A stretch of 64,000 nt of DNA from Microbacterium hydrocarbonoxydans (GTDB lineage: Bacteria > Actinomycetota > Actinomycetes > Actinomycetales > Microbacteriaceae), in NCBI RefSeq assembly GCF_904831005.1, contig NZ_LR882982.1, forward strand, positions 2,914,001 to 2,978,000, written 5' to 3'. The position numbers and the translations under genes are program-made. The notes below the pieces were generated by a model. That model did no database searches. It had not been told where the DNA came from and saw only the letters and a program-made list of their open reading frames with translations. Shown here one piece after another: positions 1 through 64,000 of the stretch. The number at the start of each line of letters is the position of its first letter. Position 1 is the first letter of the stretch.

Positions 1-283
1 GATCGTCCGCCGTGAGGCGCAGCCCACGGCATTGATCATGCCGCTCGTGCTCCTCGCCCTCGGGGTCGTGTGCATCGTCGGGGGCATGTCGATGTCGAGC
101 GGTGAGGTCGGACGCCGGGCCGAGGCGCAGATCATCGCCGCTTTCTTCGGACTCCCGGGCAGCTATGAGGTGATCTGGGAACCGGGGCTCTGGATCGTGC
201 GCGGCATCGTCGCGGCGATCGTGATCGTCCTCGCCGTGCCCGCGATCGCTGCGCGCCTGCGTCGGGGCGCCGTCAGCTCGTGA
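1..283 (+). CDS. C-terminal part of a membrane protein (5' end outside window)
   Basis: The frame is open from base 2 with no stop, so the gene very probably begins before the window; an internal ATG at 32 is a less likely start. The visible ~93 residues hold two hydrophobic segments (roughly from ALIMPLVLLALG to CIVGG, and WIVRGIVAAIVIVLAVP) separated by a short polar stretch, ending in a basic tail RLRRGAVSS. This fits the last two membrane helices of an integral membrane protein. No family was recognised. The stop at 281-283 overlaps the 3' end of the convergent DUF1801 gene by a few bases. Confidence 0.55.
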   Translation, partial: IVRREAQPTALIMPLVLLALGVVCIVGGMSMSSGEVGRRAEAQIIAAFFGLPGSYEVIWEPGLWIVRGIVAAIVIVLAVPAIAARLRRGAVSS

Positions 284-698
284 GCGTCAGCTGCACCTGA
301 TCGGTGCCGCCCGCCTCGACCCACGCCAGCGAGCGCTCGAGGATGCCGCGCAGCACGCCGAGGTCGACCTGCTCGAGGTCCTTGATGTACAGGCAGCCGA
401 CCCCGGTGGTGTGCGGGCCGAGCTTTTCGAGCGCCTCGCGGTGCGCATCGACCCCGTCGAACAGATAGATCGTCGTCGCGGCCTTGCGCGGGGCGAAGCC
501 GAGCAGACCGCTGTCGCCCTCGGTGCCGGTGGGGTACCTGTAGTGGCAGCTGCCGAAGCCGATGATCGTCCCCCAGGTCTGCGGCGCGCGGCCGGTGATC
601 TCCTGCATGAGTGCGGTCAGCGTCTCGGCGTCCCGCCGGCGTGCGGCGGGGCTGGAGCGGGCGATGAGGCCGGCGACGTCATCGCCGGTGGGCTTCAT
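273..698 (-). CDS. DUF1801 domain-containing protein
   Basis: 141 residues. The stretch DAETLTALMQEITGRAP, a W-G-x-I-I-G-F-G core and the later APRKAATTIYLFDG are typical of the DUF1801 fold (YdhG-like, small cytosolic proteins of unknown biochemical role). The ATG at 698-696 overlaps the stop of the upstream HhH-GPD gene (ATGA overlap), so the two are probably translationally coupled. The family assignment is a recognition of pattern; molecular function is unknown. Confidence 0.8.
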   Translation of the reverse strand: MKPTGDDVAGLIARSSPAARRRDAETLTALMQEITGRAPQTWGTIIGFGSCHYRYPTGTEGDSGLLGFAPRKAATTIYLFDGVDAHREALEKLGPHTTGVGCLYIKDLEQVDLGVLRGILERSLAWVEAGGTDQVQLTLTS

Positions 699-1267
699 GC
701 CTTCGCCTTCGCCGCGGCCTTCATGGCCTTCTTGTGCTCGCGCACCTTGGTGAGCGACTCGGGTGAGACGATGTCGGCGACGCTGCGGTACGAGCCCTCG
801 ACGCCGTAGTCACCGGCCGCCTCACGCCAGCCCGCTCCGTCGAAGCCGTACTGCTTTCCCAGCAGCGCGAGGAAGATCCTGGCCTTCTGCTCACCGAATC
901 CGGGGAGGGCCTTGAGACGCTTCAGCACCTCGGCACCCGAGGGGTCGCCCTCGGTCCAGATCGCCGATGCATCGCCATCCCATTGATCGACGATGGTCTG
1001 ACACAGCGTCTGTACGCGCGCGGCCATCGAGCCCGGAAAGCGGTGCACCGCCGGGGTCGCCTTGAACGCGGCGAGGAACTCCTCCGGGTCCATGCGCGCG
1101 ATGGCGGCGGCATCCGCTGCGCCCGTGCGCTGCTCGATCTTGAGTGGGCCCGCGAACGCGGTCTCCATCGGAACCTGCTGGTCGAGCAGCATGCCCACCA
1201 GCAGTGCCAGCGGATTGTCTGTGAGCAGGCTGTCGGCGGCGGTGTCTCCGGTGATGTGAAGGGCCAT
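695..1267 (-). CDS. HhH-GPD family base-excision repair-type protein
   Basis: 190 residues from the ATG at 1267; a start at 1291 adds eight residues (MRRCHTGH) that look non-native. LLVGMLLDQQVPMETAFAGP matches the N-terminal helix of actinobacterial HhH-GPD proteins, and LKALPGFGEQKARIF is a helix-hairpin-helix with the G-x-G turn. HhH-GPD enzymes are DNA glycosylases, but this short actinobacterial subgroup is uncharacterised and the usual catalytic Lys/Asp pair was not identified with certainty. It is the first gene of a two-gene unit with the DUF1801 gene. A CACACT hexamer lies six bases before the ATG, resembling the leaderless promoters seen elsewhere in the window. Confidence 0.75.
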   Translation of the reverse strand: MALHITGDTAADSLLTDNPLALLVGMLLDQQVPMETAFAGPLKIEQRTGAADAAAIARMDPEEFLAAFKATPAVHRFPGSMAARVQTLCQTIVDQWDGDASAIWTEGDPSGAEVLKRLKALPGFGEQKARIFLALLGKQYGFDGAGWREAAGDYGVEGSYRSVADIVSPESLTKVREHKKAMKAAAKAKA

Positions 1268-1303
1268 GTGTCCAGTGTGGCACCGCCGCATGCCGGATCG
1301 GTG

Positions 1304-1891
1304 TCAGATGCGCTGGAGTCGGGGCAACGGGCCCTCGAGCCGTGCGATCGAGACTCGGACGTCGGCGATGTCGGCTTTGAGCTCGGTTTCGACGTTGTGG
1401 ATGTCGGCTTTGAGTTCGGTGCGGAGGTCGTGGATGTCGGTCTTGAGTTCGGTGCGGAGGTCGGCGATGTCGGTCTTGAGTTCGGTACGGAGCTCGGCGA
1501 TGTCGGTCTTGAGTTCGGTGCGGAGCTCGTGGATGTCGGTCTTGAGCTCGGTGCGGAGCTCGGCGATGTCGGTCTTGAGTTCGGTGCGGAGGTCGTGGAT
1601 GTCGGTCTTGAGCTCGGTGCGGAGGTCGTGGATGTCGGTCTTGAGCTCGGTGCGGAGCTCGGCGATGTCGGTCTTGAGTTCGGTACGCAGGTCGGCGATG
1701 TCGGTCTTGAGCTCGGTACGCAGGTCGGCGATGTCGGTCTCGACCTTCGTGAAGCGCTCGTCGACCCTGTCGAAGCGAACCTCGAGCCCGTGAGACTGCC
1801 GCGCGAGCATCCGGGAAACCCCTCCGAGCACCGTGGCGGTGAAGGCGAACAGCGCGATGATGATGCCGATCACATTCGGGTCCACGAGCAT
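1304..1891 (-). CDS. membrane-anchored hendecad-repeat coiled-coil protein
   Basis: 195 residues. Residues ~6-30 form one hydrophobic helix (IGIIIALFAFTATVLGG). Residues ~50-180 are about eleven copies of an 11-residue unit with consensus TDIADLRTELK, varying mainly at positions 4-5 (IAD, IAE, IHD, IHE). Eleven-residue periodicity with I and L at fixed places predicts a right-handed or nearly straight hendecad coiled coil, so the protein is probably an oligomeric rod held at the membrane. The DNA repeats are near-identical, so copy number may vary between strains. No enzymatic domain is visible. CAGACT lies six bases before the ATG; GGGAGC could also act as ribosome site. Confidence 0.75.
   Translation of the reverse strand: MLVDPNVIGIIIALFAFTATVLGGVSRMLARQSHGLEVRFDRVDERFTKVETDIADLRTELKTDIADLRTELKTDIAELRTELKTDIHDLRTELKTDIHDLRTELKTDIAELRTELKTDIHELRTELKTDIAELRTELKTDIADLRTELKTDIHDLRTELKADIHNVETELKADIADVRVSIARLEGPLPRLQRI
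1367..1750. repeat. 33-bp tandem repeat inside the coiled-coil gene
   Basis: Units begin with GATGTCGG at 1367, 1400, 1433 and so on every 33 bases to 1730, giving about 11.5 copies. Differences between units fall mostly at the bases encoding repeat residues 4-5. The unit length is a multiple of three, so gain or loss of copies keeps the frame. Confidence 0.95.
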
Positions 1892-2035
1892 GCTCCCAGT
1901 CTGCGCCGAGGGTCGGACGCTGTCATGCGTTCGACGATATGAAGCGTGGAGGATGGGCGCGCCCTGCGCTCGGGGATCCCTCGATCGAGCGGGAGAGATG
2001 CCCGAAGAGCACCTCGGTGCAGAGAGAGTGACGCG

Positions 2036-3340
2036 TCAGGCGGTCGCGGCGTCGATGTCCGACGTCTGCGCGGGCTCGACCGGCTGAATGCCGTAGAGGG
2101 TCGAGAGCGCGGCGGCGAACTCGTCTGCCTGCCCGCTCGCAGCGAGCTCGTGCGCGCGGGTCGTCGGGGTGTGCAGCAGCACGCCGGTGAGGTGTCGCAG
2201 CGCCTGCTCGACCTTGCCGTCTTCGTCTCCACGGGCACGTGCCCGGTCGATCTCCGCATCGAGCAGCGTGAAGATGTGGGATCGCAGGGCGACGATCGAC
2301 GGCGTCACACTCTGCCGGCTGCCCACGACATGGAAGGTGTCGGCGGCTTCACGCACGACGGTGCGAGCAGCATCCGTGGCCTGCAGCTCTTCGAGCGGTG
2401 CGTGCAGGCTGATGGTCTCGAGGTCGAGCAGCGCGACGCCTTCGAGGGCGGCGACGGCGGGGTCGACGTTGCGAGGCATGCCGAGGTCGACCACCAGCTG
2501 GCGGTGCGACGCGACGGGGCAGCCCGTGGTGGCGATGCCGGTCGGCGCCTGGAGGTGCTCGGGGGTGAGCACGGGCTCGGTCGCCGTGGTGCAGGTGATC
2601 AGCAGGCTCGAGTGAGCGGCGGTGCGTGCATAGTCGCCTGCCGCGACGGGGCGGATGCCGTGCTTGGCCGCGAACTTCTCGGCACGGCCCGACGGCGAGT
2701 ACACCGAGATGTCGACAGCGCCGCGCTCGCGCAGGGTCGCCAGAGTGACGGCCGCATACGCGCCGGTGCCGACGAGCAGCACGCGCTCGGCCGACCAGTC
2801 GACGATGCGGCTGTCGGCGAGCTCCAGCGCCAGCCGCACGAGTGAGCGACCGGCGCGCCCGAGGGCCGTGACGTTCTTGACCTTGCGCTGCGCCTGGCTG
2901 GCGCGCTGGAACAGGCGCTCGAGCTCAGGAGAGGTGGTGCCGTCCTTGCGGGCCGAGGTGAGCGCGCGTCGCACCTGGCCGGCGATCTCACCCTCTCCGG
3001 AGACCACGGACTCGAGGCCCGAGGCGACCGAGAACAGGTGCTCGGCGACGCGGCGGCCGGAGTGCACGTCGTAGGCGCCGTCGAGTTCGTCGGTCGAGAT
3101 GCCGGTGGCGGATTCGACCGCCTCGAGCACGGCCTCGACGCCGATCGCGCCGGCGGCGGTGACCGGCTCATCCATCTCGACGTAGGCCTCGAAACGGTTG
3201 CAGGTAGCAAGAACGACCGCACCCTGCACGCACGACGCCGTGTCCACGATCGTGGATGCGACGTCATCGGGGGTGCGGCTCAAGCGTTCGAGCAATTCGA
3301 AGGAGGCGGTCTTGTGACTCGCCGTGACACACAGCAGCAC
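2036..3340 (-). CDS. hemA: glutamyl-tRNA reductase
   Basis: 434 residues, usual family length. It reduces glutamyl-tRNA(Glu) with NADPH to glutamate-1-semialdehyde, the first committed step of C5-pathway heme synthesis, in the cytosol. The N-terminus [20 protein letters not shown] and the active-site motif ATCNRFE (Cys47 as the thioester nucleophile) are diagnostic; a Rossmann segment ([12 protein letters not shown]) follows, then the dimerisation helices. It is divergent from hemE across only 62 bases. The GTG start is preceded at exactly six bases by TAGAAT, so the transcript is probably leaderless. The partner aminomutase HemL is encoded at the far end of the heme cluster. Confidence 0.97.
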
Positions 3341-3346
3341 ACGACG

Positions 3347-3352
3347 ATTCTA
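3347..3352 (-). promoter_or_regulatory. -10 element, leaderless hemA promoter
   Basis: TAGAAT on the minus strand is followed by six bases and then the hemA GTG, placing the predicted transcription start at or next to the start codon. No Shine-Dalgarno is present. Confidence 0.6.
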
Positions 3353-3402
3353 CCCCTCCTCGCGCACAGGTCGGCCAGAGCAGGGGATGGGAGGATGGAT
3401 CC

Positions 3403-4425
3403 ATGGCTCTCTCCGACGCTCCGCTGCTGCGTGCCCTCACCGGCCCCCGCCCCGAGCATGCCCCCGTCTGGTTCATGCGACAGGCCGGGCGATCGCTGCC
3501 GGAGTACCGTGAGCTGCGGGTCGGCACGCGGATGCTGGACGCGTGCCTCACCCCCGACCTCGCGGCCGAGATCACCCTGCAGCCGGTGCGTCGGCACGGC
3601 GTCGATGCGGCGGTGTTCTTCAGTGACATCGTGATCCCGCTGCGTCTCGCCGGCGTCGAGGTCGAGATCGAGCCGGGCCGCGGCCCCGTGTTCGCCGAGC
3701 CGGTTCGCACGGCGGCCGATGTCGACCGCATCACCGCGATCGATCCCGACTCTCTCGACGGCACCGCGATCGCCGAGGCCGTGCGTCTGGTGACCGCCGA
3801 ACTCGGGGACACCCCGCTGATCGGCTTCGCGGGCGCACCGTTCACCCTCGCCGCCTACCTCGTCGAGGGAGGACCGTCGAAGGAGCACCTCCGCGCCCGC
3901 GGCATGATGCACGCCGACCCCGACGCCTGGCACCGCCTCGCCGGATGGCTGGCGCAGATCTCGCGTCGTTTCCTCGAGACGCAGCGTGACGCCGGAGCCT
4001 CTGTGGTGCAGCTGTTCGACTCGTGGGCGGGGTCGCTCAGCACCGCCGACTACCGCGCTTTCGTGGCACCGCACTCGCGCACGGCGCTCGAGGGCATCGG
4101 CGTCCCGAGCATCCATTTCGGCGTCGGCACAGGTCCGTTCCTCGCAGACATGCGGCTCGACGGCATCGTCGACGGCGTCGGGGTCGACTGGCGCATGCCC
4201 CTCGACCAGGCTGCGGCGATCGTCGGCCCCGACGTCTCGGTGCAGGGGAACATCGATCCCGCGCTGCTCGGGGCACCGTGGCCGGTCCTCGAGGCGCACG
4301 TGCGTGACGTCGTCGAGCGGGGTCGCGCGGCTCGCGGGCACATCGTCAACCTGGGGCACGGCGTGCCGCCCGAGGCTGATCCCGATCAGCTGACGCGGAT
4401 CGTCGAGCTCGTCCACTCGATCTGA
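3403..4425 (+). CDS. hemE: uroporphyrinogen decarboxylase
   Basis: 340 residues. It converts uroporphyrinogen III to coproporphyrinogen III by removing four acetate carboxyls, in the cytosol. The signature [16 protein letters not shown] near residue 25 carries the substrate-binding arginines, and FFSDIVIPL with the later [10 protein letters not shown] and HFGVGTG segments are typical of the TIM-barrel family. GGGAGG eleven bases before the ATG acts as ribosome site. hemG follows after 17 bases, and the two are likely co-transcribed. Confidence 0.97.
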
Positions 4426-4442
4426 CGGGAAGGGCCGCAACG

Positions 4443-5999
4443 ATGACTCCTGATGCAGAGACCGCCGACTCGCGCGCTCAGCTCGCAGCCCGGGCCGAGC
4501 GCGCCGCGCGTACGCACGTGGTCGTCGTGGGCGGCGGCGTGGGCGGACTGGTCGCGGCGCGTGAATGCGCCAAGGTCGGCATGCGCGTGACCCTGCTCGA
4601 GAGCGCGGATGCCGTGGGCGGCGCTCTGCAGCGCGCCGAGCTCGACGGCGTCGCACTCGACGCCGGGGCGGAGAGCTATGCGACCCGCGGCGGGCGAGTG
4701 CGCGCGCTCCTCGAAGATCTGGGCATCGCCGACCGCATCGTGACTCCCGCGGCAGGCGGCGCGTGGCTCGCGGGCATCCCCGGAATCGGAGCGGCGCCCC
4801 TGCCCGTCGGAGGCATCCTCGGCATACCTGCGAACCCGTTCCAGGAAGACGTCCGTCGCATCCTCGGATGGTCGGGGGTCTGGCGTGCGTATCTCGACCG
4901 CGTGCGGCCGCCGCTGACCATCGGGCACAGCCACAGCCTGGGCAAGCTCGTCGCGTCGCGCATGGGCGCGAAGGTGCGCGACCGACTCGTCGCGCCGGTG
5001 ACGACCGGCGTCTATTCGGCCTCGCCCGACGACGTCGACGTCGACGTCGCCGCCCCGGGACTCAACGCGGCGCTGACCCGCGTCGGATCCTTGTCGGGAG
5101 CAGTCCAGGCGCTGCGCGACGAGAACGCCTCGCGAGCCGCGAAGGCGCAGTCGCCCGGTGCCGCCGTCGAAGGGCTCGACGGCGGCATGACCGTTCTGAT
5201 CGACGCGCTCGTGGCCGACCTCGACAAGCTCGGTGCGGTCGTGCGCACCGGTGTGCGGGTGACGGAGCTCGCGAAGTCGGGGGAGCTGTGGACCGTGACG
5301 ACCCGGATCACCGCCGCCGACTCCGCAGGCGCCGCTCTCGTGACCGACGGCACTCCGGGCGCGGACGATGCTCTCGTCGACGACGACGAGGTCCTCCAGG
5401 CCGACGCGGTGGTGCTGGCGACCCCCGAGGCGGGGGCGCGGAACCTGCTGGCGGAGATCGCCCCCGCGCTTGCCGCGACGGACTCTGCCGAATCGCCCGC
5501 GATCGAGCTCGTCACCCTGCTGCTGGCGCCGTCGGCGCTCGACGGCACGCCGCGAGGAACCGGGGTGCTCACGGTACCGGGAAGCCACACGGCCAAGGCC
5601 CTCACCCACTCCACCGCGAAATGGGAGTGGGTGCAGCGGGCGGCATCCGGCCGTCACGTGGTGCGGGTCTCGTTCGGCGCGCAGGGCGAGCCCGCAGCGA
5701 CCGCAGCGCTCGACGACGCCGCAGCCGCGCGTCTCGCCGTGCGCGAGGCATCTGCACTTCTGGGCGTCCCGCTCGCTCAGAACGACGTCGTGGCGGCGCA
5801 TCGCTCTCGCTTCGTGCAGTCGCAGCCCGCCTCGGTGATCGGCTCGGGGGAGCGACGCAGCGCGGCACGGGCCGCTGTGCAGGCCGTGCCGGGCCTCGCC
5901 GCGGTCGGGGCATGGCTGGCGGGGACCGGGCTCGCACAGGTCGTGCCCGATGCTCAGGCCGAGGCCGACCGTCTGCGCCGCGCTCTCCTCTGGGACTGA
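4443..5999 (+). CDS. hemG: coproporphyrinogen III / protoporphyrinogen IX oxidase (FAD, CgoX/HemY type)
   Basis: 518 residues. A flavin dinucleotide-binding motif VVVVGGGVGGLVAARE lies at ~26-41, with VTLLES-A-DAVGG downstream and the C-terminal FAD motif GVGAWLAGTGL-like (AAVGAWLAGTGLAQVV). This is the oxygen-dependent HemY/CgoX type. In Gram-positive bacteria with HemQ, this enzyme oxidises coproporphyrinogen III to coproporphyrin III, so that is the expected reaction here (inference from the HemQ gene at 7412). The N-terminal ~22 residues are poorly conserved and an internal start cannot be excluded. It is probably in an operon with hemE. Confidence 0.93.
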   Translation: MTPDAETADSRAQLAARAERAARTHVVVVGGGVGGLVAARECAKVGMRVTLLESADAVGGALQRAELDGVALDAGAESYATRGGRVRALLEDLGIADRIVTPAAGGAWLAGIPGIGAAPLPVGGILGIPANPFQEDVRRILGWSGVWRAYLDRVRPPLTIGHSHSLGKLVASRMGAKVRDRLVAPVTTGVYSASPDDVDVDVAAPGLNAALTRVGSLSGAVQALRDENASRAAKAQSPGAAVEGLDGGMTVLIDALVADLDKLGAVVRTGVRVTELAKSGELWTVTTRITAADSAGAALVTDGTPGADDALVDDDEVLQADAVVLATPEAGARNLLAEIAPALAATDSAESPAIELVTLLLAPSALDGTPRGTGVLTVPGSHTAKALTHSTAKWEWVQRAASGRHVVRVSFGAQGEPAATAALDDAAAARLAVREASALLGVPLAQNDVVAAHRSRFVQSQPASVIGSGERRSAARAAVQAVPGLAAVGAWLAGTGLAQVVPDAQAEADRLRRALLWD

Positions 6000-6064
6000 G
6001 GCCGACGCGTCGCGCTCTGCACCGATCCCCATCGGGGTCGCGCTGTCAACCCTCTGATGTGTAG

Positions 6065-6080
6065 ATGCCGAAATCGGCAT
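6065..6080. promoter_or_regulatory. 16-bp palindrome upstream of the small envelope-gene operon
   Basis: Seven-base perfect arms ATGCCGA and TCGGCAT flank AA, in the 167-base gap after hemG and about 87 bases before the next start. It is a candidate operator for the operon at 6167-7320; the regulator is unknown. Confidence 0.35.
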
Positions 6081-6166
6081 ACGGCGTTACGCTGGACACT
6101 TGCAGGCGGCCCCGCAGCCGTCGGTTCGCCCTAGGCGTTCACACCGGAACAACGTGAGGAGACCCC

Positions 6167-6619
6167 ATGAAGGGGAAGATCGGACTCGTCGTAGGAATCG
6201 GCGTGGGATATGTCCTCGGAACGCGCGCAGGACGCGAGCGCTACGAGCAGATCAAGACGCAGTGGCTCAAGGTCTGGAACCTCGACCCGGTGCAGGATCA
6301 GGTCGAGAAGGTGAAGGGCTATGTCGGTGACAAGGCCGCAGCCGTTCCGGGCGCGATCTGGACCGGCGTGCAGAAGGTCGTGAAGTCGGCGAGCGGCGGA
6401 GACAAGACCGCCGGCCAGCGCCTCGACTCCGCCGTGGCCGCAGGCCGCAAGGCGGCTGAGGACATCGTCGAGGCGACCGACGACGTTGTCGAAGAAGCCA
6501 AGGCCGCCGCCGAGAAGGATGCCGCGCCCAAGCCCGCCGCCGCCAAGCCGGCCGCGAAGAAGTCGACGGCCAAGAGCGCGCCGTCAGCGAGCACGACCGC
6601 TGCGAAGTCCGGAGACTGA
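6167..6619 (+). CDS. YtxH-like small protein with Ala/Lys-rich tail
   Basis: 150 residues. The N-terminus MKGKIGLVVGIGVGYVLGTRAGRERYEQI has the short glycine-rich hydrophobic segment plus TRAGRERYE, which is the hallmark of YtxH-domain proteins (often general-stress associated, membrane-tethered). The middle is amphipathic (VQDQVEKVKGYVGDKAA) and the last ~50 residues are Ala/Pro/Lys rich and probably disordered. GAGGAG ahead of ATG serves as ribosome site. It is the first of three co-directional small genes; the holin-like gene starts one base after its stop. Confidence 0.8.
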   Translation: MKGKIGLVVGIGVGYVLGTRAGRERYEQIKTQWLKVWNLDPVQDQVEKVKGYVGDKAAAVPGAIWTGVQKVVKSASGGDKTAGQRLDSAVAAGRKAAEDIVEATDDVVEEAKAAAEKDAAPKPAAAKPAAKKSTAKSAPSASTTAAKSGD

Positions 6620-6620
6620 G

Positions 6621-7028
6621 ATGCCCCGCGGATACCGCGATCGCGCCGAAGACAGCCTGCTGTCGCTGATCGGCGACCTGCCTGAGCTCATCGGCAATCT
6701 CGTCAAGGCCGAGATCGATGCCGCGAAGACCTGGGTCTCGAGGACCGCGAAGGACGCGGGCATCGGTTCCGTCTGGTTCCTCGTCGCCCTGTTCTTCCTG
6801 TTCTGGGCCGTGCCGGTGATCCTCGTGTTCGCCATAGCAGGGCTGTCATCGTGGTGGCCGGTCTGGCTCTCGGCGCTCGCCGTGCTCGGCATCCTGATCA
6901 TCGCCGTGCTGCTGTTCGCGCTGCTCGGCATCCTGAAGTTCCGCAAGGTGCTCCGCCGACAGAATCCCGCTCAGGCGGTCGGCGAAGACATCCGACTCGT
7001 GAAGGAAGCCGGCGATGACGAACTCTGA
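6621..7028 (+). CDS. actinobacterial Holin-X / DUF1469-type membrane protein
   Basis: 135 residues. An N-terminal amphipathic helix (LLSLIGDLPELIGNLVKAEIDAAKTWV) precedes two membrane helices (~50-75 and ~80-105) and a short basic tail, the layout of the phage-holin superfamily III domain carried by many actinobacterial chromosomes. Despite the name there is no phage context; the role is probably envelope-related. The start codon follows the upstream stop by one base, and its own stop overlaps the next gene, indicating one operon. Confidence 0.8.
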   Translation: MPRGYRDRAEDSLLSLIGDLPELIGNLVKAEIDAAKTWVSRTAKDAGIGSVWFLVALFFLFWAVPVILVFAIAGLSSWWPVWLSALAVLGILIIAVLLFALLGILKFRKVLRRQNPAQAVGEDIRLVKEAGDDEL

Positions 7029-7320
7029 CCTCACCCCCCTGCAGAAGGCGTCGGGCCTCACCTCGCTGCCCAAGACGGCTGTCCCGGCCGGCATCGTCGA
7101 TCCTGTCGCATCGGCCCGAGCCGAGCTGAAGGCTGCGCTCGCCGCGATCGAGGTCAAGGGAAACGTCCCTCGTCGTCTCGACAAAGCGTCGAAGCGCGCT
7201 GCCGCGAAGGCACGCGTGTTCGCCGACCGCAACCCGGTGGCAGCGGTCGCCGCGGCCGTCGCGATCGCTGCCGCCGTCGGCGGTGCGGTGTGGGTCGTGG
7301 CACGCGCTCTCTCGCGCTGA
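7015..7320 (+). CDS. DUF3618-like small membrane protein
   Basis: 101 residues. A segment with an ARAELKAALAAIEVKGNVPRRLD-like amphipathic stretch is followed by one C-terminal helix (NPVAAVAAAVAIAAAVGGAVWVVA) and a short basic end. DUF3618 proteins have this layout and commonly sit beside YtxH and Holin-X genes. It overlaps the preceding gene by 14 bases. Function unknown; co-expression with its two neighbours is likely. A 5-bp hairpin (7340-7354) follows and may end the transcript weakly. Confidence 0.7.
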   Translation: MTNSDLTPLQKASGLTSLPKTAVPAGIVDPVASARAELKAALAAIEVKGNVPRRLDKASKRAAAKARVFADRNPVAAVAAAVAIAAAVGGAVWVVARALSR

Positions 7321-7411
7321 ATCCGGTTCCGCACTGAGTACCCCTTCGCGGGGTCTGTCAAGCGAGCCCCGGCAATTAGCCACCGATGGGCAAAGGGGGC
7401 AGACTGGATCC

Positions 7412-8089
7412 ATGTCCGATGAGCGCGAAGAGAACCCGTCCGGCTTCACCCTGTGGGCCGTGTGGCGACGAAACCCCGACGTTCCGGTCACCGAGTCCGA
7501 CTCGACCGAGCTCGAGACGATCGTCTTCTACATCGAGGACTCCGGTGTCTCGGTCCGCGGGTTCTATGACGTCTCCGGCCTGAAGGCCGATGCCGACCTC
7601 ATGGTCTGGCTGCACGGCGACACGGCGGAGGAGCTGCAGAAGGCGCTGCGTCGCCTGCGTCGCACCGAGCTGCTGCGCTCCCTGCTTCCGGTCTGGAACG
7701 CGATGGGCGTGCACCGCGACGCGGAGTTCAACCGCGCACACGTGCCTGGATTCCTCCGCGGTGTCGAGCCCAAGGACTGGCTCTGCCTCTACCCGTTCGT
7801 GCGCACGCCCGAGTGGTACCTCGCGCCCGAGGAGGAGCGTCGCAAGATGCTCGCCGACCACGGACGCAAGGGCGCGGCCTTCACGGGAGTCATCGCGAAC
7901 ACGGTGGCCTCGTTCGCGCTGGGCGACTACGAATGGCTCCTTCCGCTCGAGGCCGACGACGTCACCGAGCTGGTCGACCTGATGCGCGACCTGCGCTACA
8001 CCGACGCGCGTCTGTTCGTGAAGGAGGAGATCCCCTTCTACACGGGGCGTCGTCTCCGCTTCGACGAGATCGCGGACGTGCTGCAGTAG
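7412..8089 (+). CDS. hemQ: coproheme decarboxylase (HemQ/ChdC)
   Basis: 225 residues from the ATG at 7412, the usual length of actinobacterial ChdC; a longer frame from 7283 lacks support. It converts iron-coproporphyrin III to heme b with peroxide, the last step of the coproporphyrin-dependent pathway. Tyr127 (LYPFV), Trp135 (EWYLAP) and His150 (ADHGRKG) have the same mutual spacing (8 and 15 residues) as the catalytic Tyr, conserved Trp and heme-ligand His known in Corynebacterium ChdC. CAGACT ends six bases before the ATG, so a leaderless promoter is possible. hemC starts nine bases after the stop. Confidence 0.95.
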   Translation: MSDEREENPSGFTLWAVWRRNPDVPVTESDSTELETIVFYIEDSGVSVRGFYDVSGLKADADLMVWLHGDTAEELQKALRRLRRTELLRSLLPVWNAMGVHRDAEFNRAHVPGFLRGVEPKDWLCLYPFVRTPEWYLAPEEERRKMLADHGRKGAAFTGVIANTVASFALGDYEWLLPLEADDVTELVDLMRDLRYTDARLFVKEEIPFYTGRRLRFDEIADVLQ

Positions 8090-8097
8090 GCCGCGCC

Positions 8098-9111
8098 ATG
8101 ACGATTCCGATGAACACGTCCACCCCGATCCGGTTGGGCACACGGCGCAGTGCGCTCGCCCAGGCTCAGTCGGGCCATGTCGCGGCCGCTCTCGAGAAGG
8201 TGTCAGGACGCCGCGTCGAACTCGTCCCGATCACGAGCGAGGGCGACACCAACCGCGCCTCTCTCTCGGAGATCGGCGGCCAGGGCATCTTCGCGACGCG
8301 ATTGCGGGAGGCGCTGCTGGCGGGGGAGTGCGACTTCCTCGTGCACTCGCTCAAGGATCTCCCGACCGCGATCCCGGCAGGGCTCGTGATCGCGGCGACG
8401 CCGACCCGGGAGGATGCCCGCGACGTCGTGATCACCCGCGACGGCACTGCGCTTCACGACTTGGGCAGCGGCAGCACCGTCGGCACCGGATCACCGCGGC
8501 GCATCGCGCAGGTGCGTCGTCGGGCGCCCCATGCCGAGGTCGTCGACATCCGCGGCAACGTCGACTCGCGGCTGCAGCGCGTGGCGACCGGAGACCTCGA
8601 TGCGGTGATCCTCGCGGCGGCCGGTCTGTCGCGTCTCGCGTCCGACTTCCCGATGCATCGGGAGGAGCTGGGCCTTGCGGAATGGCCGACCGCCCCGGGG
8701 CAGGGATCGTTGGCTGTCGAAACTCGCGAAGACGCCTCGGACGAGCTGCTCGCAGCGCTCGCTGAACTGGACGACGCCGACACGCGACTGGCTGTCACCG
8801 TCGAGCGTGCGGTGCTCGAGGGGCTCGACGCCGGATGCCAGGCGCCGATGGCTGCACACGCCTCTTTCGAGGGCGGAGAGATCCGCGTCAGGACGGTCGT
8901 CTACGCCCCTGATGGGGGTCGGAGGATCGGGCTCGACGTCACAGAGGTGCTGAACGGGGAGTATATTCAACGGAACGGCAGTGGCAATGGAGCGGATGCT
9001 GCCGATGGTGCAGTCCCGATGCGCGCGGCTCGCGAGCTCGGGTTGAGTGTTGCCCGTCGGCTGCTCGATCAAGGGGCGGCTGACCTTGTTTCCCGAGAGC
9101 ATTCCTCATGA
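8098..9111 (+). CDS. hemC: hydroxymethylbilane synthase (porphobilinogen deaminase)
   Basis: 337 residues. It polymerises four porphobilinogens to hydroxymethylbilane. Visible motifs are RLGTRRSALAQAQ at the N-terminus, HSLKDLP with catalytic Asp87, TGSPRR, and GCQAPMAAHA with Cys247 that holds the dipyrromethane cofactor. ATG at 8098 or 8110 could start; both precede the conserved region. Its stop overlaps the hemD ATG by four bases. Confidence 0.97.
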   Translation: MTIPMNTSTPIRLGTRRSALAQAQSGHVAAALEKVSGRRVELVPITSEGDTNRASLSEIGGQGIFATRLREALLAGECDFLVHSLKDLPTAIPAGLVIAATPTREDARDVVITRDGTALHDLGSGSTVGTGSPRRIAQVRRRAPHAEVVDIRGNVDSRLQRVATGDLDAVILAAAGLSRLASDFPMHREELGLAEWPTAPGQGSLAVETREDASDELLAALAELDDADTRLAVTVERAVLEGLDAGCQAPMAAHASFEGGEIRVRTVVYAPDGGRRIGLDVTEVLNGEYIQRNGSGNGADAADGAVPMRAARELGLSVARRLLDQGAADLVSREHSS

Positions 9112-9902
9112 CGAATTCGAAGCAGGACCGGCCGTTGGACGGCTGGCGGATCCTGGTACCGCGCGGTGGCCCGTGGGGTGACGGGGTGGCCGCGAGCCTC
9201 CGCGACCGCGGAGCGGTGCCGGTCGTCGCGCCGCTGATCAACTTCGCGCCCACCACCGATCAGGCGGCGCTCGACACCGCGCTGCGGCGTCTCGCCGGCG
9301 GCGAGTACGACTGGCTGACCGTCACGAGCGCGACCACGGTCGACGTGATGTTCGCGCACCGTGCGATCGTTCCGCGCTCCACCAGGATCGCGGCGGTCGG
9401 CGAGACCACCGCGGCCGCGTTGCAGGCCGTGGGCTACGAGGTCGCGCTGGTGCCCGAGGAAGACAACTCGGCGGCGGGCATGGCCGAGCAGCTCATCGCG
9501 CTCGAGACGCAGGAGCGTCGCCGCATCCTCGCTCTGCGCAGTGAGATCGCCAAGCCCGTGCTGAGCGTGCTCCTGCAGGAGGCCGGGCACGATGTCGACA
9601 GCGTCGTGGCCTATCGCACAGTGGGTGTACCGGTGACCGATCGCATCAAGCGCGATGTCGAGAACGGCCGCATCAACGCGATCCTCATCACCAGCGGCTC
9701 GGTGGCCGAACAGGTGCGCGAGCAGTTCCCGCACATCCCCGACGAGACTCTGCTGGCCGCGATCGGCCCCCGCACGGCCAAGGACGCCGACCGGGCAGGA
9801 CTCCCGATCACGGTCGTGGCCGACCGGCAGACGGTCGACGCCCTGATCGACGCGGTCTCGGGCTTCACCCTTCCGCACTCGTCTGACGAGTTGGCGCCAT
9901 GA
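9108..9902 (+). CDS. hemD: uroporphyrinogen-III synthase
   Basis: 264 residues. It closes and inverts ring D of hydroxymethylbilane to give uroporphyrinogen III. The sequence is divergent, as usual for HemD, but [29 protein letters not shown] and [23 protein letters not shown] match the two-domain family, and the ATGA overlaps with hemC upstream and hemB downstream support the call. No methyltransferase fusion is present. Confidence 0.92.
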
Positions 9903-10876
9903 GCTTCCCCGAGGTGCGACTGCGCCGGTTGCGTCAGTCTCCCGCCGTCCGCGGACTGGTGCGAGAGACGTCGCTCGAGCCCCGCAACCTCGTTCTTCCG
10001 CTCTTCGTCCGCGAAGGGCTCTCCGAGGCGGCGCCGATCGGCTCGATGCCCGGTGTCGCACAGCACTCGCTCGATTCGCTGCGAGCTGCCGCGGTCGACG
10101 CGGCCGAGGCCGGCGTCGGCGGCGTGATGCTGTTCGGAGTGCCCGCCGTGCGCGACGCGCAGGGCTCGGGCGCCGACGATCCGAAGGGCATCCTGAACGT
10201 CGCGACCGAAGTTCTCGCCGCCGAGGTCGGCGATGCGCTGGTCGTGCAGACGGATCTGTGCCTCGACGAGTTCACCGACCACGGGCACTGCGGCGTCCTC
10301 GCCGCCGACGGGTCGGTCGACAACGATGCCACCCTCGTGCGGTACGCGTCGATGGCGCTCGCGCAGGCGCGGGCCGGATCGCAGCTGCTCGGTCTCTCGG
10401 GCATGATGGACGGTCAGGTCGCGGTGATCCGCGCGGCGCTCGACGCCGAGGGTTTCACCGACACTCTGCTGCTCGCCTATGCGGCCAAGTACGCGAGTGC
10501 GTTCTACGGGCCCTTCCGCGAGGCGGTCGATTCTCAGCTCAAGGGCGATCGGCGCACGTATCAGCTCGACCCGGGCAACCGACGTGAGGGCGTGCGTGAA
10601 GCCGTCGTCGACGAGCAGGAGGGCGCCGACATCGTCATGGTCAAGCCGGCGATGGCGTTCCTCGACGTGCTGCGTGAGGTGCGCGACACCGTCGACATCC
10701 CTGTCTGGGCGTACCAGGTGTCGGGGGAGTACGCGATGATCGAGGCGGCCGCGGCGAACGGCTGGATCGACCGCCGAGCCTCGATCCTGGAGTCGCTGCT
10801 GTCGATCCGCCGTGCCGGCGCCGACGTCGTGCTCACCTACTGGGCGACCGAAGCCGCCCGCTGGCTGCGCGGCTGA
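9899..10876 (+). CDS. hemB: delta-aminolevulinic acid dehydratase (porphobilinogen synthase)
   Basis: 325 residues. It condenses two 5-aminolevulinates to porphobilinogen. The Schiff-base lysines are Lys197 ([18 protein letters not shown]) and Lys249 ([12 protein letters not shown]). The metal site reads [14 protein letters not shown]: Cys121 and Cys131 are kept while the middle position is Asp123, unlike the three-cysteine zinc site of E. coli. This mixed site is seen in actinobacterial homologues and leaves the active-site metal (zinc versus magnesium) open. It overlaps hemD by four bases; hemL follows after 32 bases. Confidence 0.97.
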
Positions 10877-10908
10877 CCCGCCGCTCCGCCGCTGTTCTGG
10901 AGGGACCC

Positions 10909-12234
10909 ATGACCGACCGCAATGACGACCTTTTCTCCGCTGCTCGTGCGGTGATCCCCGGTGGGGTGAACTCGCCGGTGCGCGCATACGGTTCCGTCGG
11001 CGGTACGCCGCGATTCCTCGCCTCGGCGAGGGGTGCCACGGTGACGGATGCCGAGGGCACCGAGTACGTCGATCTCGTGGCATCCTGGGGGCCCGCGCTG
11101 CTCGGTCATGCCCACCCCGAGATCGTGGCGGCCGTGCAGGACGCGGCGGGCCGCGGATTGTCGTTCGGAGCGCCCACCGAAGGCGAGGTCGAGCTGGCGG
11201 CGCTGATCGCTGATCGAGTGCGGTTCGGCGAGGTGCGGCCGATCGACCGTGTGCGTCTCGTGTCGACCGGCACTGAGGCCACGATGACAGCCATCCGCCT
11301 TGCGCGCGGAGCGACCGGGCGTGACCTGCTGGTGAAGTTCGCAGGGCACTACCACGGTCATTCCGACGGGCTTCTCGCGGCAGCGGGATCGGGTGTCGCG
11401 ACGCTCGCACTGCCCGGTTCGGCCGGCGTGCCCGCTCCGATCGCCGCGCAGACGCTGGTGATCGACTACAACGATCGCGATGCTCTCGAAGCGGTGTTCG
11501 CCGAGCACGGGCAGCGGATCGCCGCTGTGATCGTCGAGGCGTCGGCGGCGAACATGGGGGTCGTCGCGCCTCTGCCCGGCTTCAACCGCTTCATCGCGGA
11601 TACCGCGCACGCGCATGGCGCGCTGATGATCATCGACGAGGTGCTCACGGGGTTCCGCGTGCACTCCGCAGGGTTCTGGGGCCTTCAGGCCGAGGCGGGC
11701 GAGGAGTATCTGCCCGACATCTTCACGTTCGGCAAAGTCGTCGGCGGGGGGATGCCGCTCGCTGCTCTCGGCGGACGGGCCGACGTCATGGACATGCTCG
11801 CGCCGGTCGGCCCGGTGTATCAGGCGGGCACCCTGTCGGGGAATCCGCTGTCGGTGGCCGCCGGTCTGGCAACCCTGCGTCTGGCGACCCCGGAGGTCTA
11901 TGCGACGGTCGATGCAGCGGCGTCTCGAGTCGCCTCGGCGTTGACAGCGGCGCTGGCCGACGCAGGCGTGACGCATTCCGTGGCGAACGCCGGCAGCCTG
12001 TTCAACCCGTCTTTCCGGGCGACCGCCCCTCGGGACTACACCGAGGCGCAGGCTCAGGACGCCTTCCGCTACGCGCCGTTCTTCCACGCCATGCGCGAGC
12101 AGGGTGTGGCACTGCCGCCCAGTGTGTTCGAGGCGTGGTTCCTCACGGCAGCGCACGGCGAGGAGGAGTTGCAGCGCATCGAGGCGGCCCTGCCCGTCGC
12201 TGCTGCAGCTGCAGCCGCCGCCGCGAGCCTTTGA
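10909..12234 (+). CDS. hemL: glutamate-1-semialdehyde 2,1-aminomutase
   Basis: 441 residues. This PLP enzyme isomerises glutamate-1-semialdehyde to 5-aminolevulinate. Diagnostic segments: [56 protein letters not shown] and [11 protein letters not shown] with PLP-binding Lys276. CTGGAGGG eight bases before the ATG is the ribosome site. The C-terminus is a run of alanines ([13 protein letters not shown]), an unusual low-complexity end. It is the last gene of the heme operon and converges on the HNH gene. Confidence 0.97.
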
Positions 12235-12308
12235 CGGCGGCTGGCTGCAACTGCCGTCACCGTGGCCCGTAGCCGGATTGTCGTCGTCAGACGAACCGGC
12301 GTCTGCGC

Positions 12309-13712
12309 TCAGACGAACATCACCCGTCGCTTAGCGTCGTCGCGATAGGTGCGACCGAGGGGGCTCGACCAGTCGATCGTGCCGTCGGGCAGTTGGCGGG
12401 CGGTCCACCGATGTTCGTCGGCGAGATCAGGGTGCTTCAGAACATGATGGCTTCCGCAGAGATGAGCCAGGTTGTGTATCTCGGTTCTTCCGCCTTTGGC
12501 ATGGTCGAAGGTGTGGTCGACCTGGCATCGATGCACCGGCATCCTGCATCCCGGGAACCGACAGTGCTGGTCTCGGGCACGGAGGTATCGGCGCATTGCA
12601 TCGGTGGGTGCGTAATTGTCGGTCTCGACGACCAGTCCCGTCGGATCGAGGAACAGTCGGGACCACCCCTGCATGCGGCCGGCGAGATCGCGAGCGATGA
12701 GAGGGTGCAGGGGGCCGTGCCCGTCGAGCTCGGCAGGTCGATCGTCGCAGCCCGCGAGCGTCGTCGCGGCGACAGTGATGTGAATCCGTCCGCGAATGTT
12801 GTCGAGTCCTGAGCCGTTCGCAGCACTGGGTTCTGCAGCGAGGAGAAGATCGATCAGCAGGTCGGCCCTGACCTGGTCGATCGTGCGCGAGTCTGCGGGG
12901 ATGTGCTCGACGAAGGGGCCGATGGGATCGGTGGTGAACGTACCGTCTCCGAAGATCGCATGGTCGTCGCGCGCGGGATCGTCGTGAGCGATGTCTTGTG
13001 GATAGATGGGGTTCTCGCCGTCGTCGATCGGCTCGAGCATGGGCTCATGGTGTCGACGCCCGGCGATGACGGCTCGCGCCATCTGGGTGAGACGGTCGAT
13101 GATCGCCGCGGCGAGGTGCTCAGGGAGCACGGCGGTCAGCACGGCGAGTCCATCGCCCGCAGGCCGCACCGTGACCGTGCGCTCTGACTCCGCGCGCTCA
13201 TGGCGCTCGTTCGTCGTGGAGCCCGCGAGGATCGCGGCCAGTCCTCTGAGGTGCACCTTCGTGCGCGCGGGCGTCTCGCTCTCGGCGATGGTGACGGCAC
13301 CCACGTCGTAGCGTTGCAGCGCCTCGGTGTCCGCTCTGCCGTTGCTCACGGCCTCGCGCACGACTCCTGCCGCCCGTACGATCTCGCGAACGTGCGCAGC
13401 CGTGATGGCGCCGCGGCGGAATGCCTCGTGCACGTGTGGGTGACGGGCGTCGAGGAACCCTGCGTCGGTGAACGCGTACTCGATGCTGCCCTGAGCGATC
13501 CGACCGGCAGCGGAATACTCCGCGACCATCGATCGATGGATGGCGTCCCGGTGATGGGGGTGCTCGTCGCCCTCGGTGCGATCGAGTCGAAGCCGCTCGG
13601 CGAGAAGATCGGACGCCTCGGACTCGAGGCACGCGATCTGTCGGCGCTTCTCCACCCAGGAGTCGAGCAGCGCGATGCGCCGTTCGAACTCGTCTTCGGT
13701 GGTGATCTGCAT
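12309..13712 (-). CDS. DUF222 / HNH endonuclease-type protein (13E12-like)
   Basis: 467 residues. The N-terminal two thirds is a DUF222-type region (SAAGRIAQGSIEYAFTDAGF, HEAFRRGAITAAHVREIVRA). The C-terminal domain is an HNH nuclease: CRFPGCRMPVHRCQVDHTFDHAKGGRTEIHNLAHLC with paired CxxxxC and the D-H pair, then HHVLKHP. Such proteins are abundant in actinobacteria, often as dispersed multicopy genes, and their targets are not known. The ATG follows TAGAGT by six bases, indicating a leaderless promoter. There is no intein or phage context. Confidence 0.88.
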   Translation of the reverse strand: MQITTEDEFERRIALLDSWVEKRRQIACLESEASDLLAERLRLDRTEGDEHPHHRDAIHRSMVAEYSAAGRIAQGSIEYAFTDAGFLDARHPHVHEAFRRGAITAAHVREIVRAAGVVREAVSNGRADTEALQRYDVGAVTIAESETPARTKVHLRGLAAILAGSTTNERHERAESERTVTVRPAGDGLAVLTAVLPEHLAAAIIDRLTQMARAVIAGRRHHEPMLEPIDDGENPIYPQDIAHDDPARDDHAIFGDGTFTTDPIGPFVEHIPADSRTIDQVRADLLIDLLLAAEPSAANGSGLDNIRGRIHITVAATTLAGCDDRPAELDGHGPLHPLIARDLAGRMQGWSRLFLDPTGLVVETDNYAPTDAMRRYLRARDQHCRFPGCRMPVHRCQVDHTFDHAKGGRTEIHNLAHLCGSHHVLKHPDLADEHRWTARQLPDGTIDWSSPLGRTYRDDAKRRVMFV

Positions 13713-13718
13713 ACTCCG

Positions 13719-13724
13719 ACTCTA
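13719..13724 (-). promoter_or_regulatory. -10 element, leaderless promoter of the HNH gene
   Basis: TAGAGT, six bases, ATG on the minus strand; CGGAGT in the spacer could also serve as a weak ribosome site. Confidence 0.5.
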
Positions 13725-13856
13725 GTAGATTTGTTCGAATAACGAGTGGAACACCGGAATGGGAGAGCGCGGCATGGAGAGAACGGACAACGGATCGTTG
13801 CCGTCCTGTGAGCAAGAAGCAGACAACTCGCAGGGCACCGCTGGCAGACTTGACGC

Positions 13857-14306
13857 ATGGTGACGCTGCTGCTTGACCAGACGCAACTCGAGATCGTGCT
13901 CTCGCCGATCGAGCGTGCGGCGAGCTTTCACCGCGACAACCTGCGCATCGCACGGAGCACCATCACCAAGGTGCAGCTGATCGACGACGCATGGACGTGG
14001 CTGCGGGGCGTGCCGAACCCCGGCACCCACATCCCGGGTGTCCTCGCCTCGGGCACATGGAAGGCTGCCGGCAGCGTCGACTTCGTGCTGATCCGTCGCC
14101 GTCGTCCGAGCGTCGTGATCGATCTCGACGGCGACGAGCAGTACCGGCGACTGATCCTCACGACCAGCCACGGTCTGGCTCTCACGCAGGCGCTGCGGCT
14201 CGACGTCTCGCACGAGCCTGCTGACGTCGAGGAGATCGTCGCCACAGCGCCGTCCTCGACCTCGAAGGGGCGCCGACGCCCTGTGATCAGGCCGCGACCG
14301 GCCTGA
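13857..14306 (+). CDS. conserved actinobacterial hypothetical protein
   Basis: 149 residues. The sequence reads as a compact beta-rich domain: LEIVLSPIERAASFHRDNLRIARSTITKV, a central VPNPGTHIPGVLASGTW loop, then a SVDFVLIRRRRPSVVIDL strand pair, with a basic tail. The layout recalls PH-like domains of small membrane-associated proteins but no membrane helix is present. Function not recognised. CAGACT lies six bases before the ATG. A 12-bp perfect hairpin follows the gene. Confidence 0.7.
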   Translation: MVTLLLDQTQLEIVLSPIERAASFHRDNLRIARSTITKVQLIDDAWTWLRGVPNPGTHIPGVLASGTWKAAGSVDFVLIRRRRPSVVIDLDGDEQYRRLILTTSHGLALTQALRLDVSHEPADVEEIVATAPSSTSKGRRRPVIRPRPA

Positions 14307-14331
14307 TCCGCCCAGGCGCGTGCACACGCGA

Positions 14332-14366
14332 AACGCCCTCCGCCACCTGTCGGCGCGGAGGGCGTT
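14332..14366. terminator. bidirectional terminator between convergent genes
   Basis: Perfect 12-bp arms AACGCCCTCCGC (14332-14343) and GCGGAGGGCGTT (14355-14366) with an 11-base loop, between the + gene ending at 14306 and the - gene ending at 14387. No T tract, as is common in high-GC genomes. Confidence 0.7.
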
Positions 14367-14386
14367 CGTGTGAGGGACGCGGCGAC

Positions 14387-16021
14387 TCAGCTCTCGCGGT
14401 GCTCGCCGTCATGGTGCTCGCGGTGCTCGCCGTCGTGGTGCTCGTGATGCTCGTGGTGCTCGCCGTCGTCTCCGACCGCGGCCGCGTCATCAGATCCGGA
14501 GCCGCCTTCGGCCACGGGCTGGTTGTCATCCTCTGCGAACGGGTACTGCTTCGGCTCGTCCTGGTAGTACGCACGCGCGGCGGCGGCGAGCATCGAGCTC
14601 ACGGCTTCGGAGCGCGGGTCGGCGTCGCTCTCTTCATCGGGGGTGTGCGTGGGCACGGACGGCGCCTCAGCATCCGCGTCGTCCGCATCCTTCGCGTCGT
14701 CCGCGTCCTCCCCGGTGGGAGCCTCGTGGTGCAGGCCGGCGAAGGCCTCGAGGCCCGAGTGCTCTGCGTCATCCGCGTCGGACTGCTCCGATTCGGGTCC
14801 GGTCGCCGTGTGCGCGTCGCCGGTCTCGCCGCCGGTGCCGAACAGGATGTCGTCGAACGACGGCTGGGCGGGGGAGTCGACGACCTCGTAGTCGGCACTG
14901 GCGTCTGCGTCTGCGTCTGCATCGACGGTGTCGGAGGTCTCCGGCAGCGCCGCTTCCGCCGGCACGTCAGAGAGCGTCTCAGCCGCAGGCGCGTCGGCGG
15001 GCGCCTCGTCGGCCGCCGGCTCGTCTGCTGTCTGCTCCGGGGAAGCGGTCGCGGTCTCGGTCGCGGCCTCATCTTCCCGCACCGGCGGAACGACGATCGC
15101 CGGGGTGGCGATCTCTCGGGGCGCGTGCCTGCCGCCGCGGACCAGCTCGATGAAGATGTCCTCGAGTGTGGGGCCCCGCTGCACGAGTGTGGTCAGCGCG
15201 ATCCCCGCCTCGGCGGCGATCGCTCCGACGGTGCCGGCGTCGCCGCCGCGCACGGTGAGGCCGGAGCGCAGCACCTCGACCTCGAAACCGCCCGCAGACA
15301 GCGCGGCGGTGAGAGCGGCGCGATCCGCGGCGTCGACAACGACCGCGCCCGACGACGGGTCTGCGAGCGTCTCGATGCCGCTGGAGAGCATCAGCTGCCC
15401 GCGAGACAGGACGAGAACGTTGTCGGCGACCTGCTCGACCTCGCTCAGCACATGCGAGGAGACGAGCACGGTGCGACCCTCATCGGCGAGACGACGCATC
15501 AGGAGCCGCATCCACCGGATGCCCTCGGGGTCGAGCCCGTTCGCGGGCTCGTCGAAGACGAGGGCCCCGGGGTCGCCGAGCAGGGCGTGAGCGACGCTCA
15601 GTCGCTGGCGCATGCCCAGCGAGAAGCTGCCGATGCGTCCGTCCGCCTCGTTCTCGAGTCCCACGAGCGACAGCACCTCGTCGACGCGAGAGAGCGGGAT
15701 GCCGTTGGCCTTGGCGGCGATCGTGAGCTGGCGCGCCGCCGAGCGACGCGGCCGGTACACCGTCTCCTCGAGCACGGAGCCGATCGTTCGCAGGGGGTTG
15801 CGCAGCTCCGAGAACGCGGCGCCGCCGATCGTGGCGGTACCGCTGGTGGCACGCACCTGGCCGAGGAGTATGCGCAGGCTGGTGGTCTTGCCGGCTCCGT
15901 TGGGCCCGAGGAAAGCAGTGACCGCGCCGGGCTCGATCCGCGCGGAGAAGTCGGAGACCGCCGTCACCTCATTGAAGCGTTTCGTCACGCGCGTGAACTC
16001 GAGCACCTGTCCGTCGGGCAT
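14387..16021 (-). CDS. orphan ABC transporter ATPase with acidic, His-rich C-terminal tail
   Basis: 544 residues. Residues 1-~300 are an ATPase of the drug/antibiotic-export type: Walker A GPNGAGKTT (39-47), signature SLGMRQRLS (~134), Walker B LVFDEPANGLDP (~154). Residues ~300-520 are an Asp/Glu/Ala/Pro-rich, probably disordered extension, and the last ~25 residues contain ten histidines in an EHHEHHEHHDGEH pattern, suggesting metal binding (inference). No permease gene lies next to it, so its membrane partner is unknown. AAGGAG lies upstream of the ATG. The tail-encoding DNA is itself repetitive (GTGGTGCTCGCCGTC-like units at 14390-14470). Confidence 0.88.
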   Translation of the reverse strand: MPDGQVLEFTRVTKRFNEVTAVSDFSARIEPGAVTAFLGPNGAGKTTSLRILLGQVRATSGTATIGGAAFSELRNPLRTIGSVLEETVYRPRRSAARQLTIAAKANGIPLSRVDEVLSLVGLENEADGRIGSFSLGMRQRLSVAHALLGDPGALVFDEPANGLDPEGIRWMRLLMRRLADEGRTVLVSSHVLSEVEQVADNVLVLSRGQLMLSSGIETLADPSSGAVVVDAADRAALTAALSAGGFEVEVLRSGLTVRGGDAGTVGAIAAEAGIALTTLVQRGPTLEDIFIELVRGGRHAPREIATPAIVVPPVREDEAATETATASPEQTADEPAADEAPADAPAAETLSDVPAEAALPETSDTVDADADADASADYEVVDSPAQPSFDDILFGTGGETGDAHTATGPESEQSDADDAEHSGLEAFAGLHHEAPTGEDADDAKDADDADAEAPSVPTHTPDEESDADPRSEAVSSMLAAAARAYYQDEPKQYPFAEDDNQPVAEGGSGSDDAAAVGDDGEHHEHHEHHDGEHREHHDGEHRES

Positions 16022-16130
16022 CCGTGACCTCTCCTTGAAAATGGGCAGTTCCGTCTATCCTGCCGGAAAAGCGCCCGGATCGCGCATTTACCTCATCTTT
16101 CGGCCCCATCGCAAGACCCGATCCACCGGG

Positions 16131-16136
16131 TAACCT
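16131..16136 (+). promoter_or_regulatory. -10 element, leaderless promoter
   Basis: TAACCT is followed by seven bases and the GTG start at 16144; no ribosome site is visible. Confidence 0.5.
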
Positions 16137-16143
16137 GACACCC

Positions 16144-17205
16144 GTGACCGATTCCACCGCCTCGCCCCGCGTCCTCGTCCGCACGGAAGGCCCGCTGGGT
16201 CGACTCACTCTGAACCGTCCCGAGGCGATCAACGCGCTCGACATCGACATGATCCGCCTGCTCGCCGATGCGCTCGATCGTTGGCGCACCGACAGCGATG
16301 TGCAGATCGTGCTCATCGACGGCGAGGGTGAGCGCGGCATGTGCGCCGGTGGCGATGTGCGGGCCCTGCGCGCGCAGATCCTCGAGGGCCGTGCCGAGGA
16401 GACCGCCGAGTTCTTCCGCGCCGAGTACGCGCTCAACGCGATGATCGCGGAGTACCCCAAGCCGATCGTCTCGGTCGCAGACGGCATCACTATGGGAGGC
16501 GGCGTCGGGCTGTCGGGCCATGCGTCCATCCGCATCGTCACGGAGCGCTCGAAGCTCGCGATGCCCGAGACGCGCATCGGCTTCACTCCGGATGTCGGAG
16601 GCACCTGGCTGCTCGGTCGTGCCCCCGGACGCTTCGGGGAGTACTTCGGTCTCACCGGCGCCACGATGAACGGCGCGGATGCGGTTCTGCTCGGCTTCGC
16701 CGACCATGTCGTGCCGTCGGACCGCCTCGACGCGCTGCGCGAGGCGCTCGCGTATCGCGCGGATCCGACCGGACCGGCAGAGATCGTGCTGCTCTTCGAC
16801 GAGACGCCGGAGCCTTCGACTCTGCCCGCGTCGCGCGAATGGATCGACGCGGCGTTCGCGGCCGACACCGTCGTCGACATCGTCTCGCGCCTGCGCGCAC
16901 GGGACGAGACGGATGCCGCGGCCACGGCCGACCTGCTCGAGAGCCTCGGGCCGACCGGCCTGGCGGTCACCCTCGACGCTGTGCGCGAGGCGCGGTCGCT
17001 GCCCGGACTGCGCGCGGCTCTGAAAGGGGAGTATCGCCGGGTCATGTGGTTCGTGACGCAGCATCCCGACCTCGTCGAGGGCATTCGGGCGCAGCTCGTC
17101 GACAAGGATCGGAATCCGCGATGGGATCCCCCGACTCTCGACGCACTCGGCTCGGACGCGGGCGCTCCGGCGCGCGACTACGTGCCGGAGCATCCGCTGT
17201 TCTGA
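16144..17205 (+). CDS. 3-hydroxyisobutyryl-CoA hydrolase (crotonase superfamily)
   Basis: 353 residues, longer than simple enoyl-CoA hydratases and matching HIBCH. It hydrolyses 3-hydroxyisobutyryl-CoA in valine breakdown. Motifs are GRLTLNRPEAINAL, MCAGGDVRAL (oxyanion hole), DGITMGGGVGLS, MPETRIGFTPDVGG with the catalytic Glu, and the subfamily C-terminus RDYVPEHPLF. Start is GTG, probably leaderless. No other valine-catabolic gene is adjacent, so the pathway role rests on family knowledge. Confidence 0.88.
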   Translation: MTDSTASPRVLVRTEGPLGRLTLNRPEAINALDIDMIRLLADALDRWRTDSDVQIVLIDGEGERGMCAGGDVRALRAQILEGRAEETAEFFRAEYALNAMIAEYPKPIVSVADGITMGGGVGLSGHASIRIVTERSKLAMPETRIGFTPDVGGTWLLGRAPGRFGEYFGLTGATMNGADAVLLGFADHVVPSDRLDALREALAYRADPTGPAEIVLLFDETPEPSTLPASREWIDAAFAADTVVDIVSRLRARDETDAAATADLLESLGPTGLAVTLDAVREARSLPGLRAALKGEYRRVMWFVTQHPDLVEGIRAQLVDKDRNPRWDPPTLDALGSDAGAPARDYVPEHPLF

Positions 17206-17239
17206 ATCGGAACACGCCGCGCCGAGTCAGGCCCGGAGC

Positions 17240-17641
17240 TCAGTGCGGCTCGGACCCCGCCGACGAGCCGGCGACCACTCGCAGGATGTCGATCACGTCG
17301 TCGATCGCGCTCCCGGCTTCTTCGGCGGCAGCGACCAGCTCTCTGATCTGTCGGATGACAGCACGGGGTACGACGCCCGCAGAGTCCGACACGCGCGTGC
17401 CTGCAGCGGTGCGCGTCACCACCAGTCCATCGCGCTCGAGCAGCCGGTACGCGCGTGCTGCCGTGCCCGCAGCGACGCCGAGGTCGCTGGCGGTCTGGCG
17501 CACGGTGGGGAGGCGCTCGCCCGCGCCCAGCTGGCCCGACACGATGAGGCCGCGGAACTGGCGGTAGATGTCGACGGCCGGGCTCGAGTCGTCGATCGAG
17601 GCAGGCACGGGGGGAGAGGACTCCCCGACACGGTCGCTCAC
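17240..17641 (-). CDS. GntR-family regulator, short YtrA type
   Basis: 133 residues from a GTG at 17641. The winged-helix reads IYRQFRGLIVSGQLGAGERLPTVRQTASDLGVAAGTAARAYRLLERDGLVVTR, followed by a short C-terminal helix pair, as in YtrA-type GntR proteins that regulate transporter genes and have no large ligand domain. The GTG overlaps the stop of the upstream membrane protein (GTGA), so they are translationally coupled. It most likely represses its own operon through the inverted repeat at 18711-18757. Confidence 0.85.
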   Translation of the reverse strand: MSDRVGESSPPVPASIDDSSPAVDIYRQFRGLIVSGQLGAGERLPTVRQTASDLGVAAGTAARAYRLLERDGLVVTRTAAGTRVSDSAGVVPRAVIRQIRELVAAAEEAGSAIDDVIDILRVVAGSSAGSEPH

Positions 17642-18693
17642 CGGTCGCCGTCGGCGAGCATCAGGAGCGGGTCGCCGACCTCGTCGCGCACCGGCTCGGA
17701 CGCGCGTCGGCGGGGTGAGCGGATGCCGGTGCAGAAGAACAGCAGAAGGAACGCCGCCACCTCGATGAGGGGGGCCGCCCATCCTGCGGCGGCCGCGAGT
17801 TCGGCGTACCTCCAGGTGACCTCGTAGGTCCCGACGCCCTCGATCGACAATCCGGTCGTCGTTCCCGAATCCGCGATGAAACGCCACGCGGCGGCGAGCG
17901 ACAGCAGCATCGCCGCGGTCGAGATGCGCAGGATGCCGGATGCCACGGTCGATCGCCGGAGTCGTTCGAGGCGGAGGGTCTGCGGGGCCACGAAGGGGCG
18001 GATGGCGTTGCATCGGAGCGCCGTCACGGTGATGGCGAGCAGCGCTGCGGCGCTGAGCAGAACGGGTACTCCGTACGCCCAACCGAAGAACCACGGGCGC
18101 AGCGGATCGACCGAGGCGTTCGGGATCGGGACCTCGAGCCAGACATAGCGGCCCTGGGGGTCGGGCGATGATGCCAGCCCGGCGGCGATCGTCGTCAGGA
18201 TGAGCGCGAAAGCGGCGATGGCAGCGGCGTACAGGTCGCCGCGGGCTCCGAAGCTCGTCCAGGTGCGGCGGCCCGCGAGCGGCACGGGTCGCCGTGGCGT
18301 GGCGGAGCCCCGACCGGTGATCAGGAGCAGAAGCGCGAGAAGCGCGATCGCGCCGGCGAGGGCGGGCGTGGCGTACCTCCACCATGAGACGGTGTCGCCG
18401 TCGGGCGGCACCACGGTGGCCGTGATGTTCTCGACGCCGAGGGCGACGGTGACCGCGACTGCGGCGATCCGCAGCGCGACATGCTCGGGTCGGTATCGCG
18501 TGCGGATCGCTTCGTCGAGGCCGTCCGAGGCGGGCGCCACCGCGCTCGCGCCCCCGCGGTTACGACGGAGCAGCCGCCACCCGACGGCGACGGCGGCGGC
18601 GACGGCGAGCGAGAAGAGCGGCTGCGAGAGCAGCGCCCCCGCGAGCTGCGCCGGATCGGCGGAGAGCAGCGCGATCAGTCTGTCCATGGTCAT
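17638..18693 (-). CDS. multi-spanning membrane protein of unknown function
   Basis: 351 residues with about eight hydrophobic segments, starting PLFSLAVAAAVAVGWRLL and ending with PLIEVAAFLLLFFCTGI. The loops are Arg/Pro rich. No catalytic motif or transporter family was recognised. It is the first gene of an operon with a YtrA-type GntR, whose relatives usually control membrane transport or envelope-stress genes; a role in envelope stress or export is possible but unproven. An alternative ATG lies two codons downstream. Confidence 0.65.
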   Translation of the reverse strand: MTMDRLIALLSADPAQLAGALLSQPLFSLAVAAAVAVGWRLLRRNRGGASAVAPASDGLDEAIRTRYRPEHVALRIAAVAVTVALGVENITATVVPPDGDTVSWWRYATPALAGAIALLALLLLITGRGSATPRRPVPLAGRRTWTSFGARGDLYAAAIAAFALILTTIAAGLASSPDPQGRYVWLEVPIPNASVDPLRPWFFGWAYGVPVLLSAAALLAITVTALRCNAIRPFVAPQTLRLERLRRSTVASGILRISTAAMLLSLAAAWRFIADSGTTTGLSIEGVGTYEVTWRYAELAAAAGWAAPLIEVAAFLLLFFCTGIRSPRRRASEPVRDEVGDPLLMLADGDR

Positions 18694-18710
18694 CGACCCC
18701 CGAGCGTGAG

Positions 18711-18757
18711 TTTGTACCTACTGTCTATCACAAGTTGTATCTTGATGGTGGTACAAA
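18711..18757. promoter_or_regulatory. candidate operator of the YtrA-type GntR
   Basis: Perfect inverted repeat TTTGTACC (18711-18718) and GGTACAAA (18750-18757), 31 bases apart, in an AT-richer patch directly upstream of the membrane-protein/gntR operon. An intervening TTGTAT (18735-18740) may be a third half-site. The position fits autoregulation. Confidence 0.6.
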
Positions 18758-18961
18758 GAACCGGCCGAGAATGCCCGCGAGCTTCTGGACGTAGGGCAGA
18801 AATTGCCGATCAGGGCGCGTAATGGTTCGCTGTGAGCGAAGGGCCGCCTCCAGGGGGATCCGAAAGTCCGTGGTTCGTGTCACCCTTGCATGTGCGCGAT
18901 CGTCGGCCCGCGTCCGCTCGCCGGGAGATCTCCCACTTCATCCTTCCTAGAAAGTCCGCCT

Positions 18962-20689
18962 GTGCTGGGAAAAATACTCGTCCGCTATCTCACTCGATAT
19001 AAGTGGCTGCTCCTGGCCGTGCTGGTCTTCCAGTTCGCCAGCGCGATCGCGACTCTGTACCTGCCGCGTCTCAACGAAGACATCATCAACAAGGGTGTCG
19101 CTCAGTCCGACACCGACTACATCTGGCGGACCGGCCTGTTCATGCTCGCCGTGTCGCTCGGCCAGATCATCGCCTCGGTCATCGCCACCTACTTCGCCGC
19201 CCGTGCGTCGATGGGCGCCGGCCGCGACATCCGCGCCGACGTGTTCGGCAAGGTGAGCGGGTTCTCCGAGCGCGAGGTCTCGCAGTTCGGTGCCGGTTCT
19301 CTCATCACCCGCAACACGAACGACGTGCAGCAGGTGCAGATGCTCGCGATGATGGGCGCCACCATGCTCGTCACCGCGCCGCTCCTCGCGATCGGTGGAA
19401 TCATCTTCGCCGTGCAGACGAACATCGGCCTCAGCTGGCTGATCGCGGTCTCCGTGCCGCTGCTGCTGATCGTCGCCGGAGTGGTCGTCAGCCGCATGGT
19501 GCCCCTCTTCCGCAGCTATCAGGGCAAGCTCGACACCGTGAACCGGGTCATGCGCGAGCAGCTGACCGGTGTTCGCGTCGTGCGGGCATTCGTCCGCGAG
19601 CGCATCGAGGAAGAGCGATTCCGCGAAGCGAACACCGACATCATGGTCGTCGGGCGCAAGGTCGGCTCGCTGTTCGTGCTGCTGTTCCCGCTGTTCATGC
19701 TGATCCTCAACGTCACGGTCGTGGCGGTCGTGTGGTTCGGCGGCATCGAGGTCAACAGCGGCACTGTGCAGGTCGGCACGATCTTCGCCTTCATGCAGTA
19801 CATCGGTCAGATCATGGGCGGCGTCATCATGGCGAGCTTCATGGCGATCATGATCCCGCGCGCGGCCGTCTCGGCAGAGCGCATCGGCGAGGTCCTCGAC
19901 ACGACGTCGAGCATGGAGCGTCCGGCGAACGGCATCACCGAGTTCCCGGCTCCGGGCGCGGTCGCATTCGACGGTGTCGAGTTCACCTATCCGGGCGCGG
20001 ATTCGCCCGTACTCACGGGCATCAGCTTCGCCGCCGAGCCCGGCGAGACGGTGGCGATCGTGGGATCGACGGGTGCGGGCAAGACCACACTGGTCTCCCT
20101 GATCCCGCGTCTCTTCGACGCCACGGGCGGAGCGGTCTTCGTGGGCGGCGCCGACGTGCGCGACGCCGACGTGGAGTCGCTGTGGGCGACGATCGGTCTC
20201 GTGCCTCAGCGGCCCTTCCTCTTCACGGGCACCGTCGCGTCGAACCTGCGATACGGACGTGAAGATGCCACGGACGAAGAGCTGTGGCATGCGCTCGAGA
20301 TCGCTCAGGGACGCGACTTCGTCGAGGAGATGCCGCAGGGGCTGGAGTCCCGCATCACGCAGGGCGGTACGAACGTGTCCGGCGGGCAGCGTCAGCGCCT
20401 CGCGATCGCCCGCGCGATCGTCCGGCAGCCGCAGATCCTCGTCTTCGACGACTCGTTCTCCGCTCTCGACCTCACCACCGACGCGCACCTGAGACAGGCG
20501 CTGTGGCGTGAGCTGCCTCACGTGACCAAGATCGTGGTCGCGCAGCGCGTCTCGTCCATCACCGATGCGGATCGCATCGTCGTGCTCGAAGGGGGCACCA
20601 TGGTCGGCGTCGGCACGCACGAGGAACTCCTCGAGACGAGCACGACCTATCGAGAGATCGTCGAGTCGCAGCTGGGGGTGGACGCATGA
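18962..20689 (+). CDS. ABC exporter half-transporter, subunit A (degenerate ATP site)
   Basis: 575 residues from a GTG at 18962; the exact start is uncertain and a frame from 18890 is longer. Six membrane helices (residues ~15-300) are followed by an ATPase: Walker A GSTGAGKTT, signature NVSGGQRQRLA, Walker B ILVFDDSFSALD. The residue after the Walker B Asp is Asp instead of the catalytic Glu, which marks the degenerate site of heterodimeric exporters. The signature sequence is canonical and would complete the active site of the partner. It overlaps the next gene by four bases. Confidence 0.92.
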   Translation: MLGKILVRYLTRYKWLLLAVLVFQFASAIATLYLPRLNEDIINKGVAQSDTDYIWRTGLFMLAVSLGQIIASVIATYFAARASMGAGRDIRADVFGKVSGFSEREVSQFGAGSLITRNTNDVQQVQMLAMMGATMLVTAPLLAIGGIIFAVQTNIGLSWLIAVSVPLLLIVAGVVVSRMVPLFRSYQGKLDTVNRVMREQLTGVRVVRAFVRERIEEERFREANTDIMVVGRKVGSLFVLLFPLFMLILNVTVVAVVWFGGIEVNSGTVQVGTIFAFMQYIGQIMGGVIMASFMAIMIPRAAVSAERIGEVLDTTSSMERPANGITEFPAPGAVAFDGVEFTYPGADSPVLTGISFAAEPGETVAIVGSTGAGKTTLVSLIPRLFDATGGAVFVGGADVRDADVESLWATIGLVPQRPFLFTGTVASNLRYGREDATDEELWHALEIAQGRDFVEEMPQGLESRITQGGTNVSGGQRQRLAIARAIVRQPQILVFDDSFSALDLTTDAHLRQALWRELPHVTKIVVAQRVSSITDADRIVVLEGGTMVGVGTHEELLETSTTYREIVESQLGVDA

Positions 20690-22923
20690 GCGAGCAGAAC
20701 GAGCCCCAGACGCGTCGCGGTCGCGCAGGCAAGGCGACGGCAGCCACCGCGACGGTCGAGCGCGAGCTGACCGAAGAGGAGAAGTACGAGGCCGAGCTCG
20801 CCGAGAAGGCGCGCCAGGACGGTGGCGGCTGGGACAGCGTCGCACCGGGCAAGGCAGACAACTTCGGCAAGAGCTTCAGTCGCATGATCGGACTGCTCAA
20901 GCCGTCGGCGGTGTGGTTCATCCTGGTGTCGATCGCCGGTGCCGTCGGCGTCGTGCTCACGGTCGCCGCACCGAAGGTGCTCGGCGAGGCCACCAACCTG
21001 ATCTACAAGGGCTTCATCTCGGTGCAGCTCGGGCAGGCGAACGGGGACTTCCCCGGCTTCCCGAACGGCACCTCGCAAGACGACGTGGTCGCCGCGCTCC
21101 GCCAGGGCGGGCAGGACGACTTCGCCAATCAGGTCGCTGCGCTCGGCAGCTTCCAGGTCGGCGACGGGGTCGACTTCGGCGCGCTGCGGTGGGTCATCAT
21201 CGCGGTCCTCGCGATCTACATCGCCGCAGCCTTCCTGAGCTGGATCCAGGGCTACGTGATCAACGTCATCATGGTGCGCACCATGTGGCGTCTGCGCGAG
21301 TCGGTCGAGGCGAAGATCAACCGCCTGCCGCTGTCGTACTTCGACAAGGTGCAGCGCGGCGATCTGATCTCGCGCGTCACCAACGACATCGACAACATCA
21401 CGCAGACCATGCAGCAGTCGCTGTCGGGCGCGATCACCGCAGTGCTCACCGTCGTGGGCGTGCTGGTGCTCATGTTCTCGATCTCGTGGCAACTCGCCCT
21501 CGTGGCCCTCGTCGCACTGCCGCTGATGGGCGTGATCTTCGGCGTCATCGGGCCGCGGTCGCAGAAGGCCTTCGGGATGCAGTGGCGCAAGGTCGGTCGA
21601 CTGAACGCCCGCGTCGAAGAGGCGTTCTCGGGCCACGCGCTGGTCAAGGTGTTCGGCCGCGAGCAGGACGCTCTCGACAAGTTCAAGGACGAGAACGAGG
21701 AGCTGTTCCAGGCGAGCTTCAAGGCGCAGTTCCTCTCCGGCATCATCATGCCGGCGATGACCTTCGTCGGCAGCCTCACCTATGTGGGCATCGCCGTGCT
21801 CGGCGGTCTCATGGTGGCCAGCGGACAGCTGCGCCTGGGCGACGTGCAGGCGTTCATCCAGTACTCGCAGCAGTTCACTCAGCCGCTGTCGGAGCTCGGC
21901 GGCATGGCCGCGGTCGTGCAGTCCGGCACGGCGTCGGCCGAGCGCGTGTTCGAGCTGCTCGACACCGAGGAGCAGGAGGCTGATGCCTCTGACGCTCCGA
22001 AGCTGGCCGGCGGCCAGGGCGTCGTCGAGTTCCAGAACGTCGCCTTCAGCTACACGCCGGAGCGTCCTCTCATCACCGACCTCTCGTTCCAGGTCGAACC
22101 GGGGCAGACGGTCGCGATCGTGGGTCCGACGGGAGCAGGCAAGACGACACTCGTCAACCTGATCATGCGGTTCTACGAGCTGAACGGCGGGCGCATCCTG
22201 CTCGACGGTCAGGACATCTCGAAGATCACGCGCGACGAGCTGCGCTCCCGCACCGGGATGGTGCTGCAGGACCCGTGGCTCTTCGCCGGGAGCATCCGCG
22301 AGAACATCCGATACGGCCGCTCCACGGCGACCGACGAGGAGATCCTCGAGGCCGCGAAGGCCACGTACGTCGACCGCTTCGTGCATTCGCTGCCCGAGGG
22401 GTACGACACCGTGCTCGACGAAGACGCGTCGAACGTCTCCGCGGGTGAGCGTCAGCTGATCACGATCGCGCGCGCGTTCGTGGCCCAGCCGTCGATCCTC
22501 ATCCTCGACGAGGCGACCTCGGCCGTCGACACCCGCACAGAGGTGCTGCTGCAGCACGCCATGGCGGCGCTGCGCCAGGGACGCACCTCGTTCGTGATCG
22601 CGCACCGCCTGTCGACGATCCGCGACGCCGACCTCATCCTCGTGATGGAGCACGGCGACATCGTCGAGAAGGGCACGCACGACGAACTCATCGCTGCGCA
22701 GGGCGCCTACTGGCGTCTGTACCAGTCGCAGTTCGAACAGGCGGCGGCAGACATCGATGCCGAGGATGCTCTCACGGGGTCGACCCCGGTGATGGTCAGC
22801 GGTGATGCCGAGGAGGCCGCGACCGCGGCTCAGATCGGTGCCACCGTCGGTGCGTCTGCTCCCGCCGCGGCGGCGGCCGAAGCGCAGGCCGTGGTCGAAC
22901 GTCCGCAGTCAGAAGGCTCGTAA
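20686..22923 (+). CDS. ABC exporter half-transporter, subunit B (catalytic ATP site)
   Basis: 745 residues. An N-terminal cytosolic extension of ~65 residues precedes six membrane helices with a large external insertion after the first helix (~100-165). The ATPase has Walker A GPTGAGKTT, signature NVSAGERQLIT (altered) and Walker B ILILDEATSAVD with the catalytic Glu. Together with subunit A this gives one canonical and one degenerate site, as in TM287/288-type heterodimers. The C-terminal ~60 residues are Ala/Glu rich. Substrate unknown; drug or lipid export is typical of the family. Confidence 0.93.
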   Translation: MSEQNEPQTRRGRAGKATAATATVERELTEEEKYEAELAEKARQDGGGWDSVAPGKADNFGKSFSRMIGLLKPSAVWFILVSIAGAVGVVLTVAAPKVLGEATNLIYKGFISVQLGQANGDFPGFPNGTSQDDVVAALRQGGQDDFANQVAALGSFQVGDGVDFGALRWVIIAVLAIYIAAAFLSWIQGYVINVIMVRTMWRLRESVEAKINRLPLSYFDKVQRGDLISRVTNDIDNITQTMQQSLSGAITAVLTVVGVLVLMFSISWQLALVALVALPLMGVIFGVIGPRSQKAFGMQWRKVGRLNARVEEAFSGHALVKVFGREQDALDKFKDENEELFQASFKAQFLSGIIMPAMTFVGSLTYVGIAVLGGLMVASGQLRLGDVQAFIQYSQQFTQPLSELGGMAAVVQSGTASAERVFELLDTEEQEADASDAPKLAGGQGVVEFQNVAFSYTPERPLITDLSFQVEPGQTVAIVGPTGAGKTTLVNLIMRFYELNGGRILLDGQDISKITRDELRSRTGMVLQDPWLFAGSIRENIRYGRSTATDEEILEAAKATYVDRFVHSLPEGYDTVLDEDASNVSAGERQLITIARAFVAQPSILILDEATSAVDTRTEVLLQHAMAALRQGRTSFVIAHRLSTIRDADLILVMEHGDIVEKGTHDELIAAQGAYWRLYQSQFEQAAADIDAEDALTGSTPVMVSGDAEEAATAAQIGATVGASAPAAAAAEAQAVVERPQSEGS

Positions 22924-22954
22924 CGACACGAGCCGGGGTCTCAGCGACCCTGAC

Positions 22955-22998
22955 GCAGAAAGACGCCGCTCCCCTCGCCGGGAGCGGCGTCTTTCTGC
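22955..22998. terminator. strong hairpin terminator after the ABC exporter
   Basis: A perfect 19-bp stem: GCAGAAAGACGCCGCTCCC (22955-22973) and its complement (22980-22998) around a six-base loop CTCGCC. It includes AAAGA/TCTTT ends and can act in both directions between convergent units. Confidence 0.88.
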
Positions 22999-23006
22999 GC
23001 CACGCT

Positions 23007-23050
23007 GGCAGTGCGTCACGGCGGCAGTGCGTCGAGGCCGGCAGTGCGTC
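23007..23050. repeat. three direct copies of GGCAGTGCGTC
   Basis: GGCAGTGCGTC occurs at 23007-23017, 23023-23033 and 23040-23050, spaced 16 and 17 bases, just behind the terminator and running into the 3' end of the carboxypeptidase gene. Confidence 0.8.
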
Positions 23051-24584
23051 AGCGCTGAGCGCCGGAGATGCCGAAGAGTTCGAGCGGGTGCGTCAGACGC
23101 CACCACGGGCTGGGCCCGTCGACGTCCTCGGCGAGAACGAGGGGCGTCGTGGCGGTGTTGAGCGGACCCACGCTCGTGAGAGTGCCGACGTGGTCGCCAG
23201 ATTCGCGCTCCTCGCCCAGCTCGAACGAGGGGGTGACCTCGGCGGCCACGCCGTTCCACAGCACCACGTCGGCATCCTCGTCGGTCACGATGTCGACCGG
23301 CGCACCCCAGATCGTCGACACGGTGCCGACCGTCGTGCCTTTGGCGAGCACCGGCTCCTGCGCGTCGAGCGCGGTCTCCACCTGTGCCAGCAGGGCGCGG
23401 GTCTCGGCGAGGCGCTGTTCGTCATCGCTCTGACCGAGCACGCTCGCGAAGAGGTGCACGGTCGTGTCGTCGACGGTGACGTCCTTCGCGGTCAACAGGT
23501 TCCAGCTGTCGCCGAGGGTGCCGGTCTTGACGCCGACGACCCCGGCATCCGCCAGCATTCCGTTCGTGTTCACCACGGTTCCCGCGCCGGGAAGATCGAC
23601 CGACGGGGTGGCGACGATTCCGGCGAAGACCGGGTTCTGCATCGCGATCTCGGCCACGGCGATGAGCGACTGCGGCGTCGCGGTGTTGCGGTCGTCGAAG
23701 CCCGAGGGCGTCACGATCGTGACGTCGTCGAGGCCGCGATCACTGAGCCAGGTCGCTGCGGCGTCGGCGAAGGCCGCATTCGACCCCCAGATCTCCTGGG
23801 CGAGTCGGTCGATGTAGTTGTTCGCCGAGCCGAGCAGAGTCCCCTGCAGCAGCTGATACTCGGTCAGCACACCACCCACCGGCACGTCGAGCGCCGACTG
23901 GTCGAGCCGACGGTAGTCCCAGTACTCGAGGTTGTCGGCACGCGTGAACCCGAACTCCGGACCCTGCTCGCCGACCGCGAGCGGCATGCGTTCGAGCACC
24001 ATCAGGCTCGAGACGACCTTCGTGATGCTGGCGATCGCCGCGGGGTCGGCCGTCGACGCCGTGGTTCCGAGGCCCGTGATGCCCACGGCTGCGCTTCCCT
24101 GCGCCGGCCACAGCACGTCGGCCGGAACCGCCGCGACAGCCGCGGTCGGAACCGACTGCACGGTCGGAGCGACCTCATGCAGCGGCCAGAGCAGCGTCGA
24201 CCCCGCATACGCCCCGACGAGGCACACCACGAGGGTCAACGGGACGAGAATGCCGGCAGTGGCGATGCGAGGTCGCAGGTGGGCGTCCCGCAGCAGCGCT
24301 GCTCCACCCACTGCGCGATCAGTGTCCTCGTCGAGCGCGGCAGTGGCCGACTGTCGGCCGATCTCCACCGGATCGATCCACGTGAGAGCAGTCGCGCCTC
24401 GCCCGGCCTCGGCCCACTGCGCATCCGGCTCCTCCGGATCCGACTCGTCGTCGTCCGGCTCCTCCACCGAGGGGATGTCTGTTCCGGCGCCGAGCGCCGC
24501 ATCGACGTCATCGTCCCGACGGGCGGCATCGGCGTCCGGAGCGGGCGCGTCGGAGGTGGCCTCGGCGGAGTCTGGAGCGGTCAC
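23049..24584 (-). CDS. D-alanyl-D-alanine carboxypeptidase, membrane anchored (peptidase S11)
   Basis: 511 residues from GTG 24584; this start is chosen because the frame further upstream runs into the TPP riboswitch on the other strand. Residues 1-~105 are acidic and cytosolic, ~105-135 a single membrane helix, the rest extracytoplasmic. Penicillin-binding motifs are present: SxxK at Ser186-Lys189 (SITK), SxN at Ser253-Asn255 (SAN) and KTG at 353-355. It trims pentapeptides in peptidoglycan. The long acidic N-terminus is an addition to the plain DacA layout. GAGGAG lies directly against the GTG, closer than ideal, so the start is not certain. Confidence 0.85.
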   Translation of the reverse strand: MTAPDSAEATSDAPAPDADAARRDDDVDAALGAGTDIPSVEEPDDDESDPEEPDAQWAEAGRGATALTWIDPVEIGRQSATAALDEDTDRAVGGAALLRDAHLRPRIATAGILVPLTLVVCLVGAYAGSTLLWPLHEVAPTVQSVPTAAVAAVPADVLWPAQGSAAVGITGLGTTASTADPAAIASITKVVSSLMVLERMPLAVGEQGPEFGFTRADNLEYWDYRRLDQSALDVPVGGVLTEYQLLQGTLLGSANNYIDRLAQEIWGSNAAFADAAATWLSDRGLDDVTIVTPSGFDDRNTATPQSLIAVAEIAMQNPVFAGIVATPSVDLPGAGTVVNTNGMLADAGVVGVKTGTLGDSWNLLTAKDVTVDDTTVHLFASVLGQSDDEQRLAETRALLAQVETALDAQEPVLAKGTTVGTVSTIWGAPVDIVTDEDADVVLWNGVAAEVTPSFELGEERESGDHVGTLTSVGPLNTATTPLVLAEDVDGPSPWWRLTHPLELFGISGAQR

Positions 24585-24674
24585 CTCCTCACGGTACCGA
24601 ATCAGAGCCGGGATTCCGGGCGCCGCATCAGGAGAAGACGCGAGTGTCGGCACTGGGTATGATCGACAGCACAA

Positions 24675-24762
<88 letters not shown>

Positions 24763-24770
24763 GCATTCAC

Positions 24771-25439
24771 ATGAGCACATCCACGTCCGGATCCAGCACG
24801 GAATCGGCATCCGCAGCAGCCACCGCGGCTCGCGCATCGAAGAGGCTCGGCCGTCCCGAACTGTGGCGCTGGCGGGTCGTCGACATCGTCGTGGCGAGTG
24901 TCATCGCGGTGGCCTGTGCCGTGATCTTCCTGCTCTGGAACGTCGGCTACGAGGTTCCGAGCACCTTCCTCACCCCGCTCCTTCCCGGCGTGCAGGGTCT
25001 GCTCGCAGGCCCGTGGCTCATCGCGGGAGTGCTCGGCGGGCTCATCATCCGCAAGCCCGGCGCGGCGCTCTACACCGAGCTGGTCGCTGCGATCATCTCG
25101 GCACTGGTCGGCAACGCCTGGGGTCCGCTCACGATCGTCTCGGGTCTGGTGCAGGGCCTGGGCGCGGAGCTGATCTTCCTCCTCTTCCTCTACGGCGTAT
25201 GGCGGTTGCCTGTCGCGATGCTGGCGGGCGCCGGTGCGGGCCTCGCGTGCGGCATCAACGACCGCATCCTCTGGTACGCGGGCGCCGACACGCTCTTCAC
25301 GACCGTCTACATCGTCTCGACCACCATCTCCGGTGCCGTGATCGCCGGGCTGGGCGCGTGGCTGATCGCTCGGGGTCTCGCTGCGACGGGAGCCCTGAGT
25401 CGGTTCGCCGCCGGCCGCGAGGTCACCGCACGGGTGTGA
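24771..25439 (+). CDS. ykoE: thiamine (HMP) ECF transporter S component, YkoE
   Basis: 222 residues. After a Ser/Ala-rich N-terminus the protein has about six membrane helices (VVDIVVASVIAVACAVIFLLWN onward), with GPWLIAGVLGGLIIRKPGAALYTELVAA and GNAWGPLTIVSGLVQGLGAELIF typical of YkoE. S components bind the vitamin; YkoE is assigned to thiamine or its pyrimidine precursor in the YkoEDC system. The upstream TPP riboswitch supports this. The stop overlaps the GTG of the ATPase gene. Confidence 0.94.
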   Translation: MSTSTSGSSTESASAAATAARASKRLGRPELWRWRVVDIVVASVIAVACAVIFLLWNVGYEVPSTFLTPLLPGVQGLLAGPWLIAGVLGGLIIRKPGAALYTELVAAIISALVGNAWGPLTIVSGLVQGLGAELIFLLFLYGVWRLPVAMLAGAGAGLACGINDRILWYAGADTLFTTVYIVSTTISGAVIAGLGAWLIARGLAATGALSRFAAGREVTARV

Positions 25440-26896
25440 CTTCGCCCATCAGACCGGCCGCGCTCGAAGCGCGCGGCTGGGGGTGGCGCTATGCCACGCG
25501 GCTGCGGTGGGCGGTCCGCGAGGTCGATCTGCGTATCGACCCGGGGGAGCGGGTGCTTCTGCTCGGCGCCTCGGGATCGGGGAAGTCGACCCTGCTGCAG
25601 GGGTTCGGCGGTGTGCTGGGTGGGGACGACGAGGGCGAGACCCACGGAGCGCTGCTGGTCGACGGCGTCCCTCCGACACAGGCACGCGGGCGGGTGGGCA
25701 TGGTCCTGCAGGACCCCGACACGCAGACGATCCTCGCCCGAGTCGGCGACGACGTGGCGTTCGGGTGCGAGAACCTCGGCGTTCCGCGTGACGAGATCTG
25801 GCAGCGCGTGCACCGGTCTCTGGATGCGGTGCAGCTCGACGTCGCCCTCGACCGGTCGACGACCGCGCTCTCGGGTGGCCAGAAGCAGCGGCTCGCGCTC
25901 GCCGGAGTGCTCGCGATGCAGCCCGGAGCGATCCTGCTCGACGAGCCCACGGCCAACCTCGACCCGCAGGGGGTGGCGGATGTGCGGGATGCCGTGGCCG
26001 CGGCGCTCGATGCGACCGACGCCACTCTGGTCGTGATCGAGCACCGCATCGACATCTGGCTGCCGCTCGTCACGCGGGTGGTCGTGCTGGGCGTAGAGCC
26101 CGGGGGAACGATCGTGTTGGCCGACGGCACACCCGAGCAGGTACTGGGCACGCGCGGTGCCGAGCTGGCGGCATCCGGCGTGTGGGTTCCGGGGCATCCG
26201 CCCGCGTACCCTCCTGCTCCCGCCCAGCAGCCGGGGGAGGTGCTCATCGAGGCCCGCGGGCTCAGCGTGGCGCGGCGTCGTGGGCTCGCCGTCGCCGGCC
26301 CCTTCGACCTCGAGGTGCGAGCGGGCGAAGCGCTCGGCATCACGGGTGAGAACGGAGCGGGCAAATCGACGCTCGGACTCACGCTCGCCGGGCTCATCCC
26401 GGCTGAAGACGGAGGGGTCGCTGCGCGGCCGGCCCTCGCGGCAGGAGAGAGGGCCGATCCGTTCCGCTGGTCGTCGCGGGCGCTGCTCACCCGCATCGCC
26501 ACGGTGATGCAGACTCCCGAGCACCAGCTGCTCGCGAAGACCGTGCGCGAGGAGCTGTCGGTGGGCCCGCGAGCGCTGAAGCTGGCCGAGACCGAGATCA
26601 CCGCCCGGATCGACGATCTGCTCGAACGGCTGCGGCTCACCGCGCTCGCGGGCGCCAATCCCTACACGCTCTCGGGTGGTGAGAAGCGACGTCTCACGGT
26701 CGCTTCGGCCCTCGCCACGCGTCCCCGGGTGCTGGTGCTCGACGAACCCACCTTCGGACAGGACGCCACGACCTGGGCCGAGCTGGTCGGTCTCATCGCG
26801 CGACTTCGCGACGACGGTACGGCCGTGGTCGCGATCAGTCATGACCAGGCGGTGCTCGATGCGCTGCACGCACGACGCATCGAGGTGGGGCGTTGA
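25436..26896 (+). CDS. ykoD: ECF transporter duplicated ATPase, YkoD
   Basis: 486 residues from GTG 25436, overlapping ykoE by four bases. It contains two ABC ATPase domains in one chain: first Walker A GASGSGKST, signature LSGGQKQRLALAG, Walker B ILLDEPTANLDP; second Walker A GENGAGKST, signature LSGGEKRRLTVAS, Walker B VLVLDEPTFGQD. The fused pair replaces the usual EcfA1/A2 and powers the YkoE/YkoC membrane units. Confidence 0.94.
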   Translation: MTSPIRPAALEARGWGWRYATRLRWAVREVDLRIDPGERVLLLGASGSGKSTLLQGFGGVLGGDDEGETHGALLVDGVPPTQARGRVGMVLQDPDTQTILARVGDDVAFGCENLGVPRDEIWQRVHRSLDAVQLDVALDRSTTALSGGQKQRLALAGVLAMQPGAILLDEPTANLDPQGVADVRDAVAAALDATDATLVVIEHRIDIWLPLVTRVVVLGVEPGGTIVLADGTPEQVLGTRGAELAASGVWVPGHPPAYPPAPAQQPGEVLIEARGLSVARRRGLAVAGPFDLEVRAGEALGITGENGAGKSTLGLTLAGLIPAEDGGVAARPALAAGERADPFRWSSRALLTRIATVMQTPEHQLLAKTVREELSVGPRALKLAETEITARIDDLLERLRLTALAGANPYTLSGGEKRRLTVASALATRPRVLVLDEPTFGQDATTWAELVGLIARLRDDGTAVVAISHDQAVLDALHARRIEVGR

Positions 26897-27690
26897 TCGA
26901 TCCCCTCACCGCCCGCGCCGATCGCCGAGGGCCCATCGCGCCGCGCTCGGCGCTGGCGAAGCTCGCCGCGGCACTGCTCATCGCCCTTCCGCTCGTGCTG
27001 TCGATCGATGTCGTCTCGGCATCCGTCGCACTGCTCCTCGAGATCCCGCTGCTGCTTCTCGCGGGTCTGAGCGCCAGGGAGTTCTGGACCCGTACCGCGG
27101 TGCTGTGGATCGCTGCGCCACTCGGAGCGGTCACGATCGCGCTGTACGGCGCGACGAGCGGAACGATCCATCTCGAGTGGTTCGTCGTGCGCATCAGCGA
27201 CGGGTCCCTCGCCCTCGCGGCAGCGACGGCTGTGCGCGTGCTCGCGATCGGTCTGCCGGCCGTCGTGCTCTTCGTCACCGTCGACCCCACCGATCTCGCC
27301 GACGGTTTGGCTCAGCGGGTTCGTCTGCCCGCACGGTTCGTCGTCGGCGCGCTCGCCGGCATGCGGATGCTGGGCCTGCTCACCGAGGACTGGCGCGCGC
27401 TGGCGCTGGCCCGACGCGCGCGGGGAGTGGCCGACCAGGGGCGTATCCGCCGTGTGCTCGGAATGGCGTTCGCGCTGTTCGTGCTCGCGATCCGTCGCGG
27501 GTCCTCGCTCGCGACCGCGATGGAGGCGCGCGGTTTCGGGGGAACAGAACCGAGGTCATGGGCCCGCGAATCGACGTGGGACCGTCGCGACACGATGCTC
27601 GTGACCGTCGCAGCGATGATCCCCGCGATCGCGATCGCCGCGGCGGTGATGTCGGGCGCCTGGAACTTCATCCTGGGTCCGGCGGCCTGA
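26893..27690 (+). CDS. ykoC: ECF transporter T component, YkoC
   Basis: 265 residues from a TTG at 26893 that overlaps the ykoD stop (TTGA). Several membrane helices surround the coupling region with the two Ala-Arg-Gly signatures (ARRARG and AMEARG) that contact the ATPase domains. It completes the YkoEDC vitamin transporter. The operon probably ends here; the Mn riboswitch of the next gene starts 70 bases on. Confidence 0.92.
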   Translation: MIDPLTARADRRGPIAPRSALAKLAAALLIALPLVLSIDVVSASVALLLEIPLLLLAGLSAREFWTRTAVLWIAAPLGAVTIALYGATSGTIHLEWFVVRISDGSLALAAATAVRVLAIGLPAVVLFVTVDPTDLADGLAQRVRLPARFVVGALAGMRMLGLLTEDWRALALARRARGVADQGRIRRVLGMAFALFVLAIRRGSSLATAMEARGFGGTEPRSWARESTWDRRDTMLVTVAAMIPAIAIAAAVMSGAWNFILGPAA

Positions 27691-27759
27691 CGAACCCTCG
27701 GCCCATACTCAGCTTGCTCATAGCTGGCATGCCGATGTATTCGCTAGCATCGAGTGAAC

Positions 27760-27855
27760 CCAAGGGGAGTACTCCACCACGGGCGGCTCGTCATTACGGA
27801 TGTCCCTGCATCCCGGGTCCCCGGTCCTCGTTCTCGAGGATGGAGAAGACCTTGG
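27760..27855 (+). promoter_or_regulatory. yybP-ykoY manganese riboswitch
   Basis: P1 is formed by CCAAGG (27760-27765) and CCTTGG (27850-27855). The conserved loop-1 GGGGAGTA follows the 5' strand and GGAGAAGACCTTGG closes the 3' side, with the internal CGTCATTACGGA segment, all as in the yybP-ykoY aptamer that binds Mn2+. TerC, a well-known target of this riboswitch class, starts 38 bases later. Reading frames through it are fortuitous. Confidence 0.88.
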
Positions 27856-27892
27856 CGTCGACCTCGTCACGCCTCGTCTTCTGGAGACCTCC

Positions 27893-28933
27893 TTGAACAT
27901 CACCCCCCTCGTGTGGATCATCACGATCGCCGTCACGATCGCCTTCTTCGTGTACGAGTTCTTCGCGCACGTCCGCAAGCCCCATGAGCCCACGATCGGC
28001 GAGTCCGCCCGCTGGTCGGCGTTCTACATCGGTCTGGCGCTGCTGTTCGGCGTCGGCATCGGCACGGTCTCGGGCTGGACGTACGGCGGCGAGTACTTCG
28101 CCGGGTACCTGACCGAGAAGGCGCTGTCGATCGACAACCTCTTCGTGTTCCTGATCGTGATGACCGGCTTCGCCGTGCCGCGCATCTATCAGCAGAAGGT
28201 GCTGATGATCGGCATCGTGATCGCGCTCATCATGCGCGGCGGATTCATCGCGCTCGGCGCCACGCTGATCGAGAACTTCTCGTGGATCTTCTACCTCTTC
28301 GGCGCGCTGCTGCTGTTCCTCGCCTACCGCCAGGCGTTCGCACAGGGTGATCACAACCCGGCCAACGGCCGATTCATGCGCTTCGTGCGCCGCATCCTGC
28401 CGGTGAGCGACGAGTACAACGGCGACCGCCTGACCGTGCAGCGCGACGGCAAGCGGTTCTTCACGCCGATGTTCCTCGTGATCATCGCGATCGGCTTCGT
28501 CGACCTGATCTTCGCGGTCGACTCGATCCCCGCGATCTACGGTCTGACCGAAGAGGCCTACATCGTCTTCACGGCCAACGCGTTCGCCCTCATGGGTCTG
28601 CGCCAGCTGTACTTCCTCATCGGCGGTCTGCTGCAGCGCCTCGTGTACCTGGCCCAGGGCCTCGCCGTCATCCTCGCCTTCATCGGCGTGAAGCTCGTGC
28701 TGCACGCGATGCACGTCAACGAGCTGCCCTTCATCAACGGCGGCGAGCCGATGCTGTGGGCCCCCGAGATCCCGATCTGGTTCTCGCTGGTCTTCATCGG
28801 CGCGACGATCGCCGTCGCCACGGTCGCGAGCCTCATGAAGACGCGCCGCGATGACAGGCGCGATGCGCTCGACTCGGCCGATTCCTCCCGCTCTGCATCC
28901 CTCACCACCGACTCCGAGAAGGAACACTCGTGA
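27893..28933 (+). CDS. TerC-family integral membrane protein (probable metal exporter)
   Basis: 346 residues from a TTG at 27893, chosen because GGAG lies seven bases before it and longer frames would read through the riboswitch. About nine membrane helices; the family hallmarks EKALSIDNLFVFLIVM and FVDLIFAVDSIPAIYGL carry the two acidic-Asp motifs of TerC/Alx proteins. Members under Mn riboswitch control export manganese, which is the likely role here. The C-terminus is Asp/Arg/Ser rich. A hairpin separates it from the CBS gene. Confidence 0.93.
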   Translation: MNITPLVWIITIAVTIAFFVYEFFAHVRKPHEPTIGESARWSAFYIGLALLFGVGIGTVSGWTYGGEYFAGYLTEKALSIDNLFVFLIVMTGFAVPRIYQQKVLMIGIVIALIMRGGFIALGATLIENFSWIFYLFGALLLFLAYRQAFAQGDHNPANGRFMRFVRRILPVSDEYNGDRLTVQRDGKRFFTPMFLVIIAIGFVDLIFAVDSIPAIYGLTEEAYIVFTANAFALMGLRQLYFLIGGLLQRLVYLAQGLAVILAFIGVKLVLHAMHVNELPFINGGEPMLWAPEIPIWFSLVFIGATIAVATVASLMKTRRDDRRDALDSADSSRSASLTTDSEKEHS

Positions 28934-28977
28934 ACCAGTCGCGCCGCTCCGACGCGTCCGCAGACCCTGACAGACCC

Positions 28978-29001
28978 GGCGCCCGAATGACCTCGGGCGC
29001 C
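28978..29001 (+). terminator. hairpin between terC and the CBS-domain gene
   Basis: Perfect 9-bp arms GGCGCCCGA (28978-28986) and TCGGGCGCC (28993-29001) with a six-base loop. It lies 26 bases before the next start and could be a terminator or partial attenuator. Confidence 0.55.
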
Positions 29002-29027
29002 ACCGTACCTCATGAGGTGACCCGCTG

Positions 29028-30323
29028 ATGGGCGACCTCGCCCTGAACATCGCTCTGGTGTTCGTCTTCGTCCTCGTCGGCGGAGTGTTCGCCGCGACCG
29101 AGATGGCGCTGGTCACCCTGCGTGAGAGCCAGCTCAACGCCATCGCGGCTCGCGGCAAGCGCGGCGAGAAGGTCGCCGGCCTCGCCCGCAACCCCAACAC
29201 CTTCCTCTCGGCGGTGCAGATCGGCGTGACCGTCGCCGGCTTCGCGTCGGCCGCTTACGGTGCGACGTCGATCGCGCCGTCGGTAGCGCCGCTGCTCGAG
29301 AGCGCGGGTGTCGCGGCCCCGCTGGCCATGACGCTCGCCACCGTGCTGCTGACGCTCGTGATCGCGTACCTGTCGCTCGTGCTCGGAGAGCTGGTTCCCA
29401 AGCGCCTCGCGATCCAGCGCAATGCGCAGTTCGCCTACGCTGTGGCCCCGGTGCTCGACGGCTTCGCCACGATCATGCGGCCGGTCATCTGGTTGCTGTC
29501 GGTGTCGACCGACGCGGTCGTGCGTCTGCTCGGCGGCGACCCGCACAAGGCCGCCGATGAGCTCAGCGAGGAGGAGCTGCGTGACATCGTCGCGACGCAC
29601 CAGAGCCTCCCCGATGACGAGCGACGCATCCTCGACGATGTGCTGTCGCTGCGCGGCAGGCAGGTCAGCGAGGTCATGCGACCCCGCCCCGAGGTCGTGG
29701 CGCTCGACGGAGCCTCTTCGGTCGCCGAGGCGATAGTGCAGGTGCGCGAGCTGCCGTTCTCGCGCTACCCGGTGATCGACGCGTCGCTCGATGACGTCGT
29801 GGGCTTCGTGCACGTGCGCGACCTGTTCGAGGTGGCCGCGGAGGACGCGACGCGTGCAGTGCTCGGCCTGATGCGCCCTGTCGAGTACGTGCCGTCGACC
29901 GCGGGCGTGCTGCCGACCCTGACCCGCATGCGGGCAGCCGGCCACCAGATCGCCGTCGTGGTCGACGAGTACGGCGGCACCGACGGCATCGTGACGCTCG
30001 AAGACCTGGTGGAGGAGGTCGTGGGCGAGATCTTCGACGAGTACGACACCGAGGAGCGGATGCCGGGCGCCGGCGGCGCGCTCGACGGACGCCTGAACCT
30101 GCAGGACTTCGCCGAGATCACCGGGATCGCGCTGCCTCGCGGGGCCTCGGACACCGTCGCGGGCTTCGTGACCGAGATGCTCGGGCGCCTGGCGGTGGTG
30201 GGTGACTCGGTCGAGGTGCCGGGAGCGACTCTGCGGGTGACCGCGGTCGACCGGCGACGCATCGCCGAGATCCGCGTGGCGCTTCACGAGGAGCCGGATG
30301 CCGTGGCGGCGCAACGCGACTGA
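29028..30323 (+). CDS. CNNM/CorC-type membrane protein with CBS pair (hemolysin-C family)
   Basis: 431 residues. N-terminal DUF21 domain with three to four membrane helices (LALNIALVFVFVLVGGVFAATEMALV, LGELVPKRLAIQ), then a CBS pair (~205-330: SEVMRPRPEVVAL, FSRYPVIDASLDDVVGFVHVRDLF, VVDEYGGTDGIVTLEDLVEEVVGEI) and a CorC/HlyC domain at the C-terminus. Relatives act in magnesium or cobalt efflux. It sits behind the Mn-regulated terC and may share metal-homeostasis functions. It converges on the phosphotransferase gene with a 9-base gap. Confidence 0.92.
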   Translation: MGDLALNIALVFVFVLVGGVFAATEMALVTLRESQLNAIAARGKRGEKVAGLARNPNTFLSAVQIGVTVAGFASAAYGATSIAPSVAPLLESAGVAAPLAMTLATVLLTLVIAYLSLVLGELVPKRLAIQRNAQFAYAVAPVLDGFATIMRPVIWLLSVSTDAVVRLLGGDPHKAADELSEEELRDIVATHQSLPDDERRILDDVLSLRGRQVSEVMRPRPEVVALDGASSVAEAIVQVRELPFSRYPVIDASLDDVVGFVHVRDLFEVAAEDATRAVLGLMRPVEYVPSTAGVLPTLTRMRAAGHQIAVVVDEYGGTDGIVTLEDLVEEVVGEIFDEYDTEERMPGAGGALDGRLNLQDFAEITGIALPRGASDTVAGFVTEMLGRLAVVGDSVEVPGATLRVTAVDRRRIAEIRVALHEEPDAVAAQRD

Positions 30324-30332
30324 TCGTCGGGC

Positions 30333-31073
30333 TCAGGTCTCGTTCCACAGGCGTCGGTAGTACTCCAGCCGCGTTGGATCGGGCTCGATCCCGTATGCCT
30401 CGATGAGCACGTCCTCCCAGCCGGGGCCGTAGTTCCACCCCGTGCTCATCGAGGCGACCGCGATATCGGCCCAACGATCTGCGACTCCGAGGGTCGCGAG
30501 GTCGACGTGGGCGAGGGGCCGGCCGTCATCGCCGAGCAGCGTGTTCGGCATGCACGCGTCGCCGTGGCACACGACGAGACGGTCGGGCGGCGGCGGGTCG
30601 TTCAGGTCGACCGGCACGGTGACGCCGCGCGCGTGGGCGTTGGCGATGCGCGATGCCGGGTCCCAGGTCCACGGGCATGCATCGACCGGAAGAGCATCGT
30701 GCATCGCCCGGAGGGCCGATCCGACGGCGCGCACCGCCACCTCGGGCGAGTCGTGCCAGCGAGCGTCGACGGCGCTGCGACCGGGCAGTGCCGCGGTCAC
30801 GAGCCACTCGTGATCGGCATCGGAGCCCTGATCGAGCACGACGGGCACCGGGATCCACTGTCGGGCCCAGCGCATCCGCTCGGCCTCGTCTCGCATCGTG
30901 GCCTCGAGGTCATGCGGACCCCACTTGATGAAGCGTCCGTCGTCGGTGCGGAACGTGAGCCCGCCGATGCCGTTCAGCCAGACCGGCTCGAGCCGGGCTC
31001 CTCCCGCCAGGCGCCGAACGACGTCGGGCACCGGGGTGGTTGCAGAGGGAACGGACGCCAGCGGAAGGTTCAC
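30333..31073 (-). CDS. aminoglycoside phosphotransferase-family kinase (APH(3')-like)
   Basis: 246 residues from GTG 31073. Kinase motifs: FIKWGPHDLEATM (ATP lysine), VVCHGDACMPNTLL with the catalytic Asp and Asn, and LAHVDLATLGVADRWADIA with the metal-binding Asp. HGDACxPN and the DRWAD pattern resemble APH(3') enzymes. Whether it confers resistance or phosphorylates a metabolite cannot be told. The start is supported by GGAG close to the GTG. Upstream on the same strand is a CGTAT-N6-ATACG dyad (31102-31117). Confidence 0.85.
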   Translation of the reverse strand: MNLPLASVPSATTPVPDVVRRLAGGARLEPVWLNGIGGLTFRTDDGRFIKWGPHDLEATMRDEAERMRWARQWIPVPVVLDQGSDADHEWLVTAALPGRSAVDARWHDSPEVAVRAVGSALRAMHDALPVDACPWTWDPASRIANAHARGVTVPVDLNDPPPPDRLVVCHGDACMPNTLLGDDGRPLAHVDLATLGVADRWADIAVASMSTGWNYGPGWEDVLIEAYGIEPDPTRLEYYRRLWNET

Positions 31074-31212
31074 ATCTCCATCCTGACAGCTGGCGTCGGA
31101 TCGTATATCGGAATACGTGCATACTCCCGGATTTGCCTCCTGACCTTCGATTAGTGTCGGTCCGGGTCGCCTTCTGCGGCCGCACCACACCAATCACACA
31201 CCAGAGGTCTCC

Positions 31213-31848
31213 GTGCGCGTTTCGTCTCGGTCTCAGTGGTGGCGACGCAACGGCGGCGATGCCGACGAACCGTCTTCCACTCCCGTGATCATCGACGCCC
31301 ACGCCTCAGAACGACTCACGGTCGACCTCCCGACGCCGACGGCGGTCTCGCCGACCGGCGCCCACGAGCAAGATCTCGATCAGTTCGTGAAGTGGATTCA
31401 GGCTGACGCCAGTGCTCCCACCATCGCGCGCGAGTCTGCGCACCCCGAGACCATCCTGACCACAGAGGAGTACCCGAACATGAGCTCACTGGACGACGCG
31501 CTGCAGCAGCTGCTCTCCATCGAGGGCGCCACCGGCGCCGCCATCGTCGACTACGCGAGCGGCATGGCTCTGGCGCAGGGTGGGAACCCCTCGTTCGATC
31601 TCGGCATCGCGGCGGCCGGCAACTCGAACGTCGTGCGGGCCAAGCTCGTCACGATGCGCGACCTGGGCGTCACCGACGAGATCGACGACATCCTCATCAC
31701 GCTCACCTCGCAGTACCACCTGATCAACGTGCTCAACACGAAGAGCGCCACCGGGCTCTTCATCTACCTGGTGCTCAACAAGACATCGGCGAACCTCGCG
31801 CTGGCCCGGCACAAGCTCAAGGCGATCGCAGGACAGATCGAAGTCTGA
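31213..31848 (+). CDS. roadblock/LC7-domain protein with N-terminal extension
   Basis: 211 residues from GTG 31213 (AGAGG upstream). Residues ~90-211 form a compact roadblock-like alpha/beta domain (MSSLDDALQQLLSIEGATGAAIVD, NSNVVRAKLVTMRDLG, HLINVLNTKSATGLFIYLVL). These are small regulators of GTPases or polarity in actinobacteria. The first 89 residues are polar and probably disordered, with coding-like third-position bias. An in-frame ATG at 31480 has GAGGAG nine bases upstream, so a short 122-residue form may also or instead be made. A strong terminator follows. Confidence 0.7.
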   Translation: MRVSSRSQWWRRNGGDADEPSSTPVIIDAHASERLTVDLPTPTAVSPTGAHEQDLDQFVKWIQADASAPTIARESAHPETILTTEEYPNMSSLDDALQQLLSIEGATGAAIVDYASGMALAQGGNPSFDLGIAAAGNSNVVRAKLVTMRDLGVTDEIDDILITLTSQYHLINVLNTKSATGLFIYLVLNKTSANLALARHKLKAIAGQIEV

Positions 31849-31890
31849 TCGGTCCACAGAGGCGGCGCGTCCTCTTGTGATGCGCCGAAT

Positions 31891-31925
31891 CGAGGGGGAA
31901 GGTCCGTGGGGGACCTTCCCCCTCG
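31891..31925 (+). terminator. strong hairpin terminator
   Basis: Perfect 15-bp arms (31891-31905 and 31911-31925) with core GAGGGGGAAGGTCC and loop GTGGG, 42 bases after the roadblock gene. Confidence 0.85.
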
Positions 31926-32008
31926 GTGCGCCCGGGCGGGAGTCCGCGTAGGCTCGGTGGCGATCTCCAGGCTCCATCGGATGAATCTCCCTGGGACTGC
32001 GGATCAGT

Positions 32009-32014
32009 TAGGCT
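32009..32014 (+). promoter_or_regulatory. -10 element upstream of the SDR operon
   Basis: TAGGCT lies 33 bases before the ATG at 32047; GAAGGAG provides the ribosome site, so this unit has a short leader. Confidence 0.4.
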
Positions 32015-32046
32015 GACACTGAGTCGCACGTTCGAAGGAGAACCGC

Positions 32047-32808
32047 ATGCAGATCCAGGGCTCGAGTGCTCTCATCACCGGGGGAGCGTCAGGGCTGGGC
32101 CTCGCCACAGCCCGTGCTCTCGCCGCGGCAGGGGCCGCCGTCGCCATCCTCGACCTGCCGTCGTCGCCGGGTGCCGAGATCGCTGCCGAACTGGGCGGCA
32201 TCTTCTGCGCCGGAGACGTGACGAGCGCTGATGACGCGGCTTCGGCCGCGGCCGCGGCGCAGGCGATAGCGCCGTTGCGAGTCGTGGTGAACTGCGCGGG
32301 CATCGCCCCACCGGCGAAGGTGCTCGACCGCGAGGGCAACCCCGCGGTGCTCGCCGACTTCGAGCGCGTCGTCAGGATCAATCTCGTCGGAACCTTCAAC
32401 GTGCTCTCGCAGGCGTCTGCAGTGATGGCGAAGAACGACCCGACCGAGAGCGGCGACCGTGGCGTCATCGTCAACACGGCGAGTGTCGCCGCCTTCGACG
32501 GGCAGATCGGTCAGCCCGCGTACTCGGCGTCGAAGGGCGGTGTGCATGCGATGACGCTGCCGGTCGCGCGCGAGCTCGCCCGCCATGGCATCCGCGTCTG
32601 CACGATCGCTCCCGGAATCATGGAGACTCCCATGCTGATGGGCCTGCCGCAGGCCGCCCAGGACTCGCTCGGTCAGCAAGTGCCGTTCCCGTCTCGGCTC
32701 GGGCGACCCGAGGAGTACGCCTCTCTCGTGCAGCAGATCATCGAGAACGGGTATCTCAACGGAGAGACCATCCGCCTCGACGGCGCGATCCGCATGGCGC
32801 CGAAGTAA
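32047..32808 (+). CDS. short-chain dehydrogenase, 3-hydroxyacyl-CoA dehydrogenase type-2 like
   Basis: 253 residues. NAD-binding TGGASGLG (11-18), NCAGIAPP, catalytic Ser in NTASVAAFDGQIGQ and YSASK tetrad, then CTIAPGIMETPMLMGLP. The AFDGQIGQPAYSASK context is typical of the HSD17B10/type-2 3-hydroxyacyl-CoA dehydrogenase subgroup, used in branched-chain fatty acid or isoleucine breakdown. GAAGGAG precedes the ATG. The following SDR gene is 52 bases downstream on the same strand. Confidence 0.88.
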   Translation: MQIQGSSALITGGASGLGLATARALAAAGAAVAILDLPSSPGAEIAAELGGIFCAGDVTSADDAASAAAAAQAIAPLRVVVNCAGIAPPAKVLDREGNPAVLADFERVVRINLVGTFNVLSQASAVMAKNDPTESGDRGVIVNTASVAAFDGQIGQPAYSASKGGVHAMTLPVARELARHGIRVCTIAPGIMETPMLMGLPQAAQDSLGQQVPFPSRLGRPEEYASLVQQIIENGYLNGETIRLDGAIRMAPK

Positions 32809-32860
32809 CTCCACGTCCCCAGCCCCACGTCCCTCAGCCTCGACGCTCCAAGGAGAATCC

Positions 32861-33691
32861 ATGTCACTGGCAGGCAAGACCATCCTCATGTCCGGCGGCA
32901 GCCGCGGCATCGGCCTCGCGATCGCGCTGCGGGCCGCCGCCGACGGCGCGAACATCGCGATGCTCGCCAAGACCGACACTCCGCACCCGAAGCTCGAGGG
33001 CACCGTGCACTCGGCTGCCGAGCAGATCCGCGCGGCCGGCGGCCGGGCGCTGCCGATCGTCGGTGATGTGCGCGATGACGACGACATCACCGAGGCCGTG
33101 CTGAAGACGCAGGGCGAGTTCGGCGGCATCGACATCGTGATCAACAACGCCAGCGTCATCGATCTGTCGCGCTCGCTCGACCTGGGTGCGAAGAAGTACG
33201 ACCTGATGCAGGACGTCAATGTGCGCGGCACGTTCATGCTCTCGCGGGCAGCCGTGCCGATGCTCAAGGATGCAGAGAACCCGCACATCCTCTCGCTGTC
33301 GCCGCCGCTCAATCCGACACCGAAGTGGCTGGGCGCGCACACCGGCTACACGCTCGCGAAGTTCGGCATGACGATGGTCACCCTCGGCCTCGCCGCGGAG
33401 TTCGCCCGCGACGGGATCGCGGCGAACACGCTCTGGCCGCGCACCACGATCGCCACCGCTGCGGTGCAGAATCTGCTCGGCGGCGACAAGGTCATGGCGG
33501 CGAGCCGCACGCCCGACATCTACGCCGATGCGGCGTACGCCGTGATGCTCAAGTCCGCAGCCGAGTACACCGGCCAGTCGCTCATCGTCGAAGACGTGCT
33601 CGAGGCCGACGGAGTGACGGACTTCTCGCGGTACGCCGCGGTGCCCGGCACGCCCGACGACCGCCTGTTCCCCGACATCTTCCTCGACTGA
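32861..33691 (+). CDS. short-chain dehydrogenase, HSDL2-like
   Basis: 276 residues. NAD(P)-binding SGGSRGIG (11-18), NNASVIDLS, LSPPLNPTPKWLGAHTGYTLAKFGM with YxxxK, and MTMVTLGLAAEFA and ANTLWPRTTIATAAV. The LSPPLN segment and WPRTTIATAA are characteristic of the hydroxysteroid dehydrogenase-like 2 branch. Substrate unknown; probably lipid or acyl metabolism, with the preceding SDR as operon partner. AAGGAG lies seven bases before the ATG. Confidence 0.88.
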   Translation: MSLAGKTILMSGGSRGIGLAIALRAAADGANIAMLAKTDTPHPKLEGTVHSAAEQIRAAGGRALPIVGDVRDDDDITEAVLKTQGEFGGIDIVINNASVIDLSRSLDLGAKKYDLMQDVNVRGTFMLSRAAVPMLKDAENPHILSLSPPLNPTPKWLGAHTGYTLAKFGMTMVTLGLAAEFARDGIAANTLWPRTTIATAAVQNLLGGDKVMAASRTPDIYADAAYAVMLKSAAEYTGQSLIVEDVLEADGVTDFSRYAAVPGTPDDRLFPDIFLD

Positions 33692-33755
33692 CGGCCGCGC
33701 TCAGCATCCTCGGTCCCGGGCTCACGCTGGAAAACGGAGACGTGATGTGGTCGGC

Positions 33756-33774
33756 TCGGCGTGCCGCACGCCGA
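33756..33774. terminator. possible short bidirectional terminator
   Basis: TCGGCGT and ACGCCGA (7-bp arms, loop GCCGC) between the convergent SDR and TSUP genes. The stem is short; only position favours a terminator role. Confidence 0.3.
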
Positions 33775-33830
33775 CTCGCCGAGCGAAGAGCGATCGGTCT
33801 GCGTTTTCCGAGGAAGGGCCGCGGCGCGGG

Positions 33831-34580
33831 TCAGAACAGCAGGTACAGCGCGCCGGCGATCGTCAGGACGATCACGATGCGGTCGAACAGACGCTGGTCC
33901 ATGCGCTGAGCCAGGCGGATGCCGGCGAGGGCGCCGAGCACGACGAGCGGTGCGAGCACGGCATCCATCAGCAGAACGTGCCCCTCGAACAGGCCGAGGC
34001 CCGCCAGGAAAGGGATCTTCACGAGGTTGATGATCGCGAAGAACCACGCCGAGGTGCCGAGGAACACCTGCACAGGGGTGCGGGTGGCGAGGAAGTACAT
34101 CGACATGACGGGGCCGCCGGCGTTCGCGACCATGGTCGTGAATCCTCCGAGCGTGCCGTAGACACCGGACAGCAGCAGGCCGCCGGGCTCGTGCGCGGCA
34201 GCATCCGCCCTGCTCTGCCTCCATCGCCGCCACAGCGTGACCGCGATCATGACGAGCAGGATCACGCCGATCGCGCGGCGAACGATGCCATCACCCGCGA
34301 GGGCGAGGAACGCGAAACCTGCGAGCAGTCCGGCGACGACCGCAGGTGCGAGTCGCAGCAGCGTGGGCCAGTGCGCGTGACGGCGGTAGGTGATGAGGGC
34401 GAACACATCGCCGACGATGAGCAGCAGCAGCATCGCCGCGGTCGAGGTGCGGGCCGGGAGCACCGTCGCGAAGAGGGCGATCGCCAGGATGCTGCCTCCG
34501 GGCAGCGCCGTCTTCGAGATGCCGATCGTGACGGCCGCGAGTGCGAGTGCGGCCCACGCCCACGGCTCGAGCGCGATCAC
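33831..34580 (-). CDS. TSUP/TauE-SafE family membrane transporter
   Basis: 249 residues from GTG 34580, which overlaps the stop of the ankyrin gene (GTGA). Six to eight membrane helices; the TSUP repeats are seen as GISKTALPGGSILAIALFA and GTLGGFTTMVANAGGPVMSMYFL, with the conserved N-A-G-G-P. Family members export sulfite, sulfoacetate or other small anions. The ankyrin-TSUP coupling is unusual and may indicate a cytosolic partner. Confidence 0.88.
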   Translation of the reverse strand: MIALEPWAWAALALAAVTIGISKTALPGGSILAIALFATVLPARTSTAAMLLLLIVGDVFALITYRRHAHWPTLLRLAPAVVAGLLAGFAFLALAGDGIVRRAIGVILLVMIAVTLWRRWRQSRADAAAHEPGGLLLSGVYGTLGGFTTMVANAGGPVMSMYFLATRTPVQVFLGTSAWFFAIINLVKIPFLAGLGLFEGHVLLMDAVLAPLVVLGALAGIRLAQRMDQRLFDRIVIVLTIAGALYLLF

Positions 34581-35173
34581 CGAGGGGCGGCGTCGAGCAG
34601 CGCGACGATCGCCTCGTACCCGCGGGTGGCGGCGAGGTCGCGTGGCAGCACGCCGTCGCCGTCGCGGATCGTGACGTCGGCTCCGCCGTCGATCAGTGCG
34701 CGCACGACCTCGACGTAGACGTCGGATCCGTCGCCGAGCACGATCGCCTCGTGCAGGGCGGTCCACCGCAGCCTGTTGACGTGGTTCGGATCCACGCCCG
34801 CCTCGAGAAGGATCTCGACGGTCGGACGCAGTCCGCGTTCGGATGCCGGGATCAGCGCCGTGCCGCCGAAGCGGTTCGTGCTTCCCAGGTGCGCGCCGTT
34901 GTCGAGGGTCAGTCGCAGGATCTCGTCGTGTCCGCGGGCGCCGGCGTACAGATAGGCCGAGTCCTGCATGTCGTCCTGGGCATTCACGTCGGCGCCGGCC
35001 TCGATCAGCACCCGGGCGGCGTCGATGTGGTTCGCCTTGGTCGCCGCCACGAGGGCCGTCATACCGCCGTCGCCGCGAGCCTCGATGTCGGCGCCCGCCT
35101 TGAGCGCGGCATCCACCGCCTCGGCGTCGCCCGCGGCGGCTGCGGAGAGAAGGTCACGAGTGCTGTCGGACAT
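34577..35173 (-). CDS. ankyrin-repeat protein
   Basis: 198 residues with about five ankyrin repeats; the units carry GADIEARGDGGMTALVAA, GADVNAQDD, GAHLGSTNRFGGTALIPA, GVDPNHVNRLRWTALHEA and GADVTIRDGDGVLPRDLA. No signal peptide, so cytosolic. It is a protein-interaction module without enzyme signature. It is followed with a four-base overlap by the TSUP transporter and preceded by KDPG aldolase on the same strand, seven bases away. Confidence 0.92.
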   Translation of the reverse strand: MSDSTRDLLSAAAAGDAEAVDAALKAGADIEARGDGGMTALVAATKANHIDAARVLIEAGADVNAQDDMQDSAYLYAGARGHDEILRLTLDNGAHLGSTNRFGGTALIPASERGLRPTVEILLEAGVDPNHVNRLRWTALHEAIVLGDGSDVYVEVVRALIDGGADVTIRDGDGVLPRDLAATRGYEAIVALLDAAPR

Positions 35174-35180
35174 GGGATCC

Positions 35181-35819
35181 TCAGCCGCGCGCGGCGGTCA
35201 GTGACGCGGCGAACCGTGCTGAGCGCTCTGCGATGTCGGCCCAGTCGGAGGCAGCGATCGATGCCGCGTTGGCGAGGTCGCCGCCGGCGCCGACGGCCAC
35301 GGCGCCCGCACGGAACCAGTCGGCGAGATTGTCGGGGGTCACGCCCCCGGTGGGCATGAGCGGAGCATCCGGGAAGGGGCCTCGCAGCGCGCCCAGGTAT
35401 GACGGGCCGCCCAGCGACGCGGGGAAGATCTTGACCACGTCGACGCCCAGTTCGAGCGCGCCCATGACCTCGGTGGGCGTCATCGCGCCGGTCATCACGA
35501 CGCGGCCGGTGTCGAGCATGGCGCGGGTGAGGGCCGGCAGGGTTCCGGGGCTCACGAGGAACTCGGCACCGGCATCCGCGGCTTCTGCCGCCTGCTCGGG
35601 CGTCGTGACGGTGCCGGCGCCGACGTACGCGGCGTCGCCGTGGCGCGCGATGAGCTCGCGGATCACGGCGGGCGCGTCGGGAGTCGAGAAGGTGACCTCG
35701 ATGCCGGTCACCCCTCCGCGGATGATCGCCTCGGACGCCTCGAGCGCGAGCTCGGGTGACGGGGCGCGGAGAACCGCCAGCACTCCGGTGCGGCGGGCGC
35801 GGTCGAGACGGTCGGGCAT
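35181..35819 (-). CDS. eda: KDPG/KHG aldolase (2-dehydro-3-deoxyphosphogluconate aldolase)
   Basis: 212 residues from ATG 35819, preferred over 35849 because GAAGGAG sits correctly before it. Class-I aldolase: GVTGIEVTFSTPDA with Glu41, GAGTVTTPEQ, and Schiff-base Lys130 in DVVKIFPAS, then PTGGVTPDNLADW. It cleaves 2-keto-3-deoxy-6-phosphogluconate to pyruvate and glyceraldehyde-3-phosphate, or acts on a related keto-deoxy sugar acid. No 6-phosphogluconate dehydratase or KDG kinase is adjacent, so the physiological substrate is open. Confidence 0.9.
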   Translation of the reverse strand: MPDRLDRARRTGVLAVLRAPSPELALEASEAIIRGGVTGIEVTFSTPDAPAVIRELIARHGDAAYVGAGTVTTPEQAAEAADAGAEFLVSPGTLPALTRAMLDTGRVVMTGAMTPTEVMGALELGVDVVKIFPASLGGPSYLGALRGPFPDAPLMPTGGVTPDNLADWFRAGAVAVGAGGDLANAASIAASDWADIAERSARFAASLTAARG

Positions 35820-35874
35820 CGGGGCTCCTTCATCGGGGGATGCATTCATTCTTCCCGACTCGGGCCGGCGACGA

Positions 35875-36426
35875 TCACAGTCGGCGCGGATGCGGCCAGG
35901 ACTCGACGATCTCCTTCGACTGCTTCAGCCCGAAGCCGGTCTGCTCGCGGATCAGTTTGATCGCATGGATCTTCTGGTCGGCCGCGACGAGTCCATCGAT
36001 CTCGGCTGTGACGGAGGGCGGCAGCCCGTCGCGCACCGACGCGGCGGTCGCCGTGATCGACGAGCGGGCGGCCGAGGCGTGCGAGACCGCGGCGGCGTGC
36101 GGGGCAGTGGTGCTGACCGACCAGTGGTCGATGCGGTCCTTGGCCTCCTGCAGTCGCACACCCGTGTGCTGGCGATAGACCTTGATCGCACGGATCCTCT
36201 GCTCCGCCGTCACGAGGCGGTCGATCTCGGCGATCACCTCGGGGGTCAGGCCGGACGCGGGGCTGATCGTCGTGGCCGCGGGGGCCGATCCCTGACGGGC
36301 AGGAGACGGGCGATAGGCCCCGGCATCCGGGACCTGGGGGCGCATGCCGCGGAGCGCGGCCGCGATGATCACCGCGCCGACCGCGACGACGACGACGACG
36401 ATTCCGATCCACAGGACGATCTCCAT
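35875..36426 (-). CDS. membrane-anchored protein with two ribosomal L7/L12 C-terminal-like domains
   Basis: 183 residues. One N-terminal membrane helix ([25 protein letters not shown]), a Pro/Ala linker, then two copies of an ~38-residue unit: [33 protein letters not shown] and [33 protein letters not shown]. The K-I-x-R-x-x-T-G-x-x-L-x-x-A/S-K pattern is that of the L7/L12 C-terminal domain. In the ribosome this domain recruits translation GTPases; outside it the role is unknown. TAGACT six bases before the ATG indicates a leaderless transcript. It is divergent from rlmN. Confidence 0.85.
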
Positions 36427-36432
36427 GGGTCG

Positions 36433-36438
36433 AGTCTA
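36433..36438 (-). promoter_or_regulatory. -10 element, leaderless promoter
   Basis: TAGACT, six bases, ATG on the minus strand before the L7/L12-C-like gene. Confidence 0.55.
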
Positions 36439-36497
36439 TGGACCGGGTCCTCGGCGCCCCAGCCGTCTCCCACCCGGCACCGCGTACCCTGGAAGGT

Positions 36498-37787
36498 ATG
36501 ACCGAGACTCCCCGCACGCGCGAGACGCGCCCCCAGGCAGCATCCGCGTCGTCCCGTACGGGGGCCGTCCGCACCACCGGCACGCCGCAGGTGCGCCCCG
36601 CGACCGAGGGGTGGACGCAGCAGAAGGATGCCGAAGGGCGGCCGCTGCTGCAGTTCGCGAGCCCCAAGCGCGGCAAGCCGCCCGTGCATCTCGCCGACCT
36701 CACCCCGGCCGAGCGCATCGAGAAGGTCAAGGAGCTCGGACTCCCCGGCTTCCGTGCGAAGCAGCTCTCGACCCACTACTTCCGTCACTACACGTCGGAT
36801 GCGGCCGAGATGACCGACCTCCCCGCCGACACCCGCGAGCAGCTCGTCGCAGGCATGCTGCCGCCGCTGCTCACCGAGGTGCGCCGCTTGGAGACCGACC
36901 GCGGCGACACGATCAAGTTCCTGTGGCGTCTGCACGACGGCGCGCTGGTCGAGTCGGTGCTCATGCGCTACCCGGGTCGCATCACGCTGTGCGTGTCGTC
37001 GCAGGCGGGATGCGGCATGAACTGCCCGTTCTGCGCCACCGGCCAGGCGGGTCTCACGCGCAACATGTCGACCGCCGAGATCATCGAGCAGATCGTCCGC
37101 GCCAATCGCCTGATCGCCGAGGGGGGCCTGGGCGGCAAGAAGGCCGACGACCACTCGATGGAGCGTGTCTCGAACATCGTCTTCATGGGCATGGGCGAGC
37201 CGCTCGCCAACTACAAGCGGGTGATGGACGCGGTGCGCTCGATGGTCGCCCCGCAGCCCGACGGGCTCGGCATGAGCGCGCGAGGCATCACGGTGTCGAC
37301 GGTGGGACTCGTGCCGGCGATCAAGAAGCTCGCCGACGAGGGCATCCCGGTGACCTTCGCCCTCTCGCTGCATGCACCCGACGACCATCTGCGCGACGAG
37401 CTCATCCCGGTGAACTCGCGCTGGAAGGTCGACGAGGCGCTCGACGCCGCGTACGACTACTACGCCAAGACCGGTCGCCGCGTCTCGATCGAGTACGCCC
37501 TGATCAAGGACATGAACGACCACGCCTGGCGGGCCGACCTGCTCGCCGACAAGCTCAACGAGCGCGGCCGCGGCTGGGTGCACGTCAACCCGATCCCGCT
37601 GAACCCGACGCCCGGTTCGATCTGGACGTCGTCCGAGCCCTCGGTGCAGAACGAGTTCGTGCGTCGTCTCAATGACGCGGGCATTCCGACGACCCTCCGT
37701 GACACCCGCGGCAAGGAGATCGACGGTGCGTGCGGTCAGCTCGTGGCGACGACCGAAGACGAGGCCGCCTCAGCCGCGATGGCCTGA
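36498..37787 (+). CDS. rlmN: 23S rRNA (adenine2503-C2)-methyltransferase
   Basis: 429 residues from ATG 36498, longer than E. coli RlmN because of an Ala/Arg-rich N-terminus of ~60 residues. Radical SAM motif CGMNCPFC (Cys172, Cys176, Cys179), downstream [11 protein letters not shown] and the conserved C-terminal cysteine in EIDGACGQL. It methylates A2503 of 23S rRNA and A37 of some tRNAs. TACCCT lies seven bases and GGAAGG just before the ATG. Its last 52 bases overlap the 3' end of the convergent reductase gene. Confidence 0.95.
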
Positions 37788-38374
37788 GTCTTCGAGTCGC
37801 GTCCTCGATCGCGGATGCCGTCTCGGCGGCCGAGAGCCTCGGCGCGAGACAGCCATGAGGTGATGCGCTCGGGGCGCGCGTCCTTGACGCCCAGCATCCG
37901 GGTCGTACGCACCGAGCGGACGCCGCAGAAGCGCAGTGTTCCGCGGGCGACGTGCGTCTGTGCGGGCAGTCCCGTGAGGGGCGTGAGGAACCACGGTGTG
38001 TCGGCGAGCAGGAAGAGGCGCCCGTTGGCGGCGGTGAGCAGTCCCTCGGGCATTCCGAGCCTGGAGTAGCGGTATTCCTGCTGGGGGAGCAGCGCCCGAT
38101 CGAAGAATCCCTTCAGCAGTGCGGGCACCGACCCCCACCACAGCGGCGTGAAGACCACGACGGTCGCGGCCTCGGCCAGTGCGCGCTTGGCGTCGATGAG
38201 GTCGGGTTCGAGCTGCATGCGCTCGCGATATCCGAAGCGCAGTGAGGGATCGAAGTCGAGATCGCGGAGCGCGAGGACGCGGGCGTCGCCGTGCGCTGCG
38301 GCATAGCGCCTGGCGAGCTCGGCGGTGAGGGATCGGCCGTCGGGATGACCGTCGATGATCAGTGCGGAAGTCAT
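37736..38374 (-). CDS. flavodoxin-fold NAD(P)H oxidoreductase (MdaB/KefF-like)
   Basis: 212 residues. [14 protein letters not shown] is the flavin-phosphate loop, [22 protein letters not shown] the typical W-W-x-x-P segment of NAD(P)H:quinone oxidoreductases, and FLLADTPWF a later flavin contact. Probably a soluble FMN/FAD quinone reductase for electrophile defence. AGGAG precedes the ATG. It is divergent from a TetR regulator across the operator cluster at 38388-38447, so likely the main target. The last ~17 codons overlap rlmN. Confidence 0.87.
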
Positions 38375-38387
38375 TCGTGCTCCTATG

Positions 38388-38447
38388 TTGACAGTGTCAA
38401 GCAGTGGTGGACACTGTCAAGATAGGAGACAATGTTGCTTGTGTCAA
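38388..38447. promoter_or_regulatory. cluster of TetR operators between reductase and tetR
   Basis: Palindrome TTGACAGTGTCAA at 38388-38400, near-copy TGGACACTGTCAA at 38408-38420 (centres 20 bases apart, two helical turns), and a weaker TTGCTTGTGTCAA at 38435-38447 overlapping the tetR start. Consensus TTGACA-N-TGTCAA. The half-sites contain -35-like TTGACA, so binding would block both promoters. Confidence 0.8.
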
Positions 38448-39007
38448 GTTCGCGATCCGGCTACCACCACGGCGACCTCGCCCACGCCCTCGAGGCCGCG
38501 GCGATGCAGCTGCTCACCGAGAAGCCGGCGGGGGAGATCAGCCTGCGCGAGGTCGCTCGCGCGGCGGATGTGAGCCACAACGCGCCGTATCACCACTTCT
38601 CGGATCGGCGAGGACTGCTGAAGGTGCTCGCCGAGGGCAGCATGGCCGACCTCGTGGCAGCGGTGCGCGTGGCGATGGAGGGTGCGGAAGATCCCGCATC
38701 CGCCGTGCTCGACGGCGGCGCCGCGTACATCCGCTACGCCGTCGAGCATCCGCACGGCTTCGACGTGATCTACGACCCCACCGTGTGTATTCCCGGTGAG
38801 CCCAGCGAGACCATGGCCCCGCTGATCGACGAACTCGAAGAGCTGCTGGCGACGGCATCCGTCGCTGCCGGCCTCGATGCCGAGAGCGTCACGGGCGTGT
38901 GGGGGCTCGTGCACGGACTTGGGACCCTGAGCGCCGCCGGGCACTTCTCGCTCGACGATGCGCTCACCGCCAGTGCGGATGCTCTCGTGAGGATGCTGCC
39001 GCGCTGA
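38432..39007 (+). CDS. TetR/AcrR-family transcriptional regulator
   Basis: 191 residues. The N-terminal HTH reads GYHHGDLAHALEAAAMQLLTEKPAGEISLREVARAADVSHNAPYHHFSDRRGLL, typical TetR, with a TetR_C_13/WHG-like ligand domain after it. It is divergent from the flavodoxin-fold reductase and probably represses both genes via the operator cluster. Start is uncertain: ATG 38432 is only three bases from GGAG, TTG 38435 or GTG 38441 have better spacing, and the third operator overlaps them. It probably senses an electrophile or quinone (inference). Confidence 0.9.
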   Translation: MLLVSSSRSGYHHGDLAHALEAAAMQLLTEKPAGEISLREVARAADVSHNAPYHHFSDRRGLLKVLAEGSMADLVAAVRVAMEGAEDPASAVLDGGAAYIRYAVEHPHGFDVIYDPTVCIPGEPSETMAPLIDELEELLATASVAAGLDAESVTGVWGLVHGLGTLSAAGHFSLDDALTASADALVRMLPR

Positions 39008-39067
39008 GGGGTGGGGGTGCTGGGGCTGTGCTGGGCTGGGGATGGGATGGGTGCGTCGGTGGGTTTT

Positions 39068-39340
39068 CAGGTGGCACCTGTTGTCGGTATGGGGACGTCG
39101 TGGCGGCATGAGGTGTCATATGAAGGGGGCGTGGCTGTTCAGGTGGCACCTGTTGTCGGTATTGGGGCGTCGTGGCGGCATGAGGTGCCATATGAAGGGG
39201 GCGTGGCGTTTCAGTTGGCACCTGTTGTCGGTATTGGGGCGTCGTAGCGGCATGAGGTGCCACATGAAGGGGGGCGTGGCTGTTCAGGTGGCACCTGTTG
39301 TCGGTATTGGGGCGTCGTGGCGGCATGAGGTGCCACATCG
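39068..39340. repeat. 72-bp tandem array with internal palindromes, noncoding
   Basis: CAGGTGGCACCTG-type starts at 39068, 39140, 39212 and 39285 give three full 72/73-bp units and a partial fourth. Each unit has the palindrome CAGGTG-G-CACCTG (degenerate in unit 3) and a second copy AGGTGCCA that pairs with TGGCACCT ~30 bases away, so every unit could fold. Because 72 is divisible by three, several frames stay open, but the ORFs are translations of the repeat. It fills the gap between tetR and the DUF4407 gene. Confidence 0.9.
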
Positions 39341-39411
39341 CGACAGCAGGCGGATGCCGGAGAGAGGCGGAAACACAGGGTTCGTCCACGTTTTCCACAG
39401 GCGACGTTTCG

Positions 39412-39417
39412 TAGATT
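39412..39417 (+). promoter_or_regulatory. -10 element, leaderless promoter
   Basis: TAGATT, six bases, ATG 39424 of the DUF4407 gene. Confidence 0.55.
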
Positions 39418-39423
39418 GTCGGG

Positions 39424-41040
39424 ATGCCCTATTCTGCCCACCGCCCCGGACGGTTCGATTCGCAGGGTCGGATCATCCTCGACAGCGACCCGAACGCTGA
39501 CACGGACGACCTCGACTTCCTCCGCGAGTACGAGCCCTCGGGAGCCGATCTGCAGGCGCCCGAGCCGGCCGCCGCGTCGTCAGCGACGGGATCGGATGCA
39601 GGGCAGGATGCCGCGGCATCCGCCGTTCCCTCGCCGGCGCGAGAGCCGAAGCCTCGACGTCAGCCCCGTGAGCGCAAGCCTCGCGTGCCGGGCTCGCGAC
39701 TTCGCACGCTGGCGATCCTGGGTGGGGCCGAAGGGGAGATCCTCGACCGGGTGCCCGGCGAGACCCCTCGGTTCGTGCAGATGTTCTTCGTGCTCGCCGG
39801 TACCGCCCTGGTCTCGGCGATCTCGATGCTGTTCGCGCTGACCACCGGGGTGCAAGCGGCGATCTGGGTCGCCGTGCCGCTGGCGGTGGTGTGGGCGCTG
39901 ATCATCTTCAACCTCGACCGCTTCCTCACCTCGACCATGACGTCGACGCGAAATGTGTGGAAGCTCATCGGACTCGCCATCCCCCGTGTGGTGATGGCCG
40001 CGATCATCGGGTTCGTCGTGGCCGAGCCTCTGGTGCTCCAGATCTTCCACAACGACATCGCGCGTGAGGTCGCGTCGACCAACATCACGCAGGCGCAGGC
40101 CGATCAGGATGCGCTCGAGACGGGTCCCGAGAAGAAGGCGCTGGATGCTGCATCCGACCGCGTCGCCGAGCTCGAGAACCAGGCGGCGACCGGCATCGTC
40201 GCCGGGACCGATTCCTCGTCGGCGAGCGAGTCGGCGGCGCAGGCCACCGTCGACGACCTCACCGCCAAGATGACCGCGCAGCAGGCGGTCATCGACCAGG
40301 CCCGGGTGCTGTATCAGTGCGAGCTCACGGGGGATGGGGCAGGCACGGTTCCCGGTTGCACCGGTGTCAACGGCGAAGGTGCGAGCTCGGATGCCGCTCA
40401 GGCCCAGCTCGCCGAGGCGCAGCAGACCTATGACGCGCTCGCCGCACAGCTGCGCACCGCCAACGAGGAGCTCGCCGAGGCCGGCACCGCCGCCAAGGAG
40501 AACACGAGCACGTCGGAATCGCAGAACCGCGAAGAGGCGCAGTCGCAGCTGCCTGCCGCGCGTGACAGCTATGACGCAGCGCTCGCCGCTTACAACGCGC
40601 GGGCCGAATCCGTGGCATCCGGCAATGCGGGGGCGATCGGCCTGCTGAGTCAGATCAGCGGGCTGAACAGACTGAGCGAGAAGGAGCCGACGATCCTGTG
40701 GGCGCACATCCTGATCGCCGCGCTGTTCTTCATGATCGAGCTGCTGCCGGTGCTCGTGAAGGTGCTCACGTCGTACGGCGACCCGTCGCTCTACGAGAAG
40801 GCGCTCGCGATCCGCAAGCAGGTCGCGCTCGACAAGGTGACAGCCGAGGGCTTCCGTGATCGTGCGGCGATCGTGACCGTGCAGTCGCAGGGGATGCAGG
40901 CGGATGCTTCGCCGGCCGAGCCGCAGACCCGCGCCGAGCGCAAGGAAGCGGCCGAGGCGCAGGAGCGCGAGCTCGCCGAGAAGCGAGCGCAGGCGCAGAC
41001 ACTCGCTGAGCAGGAGCAGCTGGTCGAGCCGCGCGTCTGA
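39424..41040 (+). CDS. DUF4407 membrane protein with periplasmic coiled coil
   Basis: 538 residues. A Pro/Ala-rich cytosolic N-terminus (~1-95), GETPRFVQMFFVLAGTALVSAISMLFALT and IWVAVPLAVVWALIIFNLDRFLTS as the first two helices, a third near GFVVAEPLVLQIF, then a ~220-residue extracytoplasmic coiled coil rich in Gln/Glu/Ala, and a final helix EPTILWAHILIAALFFMIELLPVLVKVLTSYGD before a charged tail. FNLDR and ELLPVLVK are DUF4407 hallmarks. Function unknown. The transcript looks leaderless. Confidence 0.9.
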   Translation: MPYSAHRPGRFDSQGRIILDSDPNADTDDLDFLREYEPSGADLQAPEPAAASSATGSDAGQDAAASAVPSPAREPKPRRQPRERKPRVPGSRLRTLAILGGAEGEILDRVPGETPRFVQMFFVLAGTALVSAISMLFALTTGVQAAIWVAVPLAVVWALIIFNLDRFLTSTMTSTRNVWKLIGLAIPRVVMAAIIGFVVAEPLVLQIFHNDIAREVASTNITQAQADQDALETGPEKKALDAASDRVAELENQAATGIVAGTDSSSASESAAQATVDDLTAKMTAQQAVIDQARVLYQCELTGDGAGTVPGCTGVNGEGASSDAAQAQLAEAQQTYDALAAQLRTANEELAEAGTAAKENTSTSESQNREEAQSQLPAARDSYDAALAAYNARAESVASGNAGAIGLLSQISGLNRLSEKEPTILWAHILIAALFFMIELLPVLVKVLTSYGDPSLYEKALAIRKQVALDKVTAEGFRDRAAIVTVQSQGMQADASPAEPQTRAERKEAAEAQERELAEKRAQAQTLAEQEQLVEPRV

Positions 41041-41056
41041 GTTCCGGGCGCGGGTG

Positions 41057-41165
41057 TTTGTGCCGCTCGTGGTCGTTCCGGTCGCACTTTGTGCCGCTCG
41101 TGGTCGTTCCGGTCGCACTTTGTGCCGCTCAAGCGCGAGCCGAACGGCACGAACTGCGACGGGAA
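41057..41165. repeat. intergenic palindromic element A with 31-bp direct repeats
   Basis: TTTGTGCCGCTCGTGGTCG-type units start at 41057, 41088 and 41119 (31-bp period). The last unit pairs with a right arm CGGCACGAACTGCGACGGG (41145-41163), so GTTCCGGTCGCA...TTTGTGCCG forms a ~25-bp imperfect stem. The right arm is almost identical to those of the elements at 47747, 51237 and 52662. Confidence 0.85.
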
Positions 41166-41226
41166 CTGGAACGGGCGGGGTCGAGACCGGTCACGGAGAT
41201 CCGGGCCCGACGTCTGCCACGGCCGG

Positions 41227-41232
41227 TAGCGT
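41227..41232 (+). promoter_or_regulatory. -10 element, leaderless promoter
   Basis: TAGCGT, six bases, ATG 41239 of the aldo/keto reductase gene; no ribosome site. Confidence 0.55.
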
Positions 41233-41238
41233 GGTCGC

Positions 41239-42252
41239 ATGGTCAACTATCGCTATCTCGGTAACAGCGGTCTCAAGGTCTCTGAGATCACCTACGGCAA
41301 CTGGGTCACGCACGCTTCGCAGGTCGGCGACGACGCCGCCGTCAAGACTGTGCACGCGGCGCTCGACGCAGGCATCACCACGTTCGACACGGCCGACACC
41401 TACGCGAACACCGCGGCAGAGGTCGTGCTCGGCAAAGCGCTCGAAGGGCAGCGCCGCGAGAGCCTCGAGATCTTCACGAAGGTCTACTTCCCGACCGGCC
41501 CCAAGGGTCCGAATGACACCGGGCTGAGCCGCAAGCACATCCTCGAATCGATCAACGGCTCACTGAAGCGACTCGGCACCGACTATGTCGACCTCTACCA
41601 GGCGCACCGCTTCGACTACGAGACCCCGCTCGAAGAGACGTTCCAGGCCTTCGCCGACGTCGTTCGTCAGGGCAAGGCGCTCTACATCGGCGTCTCGGAG
41701 TGGACGGCTGAGCAGCTGCGGGAGGGCCACGCGCTCGCGAAGCAGCTCGGCGTGCACCTGATCTCGAACCAGCCGCAGTATTCGATGCTGCACCGCGTGA
41801 TCGAAGGCAAGGTCGTGCCCGCATCCGAGGAGCTCGGTATCTCGCAGATCGTCTGGTCGCCCATGGCGCAGGGCGTGCTCTCGGGCAAGTACCTGCCCGG
41901 TCAGCCGGTGCCCGAGGGGTCGCGCGCCACCGATCCGCACAGCGGATCGGACTTCATCAAGAGCTTCCTGCAGGATGACATCCTCACCGCGGTGCAGAAG
42001 CTCAAGCCGATCGCCGAGCAGGCAGGCCTCTCGATGCCGCAGCTCGCTATCGCCTGGGTGCTGCAGAACCCGAACGTCGCCGCAGCTCTGGTCGGAGCCT
42101 CGCGCCCCGAGCAGCTTGCCGACACGGTCAAGGCTTCGGGCGTGACGCTCGACGCCGACACGCTCGCTGCGATCGACACCGCACTGGGCGACACGGTCAA
42201 CCGCGATGCCGAGGCCACGTACTCGGTGTCGCCGAAGGCGCGCCTGGTCTGA
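41239..42252 (+). CDS. aldo/keto reductase (Kv-beta/YhdN-type)
   Basis: 337 residues. Catalytic residues in AKR positions: Asp50 and Tyr55 (FDTADTY), Lys81 (IFTKVYFP) and His123 (YQAHRFD). The NADP-binding end reads LVGASRPEQLADTVKA. GVSEWTAEQL and SPMAQGVLSGKYLPG place it with the voltage-gated K+ channel beta-like AKRs. It reduces aldehydes or ketones with NADPH; substrate unknown. A strong terminator follows. Confidence 0.92.
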   Translation: MVNYRYLGNSGLKVSEITYGNWVTHASQVGDDAAVKTVHAALDAGITTFDTADTYANTAAEVVLGKALEGQRRESLEIFTKVYFPTGPKGPNDTGLSRKHILESINGSLKRLGTDYVDLYQAHRFDYETPLEETFQAFADVVRQGKALYIGVSEWTAEQLREGHALAKQLGVHLISNQPQYSMLHRVIEGKVVPASEELGISQIVWSPMAQGVLSGKYLPGQPVPEGSRATDPHSGSDFIKSFLQDDILTAVQKLKPIAEQAGLSMPQLAIAWVLQNPNVAAALVGASRPEQLADTVKASGVTLDADTLAAIDTALGDTVNRDAEATYSVSPKARLV

Positions 42253-42258
42253 CGGCTC

Positions 42259-42305
42259 GCATGATGAAGGCCGCCGTCCGTCAGGGGCGGCGGCCTTCGT
42301 CATGC
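42259..42305. terminator. bidirectional hairpin terminator
   Basis: Arms of 21 bases (42259-42279 and 42285-42305), GCATGATGAAGGCCGCCGTCC against its complement with two G-U pairs. It lies between the convergent aldo/keto reductase and ABC permease genes. Confidence 0.82.
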
Positions 42306-42320
42306 GCCCCATGGCGATCT

Positions 42321-42375
42321 CGAGTCGCGCACTTGGCAGTTCTTCGGGGCGCGTTTCTGCTAAGTGCGCGATTCG
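42321..42375. repeat. intergenic palindromic element (TCGCGCACTT type)
   Basis: Left arm CGAGTCGCGCACTTGGCAG (42321-42339) and right arm CTGCTAAGTGCGCGATTCG (42357-42375) form a 19-bp stem with two G-U pairs around a 17-base loop. It lies directly behind the terminator, so it is not needed for termination. Confidence 0.75.
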
Positions 42376-42379
42376 AAAG

Positions 42380-43285
42380 CTATTCTTTGACGGCGCCGGC
42401 GGTCAGGCCCTGCACGATCCAGCGGCTCGCGAGTGCGAACATCACCATGGTCGGCAGGATCGTCAGCACGGCTGCGGCGCTCATCGAGCCCCAGTCGATG
42501 TTGAACGTCGAGATGAACCCGTTCAGCGCCGACGGCACGGTGCGGTTCTCGTCGGTGTTCATCAGCACGACCGACAGGAACAGCTCGTTCCAGCAGTTGA
42601 CGAAGTTGAAGATGAAGGCCGCGATGATGCCCGGGGTCATCACCGGCACGAGCACCCGGAACAGCGCGCCGAAGCGCGAGCATCCGTCGATCATCGCCGC
42701 CTCTTCGAGCGCGTCGGGCACGTTCTCGAAGAAACCGCGCAGCATGACCGTGGAGAACGGGATGCAGACCGCGATGTACACGAGGATCAGGCCGGGCTTG
42801 GTGTCGACGAGGCCCAGGTCGGTCATCATCGAGTACAGCGGGCCCAGCGCGATGAACGCGGGGATCATCTGCGTGAGCAGGAACGCCACCAGCACCGTCC
42901 CCTTGCCGCGGAACTCGAAGCGCGCGATCACATAGGCGCTGAGCAGAGCGATGAGCGTCGCCACCGCGCCCGCGATCGTCGCCACCAGAGCCGAGTTGCC
43001 GAGGAAGACCCCGAACGAGCTCTGCTCGAACAGGCTCACGTAGTTGTCGAGCGACGGCTCGCTGGGCCAGTACTCGATCGGGAAGGAGTTGATCGTGCCC
43101 GGCGACTTGAACGACGTCAGCGCGATCCAGTACAGCGGGAAGAGCGTGATGACGAGCCAGAGGGCGAGACCGACGACGCGCACGATGCCGCCGACCGAGA
43201 CCTTGCGCTTCGGACGCGGTGCCTTCGCGATGTCGGGGACGGTGAGACGCCGGGTCTCGGTGACCGTGGTTCCGGTGATGGTCAT
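42380..43285 (-). CDS. sugar ABC transporter permease, MalG type (system 1)
   Basis: 301 residues, six membrane helices. The EAA coupling motif is EEAAMIDGCSRFGALFRVLVPVMTPGI, and the C-terminus GLTAGAVKE is typical of CUT1 MalG permeases. It pairs with the MalF-type permease upstream (four-base overlap) and the binding protein. No ATPase is encoded in the operon, so a shared MsmK-like ATPase is probably used. Confidence 0.94.
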   Translation of the reverse strand: MTITGTTVTETRRLTVPDIAKAPRPKRKVSVGGIVRVVGLALWLVITLFPLYWIALTSFKSPGTINSFPIEYWPSEPSLDNYVSLFEQSSFGVFLGNSALVATIAGAVATLIALLSAYVIARFEFRGKGTVLVAFLLTQMIPAFIALGPLYSMMTDLGLVDTKPGLILVYIAVCIPFSTVMLRGFFENVPDALEEAAMIDGCSRFGALFRVLVPVMTPGIIAAFIFNFVNCWNELFLSVVLMNTDENRTVPSALNGFISTFNIDWGSMSAAAVLTILPTMVMFALASRWIVQGLTAGAVKE

Positions 43286-44232
43286 CGCTGGACCCTCCGC
43301 ATCGCCATGAGGTAGAACGCGCAGAACACGAACAGGAACGCGACCACGATGAGTCCGATGGCGCTCGCGATGCCGTAGTTGCCCTGCTGCGTGTAGTTGA
43401 TCATCCAGGTCGTGATGATGTGGGTCTGGTTCGCCGGCCCGCCGTTGGTCATCGCGTAGATGATGTCGGGGAAGTTGAAGATCCAGATGATGCGCAACAG
43501 GATCGTCAGCAGCAGCGTCATCGAGATGTACGGGATGATGATCGAGAACAGCTGACGCACCTTGCCTGCGCCGTCGAGGCTGGCGGCCTCGAGCATCTCG
43601 TCAGGCACCGACTGGAGAGCCGCGAGGATCATGATCGCGAAGAAGGTCACGCCGTACCAGATGTTGGCGACGATGACCGCGAACATCGCGAGCTTCGGAT
43701 CCGCCAGCCAGGGCAGCGGGGCGTCGATCAGGCCGGCCTTCATGAGCAGGTCGTTCACGACGCCGAACTCGGCGTTGAACATCCAGCGGAACAGCATCCC
43801 GATCAGGAAGCCCGAGACGGCCCACGGGAAGAACACGAGCGCCTGGTAGAGCCCGCGGAAGCGGAAGCGCTTGCGCAGAGCGAGCGCGATCAGGAAGCCG
43901 ATCACGAGCTGCGGCACGAGCGAGCCGACGACCCACAGGACGGAGTTCCAGGCGACGATCGGGAAGGCCGGGTCCTGGAAGACGGTGACGAAGTTGTCGA
44001 AACCCACCCACGGGGTGGAGGTGAGATCCCACAGGTTCCAGTCGTGGAAGGCCATGCGTGCGCCCTGCAGCATCGGCCAGTAGGTGAACCAGCACACGAA
44101 CACGATCGCCGGGGCCATGAAGGCCAGCAGCGTCAGCGCGTGGCGGCCACGGAAGGGGCGGCGCCGGCGGGATGCCGGGGAGGCCCCGACGGCGGTGCCG
44201 ACGGAGCCCCCTTCGAGAGTGGTCCGGGTCAC
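43282..44232 (-). CDS. sugar ABC transporter permease, MalF type (system 1)
   Basis: 316 residues with six helices. EEAASL-DGA in MLEAASLDGAGKVRQLFSIIIPYIS is the EAA loop. The N-terminal helix follows a basic segment RRRRPFRGRH. It is three bases after the binding-protein stop and overlaps the MalG permease, confirming one operon. Confidence 0.94.
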   Translation of the reverse strand: MTRTTLEGGSVGTAVGASPASRRRRPFRGRHALTLLAFMAPAIVFVCWFTYWPMLQGARMAFHDWNLWDLTSTPWVGFDNFVTVFQDPAFPIVAWNSVLWVVGSLVPQLVIGFLIALALRKRFRFRGLYQALVFFPWAVSGFLIGMLFRWMFNAEFGVVNDLLMKAGLIDAPLPWLADPKLAMFAVIVANIWYGVTFFAIMILAALQSVPDEMLEAASLDGAGKVRQLFSIIIPYISMTLLLTILLRIIWIFNFPDIIYAMTNGGPANQTHIITTWMINYTQQGNYGIASAIGLIVVAFLFVFCAFYLMAMRRVQR

Positions 44233-44235
44233 GGA

Positions 44236-45549
44236 TCAGCCCATTTCCGCAGCGTACTTCTCGGTCCAGAAGGTGTCCCACGACTCGAGCAGCTCGGTGG
44301 TCGACATGTTGCCGAGCAGCACGTTCTGCACGTCCTGGTCGGACTTCTGGATCCACTCCGTCCACCAACTGACACCCCGCGGCTGCTGCACGTTGACGTA
44401 CGTCTCGGGGTCCTCGGTCATCGTGACGTAGCTGGTCCACGGGCCCGAGGAGTAGAACTCGTCATCCGCGGCCTCCGTGATGATCGGCACGAGGCTGTTG
44501 GCCTGCGCGAACTCGGTGGCCGGCTCGGCCGACGAGAGGAACTCGACGAGCTTGACCGCGGCATCCTGGTGCTCGCTGTTCTCTGCGACGCCCCAGCCCG
44601 CGACAGCCAGCGGCTGCGCGGCCTTGCCCGACGGGCCGACGAGCAGCGGGGCGGTGTCCCACTGATCCTCGGTCAGGGAGGAGTCCTGCACGGTCGCGAT
44701 GACCTCGGGGTCCTGCAGCAGGAACGCCGTGGTGCCGTTGGTGAAACCAGCGACCATCTCGGGGTAGCCCCACGACACGGCGGACGGCGGGGACGCCTCT
44801 GTGAAGAGGTCGAAGTAGTCGTCGACGGCTTCCTGCGCCTCGGGAGCGGCGAAGATCGTCGAGCCGTCCTCCATCAGGAAGGCGTCGTCGACGTCGAGGC
44901 CGTCGATCGTGTAGGCCTCGATCGCCGCGACCACATTGCTGTTCGCGTTCTGGCCGCCGCGGAACGCGTAGCCGTAGATGTTCTTCGCAGGGTCTTGGAT
45001 GGCGCCGGCCTGCTCGAGCAGATCCTTCCAGCTGTGCGGCGGGCCGTCGAAGCCCGCCTCTTCGACGAGGTCGGTGCGGTAGAACAGCGAGAGGCCGTAG
45101 AAGCCGTACGGCACGAAGTAGCTCTTGCCGTCTGCGGCCACGGACGCGGACTGCGCGTTGTCGGTGAGGGCATCCCAGCCGTCCCACTTCTCGAGGTCGC
45201 CCGAGATGTCGTGCAGCCAGCCGTTGTTCGCGAACGGGCCGACCGTGATGTCGCGGACCTCGAGCACGTCGACGCCCTTGCCCGACTGCAGCATCTGCTG
45301 GATCTTCGCGTCGGCCTGCTCGGTGGGCGGCGAGACGAGCTTGACCTTGATGTCGGGGTTCTCCTTCTCGAAGTCGTCGAGGAGTCCGCGCAGCAGGTCG
45401 GTGCGCGCCGGATTGGTCAGGCTCTCGACCATCTGCAGCGTGACGGTGCCGTCGGCGGACTCGCCGCCGCCTGCGGAACAGCCGGTGAGCGCGAGTGCGG
45501 CGACGGTGCCGATTCCCGCGGCGGTCGTCAAGATTCTGTTGTTCTTCAC
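44236..45549 (-). CDS. sugar-binding lipoprotein of ABC system 1
   Basis: 437 residues from GTG 45549 (AGAGG upstream). A lipoprotein signal with basic VKNNR, a hydrophobic core and lipobox LALTGC (Cys24) anchors it to the membrane. The mature part is a CUT1 extracellular solute-binding protein: LLDDFEKENPDIKVKLV, DVLEVRDITVGPFANNGWLHD, YGFYGLSLFYRTDLVEEAG. The sugar is unknown. A C-rich leader of 61 bases separates it from the aminotransferase gene. Confidence 0.94.
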   Translation of the reverse strand: MKNNRILTTAAGIGTVAALALTGCSAGGGESADGTVTLQMVESLTNPARTDLLRGLLDDFEKENPDIKVKLVSPPTEQADAKIQQMLQSGKGVDVLEVRDITVGPFANNGWLHDISGDLEKWDGWDALTDNAQSASVAADGKSYFVPYGFYGLSLFYRTDLVEEAGFDGPPHSWKDLLEQAGAIQDPAKNIYGYAFRGGQNANSNVVAAIEAYTIDGLDVDDAFLMEDGSTIFAAPEAQEAVDDYFDLFTEASPPSAVSWGYPEMVAGFTNGTTAFLLQDPEVIATVQDSSLTEDQWDTAPLLVGPSGKAAQPLAVAGWGVAENSEHQDAAVKLVEFLSSAEPATEFAQANSLVPIITEAADDEFYSSGPWTSYVTMTEDPETYVNVQQPRGVSWWTEWIQKSDQDVQNVLLGNMSTTELLESWDTFWTEKYAAEMG

Positions 45550-45610
45550 GAGGTGCCTCTCAGTTGGTGATGGTGGTGGGTCGGGTGGTGGGCGGAGGGG
45601 GTGGGTCGGG

Positions 45611-46846
45611 TCAGGAGATGATGACGGAATCGGCGGTGCGGATGCCGGCACGGCGGAGGATCTGCGGGATGCAGCGCTCGACGAAGGCCTCGAAGTCGGA
45701 GGCCTCGGTGTAGAGGTGTGCCGACAGGCGGAAGTAGCCGACGCCGCGGAAGCTGGTGAACGCGGTCTCGACGCCGGTCTCGTCGAGCAGGTCCATGCGC
45801 AGAGCGTCGGCCTCTTCTCGGGTCGAGCCGAGTCCGAGCGGCAGGCGCACGAGCCGCATCGAAGGCACGGGGGAGGGCAGTGGCGTCAGGGGGTCTTCGT
45901 CGCCGTAGGGGCGCAGACCCTCGGCGATGATCTCGGCCCCGGCATCCGCCATCTGCGCCATCGCCTGGCGGGCGTCGTGCCACCCGAACTCGGACTCGAT
46001 GAACTCGATCGACGCCGGGGTGGCGAGATAGGTCGTCGCGTCGATCGTGCCCTGGGTGTCGAAGCGCTCGGGGTAGGGCTCGTTCGCCGCCCACGAGTCG
46101 ATGAGCGGCCACAGATCGTCGCGGTCGGGGGCGTTCGTGACGAGCAGGGCGGAACCGCGCGGTGCGCAGGGCCACTTGTGCAGGTTGCCGAACCACCAGT
46201 CGCCGCCGGCGACCGCGGCGGCGTCGGCGACGAGACCGGGAGCATGGGCGCCGTCGACAAGGGTGCGGATGCCCCGTTCCGCTGCGAGCTCGGCGATGCG
46301 GCGGGTCGGCAGCATGCGCGCGGTCGGTGAGGTGATCTGGTCGACCACGATCAGACGGGTGGCCGGAGTGAGCGCGTCGGCGAAGCGCTGCACGACCTCG
46401 TCGTCGGAGGCGAGCAGCGGCAGCTCGACGGCGCGGACGGATGCTCCGAAGCGGCGGGCCAGGCGCTGCGCGCCCATCGTGATCGCGCCGTACCCCTGGT
46501 CTGTGACGAGGATCTCGTCGCCGCGCTCGAGGTGCAGGGCGTTGTAGACGACGGTCGCGGCGGCTGAGGCGTTCGGGACGAAGACGCTGTCTTCGGCATG
46601 GGCGCCGAGGAACGGAGCCGTGCGCTCGCGAGCGTCGCGCACCCGCTCGGCGATGCGGGGGAACCACTCGACCGGGCTGAGGTCGGCGCGCCGCCGCAGC
46701 GCATCCTGCTGCTCGACGACCGCCGTAGGCACTGCGCCGAACGAGCCGTGGTTCAGGTGGATCACGTCGGGATCGAGCGGCCACGCATCACGGGCTCGGA
46801 TGCCGGAGTTCAGCGTGAGCGGTGCGGGGAAGAGTGGTGCGGGCAT
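45611..46846 (-). CDS. class-V aminotransferase-fold PLP enzyme (isopenicillin-N-epimerase-like)
   Basis: 411 residues from ATG 46846; GAGGA before it favours this over 46882. HLNHGSFGAVP at the N-terminus, VFVPNASAAATVV, LVDGAHAPG (Asp198) and PLP lysine Lys224 in GNLHKWPCAPRGSA define the isopenicillin-N-epimerase/CefD-like group of cysteine-desulfurase folds. It is the first gene of the sugar ABC operon, an unusual partner that hints at an amino sugar or amino-acid-derived substrate (inference). Divergent GntR upstream. Confidence 0.9.
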   Translation of the reverse strand: MPAPLFPAPLTLNSGIRARDAWPLDPDVIHLNHGSFGAVPTAVVEQQDALRRRADLSPVEWFPRIAERVRDARERTAPFLGAHAEDSVFVPNASAAATVVYNALHLERGDEILVTDQGYGAITMGAQRLARRFGASVRAVELPLLASDDEVVQRFADALTPATRLIVVDQITSPTARMLPTRRIAELAAERGIRTLVDGAHAPGLVADAAAVAGGDWWFGNLHKWPCAPRGSALLVTNAPDRDDLWPLIDSWAANEPYPERFDTQGTIDATTYLATPASIEFIESEFGWHDARQAMAQMADAGAEIIAEGLRPYGDEDPLTPLPSPVPSMRLVRLPLGLGSTREEADALRMDLLDETGVETAFTSFRGVGYFRLSAHLYTEASDFEAFVERCIPQILRRAGIRTADSVIIS

Positions 46847-46873
46847 CGGTCCTCGTCGGTGCAGTGGGTCGAG

Positions 46874-46884
46874 TTGTTGCACAA
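46874..46884. promoter_or_regulatory. FadR-type GntR operator, site 1
   Basis: TTGTTGCACAA matches the FadR-subfamily consensus TNGTNNNACNA, 28 bases upstream of the aminotransferase start. Confidence 0.65.
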
Positions 46885-46936
46885 CTTTGCCACACAGCTT
46901 CCGAAATGGCTACGAAATAGCGAGTATGAAACATAG

Positions 46937-46947
46937 TTGTCATACGA
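46937..46947. promoter_or_regulatory. FadR-type GntR operator, site 2
   Basis: TTGTCATACGA also fits TNGTNNNACNA and lies within the AT-rich centre of the divergent promoter region, 63 bases from site 1. GTATGA/TCATAC around it adds a dyad (46924-46945). Confidence 0.55.
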
Positions 46948-47010
46948 ATTTGATGCGGGGTCTGCGTCCGACAGACTCTCAGAGGGATCGGCGGTGTCAG
47001 GAGGATGACG

Positions 47011-47700
47011 ATGAGCGCACTGGACACGGCACTGCACGGGCTGCGCACGCTGATCGCGGATGGCGAGCTGCGTCCCGGCGACCGTCTGCCGAGCGAGGGC
47101 GAGCTGTGCGAGACGCTGGGCGTCTCACGCGGATCGCTGCGAGAAGCCATCCGCATGCTGGCGGCCCTCGGCGTGCTCGAGACCCGCCATGGCTCCGGCA
47201 GCTACGTGGGTGAGCTTCGTGCCGCCGACCTGATCGGCAGCCTCTCTCTCACGGTCGGACTCCTGCCCATGGCCGGGGTGCTTGAGCTGACGGAACTTCG
47301 CCGGGTGCTCGAGCCTCATGCCGCCGCGCTCGCCGCAGCCCGCATCGATGCGGCGACGATCGAGACGCTCAGCGGCGTGCTCGACGAGATCGAGGGCAGC
47401 GACGACTTCGAGGCCCACTCGCGGCTCGACCACGACTTTCACATGACGATCTCGCGAGTCGCGGGCAACGACGCCCTCACGAGCCTGATCGACGTGCTGC
47501 GCTCACGCTCGCGGGCCTATCGGATCCCGGATGCCGGAGATGCTGCCGAACTCAAGCTGCATTCGGATGCCGGGCATCGGGCCATCCTCCGCGGACTCGC
47601 GGCGGCGGATCCGGTGGCCGCGTCGGCTGCCGCATCCGCCCATGTCGCCCAGACCGAGTACTGGGTGCGTCGGTATACCGATACCGACGAGTCGGTCTGA
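47011..47700 (+). CDS. FadR/FCD-type GntR transcriptional regulator
   Basis: 229 residues. ATG 47011 is chosen over 47005 because AGGAGG (46999-47004) lies six bases before it and touches the other. Winged helix: LRTLIADGELRPGDRLPSEGELCETLGVSRGSLREAIRMLAALGVLETRHGSGSYV; FCD domain with metal-binding residues in RLDHDFHMTIS and HSDAGHRAIL. It most likely controls the divergent aminotransferase/sugar ABC operon through the two TNGT-N3-ACNA sites. Confidence 0.92.
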   Translation: MSALDTALHGLRTLIADGELRPGDRLPSEGELCETLGVSRGSLREAIRMLAALGVLETRHGSGSYVGELRAADLIGSLSLTVGLLPMAGVLELTELRRVLEPHAAALAAARIDAATIETLSGVLDEIEGSDDFEAHSRLDHDFHMTISRVAGNDALTSLIDVLRSRSRAYRIPDAGDAAELKLHSDAGHRAILRGLAAADPVAASAAASAHVAQTEYWVRRYTDTDESV

Positions 47701-47746
47701 CTCACCGCGCTCGTCTCGCGGTTCCGGTCTCACCGGGCGGTTGAGC

Positions 47747-47807
47747 GTTCCGGTCGCAGTTGGTGCCGTCCAGATCGGTGCTCGGCGGCACGAAGTGCGA
47801 CGGGAGC
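47747..47807. repeat. intergenic palindromic element B
   Basis: Left arm GTTCCGGTCGCAGTTGGTGCCG (first part, from 47747) and right arm CGGCACGAAGTGCGACGGG (from 47786) form a long stem around a ~17-base loop, between the convergent gntR and ACT genes. Sequence family shared with elements A, C and D. Confidence 0.85.
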
Positions 47808-47824
47808 TCTGGTCGATGGGGCAG

Positions 47825-48340
47825 TCAGGCGACCGTGATGTCGACCTGGATCTCGCTCGCGATGCGCTCGAGATCGCGACGCAGCGCGTCGAGGTCGACG
47901 GATGCCGGAACGCGCGCGATCACGGATGCCTCGAACAGACGACCACCCGCCATCGCGGCGTCCCGGGTCTCGGTCGCCAGCTCTTCGATGCTGAGGTCAT
48001 GCGCGTTCAGCACGGAGGACACCTCCCGGACGATGCCCGAGCGATCATTGCCGAGCACCCGGATCTCGAGCATCCGCTCGTCGTCGCCCGGCTGCGCGGC
48101 GGCGCCGGTGAGCACCGCGAGGGTGAGGAGTCCCTGGCCCTGAAGCTCTCGCAGGGCGCTCTGCAGCTCCTCCGAGTGTTCGGCGGCGACGGAGACCTCG
48201 ATCACACCTGCGAAGGTTCCGGCGAGCTCGGCGAGCGAGCTGTTCTCCCAGTTGCCGCCGTGCGCATCGACGACATCGGCGACGGCTGCGACGAGACCGG
48301 GGCGATCGGCACCCGCGACAGTGAGGATGAGAGTAGTCAT
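47825..48340 (-). CDS. two-ACT-domain protein (GcvR-like)
   Basis: 171 residues from ATG 48340. Two ACT domains: TTLILTVAGADRPGLVAAVADVVDAHGGNW and LEIRVLGNDRSGIVREVSSVLNAHDLSIEEL, each with the D-R-P/S-G ligand loop. No catalytic domain, so a small-molecule-binding regulator, as in glycine-cleavage repressor-like proteins. TACGCT six bases before the ATG indicates leaderless transcription. The neighbours do not reveal its target. Confidence 0.88.
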   Translation of the reverse strand: MTTLILTVAGADRPGLVAAVADVVDAHGGNWENSSLAELAGTFAGVIEVSVAAEHSEELQSALRELQGQGLLTLAVLTGAAAQPGDDERMLEIRVLGNDRSGIVREVSSVLNAHDLSIEELATETRDAAMAGGRLFEASVIARVPASVDLDALRRDLERIASEIQVDITVA

Positions 48341-48346
48341 GCGGCC

Positions 48347-48352
48347 AGCGTA
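48347..48352 (-). promoter_or_regulatory. -10 element, leaderless promoter
   Basis: TACGCT, six bases, ATG on the minus strand before the ACT-domain gene. Confidence 0.55.
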
Positions 48353-48401
48353 GCCGTCACGCCCGGAGCACCTGCCGGCGCATCGCCCGACACGGAGCTG
48401 T

Positions 48402-48424
48402 TGTTTTGAATCATTCAAAACAAG
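48402..48424. promoter_or_regulatory. Fur/PerR-like 10-bp-arm palindrome
   Basis: Perfect inverted repeat with arms TTGTTTTGAA and TTCAAAACAA around TCA; the core TTTGAAT-C-ATTCAAA has the 7-1-7 geometry of Fur/PerR boxes. It is strikingly AT-rich for this genome. TACGAT (48427-48432) lies just downstream as a possible -10, so bound protein would block transcription of the genes at 48513-49148. Confidence 0.75.
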
Positions 48425-48443
48425 GTACGATGGAGGGGCGACG

Positions 48444-48473
48444 TGGTGCCGGGGTTGCAGCCCCGGCACCACT
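48444..48473 (+). promoter_or_regulatory. leader hairpin before gene 48513
   Basis: Perfect 12-bp arms GTGGTGCCGGGG and CCCCGGCACCAC with loop TTGCAG, between the Fur-like palindrome/-10 and the start codon. It could be an attenuator or mRNA-stability element. Confidence 0.6.
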
Positions 48474-48512
48474 GTCCGTGAAGCACCACCATCCCTGACA
48501 GAGGAGGCTCGC

Positions 48513-48806
48513 ATGAGTCACGAACACGCCAAAGATAGTCCATCCCGATCACTGCCGATGGATCAGTCGATGGGGCGTGCGGCGCGTGAGCGCATCGTTC
48601 GCGAGGCGCTCGAGCGCATCGACGGAGCGCCGGCGCCGACGGTCGACATGATGCAGGCTGCGATGGGATCCGAGGCGCAGATCCGCCTCGTCCACGACGT
48701 CGTCCGCGCGTATCTCGACGAACACGACCTCGCCGACACCAGGGCATGGGCGAAGGTGCTGCGGGAGCGCACGCAGAAGTCTGACGCGTCAGCGAGTGTG
48801 AGCTGA
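48513..48806 (+). CDS. small hypothetical protein under the Fur-like operator
   Basis: 97 residues. GAGGAGG precedes the ATG. The sequence is largely helical and charged (RAARERIVREALERIDGAPAPTVDMMQAAMGSEAQIRLVHDVVRAYLDEHDL), soluble, without cysteines or a recognised domain. It is the first gene of a two-gene unit with the downstream ORF starting right after its stop. The dedicated AT-rich palindrome suggests metal or oxidative-stress control. Confidence 0.7.
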   Translation: MSHEHAKDSPSRSLPMDQSMGRAARERIVREALERIDGAPAPTVDMMQAAMGSEAQIRLVHDVVRAYLDEHDLADTRAWAKVLRERTQKSDASASVS

Positions 48807-49148
48807 ATGAGCATGGCGTCGATCGCACGTCTCCCGGTCTCCATGCTTGGCGGAGGGGGCAGGGTGCAGCGCCTCGCCCAATCGGAACTGCTCGCCATGC
48901 CTCCCCGCATCACACACCCTTCGAGTGTCGTCGGACGCATCGAATCGAGCGGTCTCGGTCGTCCGAGCTACGTCATGATCGAGTGCGCGGGCGACCGGAT
49001 TCCGGACGCGCTCGTTCTCGAGTACGGCGGTGAGGATGCCGAGCGGAAGACATCGGCGCGGGTGTGGATCCGCGCGAGCGTCAGTGGAAGCATCCCGTCG
49101 TACGTCGTGAGCAGCGACAGCTCTTCGGGCGGCTACGTCACCGCGTGA
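48807..49148 (+). CDS. small hypothetical protein
   Basis: 113 residues; ATG directly follows the stop of the previous gene, without a clear ribosome site, suggesting coupled translation. Third codon positions are GC-biased like real genes. SYVMIECAGDRIPDALVLEYGG and ARVWIRASVSGSIPSYVV look like beta strands. No family recognised. It converges on the Cds1-like gene. Confidence 0.55.
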   Translation: MSMASIARLPVSMLGGGGRVQRLAQSELLAMPPRITHPSSVVGRIESSGLGRPSYVMIECAGDRIPDALVLEYGGEDAERKTSARVWIRASVSGSIPSYVVSSDSSSGGYVTA

Positions 49149-49158
49149 GGGCAGGTCA

Positions 49159-50214
49159 TCAGACCCAGTCGCCTGTCTCGAGGAAGTGATCGAGCCGAGC
49201 GCGGTGCGGGGCGAGATCCCAGCCCTGTGCCGCGACCCACTCGTCGGCGAAGTACGTGCCGGCGTAGCGGATGCCGCTGTCGCAGATGAGCGTGACGATG
49301 CTGCCGGTCTCGCCGCCGGCGCGCATGCGGGCGATCAGCTGGAAGGCTCCGTACAGGTTGGTGCCGGTCGAACCGCCGGCCCAGTGCAGGGTGCGCTCGC
49401 GCAGCATCCGGATCGCGGCGATCGAGCCGGCATCCGGCACCCGGATCATCTCGTCGATCACGCTCGGCACGAATGACGCTTCGACCCGCGGCCGGCCGAT
49501 GCCCTCGATGCGGCTCGGGCGGCCGACGGGCGGGTCGACCGTGCCGGCCCATCCGTCGTAGAAGGCCGAGCCCTCGGGGTCGACGACCGCGATCTGGGTC
49601 TCATGCCGCCGGTACTTCACGTAACGGCCGAAAGTCGCGCTGGTTCCGCCGGTGCCCGCCCCCACCACGATCCAGCGCGGGACGGGATGCCGCTCCTGCG
49701 ACAGCTGGCTGAACACGCTCTCGGCGATGTTGTTGTTGCCGCGCCAGTCGGTCGCGCGCTCGGCATAGGTGAACTGGTCGAGGTAGTGGCCGTGGCACTC
49801 GGAGGCCAGGCGCTGCGCCTCGGGAGACATGTCTTCGGCGCGATCGACGAAGTGGCAGCGTCCGCCGTAGAACTCGATGAGGTCGATCTTCTCCTGGCTC
49901 GTCGACCGAGGCACGACGGTCACGAACGGCAGGCCGAGCATCCGGGCGAAGTACGCCTCGGAGACGGCCGTCGACCCGCTCGACGATTCGACGAGAGTCG
50001 ACTGCTCGGTGATGCGGCCGTTCACGAGCCCGTACAGGATCAGCGAACGAGCCAGCCGATGCTTGAGCGACCCGGTGGGGTGCACGGACTCGTCTTTGAG
50101 GTAGAGATCGATGCCCCACTCGGGCGGCAGCGGAAAGAGATGAAGGTGCGTGTCGGCGCTGCGGTTGGCATCGGCTTCCAGCAGGGCGATCGCGGTGCTG
50201 GTCCAGTCGCTCAT
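49159..50214 (-). CDS. PLP-dependent cysteine desulfhydrase / cysteine-synthase fold (Cds1-like)
   Basis: 351 residues. Fold-type II PLP enzyme: Lys51 in [26 protein letters not shown] substrate loop, [16 protein letters not shown] phosphate-binding glycines. Length and sequence resemble mycobacterial Cds1, which converts cysteine to H2S, pyruvate and ammonia in redox defence, and differ from CysK. Substrate assignment is by family resemblance. TACGCT six bases before the ATG suggests a leaderless transcript. Confidence 0.87.
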
Positions 50215-50220
50215 GCTTCG

Positions 50221-50226
50221 AGCGTA
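50221..50226 (-). promoter_or_regulatory. -10 element, leaderless promoter
   Basis: TACGCT, six bases (GCTTCG read on + strand), then the ATG of the Cds1-like gene on the minus strand. Confidence 0.55.
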
Positions 50227-50234
50227 ACGCGCCG

Positions 50235-51152
50235 CTACTTGGCGGTGTATCCGCCCTCACCCGTCTCGCCGTCGTAGGTGAATACCTTGTCTTCGAGGGT
50301 GATCTCTATGTCGTCGCCGAGTGGCTGCTGGGCGAGCAGGCGCTCTTCGAGCATCGTCATCCGCTGCTCGTACTCGTCGGCGGTGGCGGCATCGACGCCC
50401 CAGATGGTCGCGACCTTCATGTCGGTGAGGAAATAGAGGAATGCGCTGACCGCTGTGCGATTGAACTCGGAGTCGGGGATGCTCTGCCACAGTTCGCCGG
50501 AATCGCGGAGCCGCTTGTACTCGTCGATTTTCTGCTCGAGCCGGTCGGCGATGGCCGCCCCGGCCTCGGGATCGGCGGGGTCGCCGGACGGCTCGGACGG
50601 CTGCTCGGACTGCTGGCCCTCGGGCGTGACGGAGCTCGGGCTCGGAACCGCCACCGGCGGAGGATCCGAGCCCAGAATCAATCCGACCACGACGGCGACG
50701 GCCACCACCCCGAGCACGACCATGCCGCCGACGACGCCGAGGATCACGGGCAGCCGACGGCCGCTGGACCTTGCGGACGGCGGCGCTGAGGACGCGAGCG
50801 GATAGGACGCTGCGCCGTATGCACCCGGCTGCTGGCCTCCCGGCTGCGGGTATCCGGGCTGCGGGTAAGCGGAGGGCGGGTATGCGGAGGGCGGGTAAGC
50901 GGGCGGTGGGGTCCCGGGCTGCGAACTCCCGGGCTGCGGGCTCGCGTAGGGCGGCAGCGCAGTGGGGTGGCCGCCCGGCGACGGCGGAGGCTGCCACGGC
51001 GGCGGTGGCCCAGCCGGTGAGCTCAACGACGGAGCGAGCGGGACGGCCGTCGACGACTCGGTGACAGATGCCGAGGCAGGAGCCAGCGGCACGACGGGCT
51101 CGGGGGGAATGACGTGTTCGGGCTGCCCTGCAGCATCCTGCTCGTTCGTCAT
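50235..51152 (-). CDS. proline-rich single-pass membrane protein
   Basis: 305 residues. Residues ~30-120 are a Pro/Gly/Tyr-rich cytosolic tract with repeats of YPPSAYP and QPGYPQPGG; ~130-160 one membrane helix ([28 protein letters not shown]); then a Ser/Pro/Glu linker and a ~110-residue extracytoplasmic domain with helical [17 protein letters not shown]. The layout is common for actinobacterial DUF4190-like or secretion-associated proteins, but no domain was recognised outside the membrane. GGGGGGAGAG precedes the ATG. Confidence 0.78.
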
Positions 51153-51236
51153 CGACGCTCTCCCCCCGGTGCGTGACGCCGCGTGCGCCCTCGAGAAAGG
51201 TTAGTAGGCCGCACCGACATCCGCGGGCCGCATCCT

Positions 51237-51297
51237 GTTCCGGTCGCAGTTCGTGCCGCGCGATCTCGTGCGCAACGGCACGAACTGCGACGGGAGC
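51237..51297. repeat. intergenic palindromic element C (best copy)
   Basis: Left arm GTTCCGGTCGCAGTTCGTGC plus CG (51237-51258) and right arm CGGCACGAACTGCGACGGGA plus GC (51276-51297) pair over ~21 bases with one or two mismatches around a 17-base loop. It lies between two minus-strand genes. Confidence 0.88.
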
Positions 51298-51345
51298 GCG
51301 CCGGGTGAGCTCCGGGCGTGCTCCGGGTGAGCTCCGGGCGCGCGT

Positions 51346-52314
51346 TCAGGCGCCGAGTGCGCGGCGAACGCGGGCGACCAACTCGGCGGGTCTCGCGAAG
51401 AGGGTCGCGGACACCTCGATGACGGTCCACCCGGCATCGCGCAGGGCAGCCAATCGCTCGACATCTTCGGCATATCGGTCGCTGTGCAGAAGACTCTGAT
51501 ACTCGATCGCGATCCTCTCGGCGGGGTACGCGAGGTCGACGCAGGCGATGAACCTGCCGGCGGAGTCGTAGACGTCGTGATTCAGGCGCGGTTCCGGCAA
51601 GCCCGCGATGACGAGGTGGCAGCGGACCTTGGACTCACGGGGCGACCACGAGTCCTCGCGGATCAGCTCGAACGCGTCGCGAAGGCGCTGGATGCCGGTT
51701 CGACGCCCTGCGGACATCATGGCCCGCAGCTCGGCTCGCGTCGTGAGCGGGCGGCGTCCGGCATGTGGTCTCCCGGGGCCGTCGCGCCAGACCCGACACA
51801 GGTGATCGCCGAGCGCGACGAGGTCGAGCACCTCCCAGGCGCCGAGCTGCGCCCATGCGGTGGCCGGAGTCGCGACCCTCACGCCGCCCCGGCCCGTGAA
51901 CGTTCTGCTCGCCGGATGCGCTCGGTGCGCCGCGACTCCGCCCGCGCGGACCAGAGCGCCCGTGCCCACTGTGCTCACGTGGACGTCGAGCGTCATGCCG
52001 TCGACCGCACGGCCGCGGTGCGTGGCGAGCGGCAGGGGCGCTCCCATCAATGCCACTGCGGACTCGTGGCTGAAGAACTGGTTCGCGCCGAGCCGCGGAG
52101 TGTAGAGCGTGGCGCGGATTCGGCGCGCCTTCGCCTGCCGCTCGTAGACGTCGTCGTCAGTGAGAGGTGCGAGGGGCTCGGCGTTGCGGACGCCGCGAAA
52201 AGGCGTGTCGAGGTCGGAGCGCCGGAGTCTTCCGCGCGTGACGCCGGCGGTCGCGGCATCCTGCACCGAGAACCTCGGTCCGAGTCCTTCGGGTAGCGGT
52301 CGTGGTCGTCCCAT
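51346..52314 (-). CDS. DUF559/Vsr-like endonuclease-fold protein with AbiEi-like N-terminus
   Basis: 322 residues. The N-terminal half (VQDAATAGVTRGRLRRSDLDTPFRGVR, LGANQFFSHESAVALMGAPLP) resembles the winged-helix part of actinobacterial AbiEi-like proteins. The C-terminal part (SWSPRESKVRCHLVIAGLPEPRLNHDV, ACVDLAYPAERIAIEYQ, DVERLAALRDAGWTVIEVSA) follows the PD-(D/E)xK order E...D...ExQ, with Gln where Lys is usual. Such solo proteins are numerous in Microbacteriaceae and of unknown role; no toxin gene is adjacent. Confidence 0.75.
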   Translation of the reverse strand: MGRPRPLPEGLGPRFSVQDAATAGVTRGRLRRSDLDTPFRGVRNAEPLAPLTDDDVYERQAKARRIRATLYTPRLGANQFFSHESAVALMGAPLPLATHRGRAVDGMTLDVHVSTVGTGALVRAGGVAAHRAHPASRTFTGRGGVRVATPATAWAQLGAWEVLDLVALGDHLCRVWRDGPGRPHAGRRPLTTRAELRAMMSAGRRTGIQRLRDAFELIREDSWSPRESKVRCHLVIAGLPEPRLNHDVYDSAGRFIACVDLAYPAERIAIEYQSLLHSDRYAEDVERLAALRDAGWTVIEVSATLFARPAELVARVRRALGA

Positions 52315-52768
52315 CGCTCTACCGTGTCAGTCCGGCTTGCGCGCCGGTTCGGCCTCCACAGGTGCAGTCAGGCGGGCTCTGGGTCGCAGGTGTGGCGGGT
52401 CGGCCGAGGGGACGGGCGGTGCCGGCGGTGGCGCAAGCACGGAAGCGGAGCGGTGTGCGGCGGGTGGGGGCGGCACGAAGTGCACGGACGGGTGCCGGCG
52501 GTGGGGGGCAATGCGACGGAAGGTCGGCCTGGTGGGGGTGGGCGGCACGAAGGACGGAGGGTGCGGGTGGCGGATGAAGTGACGGAAGGTCTGTGTGAAG
52601 GGGCGGGTGGGGGGCATGAAGGACGGAGCGGTGCCGGCGGGTGCCGGCAGAATGGAAGGAAGGTTCGGGTCGCAGTTGGTGTCGGTGTGGCGGGTGTGGG
52701 GCGGCACGAAGTGCGACGGAAGGTTGCGGGCGGCGGGCGGGCGGGCGCGTGCGCCGCCGCGCCACGCG
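52315..52768. repeat. 454-base noncoding region holding element D and a degenerate half-palindrome array
   Basis: GGCGGCACGAAG-like copies followed by GACGGA recur at ~52471, ~52545, ~52572 (GGCGGATGAAGTGACGGA), ~52611 (GGGCATGAAGGACGGAG) and ~52701. The last, with left arm GGTTCGGGTCGCAGTTGGTG (52662 on), forms a complete palindrome (52662-52727) of the A/B/C family. The strand is extremely G-rich, and open frames are products of base bias. Confidence 0.75.
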
Positions 52769-53821
52769 TCAGCGAGCGAGAACGCGGTCGAGGTGCGCGC
52801 GGCCGCCTCGGATCGCGGCGGCCCTGATGGCATCCGATCCGGGATACTCCGCGTGCCCGGCCGGGAGCACCTCGAGGTCGAGTGCGGTGGCGGCGTTCGC
52901 CACCGCGAACTGTCCCTGTGGCGGCACGTACTGATCCCACAGCGCCGCCTCGACGCGCACCGGAACCCGGGTCAGCGTCATCGAACTCGACGCATCGAAC
53001 CAGCGCAGCACCTCGCGCGCCTCGGGGTGCGTGGCGACGTGCGCGCGCACGACCTCTCCGCTGCCGAGACAGGGCACGGCCAGGCGCTCGTCGTACTGAC
53101 CGAAGCTCGGCACGATCAGCGTCGCGCCGATGTAGCGGTCGTCCCACGGCAGAGCGAGGGAGCCGATGCCGCCGCCGAAACTCTCTCCCACGTAGTACAG
53201 CGGCAGGTCCGCAGCATCCCCAGGCTCCGCAGAATCCACAGGGTCCGCAGCATCCCCGCGCACCCCGCATGCCCGGACCAAAGCGACCAGCGCATCGCCC
53301 GCGAGCCACAGGTCCCGCGCGCACAGCCCCAGCACGTAGTGATCAGGGTCGTCGATGCCGGCGAGCACGTGCTCGTCTCTCGGCTCGGGAGCGCCCACCC
53401 CGGCGTTCAGTGTGGGCAGGCCCCGGGCGACGGGGAAGATCGCGGCCGCGTCGTCGGGGATCCGCGCGAGGTCGATCGCCTCGCGGCCGCCGTATCCGTG
53501 GGTGTGCACGACGCCGACGCGCGCCGCGCCGACGCGCGCGGAGCCCGACACGGGCTCGACGAACCACGCGGCGAGACGCACGCCGTCGACTCCCGAGTGC
53601 TCGATCAGCGAGACACGTCTGCCGAGCACATCGTCGGACGAGAGCACGGCGGGCGCAGCATCCACTGCCCTGGCCTCTTCTCGCCATCGCGCCCATCTCT
53701 CGGTGAACCCCTCGGGCGGCGGGATGGGCGGGATGGCGCGCAGCGTCTCGAGGGTGTGGCCGTAGCTGCCGTCCACAGCGGCGTCGGCGAACCAGAGGTC
53801 ATAGGGAGAGGGGAGCGTCAT
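52769..53821 (-). CDS. acetyl xylan esterase / cephalosporin-C deacetylase family hydrolase
   Basis: 350 residues from ATG 53821. Alpha/beta hydrolase: GYGGREAIDLARIPDDAAAIFPVARGLP, nucleophile Ser214 in GESFGGG, Asp in ALWDQYVPPQGQFA and His in PAGHAEYPG form the triad. LPLYYVGESFGGG and CDxxVPP-like WDQYVPPQ place it in the AXE1 family, which deacetylates sugars. No signal peptide, so it acts inside the cell, probably on imported acetylated oligosaccharides of the neighbouring locus (inference). Divergent from a DeoR regulator. Confidence 0.87.
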   Translation of the reverse strand: MTLPSPYDLWFADAAVDGSYGHTLETLRAIPPIPPPEGFTERWARWREEARAVDAAPAVLSSDDVLGRRVSLIEHSGVDGVRLAAWFVEPVSGSARVGAARVGVVHTHGYGGREAIDLARIPDDAAAIFPVARGLPTLNAGVGAPEPRDEHVLAGIDDPDHYVLGLCARDLWLAGDALVALVRACGVRGDAADPVDSAEPGDAADLPLYYVGESFGGGIGSLALPWDDRYIGATLIVPSFGQYDERLAVPCLGSGEVVRAHVATHPEAREVLRWFDASSSMTLTRVPVRVEAALWDQYVPPQGQFAVANAATALDLEVLPAGHAEYPGSDAIRAAAIRGGRAHLDRVLAR

Positions 53822-53922
53822 GCGTGCGGGACTCCGGTGAGAGCGGTCGATCGGGGGTGAGTCAGGGGCGTGGCGCAGGGCGGCCCCATGGCAGACTGGA
53901 GGCCCCACCGGAAGGAGCGCGC

Positions 53923-54717
53923 GTGCTGGTCACCGAGCGACGAGAGCGCATCCTCGCGGCGGCGCGCGACCGCGGTGCGGCCTCGATCCCCGAGCTCGCG
54001 GCAGCGCTGCAGGTCAGTGAGATGACGGTGCGCCGAGACATCGATCAGCTCGCGGATGACGGGATCGTCGAACGGGTGCGCGGCGGGATGCGGGTGATCG
54101 CCGGCCATCGTGCGAGCGCGGCGCCGGCCGTGTCGCCCGAGCGTCAGGCGATCGCCCAGGCGGCGGCCGCGCTGGTCGAACCGGGTATGGCGGTCGGGAT
54201 CTCGGGAGGCACGACCGGACTCGCGCTCGCCCGCGCGATGCGTGATGTCGCCGACCTCACAGTCGTCACCAATTCGCTGACGGTGGCCGATCTCTTCTCG
54301 CCCCCTGAGCGCGCGGATGCGCCCTATACGCAGACGGTGGTGCTCACCGGCGGTGTGCGCACCCCTGCGCAGTCGCTCGTCGGGCCGGTGGCCGTGCGCG
54401 CCCTCGAGCATCTGCACTGCGACCTGGTCTTCCTCGATGTGCACGGGCTCGATGTGCAGGCCGGCATCACCACCATGAACCTGCTCGAGGCCGAGACGAA
54501 CCGTGCCTTCATGGCGGCGGCGCGCGAAGTCGTCGTGCTCGCCGACCACACCCGCTGGGGCGTGGTCGGGCTCACGACGATCGCCGATCTCGCCGACATC
54601 GATCGGCTCATCACCGACGACGGTCTCGACGTCGATGCGCGCGAGCAGCTGGCGGCGCACGTCGGCACGATGCTGGTGGCGCAGCTCGCCCAAGAGGCTA
54701 CGGCGACGAACGCCTGA
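53923..54717 (+). CDS. DeoR-family transcriptional regulator
   Basis: 264 residues from GTG 53923 (GGAAGGAG five bases before). HTH: TERRERILAAARDRGAASIPELAAALQVSEMTVRRDIDQLADDGIVERVRGG. The DeoR sugar-phosphate domain has GISGGTTGLALARAM, TVVTNSL, VVLTGGVRT and ADHTRWG. It responds to a phosphorylated sugar in relatives. It converges on the LacI-like gene and diverges from the esterase; it is the only complete DNA-binding regulator of this sugar locus. Confidence 0.92.
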   Translation: MLVTERRERILAAARDRGAASIPELAAALQVSEMTVRRDIDQLADDGIVERVRGGMRVIAGHRASAAPAVSPERQAIAQAAAALVEPGMAVGISGGTTGLALARAMRDVADLTVVTNSLTVADLFSPPERADAPYTQTVVLTGGVRTPAQSLVGPVAVRALEHLHCDLVFLDVHGLDVQAGITTMNLLEAETNRAFMAAAREVVVLADHTRWGVVGLTTIADLADIDRLITDDGLDVDAREQLAAHVGTMLVAQLAQEATATNA

Positions 54718-54728
54718 CCGCTGCGGAG

Positions 54729-55619
54729 TCATCGCCTCGCGGTGCTCGCGCGGCGCACGAGCGCGGCAGGGATCGTGACGTGGCGCACCGGCAGGTCGGC
54801 GCCCGGGGGCGAGGTCAGCTGTCGCTGCAGCTCGGTGAAGGCCGCGTCGACGAGCTTCTCGTGATCCGGAGCCATGGTGCTGAGCGCGGGCACCGAGAAG
54901 CGCGTGGCGCGGATGTCGTCGATCCCGATCACGGCCACATCGGTCGGCACCCGTCGTCCCGCTGCGGACAGGGCCGCCAGGGCGCCCAGCGCCAGCGAGT
55001 CGTTCGAGCACACGATGCCATCGAGATCGGGGGTCGCAGCAAGGGCTGCCGCGGTGGCGCGCTCGCCCTCGTCGGCGGTGAACGCGTCGACCTGGGCGGT
55101 GAGGGCGGGGTCGGGTGCATCGCCGGCCGCGGTGAGGGCCTCGACGTAGCCGACATGGCGGCGGTCGGCCGCATCCGACGGACGCGAATCGCGTCGGCCG
55201 ATGTACGCGATGCGCCTGCATCCGACCTCGATGAGATGCTCGGTCGCCGTGCGCGCCGCCGCGCGGTTGTCGATCGTGATGTGGGTGAACGGACTCACCT
55301 GGATGTGCTCGCCGAGCAGCACCAGCGGGCCGGGCGCCGTGCGCCGCGTGAGGTCGGCCACCGTCAGCGATCGCGGGATGTGGATGAGTCCGTCGACGGG
55401 TGGCAGGCCGACGCCGTTCGCCACGTCGATCTCACGGCCGTGGTCGCCCTCGGTCTGCACGATCAGCACCGCGAGACCCCGTTCGTCGGCGCCGCGCACG
55501 AGGCGGGACCCGAGCTCGGCGAAGTAGGGCTCTTCGAGGTGCGGCACGGCCAGCGCGATGAGCCCTGTGCGTGTGGCCCGGGCGACCGGCACGGCACGGC
55601 CTGTCGACGGGGTGGTCAC
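54729..55619 (-). CDS. LacI-type sensor domain protein lacking the HTH
   Basis: 296 residues from GTG 55619 (AGGAGG six bases upstream). The protein begins at RATRTGLIALAVPHLEEPYFAELG, the hinge-to-core boundary of LacI regulators, and continues as a full periplasmic-binding-protein-like sensor (ITIDNRAAARTATEHLIEVGCRRIAYIG, DGIVCSNDSLALGALAAL, VAVIGIDDIRATRFSVPALST). The ~55-residue N-terminal HTH is absent: only 68 bases separate it from the preceding gene, too few to encode it in any frame. It may be a sugar sensor acting through another protein, or a decayed regulator. Confidence 0.87.
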   Translation of the reverse strand: MTTPSTGRAVPVARATRTGLIALAVPHLEEPYFAELGSRLVRGADERGLAVLIVQTEGDHGREIDVANGVGLPPVDGLIHIPRSLTVADLTRRTAPGPLVLLGEHIQVSPFTHITIDNRAAARTATEHLIEVGCRRIAYIGRRDSRPSDAADRRHVGYVEALTAAGDAPDPALTAQVDAFTADEGERATAAALAATPDLDGIVCSNDSLALGALAALSAAGRRVPTDVAVIGIDDIRATRFSVPALSTMAPDHEKLVDAAFTELQRQLTSPPGADLPVRHVTIPAALVRRASTARR

Positions 55620-55687
55620 CTGCGGCCTCCTGGTGGGACGACGATCGCCGGCGGGCCGACGAGTCCCCTTCACGTTAGCGCCCCCGG

Positions 55688-57940
55688 TCACGATTGCACC
55701 CGGAACGCGACCACCCGCGCCTCGGGAGCGCCGTTGGTGCGCACGACGGTCAGACGAGCCGCGGTGAACGCGCCGAGGTCGTCGGGCAGACCGTGCACGC
55801 GCAGACGGTGGCGGTTGTCGGTCTCCTCTGCGACGATGCGCCACTGCGAAGAACCCTGGGGGAGCACCTCGATGCGGTAGTCGCGCACGAGCTCGGGCAG
55901 CACCTCGTCGGGGCTGCGGTGGTGGTGCAGGGTGTTCAGCTCGAGGTCGACGTCGTCATCGAACACCACTCTGATCTCGGATGCCGTGATCGCCGTGTGC
56001 CAGTCCAGCCGCAGCCACTGCTCGCCCGTCGCCTGTGGATCGGAGGCCCACATGTGAGGCCCGCCGTGGGGGCGGTTGAAGCCCGAGATCGCGCGTTCGG
56101 GAGCAAGCGCCTCGGACTCGGGGGCCGTGCGGAAGACCACGCTCCGTCCGCGGAGCGGCTTTGTCGGCCAGCGCACCAGAAGCCCGTCGCGGTCGACCTC
56201 GACGTTCTGGTCGTCGTTGTCGACGCGGTGCACCAGGGTCAGGATGCCGGGCGGCAACGACGACGTCACATGCACGCTCACCAGCGGATTGGCGCGCACG
56301 ACGACGATCGCGTTCTGCGGCGTCTCCGGCGCGAACGGCGTGCTGACCCGCAGCCACTCGCGGTCGCCGGCGGGGACATCGACGACGGCCTCGTGCTCGA
56401 GACGGAACGGCACGACGTTCTGCGGCTTGCCGGTCGACCAGACTTCGACTGTCAGGGTCGTGTCGGCCGCGGCGGAGACGAGCAGATCGGTGGTCTCGAG
56501 AGTGGGATGCACGGGCACGACGAGCCCGAGGTCTTCGACGAGAGGGTGGCTCTCGGCATCCGGAGCCCACGCGCCGATCGTGCGCACCGAGCTCGATGCG
56601 CTCGCGGTGGCGACGCGGGCGAGGTCGTCGGCGTCTTCGTTCGCGACGCCGACGAGCGAGGCATCGGCGCGCAGCAGCGTCTGCCGCAGTTCGGCGCGGT
56701 GGTGCTGATACAGCTCCCGCGGACTCGCGCCATGAGAGAGGCACAGCGAGGCGGCCGTGCCGGCGGCCTCGCCCATCGCCGCGCATGTGGCCATGACCCG
56801 AGCCGCTCCGAAGGCGATGTGCGTGGCCGAGATGTTGCGCCCCGCCATCAGGAGGTTCTCGACGTTGGCCGAATAGAGCGAGCGGAACGGGATCTCGAAG
56901 ATCCCGTCCGAGAACCGCTGCACGGCCCCGGCGCCTGTGGAGTACATGCCCTCGGCCGGATGCAGGTCGATCGACCATCCGCCGAACGCCACCCCGTCGT
57001 CGAACGACGTCTGATCGATGATGTCCTGCTGACGCAGGGTGTGATCGCCGATGAATCGCCGGTACTCGCGCTTGCCGGGGATGTTGCCGATCCACTCGAG
57101 TGTCAGGTTGTCGGCATCGAACTCGCCGGAGTTCTTGATGTGATCCCAGATGCCGAGGATCACGGAGCGCAGTTCGTCACGGATCCGTTCGTTGTCATCG
57201 ACGATGTCGAGCTGGCCGCCCCACTCGATCCACCAGTAGTGCGCACCGCTGTCGCCGCTGCGGATGATGCGGGACGCCGGGATCGGCGTGGTCGTGATGT
57301 CCTTCGCGCTCTCCGGCGCGACGTACTTGACCGGGTGCCCGAGATCTTTCGTGTAGAACAGCAGCGTCGAGCCGAGGAACTCCCGGATCGGCTCGAGGGG
57401 AGCCCAGTCCTCGCCGAACTCGTCGCGTCCCTCCTTGCCGAGCCGGTGTCGTGCGCCGACGAATGCGCCGATCAGCCCGTCACCCGTGCAGTCGAGGAAG
57501 ATCGGTGCGCGGAACTCCGTGCGGATCTCCGACCCCATGGTCCAGCCGGTGACCGAGCGGATGCGGCGAGCATCGTCCGGCCCGTCGGCTGCGGCCTCGA
57601 TCACCTCGGTGTTGAGGAACAGCGTCAGGTTCGGTTCGCGCCGCACCGTGTCGAGCACCACGTCGTCCCAGTAGATCGGATTGCCCTCGGGATTGCGGAA
57701 CTGGTTCTCGCGGTACAGCTCGCCGATGATGCCGGTCTCCCGCGCCCACCGCTGGTTGCCGTGCGCGGTCGCCCCGCACACCCACACCCGCACCTCCGAC
57801 GACGAGTTGCCGCCCAGCACCGGCCGGTTGTTGATCAGCACGGTACGACGACCGAGGCGAGCGGCCGCGACGGCGGCGCTCACTCCGGCGAGGCCGCCGC
57901 CGACGACGATGATGTCGGCTTCGACGGTCTGGGTGCGCAT
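55688..57940 (-). CDS. FAD-dependent oxidoreductase (FAD_oxidored family) with C-terminal beta domain
   Basis: 750 residues from ATG 57940 (AAAGGA upstream). ADIIVVGGGLAGVSAAVAAARLGRRTVLI is the flavin-binding N-terminus; NNRPVLGGNSSSEVRVWVCGATAHGN is characteristic of the PF12831 group found in sugar-utilisation loci. Residues ~500-750 contain beta-rich domains; the last ~150 (LRLDWHTAITASEIRVVFDDDVDLELNTLHHHRS) resemble a discoidin/F5-8C-like carbohydrate-binding fold. It likely oxidises a sugar or sugar derivative. It is in the operon between the binding protein and the LacI-like sensor. Confidence 0.88.
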   Translation of the reverse strand: MRTQTVEADIIVVGGGLAGVSAAVAAARLGRRTVLINNRPVLGGNSSSEVRVWVCGATAHGNQRWARETGIIGELYRENQFRNPEGNPIYWDDVVLDTVRREPNLTLFLNTEVIEAAADGPDDARRIRSVTGWTMGSEIRTEFRAPIFLDCTGDGLIGAFVGARHRLGKEGRDEFGEDWAPLEPIREFLGSTLLFYTKDLGHPVKYVAPESAKDITTTPIPASRIIRSGDSGAHYWWIEWGGQLDIVDDNERIRDELRSVILGIWDHIKNSGEFDADNLTLEWIGNIPGKREYRRFIGDHTLRQQDIIDQTSFDDGVAFGGWSIDLHPAEGMYSTGAGAVQRFSDGIFEIPFRSLYSANVENLLMAGRNISATHIAFGAARVMATCAAMGEAAGTAASLCLSHGASPRELYQHHRAELRQTLLRADASLVGVANEDADDLARVATASASSSVRTIGAWAPDAESHPLVEDLGLVVPVHPTLETTDLLVSAAADTTLTVEVWSTGKPQNVVPFRLEHEAVVDVPAGDREWLRVSTPFAPETPQNAIVVVRANPLVSVHVTSSLPPGILTLVHRVDNDDQNVEVDRDGLLVRWPTKPLRGRSVVFRTAPESEALAPERAISGFNRPHGGPHMWASDPQATGEQWLRLDWHTAITASEIRVVFDDDVDLELNTLHHHRSPDEVLPELVRDYRIEVLPQGSSQWRIVAEETDNRHRLRVHGLPDDLGAFTAARLTVVRTNGAPEARVVAFRVQS

Positions 57941-57989
57941 GGGGGTCCTTTCAGAGGGAATGCAGGTGCGGATGCCGAGGCGTGGGTGA

Positions 57990-59312
57990 TCAGGCGAGGA
58001 GCTTCTGCGCCTCTTCGCCGGCCTGCGACATCGCGTCCTTCGCGCTCTGCTGGCCCACCAGCACGGCCTGCACGCGGTCGGCGATCGTGGTCTCGATCTG
58101 GGCGTATTCCGGGTACTGCCAGAACGGATTTGTCGTGGCCGTGGCGGTGATCTTCTCGGCGAAGCGCGAGCCGAAGGCATCCGCCTTGACCGCCGACGAT
58201 GACTGCGCCTTCTCGGTGACCGGAGGCAGCCCGCGCAGCTCGTAGTCGGCGGTCACCGCATCGAGGTCGCTCGTGGACCACTGGCCGAAGTCCGCGGCGG
58301 TGCGCGTGCCGTCGCCACCGCCGACGATCACGATCGCTCCACCCCACACGAGCGCACGAGGGGTGTCGCCCTTCTTCAGCACCGGACGAGACTGCGGCAG
58401 GAGCTTGGAGTCGAGGTCGGGATCGGGGGAGTCCTTGGTCACCGAGGTGCGACCGACGGGAGCGTCGTCGTACATGGCGGTGCGGCCCTGCGAGAACAGC
58501 GACCGGGCGTCGAATCTGTCGACGTCGGCTGCGATCAGGCCCTGGTCGTAGAGCGACTTGTACCAGGTGACGGCCTCGATGCTCGCGTCGTCGCCGATCG
58601 TGACCTTGCCGTCCTTGACGAGGTCGCAGCCGAATGTCTGCATCCAGATGAGGATGTCCTTGAGCTGTGCGGCCTTGGTCGACGCGGCGTAGGGGATGAG
58701 TCCGTTGCCCAGACCCTTGAGCTTCTTGAGCGCCTTCTCGAAGTCGTCGACCGTGGTCGGGAACTCCGAGACGCCGGCCTTGTCCATGATCTCGGAGTTG
58801 GTCACCAGGCCGATCGCGCCGATGGTCCACGGGAACGCGTACTGCACGCCGTCGAGCTGCGCCGCCTCGAGCGCGGATGCCGTGTAGCCGCGCCCCTTCG
58901 TGAGGGCCGAGACGTCTTCGAGCTTGCCGAGGGCTGCGAGCGACGCCAGCCAGGCGACATCGACGTGCGCGGCACCCGTGAACTGCCCGCCCCGCACCTG
59001 CAGCATCAGCTGCTTGAAGTACTCGTTGTAGGGGAAGGAGACCTCGGTGATGCCGACATCGTTCTTCTTCTTGTAGCCGTCGAGCAGCGAGCGGATCGCG
59101 GGTGCTGCGGCTTCTTCGGTGAGCGACCAGCTCGCGAACGAGAAGTCGGTGGCGGTGAAGTCGCCGGCTGACAGGCCGCCGCCCGGCGTGCTCGCGGGGC
59201 TGGTGTTGCCGCCGCCGGTGGGCATGCACGCCGTGAGCAGGAGCCCGGCGGCGCCGATACCGGCGAACTGCAGCAGCTGACGACGGGAGACGGAGATGGA
59301 GTTCTCGGACAT
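57990..59312 (-). CDS. sugar-binding lipoprotein of ABC system 2 (Tat-type signal)
   Basis: 440 residues. The signal contains SRRQLLQ, a twin-arginine motif, then a hydrophobic core and lipobox LLLTAC (Cys29), so a Tat-exported lipoprotein is probable. The mature protein is a CUT1 solute-binding protein (SLLDGYKKKNDVGITEVSFPYNEYFKQLMLQ, YAFPWTIGAIGLVTNSEIMDKAG, FSQGRTAMYDDAPVGR). It belongs with the two permeases upstream. Sugar unknown. Confidence 0.93.
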   Translation of the reverse strand: MSENSISVSRRQLLQFAGIGAAGLLLTACMPTGGGNTSPASTPGGGLSAGDFTATDFSFASWSLTEEAAAPAIRSLLDGYKKKNDVGITEVSFPYNEYFKQLMLQVRGGQFTGAAHVDVAWLASLAALGKLEDVSALTKGRGYTASALEAAQLDGVQYAFPWTIGAIGLVTNSEIMDKAGVSEFPTTVDDFEKALKKLKGLGNGLIPYAASTKAAQLKDILIWMQTFGCDLVKDGKVTIGDDASIEAVTWYKSLYDQGLIAADVDRFDARSLFSQGRTAMYDDAPVGRTSVTKDSPDPDLDSKLLPQSRPVLKKGDTPRALVWGGAIVIVGGGDGTRTAADFGQWSTSDLDAVTADYELRGLPPVTEKAQSSSAVKADAFGSRFAEKITATATTNPFWQYPEYAQIETTIADRVQAVLVGQQSAKDAMSQAGEEAQKLLA

Positions 59313-59351
59313 GGGTGTGCTCTCTCTTCTTCGAGGGACTATCGGGGGGAT

Positions 59352-60257
59352 TCAGCCCTTGACCGCACCGGCGGTCATACCGCCGACGAGGAAGCGCTGC
59401 AGGGCGATGAAGGCGATGGCCACCGGCAGCGACACCGCGAGGGATGCCGCCATCAGCTCGGGCCAGGCCGTGGAGGCCTCGCCGATGAACGTGTTGACGA
59501 GGCCCGGGGGAAGCGTCTGCTTGTCGGGTCCTGCCAGGGTGAGGGCGAAGATGAAGTCGTTCCATCCGCGCACGAACGCGAACAGTCCGGCGGCGATGAG
59601 CCCGGGGCCGGCCAGCGGCATCACGATCGAGTGGATGATGCGCATCCGCGACGCGCCGTCCATGCGGGCGGCCTCGATGAGCTCGTCCGGGATCGTGTCG
59701 AAGAAGCCCTTCAGCATCCAAACGCACAGGGGCAGGGTGAACGTCGTGAACGACAGCACCAGCGCCGTGTAGGTGTTGAGCAGGCCGTAGGCCGAGAACA
59801 CCGCGTACAGCGTGATGAGCAGCAGCGCCTGAGGGAACATCTGCGAGGCGAGCACGAAGTACATCAGGCTCCGACGGCCGCGGTAGCGGAACTTCGAGAA
59901 CGCGTAGCCCATGTAGGCCGACACGACGACGGAGAGCACGGCAGTGATCACCGAGACGAGGATGCTGTTGCGCAGGTATCCGAACAGGGCCGGATTGTTC
60001 AGCAGCGCCGCATACGCATCGAACGTGATCTCCGACGGGAACAGCTTGGGCGGGTAGGAGAAGACCTCGGTGCGCGGGGTGAGCGAGGTCACGAGCAGCC
60101 AGTACACCGGCAGCAGGGCGAACCCGCCGAACACCACCACCGCCACCCAGGCGCTGATCGTCACGGCTCGCCGGTCGGCGCGCCCCCGACGACGCCGCGG
60201 GGCGGGTGCGATCGGAGCGGCGACGGCCGCCGGAGTCTCGGTGAGCACGGCGGTCAT
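59352..60257 (-). CDS. sugar ABC transporter permease, MalG type (system 2)
   Basis: 301 residues from ATG 60257, overlapping the preceding permease by four bases. Six helices; the EAA loop is ELIEAARMDGASRMRIIHSIVMPLAGPG and the C-terminus is GGMTAGAVKG. Partner of the MalF-type permease and the Tat lipoprotein. As in system 1 no ATPase gene is present. Confidence 0.94.
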   Translation of the reverse strand: MTAVLTETPAAVAAPIAPAPRRRRGRADRRAVTISAWVAVVVFGGFALLPVYWLLVTSLTPRTEVFSYPPKLFPSEITFDAYAALLNNPALFGYLRNSILVSVITAVLSVVVSAYMGYAFSKFRYRGRRSLMYFVLASQMFPQALLLITLYAVFSAYGLLNTYTALVLSFTTFTLPLCVWMLKGFFDTIPDELIEAARMDGASRMRIIHSIVMPLAGPGLIAAGLFAFVRGWNDFIFALTLAGPDKQTLPPGLVNTFIGEASTAWPELMAASLAVSLPVAIAFIALQRFLVGGMTAGAVKG

Positions 60258-61174
60258 CGCTTCTCTCCCTTCTCGGAGAGGCGGACGTAGACGACCACCA
60301 GCCCCATCAGCAGCACCATCCAGAGCAGTCCGAGAGCCCCGGCGCGGCCGAGATCGAACCCGTCGAACGCGGTCTCGTAGACGGCGGTCGCGAACGTCTG
60401 GGTGGATCCGGCGGGACCTCCGCCGGTGAGCACGTAGATGATGTCGAAGTGCTGGAAGTTCCAGATGAACTCGAGCAGCAGGACGAGGCCGATGATCCCC
60501 TGCATCTGCGGCACGGTGATCGAGAAGAAGCGGCGGACCGTGCCGGCGCCGTCGATCTCGGCGGCCTCGTGCAGCTCGATCGGCACGGTCTGCAGGCCTG
60601 CGAGCAGCATCACCATCATCCAGGGGAACGACTGCCAGGTCTTGGCGACGATCACGGCGATCATCGCGCTGGTCGGGTTCGCCAGCCACGCCTGCGGCTC
60701 GTCGATCAGTCCCAGGCTCTCGAACAGCGAGTTGAGCACGCCGTAATTGGCGTTGAAGATCCACATCCACAGGAACGAGACGACGACACCCGGGATCAGC
60801 CACGGGATGAGCATGAGCCCGCGCATCACCTTGGCGCCGCGGATGCGGGTGTTCAGCGCGAGTGCCAGGCCGAAGCCGATCACGAACGGCGCGATCGTGG
60901 TGCCGAGTGTGAACACCAGAGTCTGGCCCAGCAGGCGGAAGAAGTCGCCGGTCAGCACATCGATGATGTTCTGGAAACCGACGAACTCGCGTCCGGGTTC
61001 GACGAGGCTCTGCTTGTAGAAGGCCGTGATGAGCGCTGTGATCAGCGGGTAGACGACGACCGCGGCGAGCAGCGCCAGGCCGGGGGCCGTGAGCAGCAGG
61101 GCGAACATGCCATCGGAGAGCCGTCGAGGCTTTCGATCTGTGTCTAACTGTGTAGAACTGATCGTTTCTGTCAT
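60254..61174 (-). CDS. sugar ABC transporter permease, MalF type (system 2)
   Basis: 306 residues with six helices; EAA loop ELHEAAEIDGAGTVRRFFSITVPQMQGIIG. First gene of the second sugar operon, downstream of the TTAACAGT/ACTGTTAA region. There is no ribosome site as strong as in other genes, but the ATG at 61174 gives a conventional N-terminus with a short polar segment before helix one. Confidence 0.94.
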   Translation of the reverse strand: MTETISSTQLDTDRKPRRLSDGMFALLLTAPGLALLAAVVVYPLITALITAFYKQSLVEPGREFVGFQNIIDVLTGDFFRLLGQTLVFTLGTTIAPFVIGFGLALALNTRIRGAKVMRGLMLIPWLIPGVVVSFLWMWIFNANYGVLNSLFESLGLIDEPQAWLANPTSAMIAVIVAKTWQSFPWMMVMLLAGLQTVPIELHEAAEIDGAGTVRRFFSITVPQMQGIIGLVLLLEFIWNFQHFDIIYVLTGGGPAGSTQTFATAVYETAFDGFDLGRAGALGLLWMVLLMGLVVVYVRLSEKGEKR

Positions 61175-61231
61175 CTAGGTCATCCTTGGCCTTGGGGTGA
61201 GCAGTCGCACAATCGCTGTGCTTTCGGGCGG

Positions 61232-61296
61232 TTAACAGTATTTCCGCGGGGCGCGGTCGACGTCAACCGTGGCGCACAATCGGTAGAAACTGTTAA
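61232..61296 (-). promoter_or_regulatory. promoter/operator region of sugar operon 2
   Basis: On the minus strand TTGACG (61266-61261) and AATACT (61243-61238) are an 18-bp-spaced -35/-10 pair. TTAACAGT (61232-61239) overlaps the -10, and its inverted copy ACTGTTAA lies at 61289-61296, upstream of the -35. CGCACAATCG occurs twice (61206-61215, 61273-61282). These are candidate operators for the DeoR or another regulator. Confidence 0.6.
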
Positions 61297-61553
61297 GAAG
61301 TGGTGGGTTCGGGATGTCAAGTGGGCGTGGCGCGCGGCGGTGCGGGCGGCGGGCGGGTGCGTGGTGCGGGGGTGGTGGCGGGTGCGGTGGAATGGGGTGC
61401 GCCAGATCCGGTAAACCGGCCTAAATGCGGATGGGAGTGCATCGATGGGCCGCATCTCGCGCGGTTGACCGGATCGCGGGGCGCGGGAGAGGGGGGAGAG
61501 GAAGCGGAGCGGGAGCGCGGGCGGAGCGGGCGCGGCGGGGCGGCGGTGAGACG
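61297..61553. other. G-rich intergenic stretch, nothing recognised
   Basis: About 257 bases of strongly G-rich DNA on the + strand between the sugar-operon promoter and the CGNR gene. The only visible element is CCGGT-AA-ACCGG at 61408-61419, a small palindrome resembling LacI-type operators, of unknown meaning. Open frames here are repetitive and lack ribosome sites. Confidence 0.5.
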
Positions 61554-62084
61554 TCAGGGGCGCGGCGCTCGGTAGGCGGCGACGGCGTTGCGGTTGGTGC
61601 ATGTGGTCGAGCAGTACCGCTTCGAGCGGTTGCGTGACAGGTCGAGCGCCAGCGCGTCGCAGGTGTCGTCCGCGCAGACGGAGATGCGTGAGCCCTCGTC
61701 GGCGCGGATGACGTCGATCAGCGCCATGGCGGTCTCGAGCAGCACTCGCTCGGGGAGTGGCCGGTCGTCCGCGACGGCGTGCAGGTGCCAGTCGACGCCG
61801 TCATGGCGAACCAGACGAGGCGCCAGCGGGTTCTCGGCGAGCGCGGCATTCACATGCTTGACCATCTCGTCGCGCGGTGCGAGCAGCATCGAGCGCAGCC
61901 GGGGGCGGATGCCGCGCAGGGCCGACAGCTCGACCTCGTCGCGATCGAGTCGACCGGAGTACGGGAACTCGGCGAGGAACGTCGCCTGGTCGGCGAGGGT
62001 CTCCAACGTCTCGGGCTCCTCTGCGGAGTTCACCAGCCAGACGGCGGCGCGGAGCGCCTCCTCGGTGTCATTCGCGAACGTCAT
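61554..62084 (-). CDS. CGNR zinc-finger protein (ABATE-domain regulator)
   Basis: 176 residues. An ABATE-like N-terminal domain is followed by a C-terminal zinc finger with Cys137-x4-Cys142 and Cys158-x3-Cys162 in VCADDTC and RYCSTTC. The family motif CGNR is here CTNR (162-165). These proteins are predicted stress-response transcription regulators. TAAGGT six bases before the ATG suggests a leaderless transcript. It is divergent from the EamA transporter with a 39-base gap, so it may regulate it. Confidence 0.9.
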   Translation of the reverse strand: MTFANDTEEALRAAVWLVNSAEEPETLETLADQATFLAEFPYSGRLDRDEVELSALRGIRPRLRSMLLAPRDEMVKHVNAALAENPLAPRLVRHDGVDWHLHAVADDRPLPERVLLETAMALIDVIRADEGSRISVCADDTCDALALDLSRNRSKRYCSTTCTNRNAVAAYRAPRP

Positions 62085-62090
62085 ATTGAC

Positions 62091-62096
62091 ACCTTA
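62091..62096 (-). promoter_or_regulatory. -10 element, leaderless promoter
   Basis: TAAGGT, six bases, ATG of the CGNR gene on the minus strand. The divergent eamA -10 (TAGCGT, 62110-62115) lies 13 bases away, so the two promoters share a very compact region. Confidence 0.5.
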
Positions 62097-62123
62097 CATC
62101 CAGCGCGAGTAGCGTCACCTGTC

Positions 62124-63101
62124 ATGAGCAAGTTCACAAATGACGTCGCAGCGCCGGGCGTGCGTTTCGGGCTGCCGCTGGCGATCGGCGCGGCCTTCGC
62201 GTTCGGGATGTCGGGTGCCTGGGCTCGCGGGCTCATCGATGCCGGGTGGACCCCTGGCGCTGCGGTGACAGCGCGAGTCTGGGTCGCCGCGCTCGTGCTG
62301 CTGGTTCCCACGATCCTGTCGCTGCGCGGGCGGTGGGGGGTGCTCCGCAAGAACGCCGGCATGGTCGCCGCCTACGGACTGCTCGCCGTCACGGCGACGC
62401 AGCTCTGCTACTTCCAGGCCGTCGCCGTGATGGACGTGGGGCTCGCACTGCTCATCGAGTACACCGCGCCGATCGCGGTCATCCTGTGGCTGTGGCTGCG
62501 TCGTGGCGAGCGCCCGAGTCGGCGCAGTGTGATCGGGGCCGCCATCGCGTTCGTCGGCCTCGTGCTCATGCTCGACATCGTCACCGGCGCGGAGGTCAAT
62601 GTCCCCGGCACCCTCTGGGCGCTCGCCGCGATGGTCGGAGCAGCGACGTACTTCCTGCTGTCCGCCAAGGCCGACACCGGCCTGCCGCCGATCGCGCTCG
62701 CCGGGGGTGGGCTGCTGCTCGGCGCCGTCGCGCTCACGGTCGCGGGCCTCGTCGGCATCCTGCCCATCGCCTGGACGACCGACGACATCACCTACCGCTT
62801 CGGCACCGTGCCGTGGTTCGTGCCGGTGCTCGCGATCGGACTCATCGCGACGGCCCTCGCCTATGTTCTGGGCATCGCATCGACGCGGATGCTGGGCTCG
62901 CGTCTCGCATCCTTCGTCGCCCTCGCCGAGGTCGTCGCCGCACTGCTCTTCGGCTGGATGCTGCTCGGCCAGCTGCCCGACCTGTTGCAAGCCCTCGGCG
63001 GCGCACTCGTGCTGGTCGGTGTGGTGGTGGTGAAGCTCGGAGAGCCCCGGCCCGGCGAGTTCGTCGAACCCGTGCCGGATGCGGCGGCGGTGGCTCGGTA
63101 G
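62124..63101 (+). CDS. EamA/DMT-family transporter
   Basis: 325 residues from ATG 62124; TAGCGT lies eight bases before it, and longer frames overlap the divergent gene. Ten membrane helices in two EamA repeats (FGLPLAIGAAFAFGMSGAWARGLIDAG; LWALAAMVGAATYFLLSAKAD), with LLIEYTAPIAVILWLWLRRGE as the conserved mid-repeat. Probably exports amino acids or other metabolites, as RhtA-like members do. CGNR regulator divergent. Confidence 0.92.
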   Translation: MSKFTNDVAAPGVRFGLPLAIGAAFAFGMSGAWARGLIDAGWTPGAAVTARVWVAALVLLVPTILSLRGRWGVLRKNAGMVAAYGLLAVTATQLCYFQAVAVMDVGLALLIEYTAPIAVILWLWLRRGERPSRRSVIGAAIAFVGLVLMLDIVTGAEVNVPGTLWALAAMVGAATYFLLSAKADTGLPPIALAGGGLLLGAVALTVAGLVGILPIAWTTDDITYRFGTVPWFVPVLAIGLIATALAYVLGIASTRMLGSRLASFVALAEVVAALLFGWMLLGQLPDLLQALGGALVLVGVVVVKLGEPRPGEFVEPVPDAAAVAR

Positions 63102-63120
63102 GCCGGCGGTGCCGGGCGCC

Positions 63121-63245
63121 TGCGCCGGTGCGGGGCCAGTTCCGCATCCCTGCGCCGGTGCGGGGCCAGTTCCGCATCCCTGTGCGCTGTTTCGGATGCG
63201 ATTCTGGCCCGCACGGATATTTCGGATGCGATTCCGGCCCCGCAC
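63121..63245. repeat. intergenic element with direct and inverted repeats
   Basis: A perfect 30-bp direct repeat (63121-63150 and 63151-63180, TGCGCCGGTGCGGGGCCAGT start) is followed by two inverted, imperfect copies of its core (GGATGCGATTCTGGCCCGCAC near 63194 and GGATGCGATTCCGGCCCCG near 63224). It fills the gap between eamA and the last gntR. Confidence 0.88.
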
Positions 63246-63302
63246 GGCGAAGCGAGGGCGAGCGCGTATGTGGCGGGCTGGTCGAATCGCCTGGCTCGTT
63301 AT

Positions 63303-63308
63303 GTATAC
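63303..63308. promoter_or_regulatory. GTATAC half of a GntR operator, distal site
   Basis: ATGTATACGT at 63301-63310 shares the GTATAC core with the palindrome at 63353-63362; centres are 52 bases apart. Confidence 0.5.
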
Positions 63309-63352
63309 GTGAGGCGCGATATCCCGACTGACGAGCCCGTGGATTCCCGGTT

Positions 63353-63363
63353 GTGTATACACT
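63353..63363 (+). promoter_or_regulatory. GntR operator overlapping a leaderless -10
   Basis: The palindrome GTGTATACAC (63353-63362) overlaps TACACT (63358-63363), the -10 that lies six bases before the ATG at 63370. TGTATAC(A) is the usual core of FCD-type GntR operators, so this suggests autorepression. Confidence 0.7.
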
Positions 63364-63369
63364 GGGGTC

Positions 63370-64000
63370 ATGAGCTCTGTCGCTGATCGCATCACCGCGA
63401 GCGACCGAGCCCACGCCGCGCTGCTGGAGGAGATCCAGTCAGGTGCGCTCCCGGCCGGCTTCGTGCTGGGCGAGGTCGAGCAGGCCGCCCGTCTCGGCAT
63501 CAGCCGCACCCCGATGCGCGAGGCCCTGCGCCGCCTGGCCGCCGACGGCCTGGTCGTGCAGCAGTCCCCGCGCGTCACGGTCGTGGCCGATCTGGATGCC
63601 GACGACATCCGCGCTCTGTTCGAGATCCGTCGCGCGCTCGAGGAGACCTCCGCCCGACTCGCAGCCCGGCGAGGGGATGCCGCCCTCTTCGCCTCGCTCG
63701 CCGACGAGTTTGCGCACGTCGACCTCGCAGCCGTCGAAGGACGCGACGCGTACTACGCCCTCATCGCCCGCTTCGACGCCGCGCTCGACAGTGCGGTCGA
63801 CAACGACTACATCGCCTCGGCCCTGCGCACCGTGCGCGCCCACCTCGTGCGCGTGCGCCGCATGGCCCGCGACAAGCCGGCCCGTCTCGCGGCCTCCGCC
63901 GCCGAGCACCGCACGATCGCGCAGGCCCTGGCCGCCCGCGACGGCGACCTCGCCGCCCACGCCACCCACGTGCACCTGCACAACGCGCTCACCGGCATCC
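63370..64000 (+). CDS. GntR/FCD-type transcriptional regulator (3' end outside window)
   Basis: About 210 residues visible, still open at the window end. HTH: LLEEIQSGALPAGFVLGEVEQAARLGISRTPMREALRRLAADGLVVQQ; FCD domain starts at DLDADDIRALFEIRRALEETSARLAARRG, with H of AAEHRTIAQAL and HATHVHLH. Start ATG 63370 with leaderless-type promoter. The GTATAC sites upstream support autoregulation. In other actinobacteria such regulators precede methylcitrate-cycle genes, but the downstream genes are not visible here. Confidence 0.9.
   Translation, partial: MSSVADRITASDRAHAALLEEIQSGALPAGFVLGEVEQAARLGISRTPMREALRRLAADGLVVQQSPRVTVVADLDADDIRALFEIRRALEETSARLAARRGDAALFASLADEFAHVDLAAVEGRDAYYALIARFDAALDSAVDNDYIASALRTVRAHLVRVRRMARDKPARLAASAAEHRTIAQALAARDGDLAAHATHVHLHNALTGI

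What the first reader, a model, noticed from the sequence alone, without database searches (positions are those of the whole stretch)
41057..52727. Dispersed palindromic element family (A, B, C, D) in this genome
The same ~20-base arms, GTTCCGGTCGCA...TTNGTGCCG and CGGCACGAANTGCGACGGG, recur at four intergenic sites (41057-41165, 47747-47807, 51237-51297, 52662-52727) with divergent loops. This is a repetitive extragenic palindrome of unknown role; loci A and D also carry extra half-copies, implying amplification. No transposase is seen.
Basis: seen in the sequence. Interest (0 to 1): 0.75.

Follow-up and report, generated by a model that had tools for sequence, protein, structure and literature searches.

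The report
Nuclease gene with its own repeats
A small mirror-image DNA repeat scattered behind genes in a bacterium of the Microbacterium group turns out to bracket a gene that looks like a DNA-binding nuclease, and related nuclease genes carry their own private versions of the repeat, which looks like a so far undescribed kind of repeat-and-enzyme partnership.

Summary
The four palindromes are real and belong to a family of 26 intergenic sites in this Microbacterium-like genome. The core is a 61-bp dyad (two 22-bp inverted arms, 17-bp loop); extra half-sites lie outside it, mostly at 31 or 41-42 bp. In 38 of 49 homologous genes read, the upstream and downstream flanks carry matching repeats, against 0 of 196 and 3 of 200 control genes; the window's own gene falls just below the threshold because site D has decayed. 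The repeat changes with the nuclease: genes at least 60% identical mostly share it, same-genome paralogs rarely do (2 of 25 pairs). The genome has four such genes; three of their repeats lie in the window (F1 = A-D; F2 at 42318; F3 at 39066-39341). F3 has 40 half-sites here and occurs in 5 of 23 other genomes, four of which have an F3-flanked nuclease. RAYT/Y1 transposases were found in 0 of 20 genomes. Best reading: a REPIN/RAYT-like system built on a different enzyme class. The association is well supported; binding, cutting and mobilisation are inferred.

The parts
41041..41096 (.). Site A, lateral half-sites on the left: full half-copy 41075-41096 at 31 bp from the dyad arm, plus a truncated/decayed copy at 41041-41074 directly behind the stop codon of the DUF4407 gene
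   Evidence: truncated copy by eye
41106..41166 (.). F1 dyad A, 61 bp (22-17-22)
   Evidence: array absent from the same intergenic region in G001, G187, G195, G303, G205, G022, G188; present in G265 and G161 with a similar loop
47747..47807 (.). F1 dyad B, 61 bp, between convergent GntR/FCD and ACT-domain genes
51237..51297 (.). F1 dyad C, 61 bp, 48 bp beyond the stop codon of the nuclease gene (downstream flank)
51346..52314 (-). Cognate gene: AbiEi-like region (residues 1-219, 51658-52314) fused to a Vsr/DUF559-like nuclease domain (residues 222-322, 51349-51651); E227, E271, H277, D284 invariant in 49 of 49 homologs, residue 260 D in 40 and E in 9
52663..52723 (.). F1 dyad D, 61 bp, decayed (14 of 22 arm positions complementary), upstream flank of the nuclease gene, 348 bp before its ATG and 45 bp behind the AXE1-like gene
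39066..39341 (.). F3 site: four tandem dyads of 59 bp (21-17-21) at 72-73 bp spacing; the same repeat flanks the paralogous gene at G000:C1:3066626-3067558
42318..42378 (.). F2 dyad, 61 bp; the same half-site flanks the paralogous gene at G000:C1:3027224-3028174
42258..42306 (.). Separate classical terminator-like hairpin next to the F2 dyad (context, not part of the system); kept in relatives that lack the dyad

Best explanation
The palindromes are the dispersed cognate sites of a DNA-binding nuclease encoded between sites C and D. The protein's AbiEi-like N-terminal part reads one 22-bp half-site per monomer. A pair of monomers sits on the 61-bp dyad, and further monomers on the helically phased lateral half-sites 31 or 42 bp (three or four turns) outward. 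The Vsr/homing-endonuclease-like C-terminal domain nicks or cuts at the dyad, probably when it is extruded as a hairpin or cruciform or is single-stranded during replication. Repair or replication then spreads, loses or tandemly extends the sites. The two dyads that bracket the gene are its home copies; the upstream one probably also serves as autoregulatory operator. The pair works like RAYT and REPIN, but with an unrelated enzyme, and it exists as several parallel nuclease-repeat pairs per genome. SHOWN: family, geometry, bracketing of the gene family, co-variation of repeat with nuclease, presence/absence at orthologous sites, fold similarity. INFERRED: binding, cutting, spreading, autoregulation.
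Confidence: 0.55

Rival explanations
1. Binding-site network without mobilisation: the AbiEi-like part binds the dyads for a host purpose (autoregulation at its own gene, insulation or marking of gene ends, or titration/self-marking of a defence nuclease), and the nuclease domain acts elsewhere. Sites spread by ordinary duplication and selection.
For: AbiEi relatives are autoregulators on 23-bp inverted repeats (PMC7319586, passages); helical phasing of lateral half-sites argues for protein bound on double-stranded DNA; 26 of 26 counted sites are intergenic and 13 of 16 in tandem contexts lie nearer the 3' end; PADLOC gives weak ZorE (26 of 37 members) and AbiEi (10 of 37) matches.
Against: Most sites lie behind genes, not at promoters; one genome carries several unrelated nuclease-repeat pairs; copy number ranges from the flanking copies only (F3 in G051) to 40 half-sites; related species gain or lose sites cleanly, which looks selfish rather than regulatory.
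Confidence: 0.27
2. Ordinary intrinsic terminators or mRNA 3'-end hairpins whose shared sequence is incidental.
For: Hairpins at gene ends; at site B 25 of 26 relatives printed have a predicted fold of -42.7 kcal/mol or stronger (no shuffle control); in G224 and G022 the half-sites cap a hairpin that looks like a terminator (by eye).
Against: A separate conserved terminator lies beside the F2 dyad; no T-run at A-D; fixed 61-bp span; half-sites at 31/42 bp; private repeats bracket one gene family.
Confidence: 0.1
3. MITE or REPIN family moved by an unrelated transposase (including a RAYT not recognised here); the nuclease genes are merely passengers between two copies.
For: Inverted ends, fixed span, empty sites.
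Against: Y1_Tnp PF01797 absent in 20 of 20 genomes while 5 of 14 control genomes ring; repeat sequence tracks nuclease sequence over 49 genes, which a passenger should not do. Other transposase classes were not searched.
Confidence: 0.06
4. DNA-uptake-sequence-like dialects spread by transformation.
For: Genome-specific dialects, inverted pairs at gene ends.
Against: About 100 half-sites rather than thousands (the latter recalled), 26 of 26 counted sites intergenic, and tied to a nuclease gene.
Confidence: 0.02

Closest known systems
REPIN / RAYT (REP-associated Y1 transposase) systems, e.g. Pseudomonas fluorescens SBW25 (PMC3116915, passages read)
   Same: Inverted pair of conserved ends at a fixed distance, variable spacer kept able to form a hairpin with compensatory changes, extragenic, tandem clusters, enzyme gene accompanied by the repeat, repeat type tied to enzyme type
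   Different: Enzyme is a predicted AbiEi-Vsr fusion, no Y1 protein in 20 of 20 genomes; half-site is a 22-mer without a palindromic core; lateral half-sites at 31/42 bp; four pairs in this genome
AbiEi antitoxins (S. agalactiae AbiEi, M. tuberculosis Rv2827c)
   Same: Fold of residues 3-219; those proteins bind 23-bp inverted repeats, two or four in a row, with private sequence (PMC7319586, passages)
   Different: Here fused to a nuclease domain; no nucleotidyltransferase toxin recognised next door; repeats are dispersed over the genome and arms are 17 bp apart (3 or 13 bp there)
Vsr-like endonucleases: E. coli Vsr, homing endonuclease I-Bth0305I, DUF559 / MTES_1575
   Same: C-terminal domain fold and conserved acidic residues; 37 of 37 members of alignment A1 match DUF559, most weakly
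   Different: Fused to an AbiEi-like region and tied to a multi-copy dyad; not reported as such in the papers searched

Membership tests
REPIN / RAYT | Two conserved ends in inverted orientation at fixed distance with hairpin-forming variable spacer | tested here: met
   61-bp span; variable stem segment pairs 6.03 of 7 positions against 5.17 (sd 0.09) when arms are re-dealt, slid controls 1.7-3.5, 66 dyads
REPIN / RAYT | Each REP has its own palindromic core (most with a GTAG or CGTC tag) | tested here: not met
   Longest internal stem of the 22-bp half-site is 3 bp, equalled by 91% of shuffles; neither tag at its ends (definition from PMC3733652 and PMC3116915 passages)
REPIN / RAYT | Cognate Y1 transposase (RAYT, PF01797) in the genome | tested here: not met
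   0 of 20 genomes, 5 of 14 controls positive
REPIN / RAYT | Enzyme gene bracketed by its own repeat, repeat type tracks enzyme type (works-like test) | tested here: met
   38 of 49 genes; permutation p 0.001 - for the AbiEi-Vsr gene, not for a RAYT
Vsr/DUF559-type PD-(D/E)XK nuclease | Vsr fold with conserved acidic residues | tested here: met
Vsr/DUF559-type PD-(D/E)XK nuclease | DNA cleavage | not testable with these tools
   no assay
AbiE type IV toxin-antitoxin | AbiEi fold, binds 23-bp inverted repeats | tested here: inconclusive
AbiE type IV toxin-antitoxin | Adjacent AbiEii nucleotidyltransferase gene | tested here: not met
   At the window locus the two neighbours are an AXE1-like hydrolase and a protein without Pfam match
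Intrinsic terminator | Short G+C-rich hairpin followed by a T-run | tested here: not met
   No T-run at A-D (by eye); separate terminator beside F2
MITE / non-autonomous IS copy | Copies share interior sequence and have target-site duplications | tested here: not met
   Loops unrelated between sites (by eye); no duplication seen at the one site with filled and empty alleles examined closely

The most novel reading that the evidence does not exclude
AbiEi-Vsr fusion proteins, frequent and unexplained in Microbacterium and present in Arthrobacter, are the motors of a second, independently evolved class of REPIN-like elements: each protein recognises a private 22-bp half-site, cuts dyads of it, and thereby spreads and removes them, so that genomes carry several competing nuclease-repeat lineages whose dialects turn over between species.
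Probability: 0.5. Interest if true: 0.93.

Novelty: categorically new. Interest (0 to 1): 0.85.

Why it matters
REP-like repeats are among the oldest known bacterial repeats, and the enzyme class tied to them in the papers I read is the Y1 transposase. A second, unrelated enzyme class with its own dispersed dyads would show that the partnership evolved more than once, would give a function to a large group of proteins now called DUF559, MTES_1575 or 'AbiEi-domain' proteins, and would provide many nuclease-site pairs with readable specificity, which makes both the mobility question and the recognition code directly testable.

Tried and rejected
Rejected: RAYT-driven REPs. Simple terminators. 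DUS-like signals (copy number, intergenic only). A common neighbour gene of all F1 arrays: in an all-against-all comparison of ORFs from the 21 stretches the widest families reach 6 of 21, and their window members lie on transporter-type genes (types judged by eye). At that point the nuclease looked unrelated, because only 2 of 21 stretches hold a homolog; the link appeared when homologs in other genomes were located.

Side findings kept out of the main claim: a 31/42 asymmetry (12 of 14 two-sided arrays in G000 have 31 bp on one side and 41-44 on the other, 2 have 41-42 on both, none 31/31; my count by eye, and five of the 14 are tandem copies at two sites); an origin-side bias (KS p 0.012 for 26 F1 sites in G000, 0.0002 for 8 tandem-bearing sites in G161, 0.014 for another family in G198; F3 p 0.20).

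Led nowhere: Rfam (one TPP riboswitch only); NCBIfam; the first search of 38 relatives with the arm (7 of 38, one of them a single hit outside the genus). Distribution beyond the genus was therefore tested only on plasmids.

Literature: searches in the held PMC library listed no paper whose title or abstract start links AbiEi, DUF559 or Vsr-like proteins with REP-like repeats. Passages were read in PMC3116915, PMC3733652, PMC6006769 and PMC7319586; the DUS paper PMC3630211 only as a listing with abstract start. Subscription papers and preprints were not searched.
Full report
OBSERVATION. The four palindromes A-D are present as described. Each is a dyad of 22-bp inverted arms (right-arm consensus CGGCACGAASTGCGACSGGAAC) around a loop of exactly 17 bp, 61 bp in all. 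In the window, 8 matches to the right arm at up to 3 mismatches stand against 0.38 expected, and 0 of 100 shuffles reach 8. In the whole genome (G000, 3.72 Mb, one contig; window = 2914001-2978000; Microbacterium-like by its protein relatives) the strict arm-gap-arm pattern gives 19 dyads against 0 for the reversed pattern. A laxer scan of the window and 20 stretches around the hits finds 26 sites, all 26 intergenic by a codon-usage gene call: 16 between genes in tandem, 7 convergent, 3 divergent. Two lone matches inside genes were excluded. In 13 of the 16 tandem cases the site lies nearer the 3' end of the upstream gene than the 5' end of the downstream one (counted by hand; sign test p 0.011).

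GEOMETRY. Many sites carry extra half-copies outside the dyad, in the orientation of the nearer arm. 16 of 21 genomes searched had such pairs; the listing was cut and shows 150 pairs from 15 of them. 139 of 150 spacings are 30-32 or 40-43 bp, with peaks at 31 (54) and 42 (49; 41 has 23), although 19-49 bp was allowed; without G000 it is 97 of 105. The spacer sequences differ between sites, so the two distances, one helical turn apart, are what is kept. Across the genus a pattern with the same ends and free gap is found in 69 of 366 genomes, up to 31 dyads per genome. The reversed control gives single hits in 15 genomes, so the 16 genomes with one hit prove little; the listed dyads are nearly all 49 bp between the inner GTCGCA ends. 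The inner stem segment varies, yet left and right arms match: 6.03 of 7 positions pair, against 5.17 (sd 0.09, maximum 5.53 in 2000) when arms are re-dealt, and 1.7-3.5 when slid (66 distinct dyads). A fixed length and a hairpin-forming but otherwise free interior is what Bertels and Rainey describe for REPINs (PMC3116915, passages).

TURNOVER AT ORTHOLOGOUS SITES. The intergenic region of site B was extracted from 30 loci including the own; 3 had inserts and were not read. Of the 26 relatives read, 25 have a predicted fold of -42.7 kcal/mol or stronger there, but of other sequence families; only G265 shares G000's motif. Two of these families were counted in 20 genomes each: GGGGTGGGTCGGCG occurs 17 and 15 times in G198 and G157 and 0-2 times in the other 18; TGTGCRGATCGGG 18 times in G001, 9 in G000, 6 in G187, 0-2 in the other 17. 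At site A the array is present in G000, G265 and G161, with similar loops but different lateral half-sites (31 bp left in G000, 42 in the others); it is absent in G001, G187, G195, G303, G205, G022 and G188, replaced by another hairpin in G241, and not judged in five genomes with 0.9-2.4 kb inserts. At 42318 a dyad of a second family (F2, TTTCGAATCGCGCA ends, again 61 bp) lies between a classical terminator-like hairpin and a stop codon in G000, G161 and G192; G205, G265, G187, G001, G324, G303 and G195 have the hairpin and no dyad; nine more distant genomes have other hairpins there. G205 is the sister of G000 and G324 of G192 in a tree of eight syntenic proteins (support 0.995 and 0.983, other nodes weaker), so clean losses or repeated gains must be assumed. 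No target-site duplication is visible.

THE ENZYME. RAYT-type transposases (PF01797) were found in 0 of 20 genomes searched while 5 of 14 control genomes ring. The gene between C and D (51346-52314, minus, 322 codons, intact) has no Pfam match at 1e-3, but all 37 members of an alignment of its homologs match DUF559 (best E 1.7e-6, the window protein 0.049) and 34 match MTES_1575. Homologs were sought in 38 genomes: 77 hits in 33 of them. Their coordinates fell next to F1 dyads in several genomes (G022, G220, G152, G057, G236, G265). I therefore read the flanks of 49 homologous genes in 30 genomes, 26 of the 27 hits at >=50% identity and 23 of the 50 others, chosen by hand. In 38 of 49 the 400 bp upstream and 300 bp downstream share a repeat at or above the 95th percentile of 2302 mismatched pairs; 0 of 196 control genes (orthologs of 14 gene types) do, and 3 of 200 genes called in the window and the F1-bearing stretches of G000 do, one of which simply lies between two F1 arrays. 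Under a strict test (57-66 bp, ends complementary) 24 of 49 have dyads on both sides, against 0 of 245 shuffles; the upstream one ends 15-166 bp (median 66, n 32) before the assumed start codon and the downstream one begins 0-148 bp (median 9, n 31) after the stop. The window's own gene scores 14.5, below the threshold of 16, because its upstream dyad D has decayed.

THE REPEAT FOLLOWS THE ENZYME. Flank similarity rises with protein identity: 18 of 18 pairs at >=70% identity match, 81% of 48 at 60-70%, 37% of 67 at 55-60%, 9% at 45-55%, 0-3% below 45%; rank correlation 0.30, permutation p 0.001, but not significant within pairs below 45% (p 0.19). Descent of orthologous loci may add to this, although at site B intergenic DNA has diverged beyond recognition between genomes whose flanking proteins are about 80-97% identical. 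Of 25 same-genome paralog pairs 23 do not match. G000 has four homologs: 2965349-2966314 with F1, 3027224-3028174 with F2, 3066626-3067558 with F3 (TGGCACCTGTTGTCG), 3112256-3113146 with a fourth repeat. F1, F2 and F3 all occur as dispersed dyads in the window. F3 was counted in 24 genomes: 40 half-sites in G000, 2, 4, 2 and 8 in G051, G187, G177 and G244, 1 in G329, 0 in 18. Four of these (G000, G051, G187, G177) had been picked because one search showed F3 at their nuclease: 4 of 4 against 2 of 20, p 0.0014; in G244 the hits bracket a homolog (C9:213110-214018), seen only afterwards. In G051 the only two half-sites are those at the gene. For F1, a homolog of >=50% identity is present in 15 of 18 F1-bearing and 5 of 20 F1-negative genomes (p 0.0004, not corrected for kinship). 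Exceptions: G133 and G132 have F1 dyads and no homolog, G300 only a distant one; in G186, G161 and G014 the homologs read carry other dialects. Outside the genus, the only three hits in the plasmid collection, all Arthrobacter (30-33% identity), are bracketed by matching repeats of their own (scores 23.5, 23.5, 33.0).

MECHANISM. I take the dyads to be the private sites of this protein: the N-terminal part binds half-sites, two on a dyad and more at phased lateral sites, and the C-terminal domain nicks or cuts there. That activity, through replication or repair, would spread dyads to other gene ends, remove them, and extend arrays by half-site units. Location behind stop codons would be where insertions do least harm. 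Only the association, geometry, co-variation, presence/absence and fold are shown; everything about activity is inference. The main rival is a binding-site network without mobility.

COMPARISON. The logic (enzyme gene accompanied by its repeat, repeat type tied to enzyme type, hairpin-capable pairs of fixed length) is that of REPIN/RAYT. Membership fails on the enzyme (no Y1 protein) and on the REP itself (half-site without palindromic core; no GTAG/CGTC tag, PMC3733652 passages). Nor is it an AbiE toxin-antitoxin operon (no toxin gene recognised next door). The searches in the held library listed no paper that by title or abstract describes such a pair; other libraries were not searched. Hence the novelty rating, with the reservation that a critic could call it a new variant of the REPIN idea.

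Noticed in passing
window 24667-24776 (+): TPP riboswitch aptamer (Rfam RF00059, 58.1 bits, gathering score 54.3).
   Followed up: no
window 1290-1817: 33-bp tandem repeat, about 11 registers, so possibly in-frame in a repeat protein.
   Followed up: no
window 22944-23009: Strong inverted repeat with 30-nt arms and 6-nt loop, looks like an ordinary intrinsic terminator.
   Followed up: no
G000:C1:3041512-3041600 and 3328034-3328114 (L237, L238): A further repeat family (TGTGCRGATCGGG) with 19-bp tandem spacing at the first place, also in G001 (18) and G187 (6); its nuclease, if any, was not identified.
   Followed up: partly
G000:C1:2469510-2470313 (L077 5411-6214): A gene without Pfam match lying between two large F1 arrays whose flanks are highly similar (score 77.5); not listed as a homolog of the nuclease.
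   Followed up: partly
G000, G161, G198: Repeat sites are commoner on the origin side of the chromosome and scarce near the terminus (dnaA; KS p 0.012 in G000, 0.0002 in G161, 0.014 for another family in G198; F3 not significant, 0.20).
   Followed up: partly
G000 two-sided F1 arrays: In 12 of 14 arrays with lateral half-sites on both sides one side is spaced 31 bp and the other 41-44, none is 31/31 (by eye; five of the 14 are tandem copies at two sites). Reminiscent of a two-spacer rule; unexplained.
   Followed up: partly
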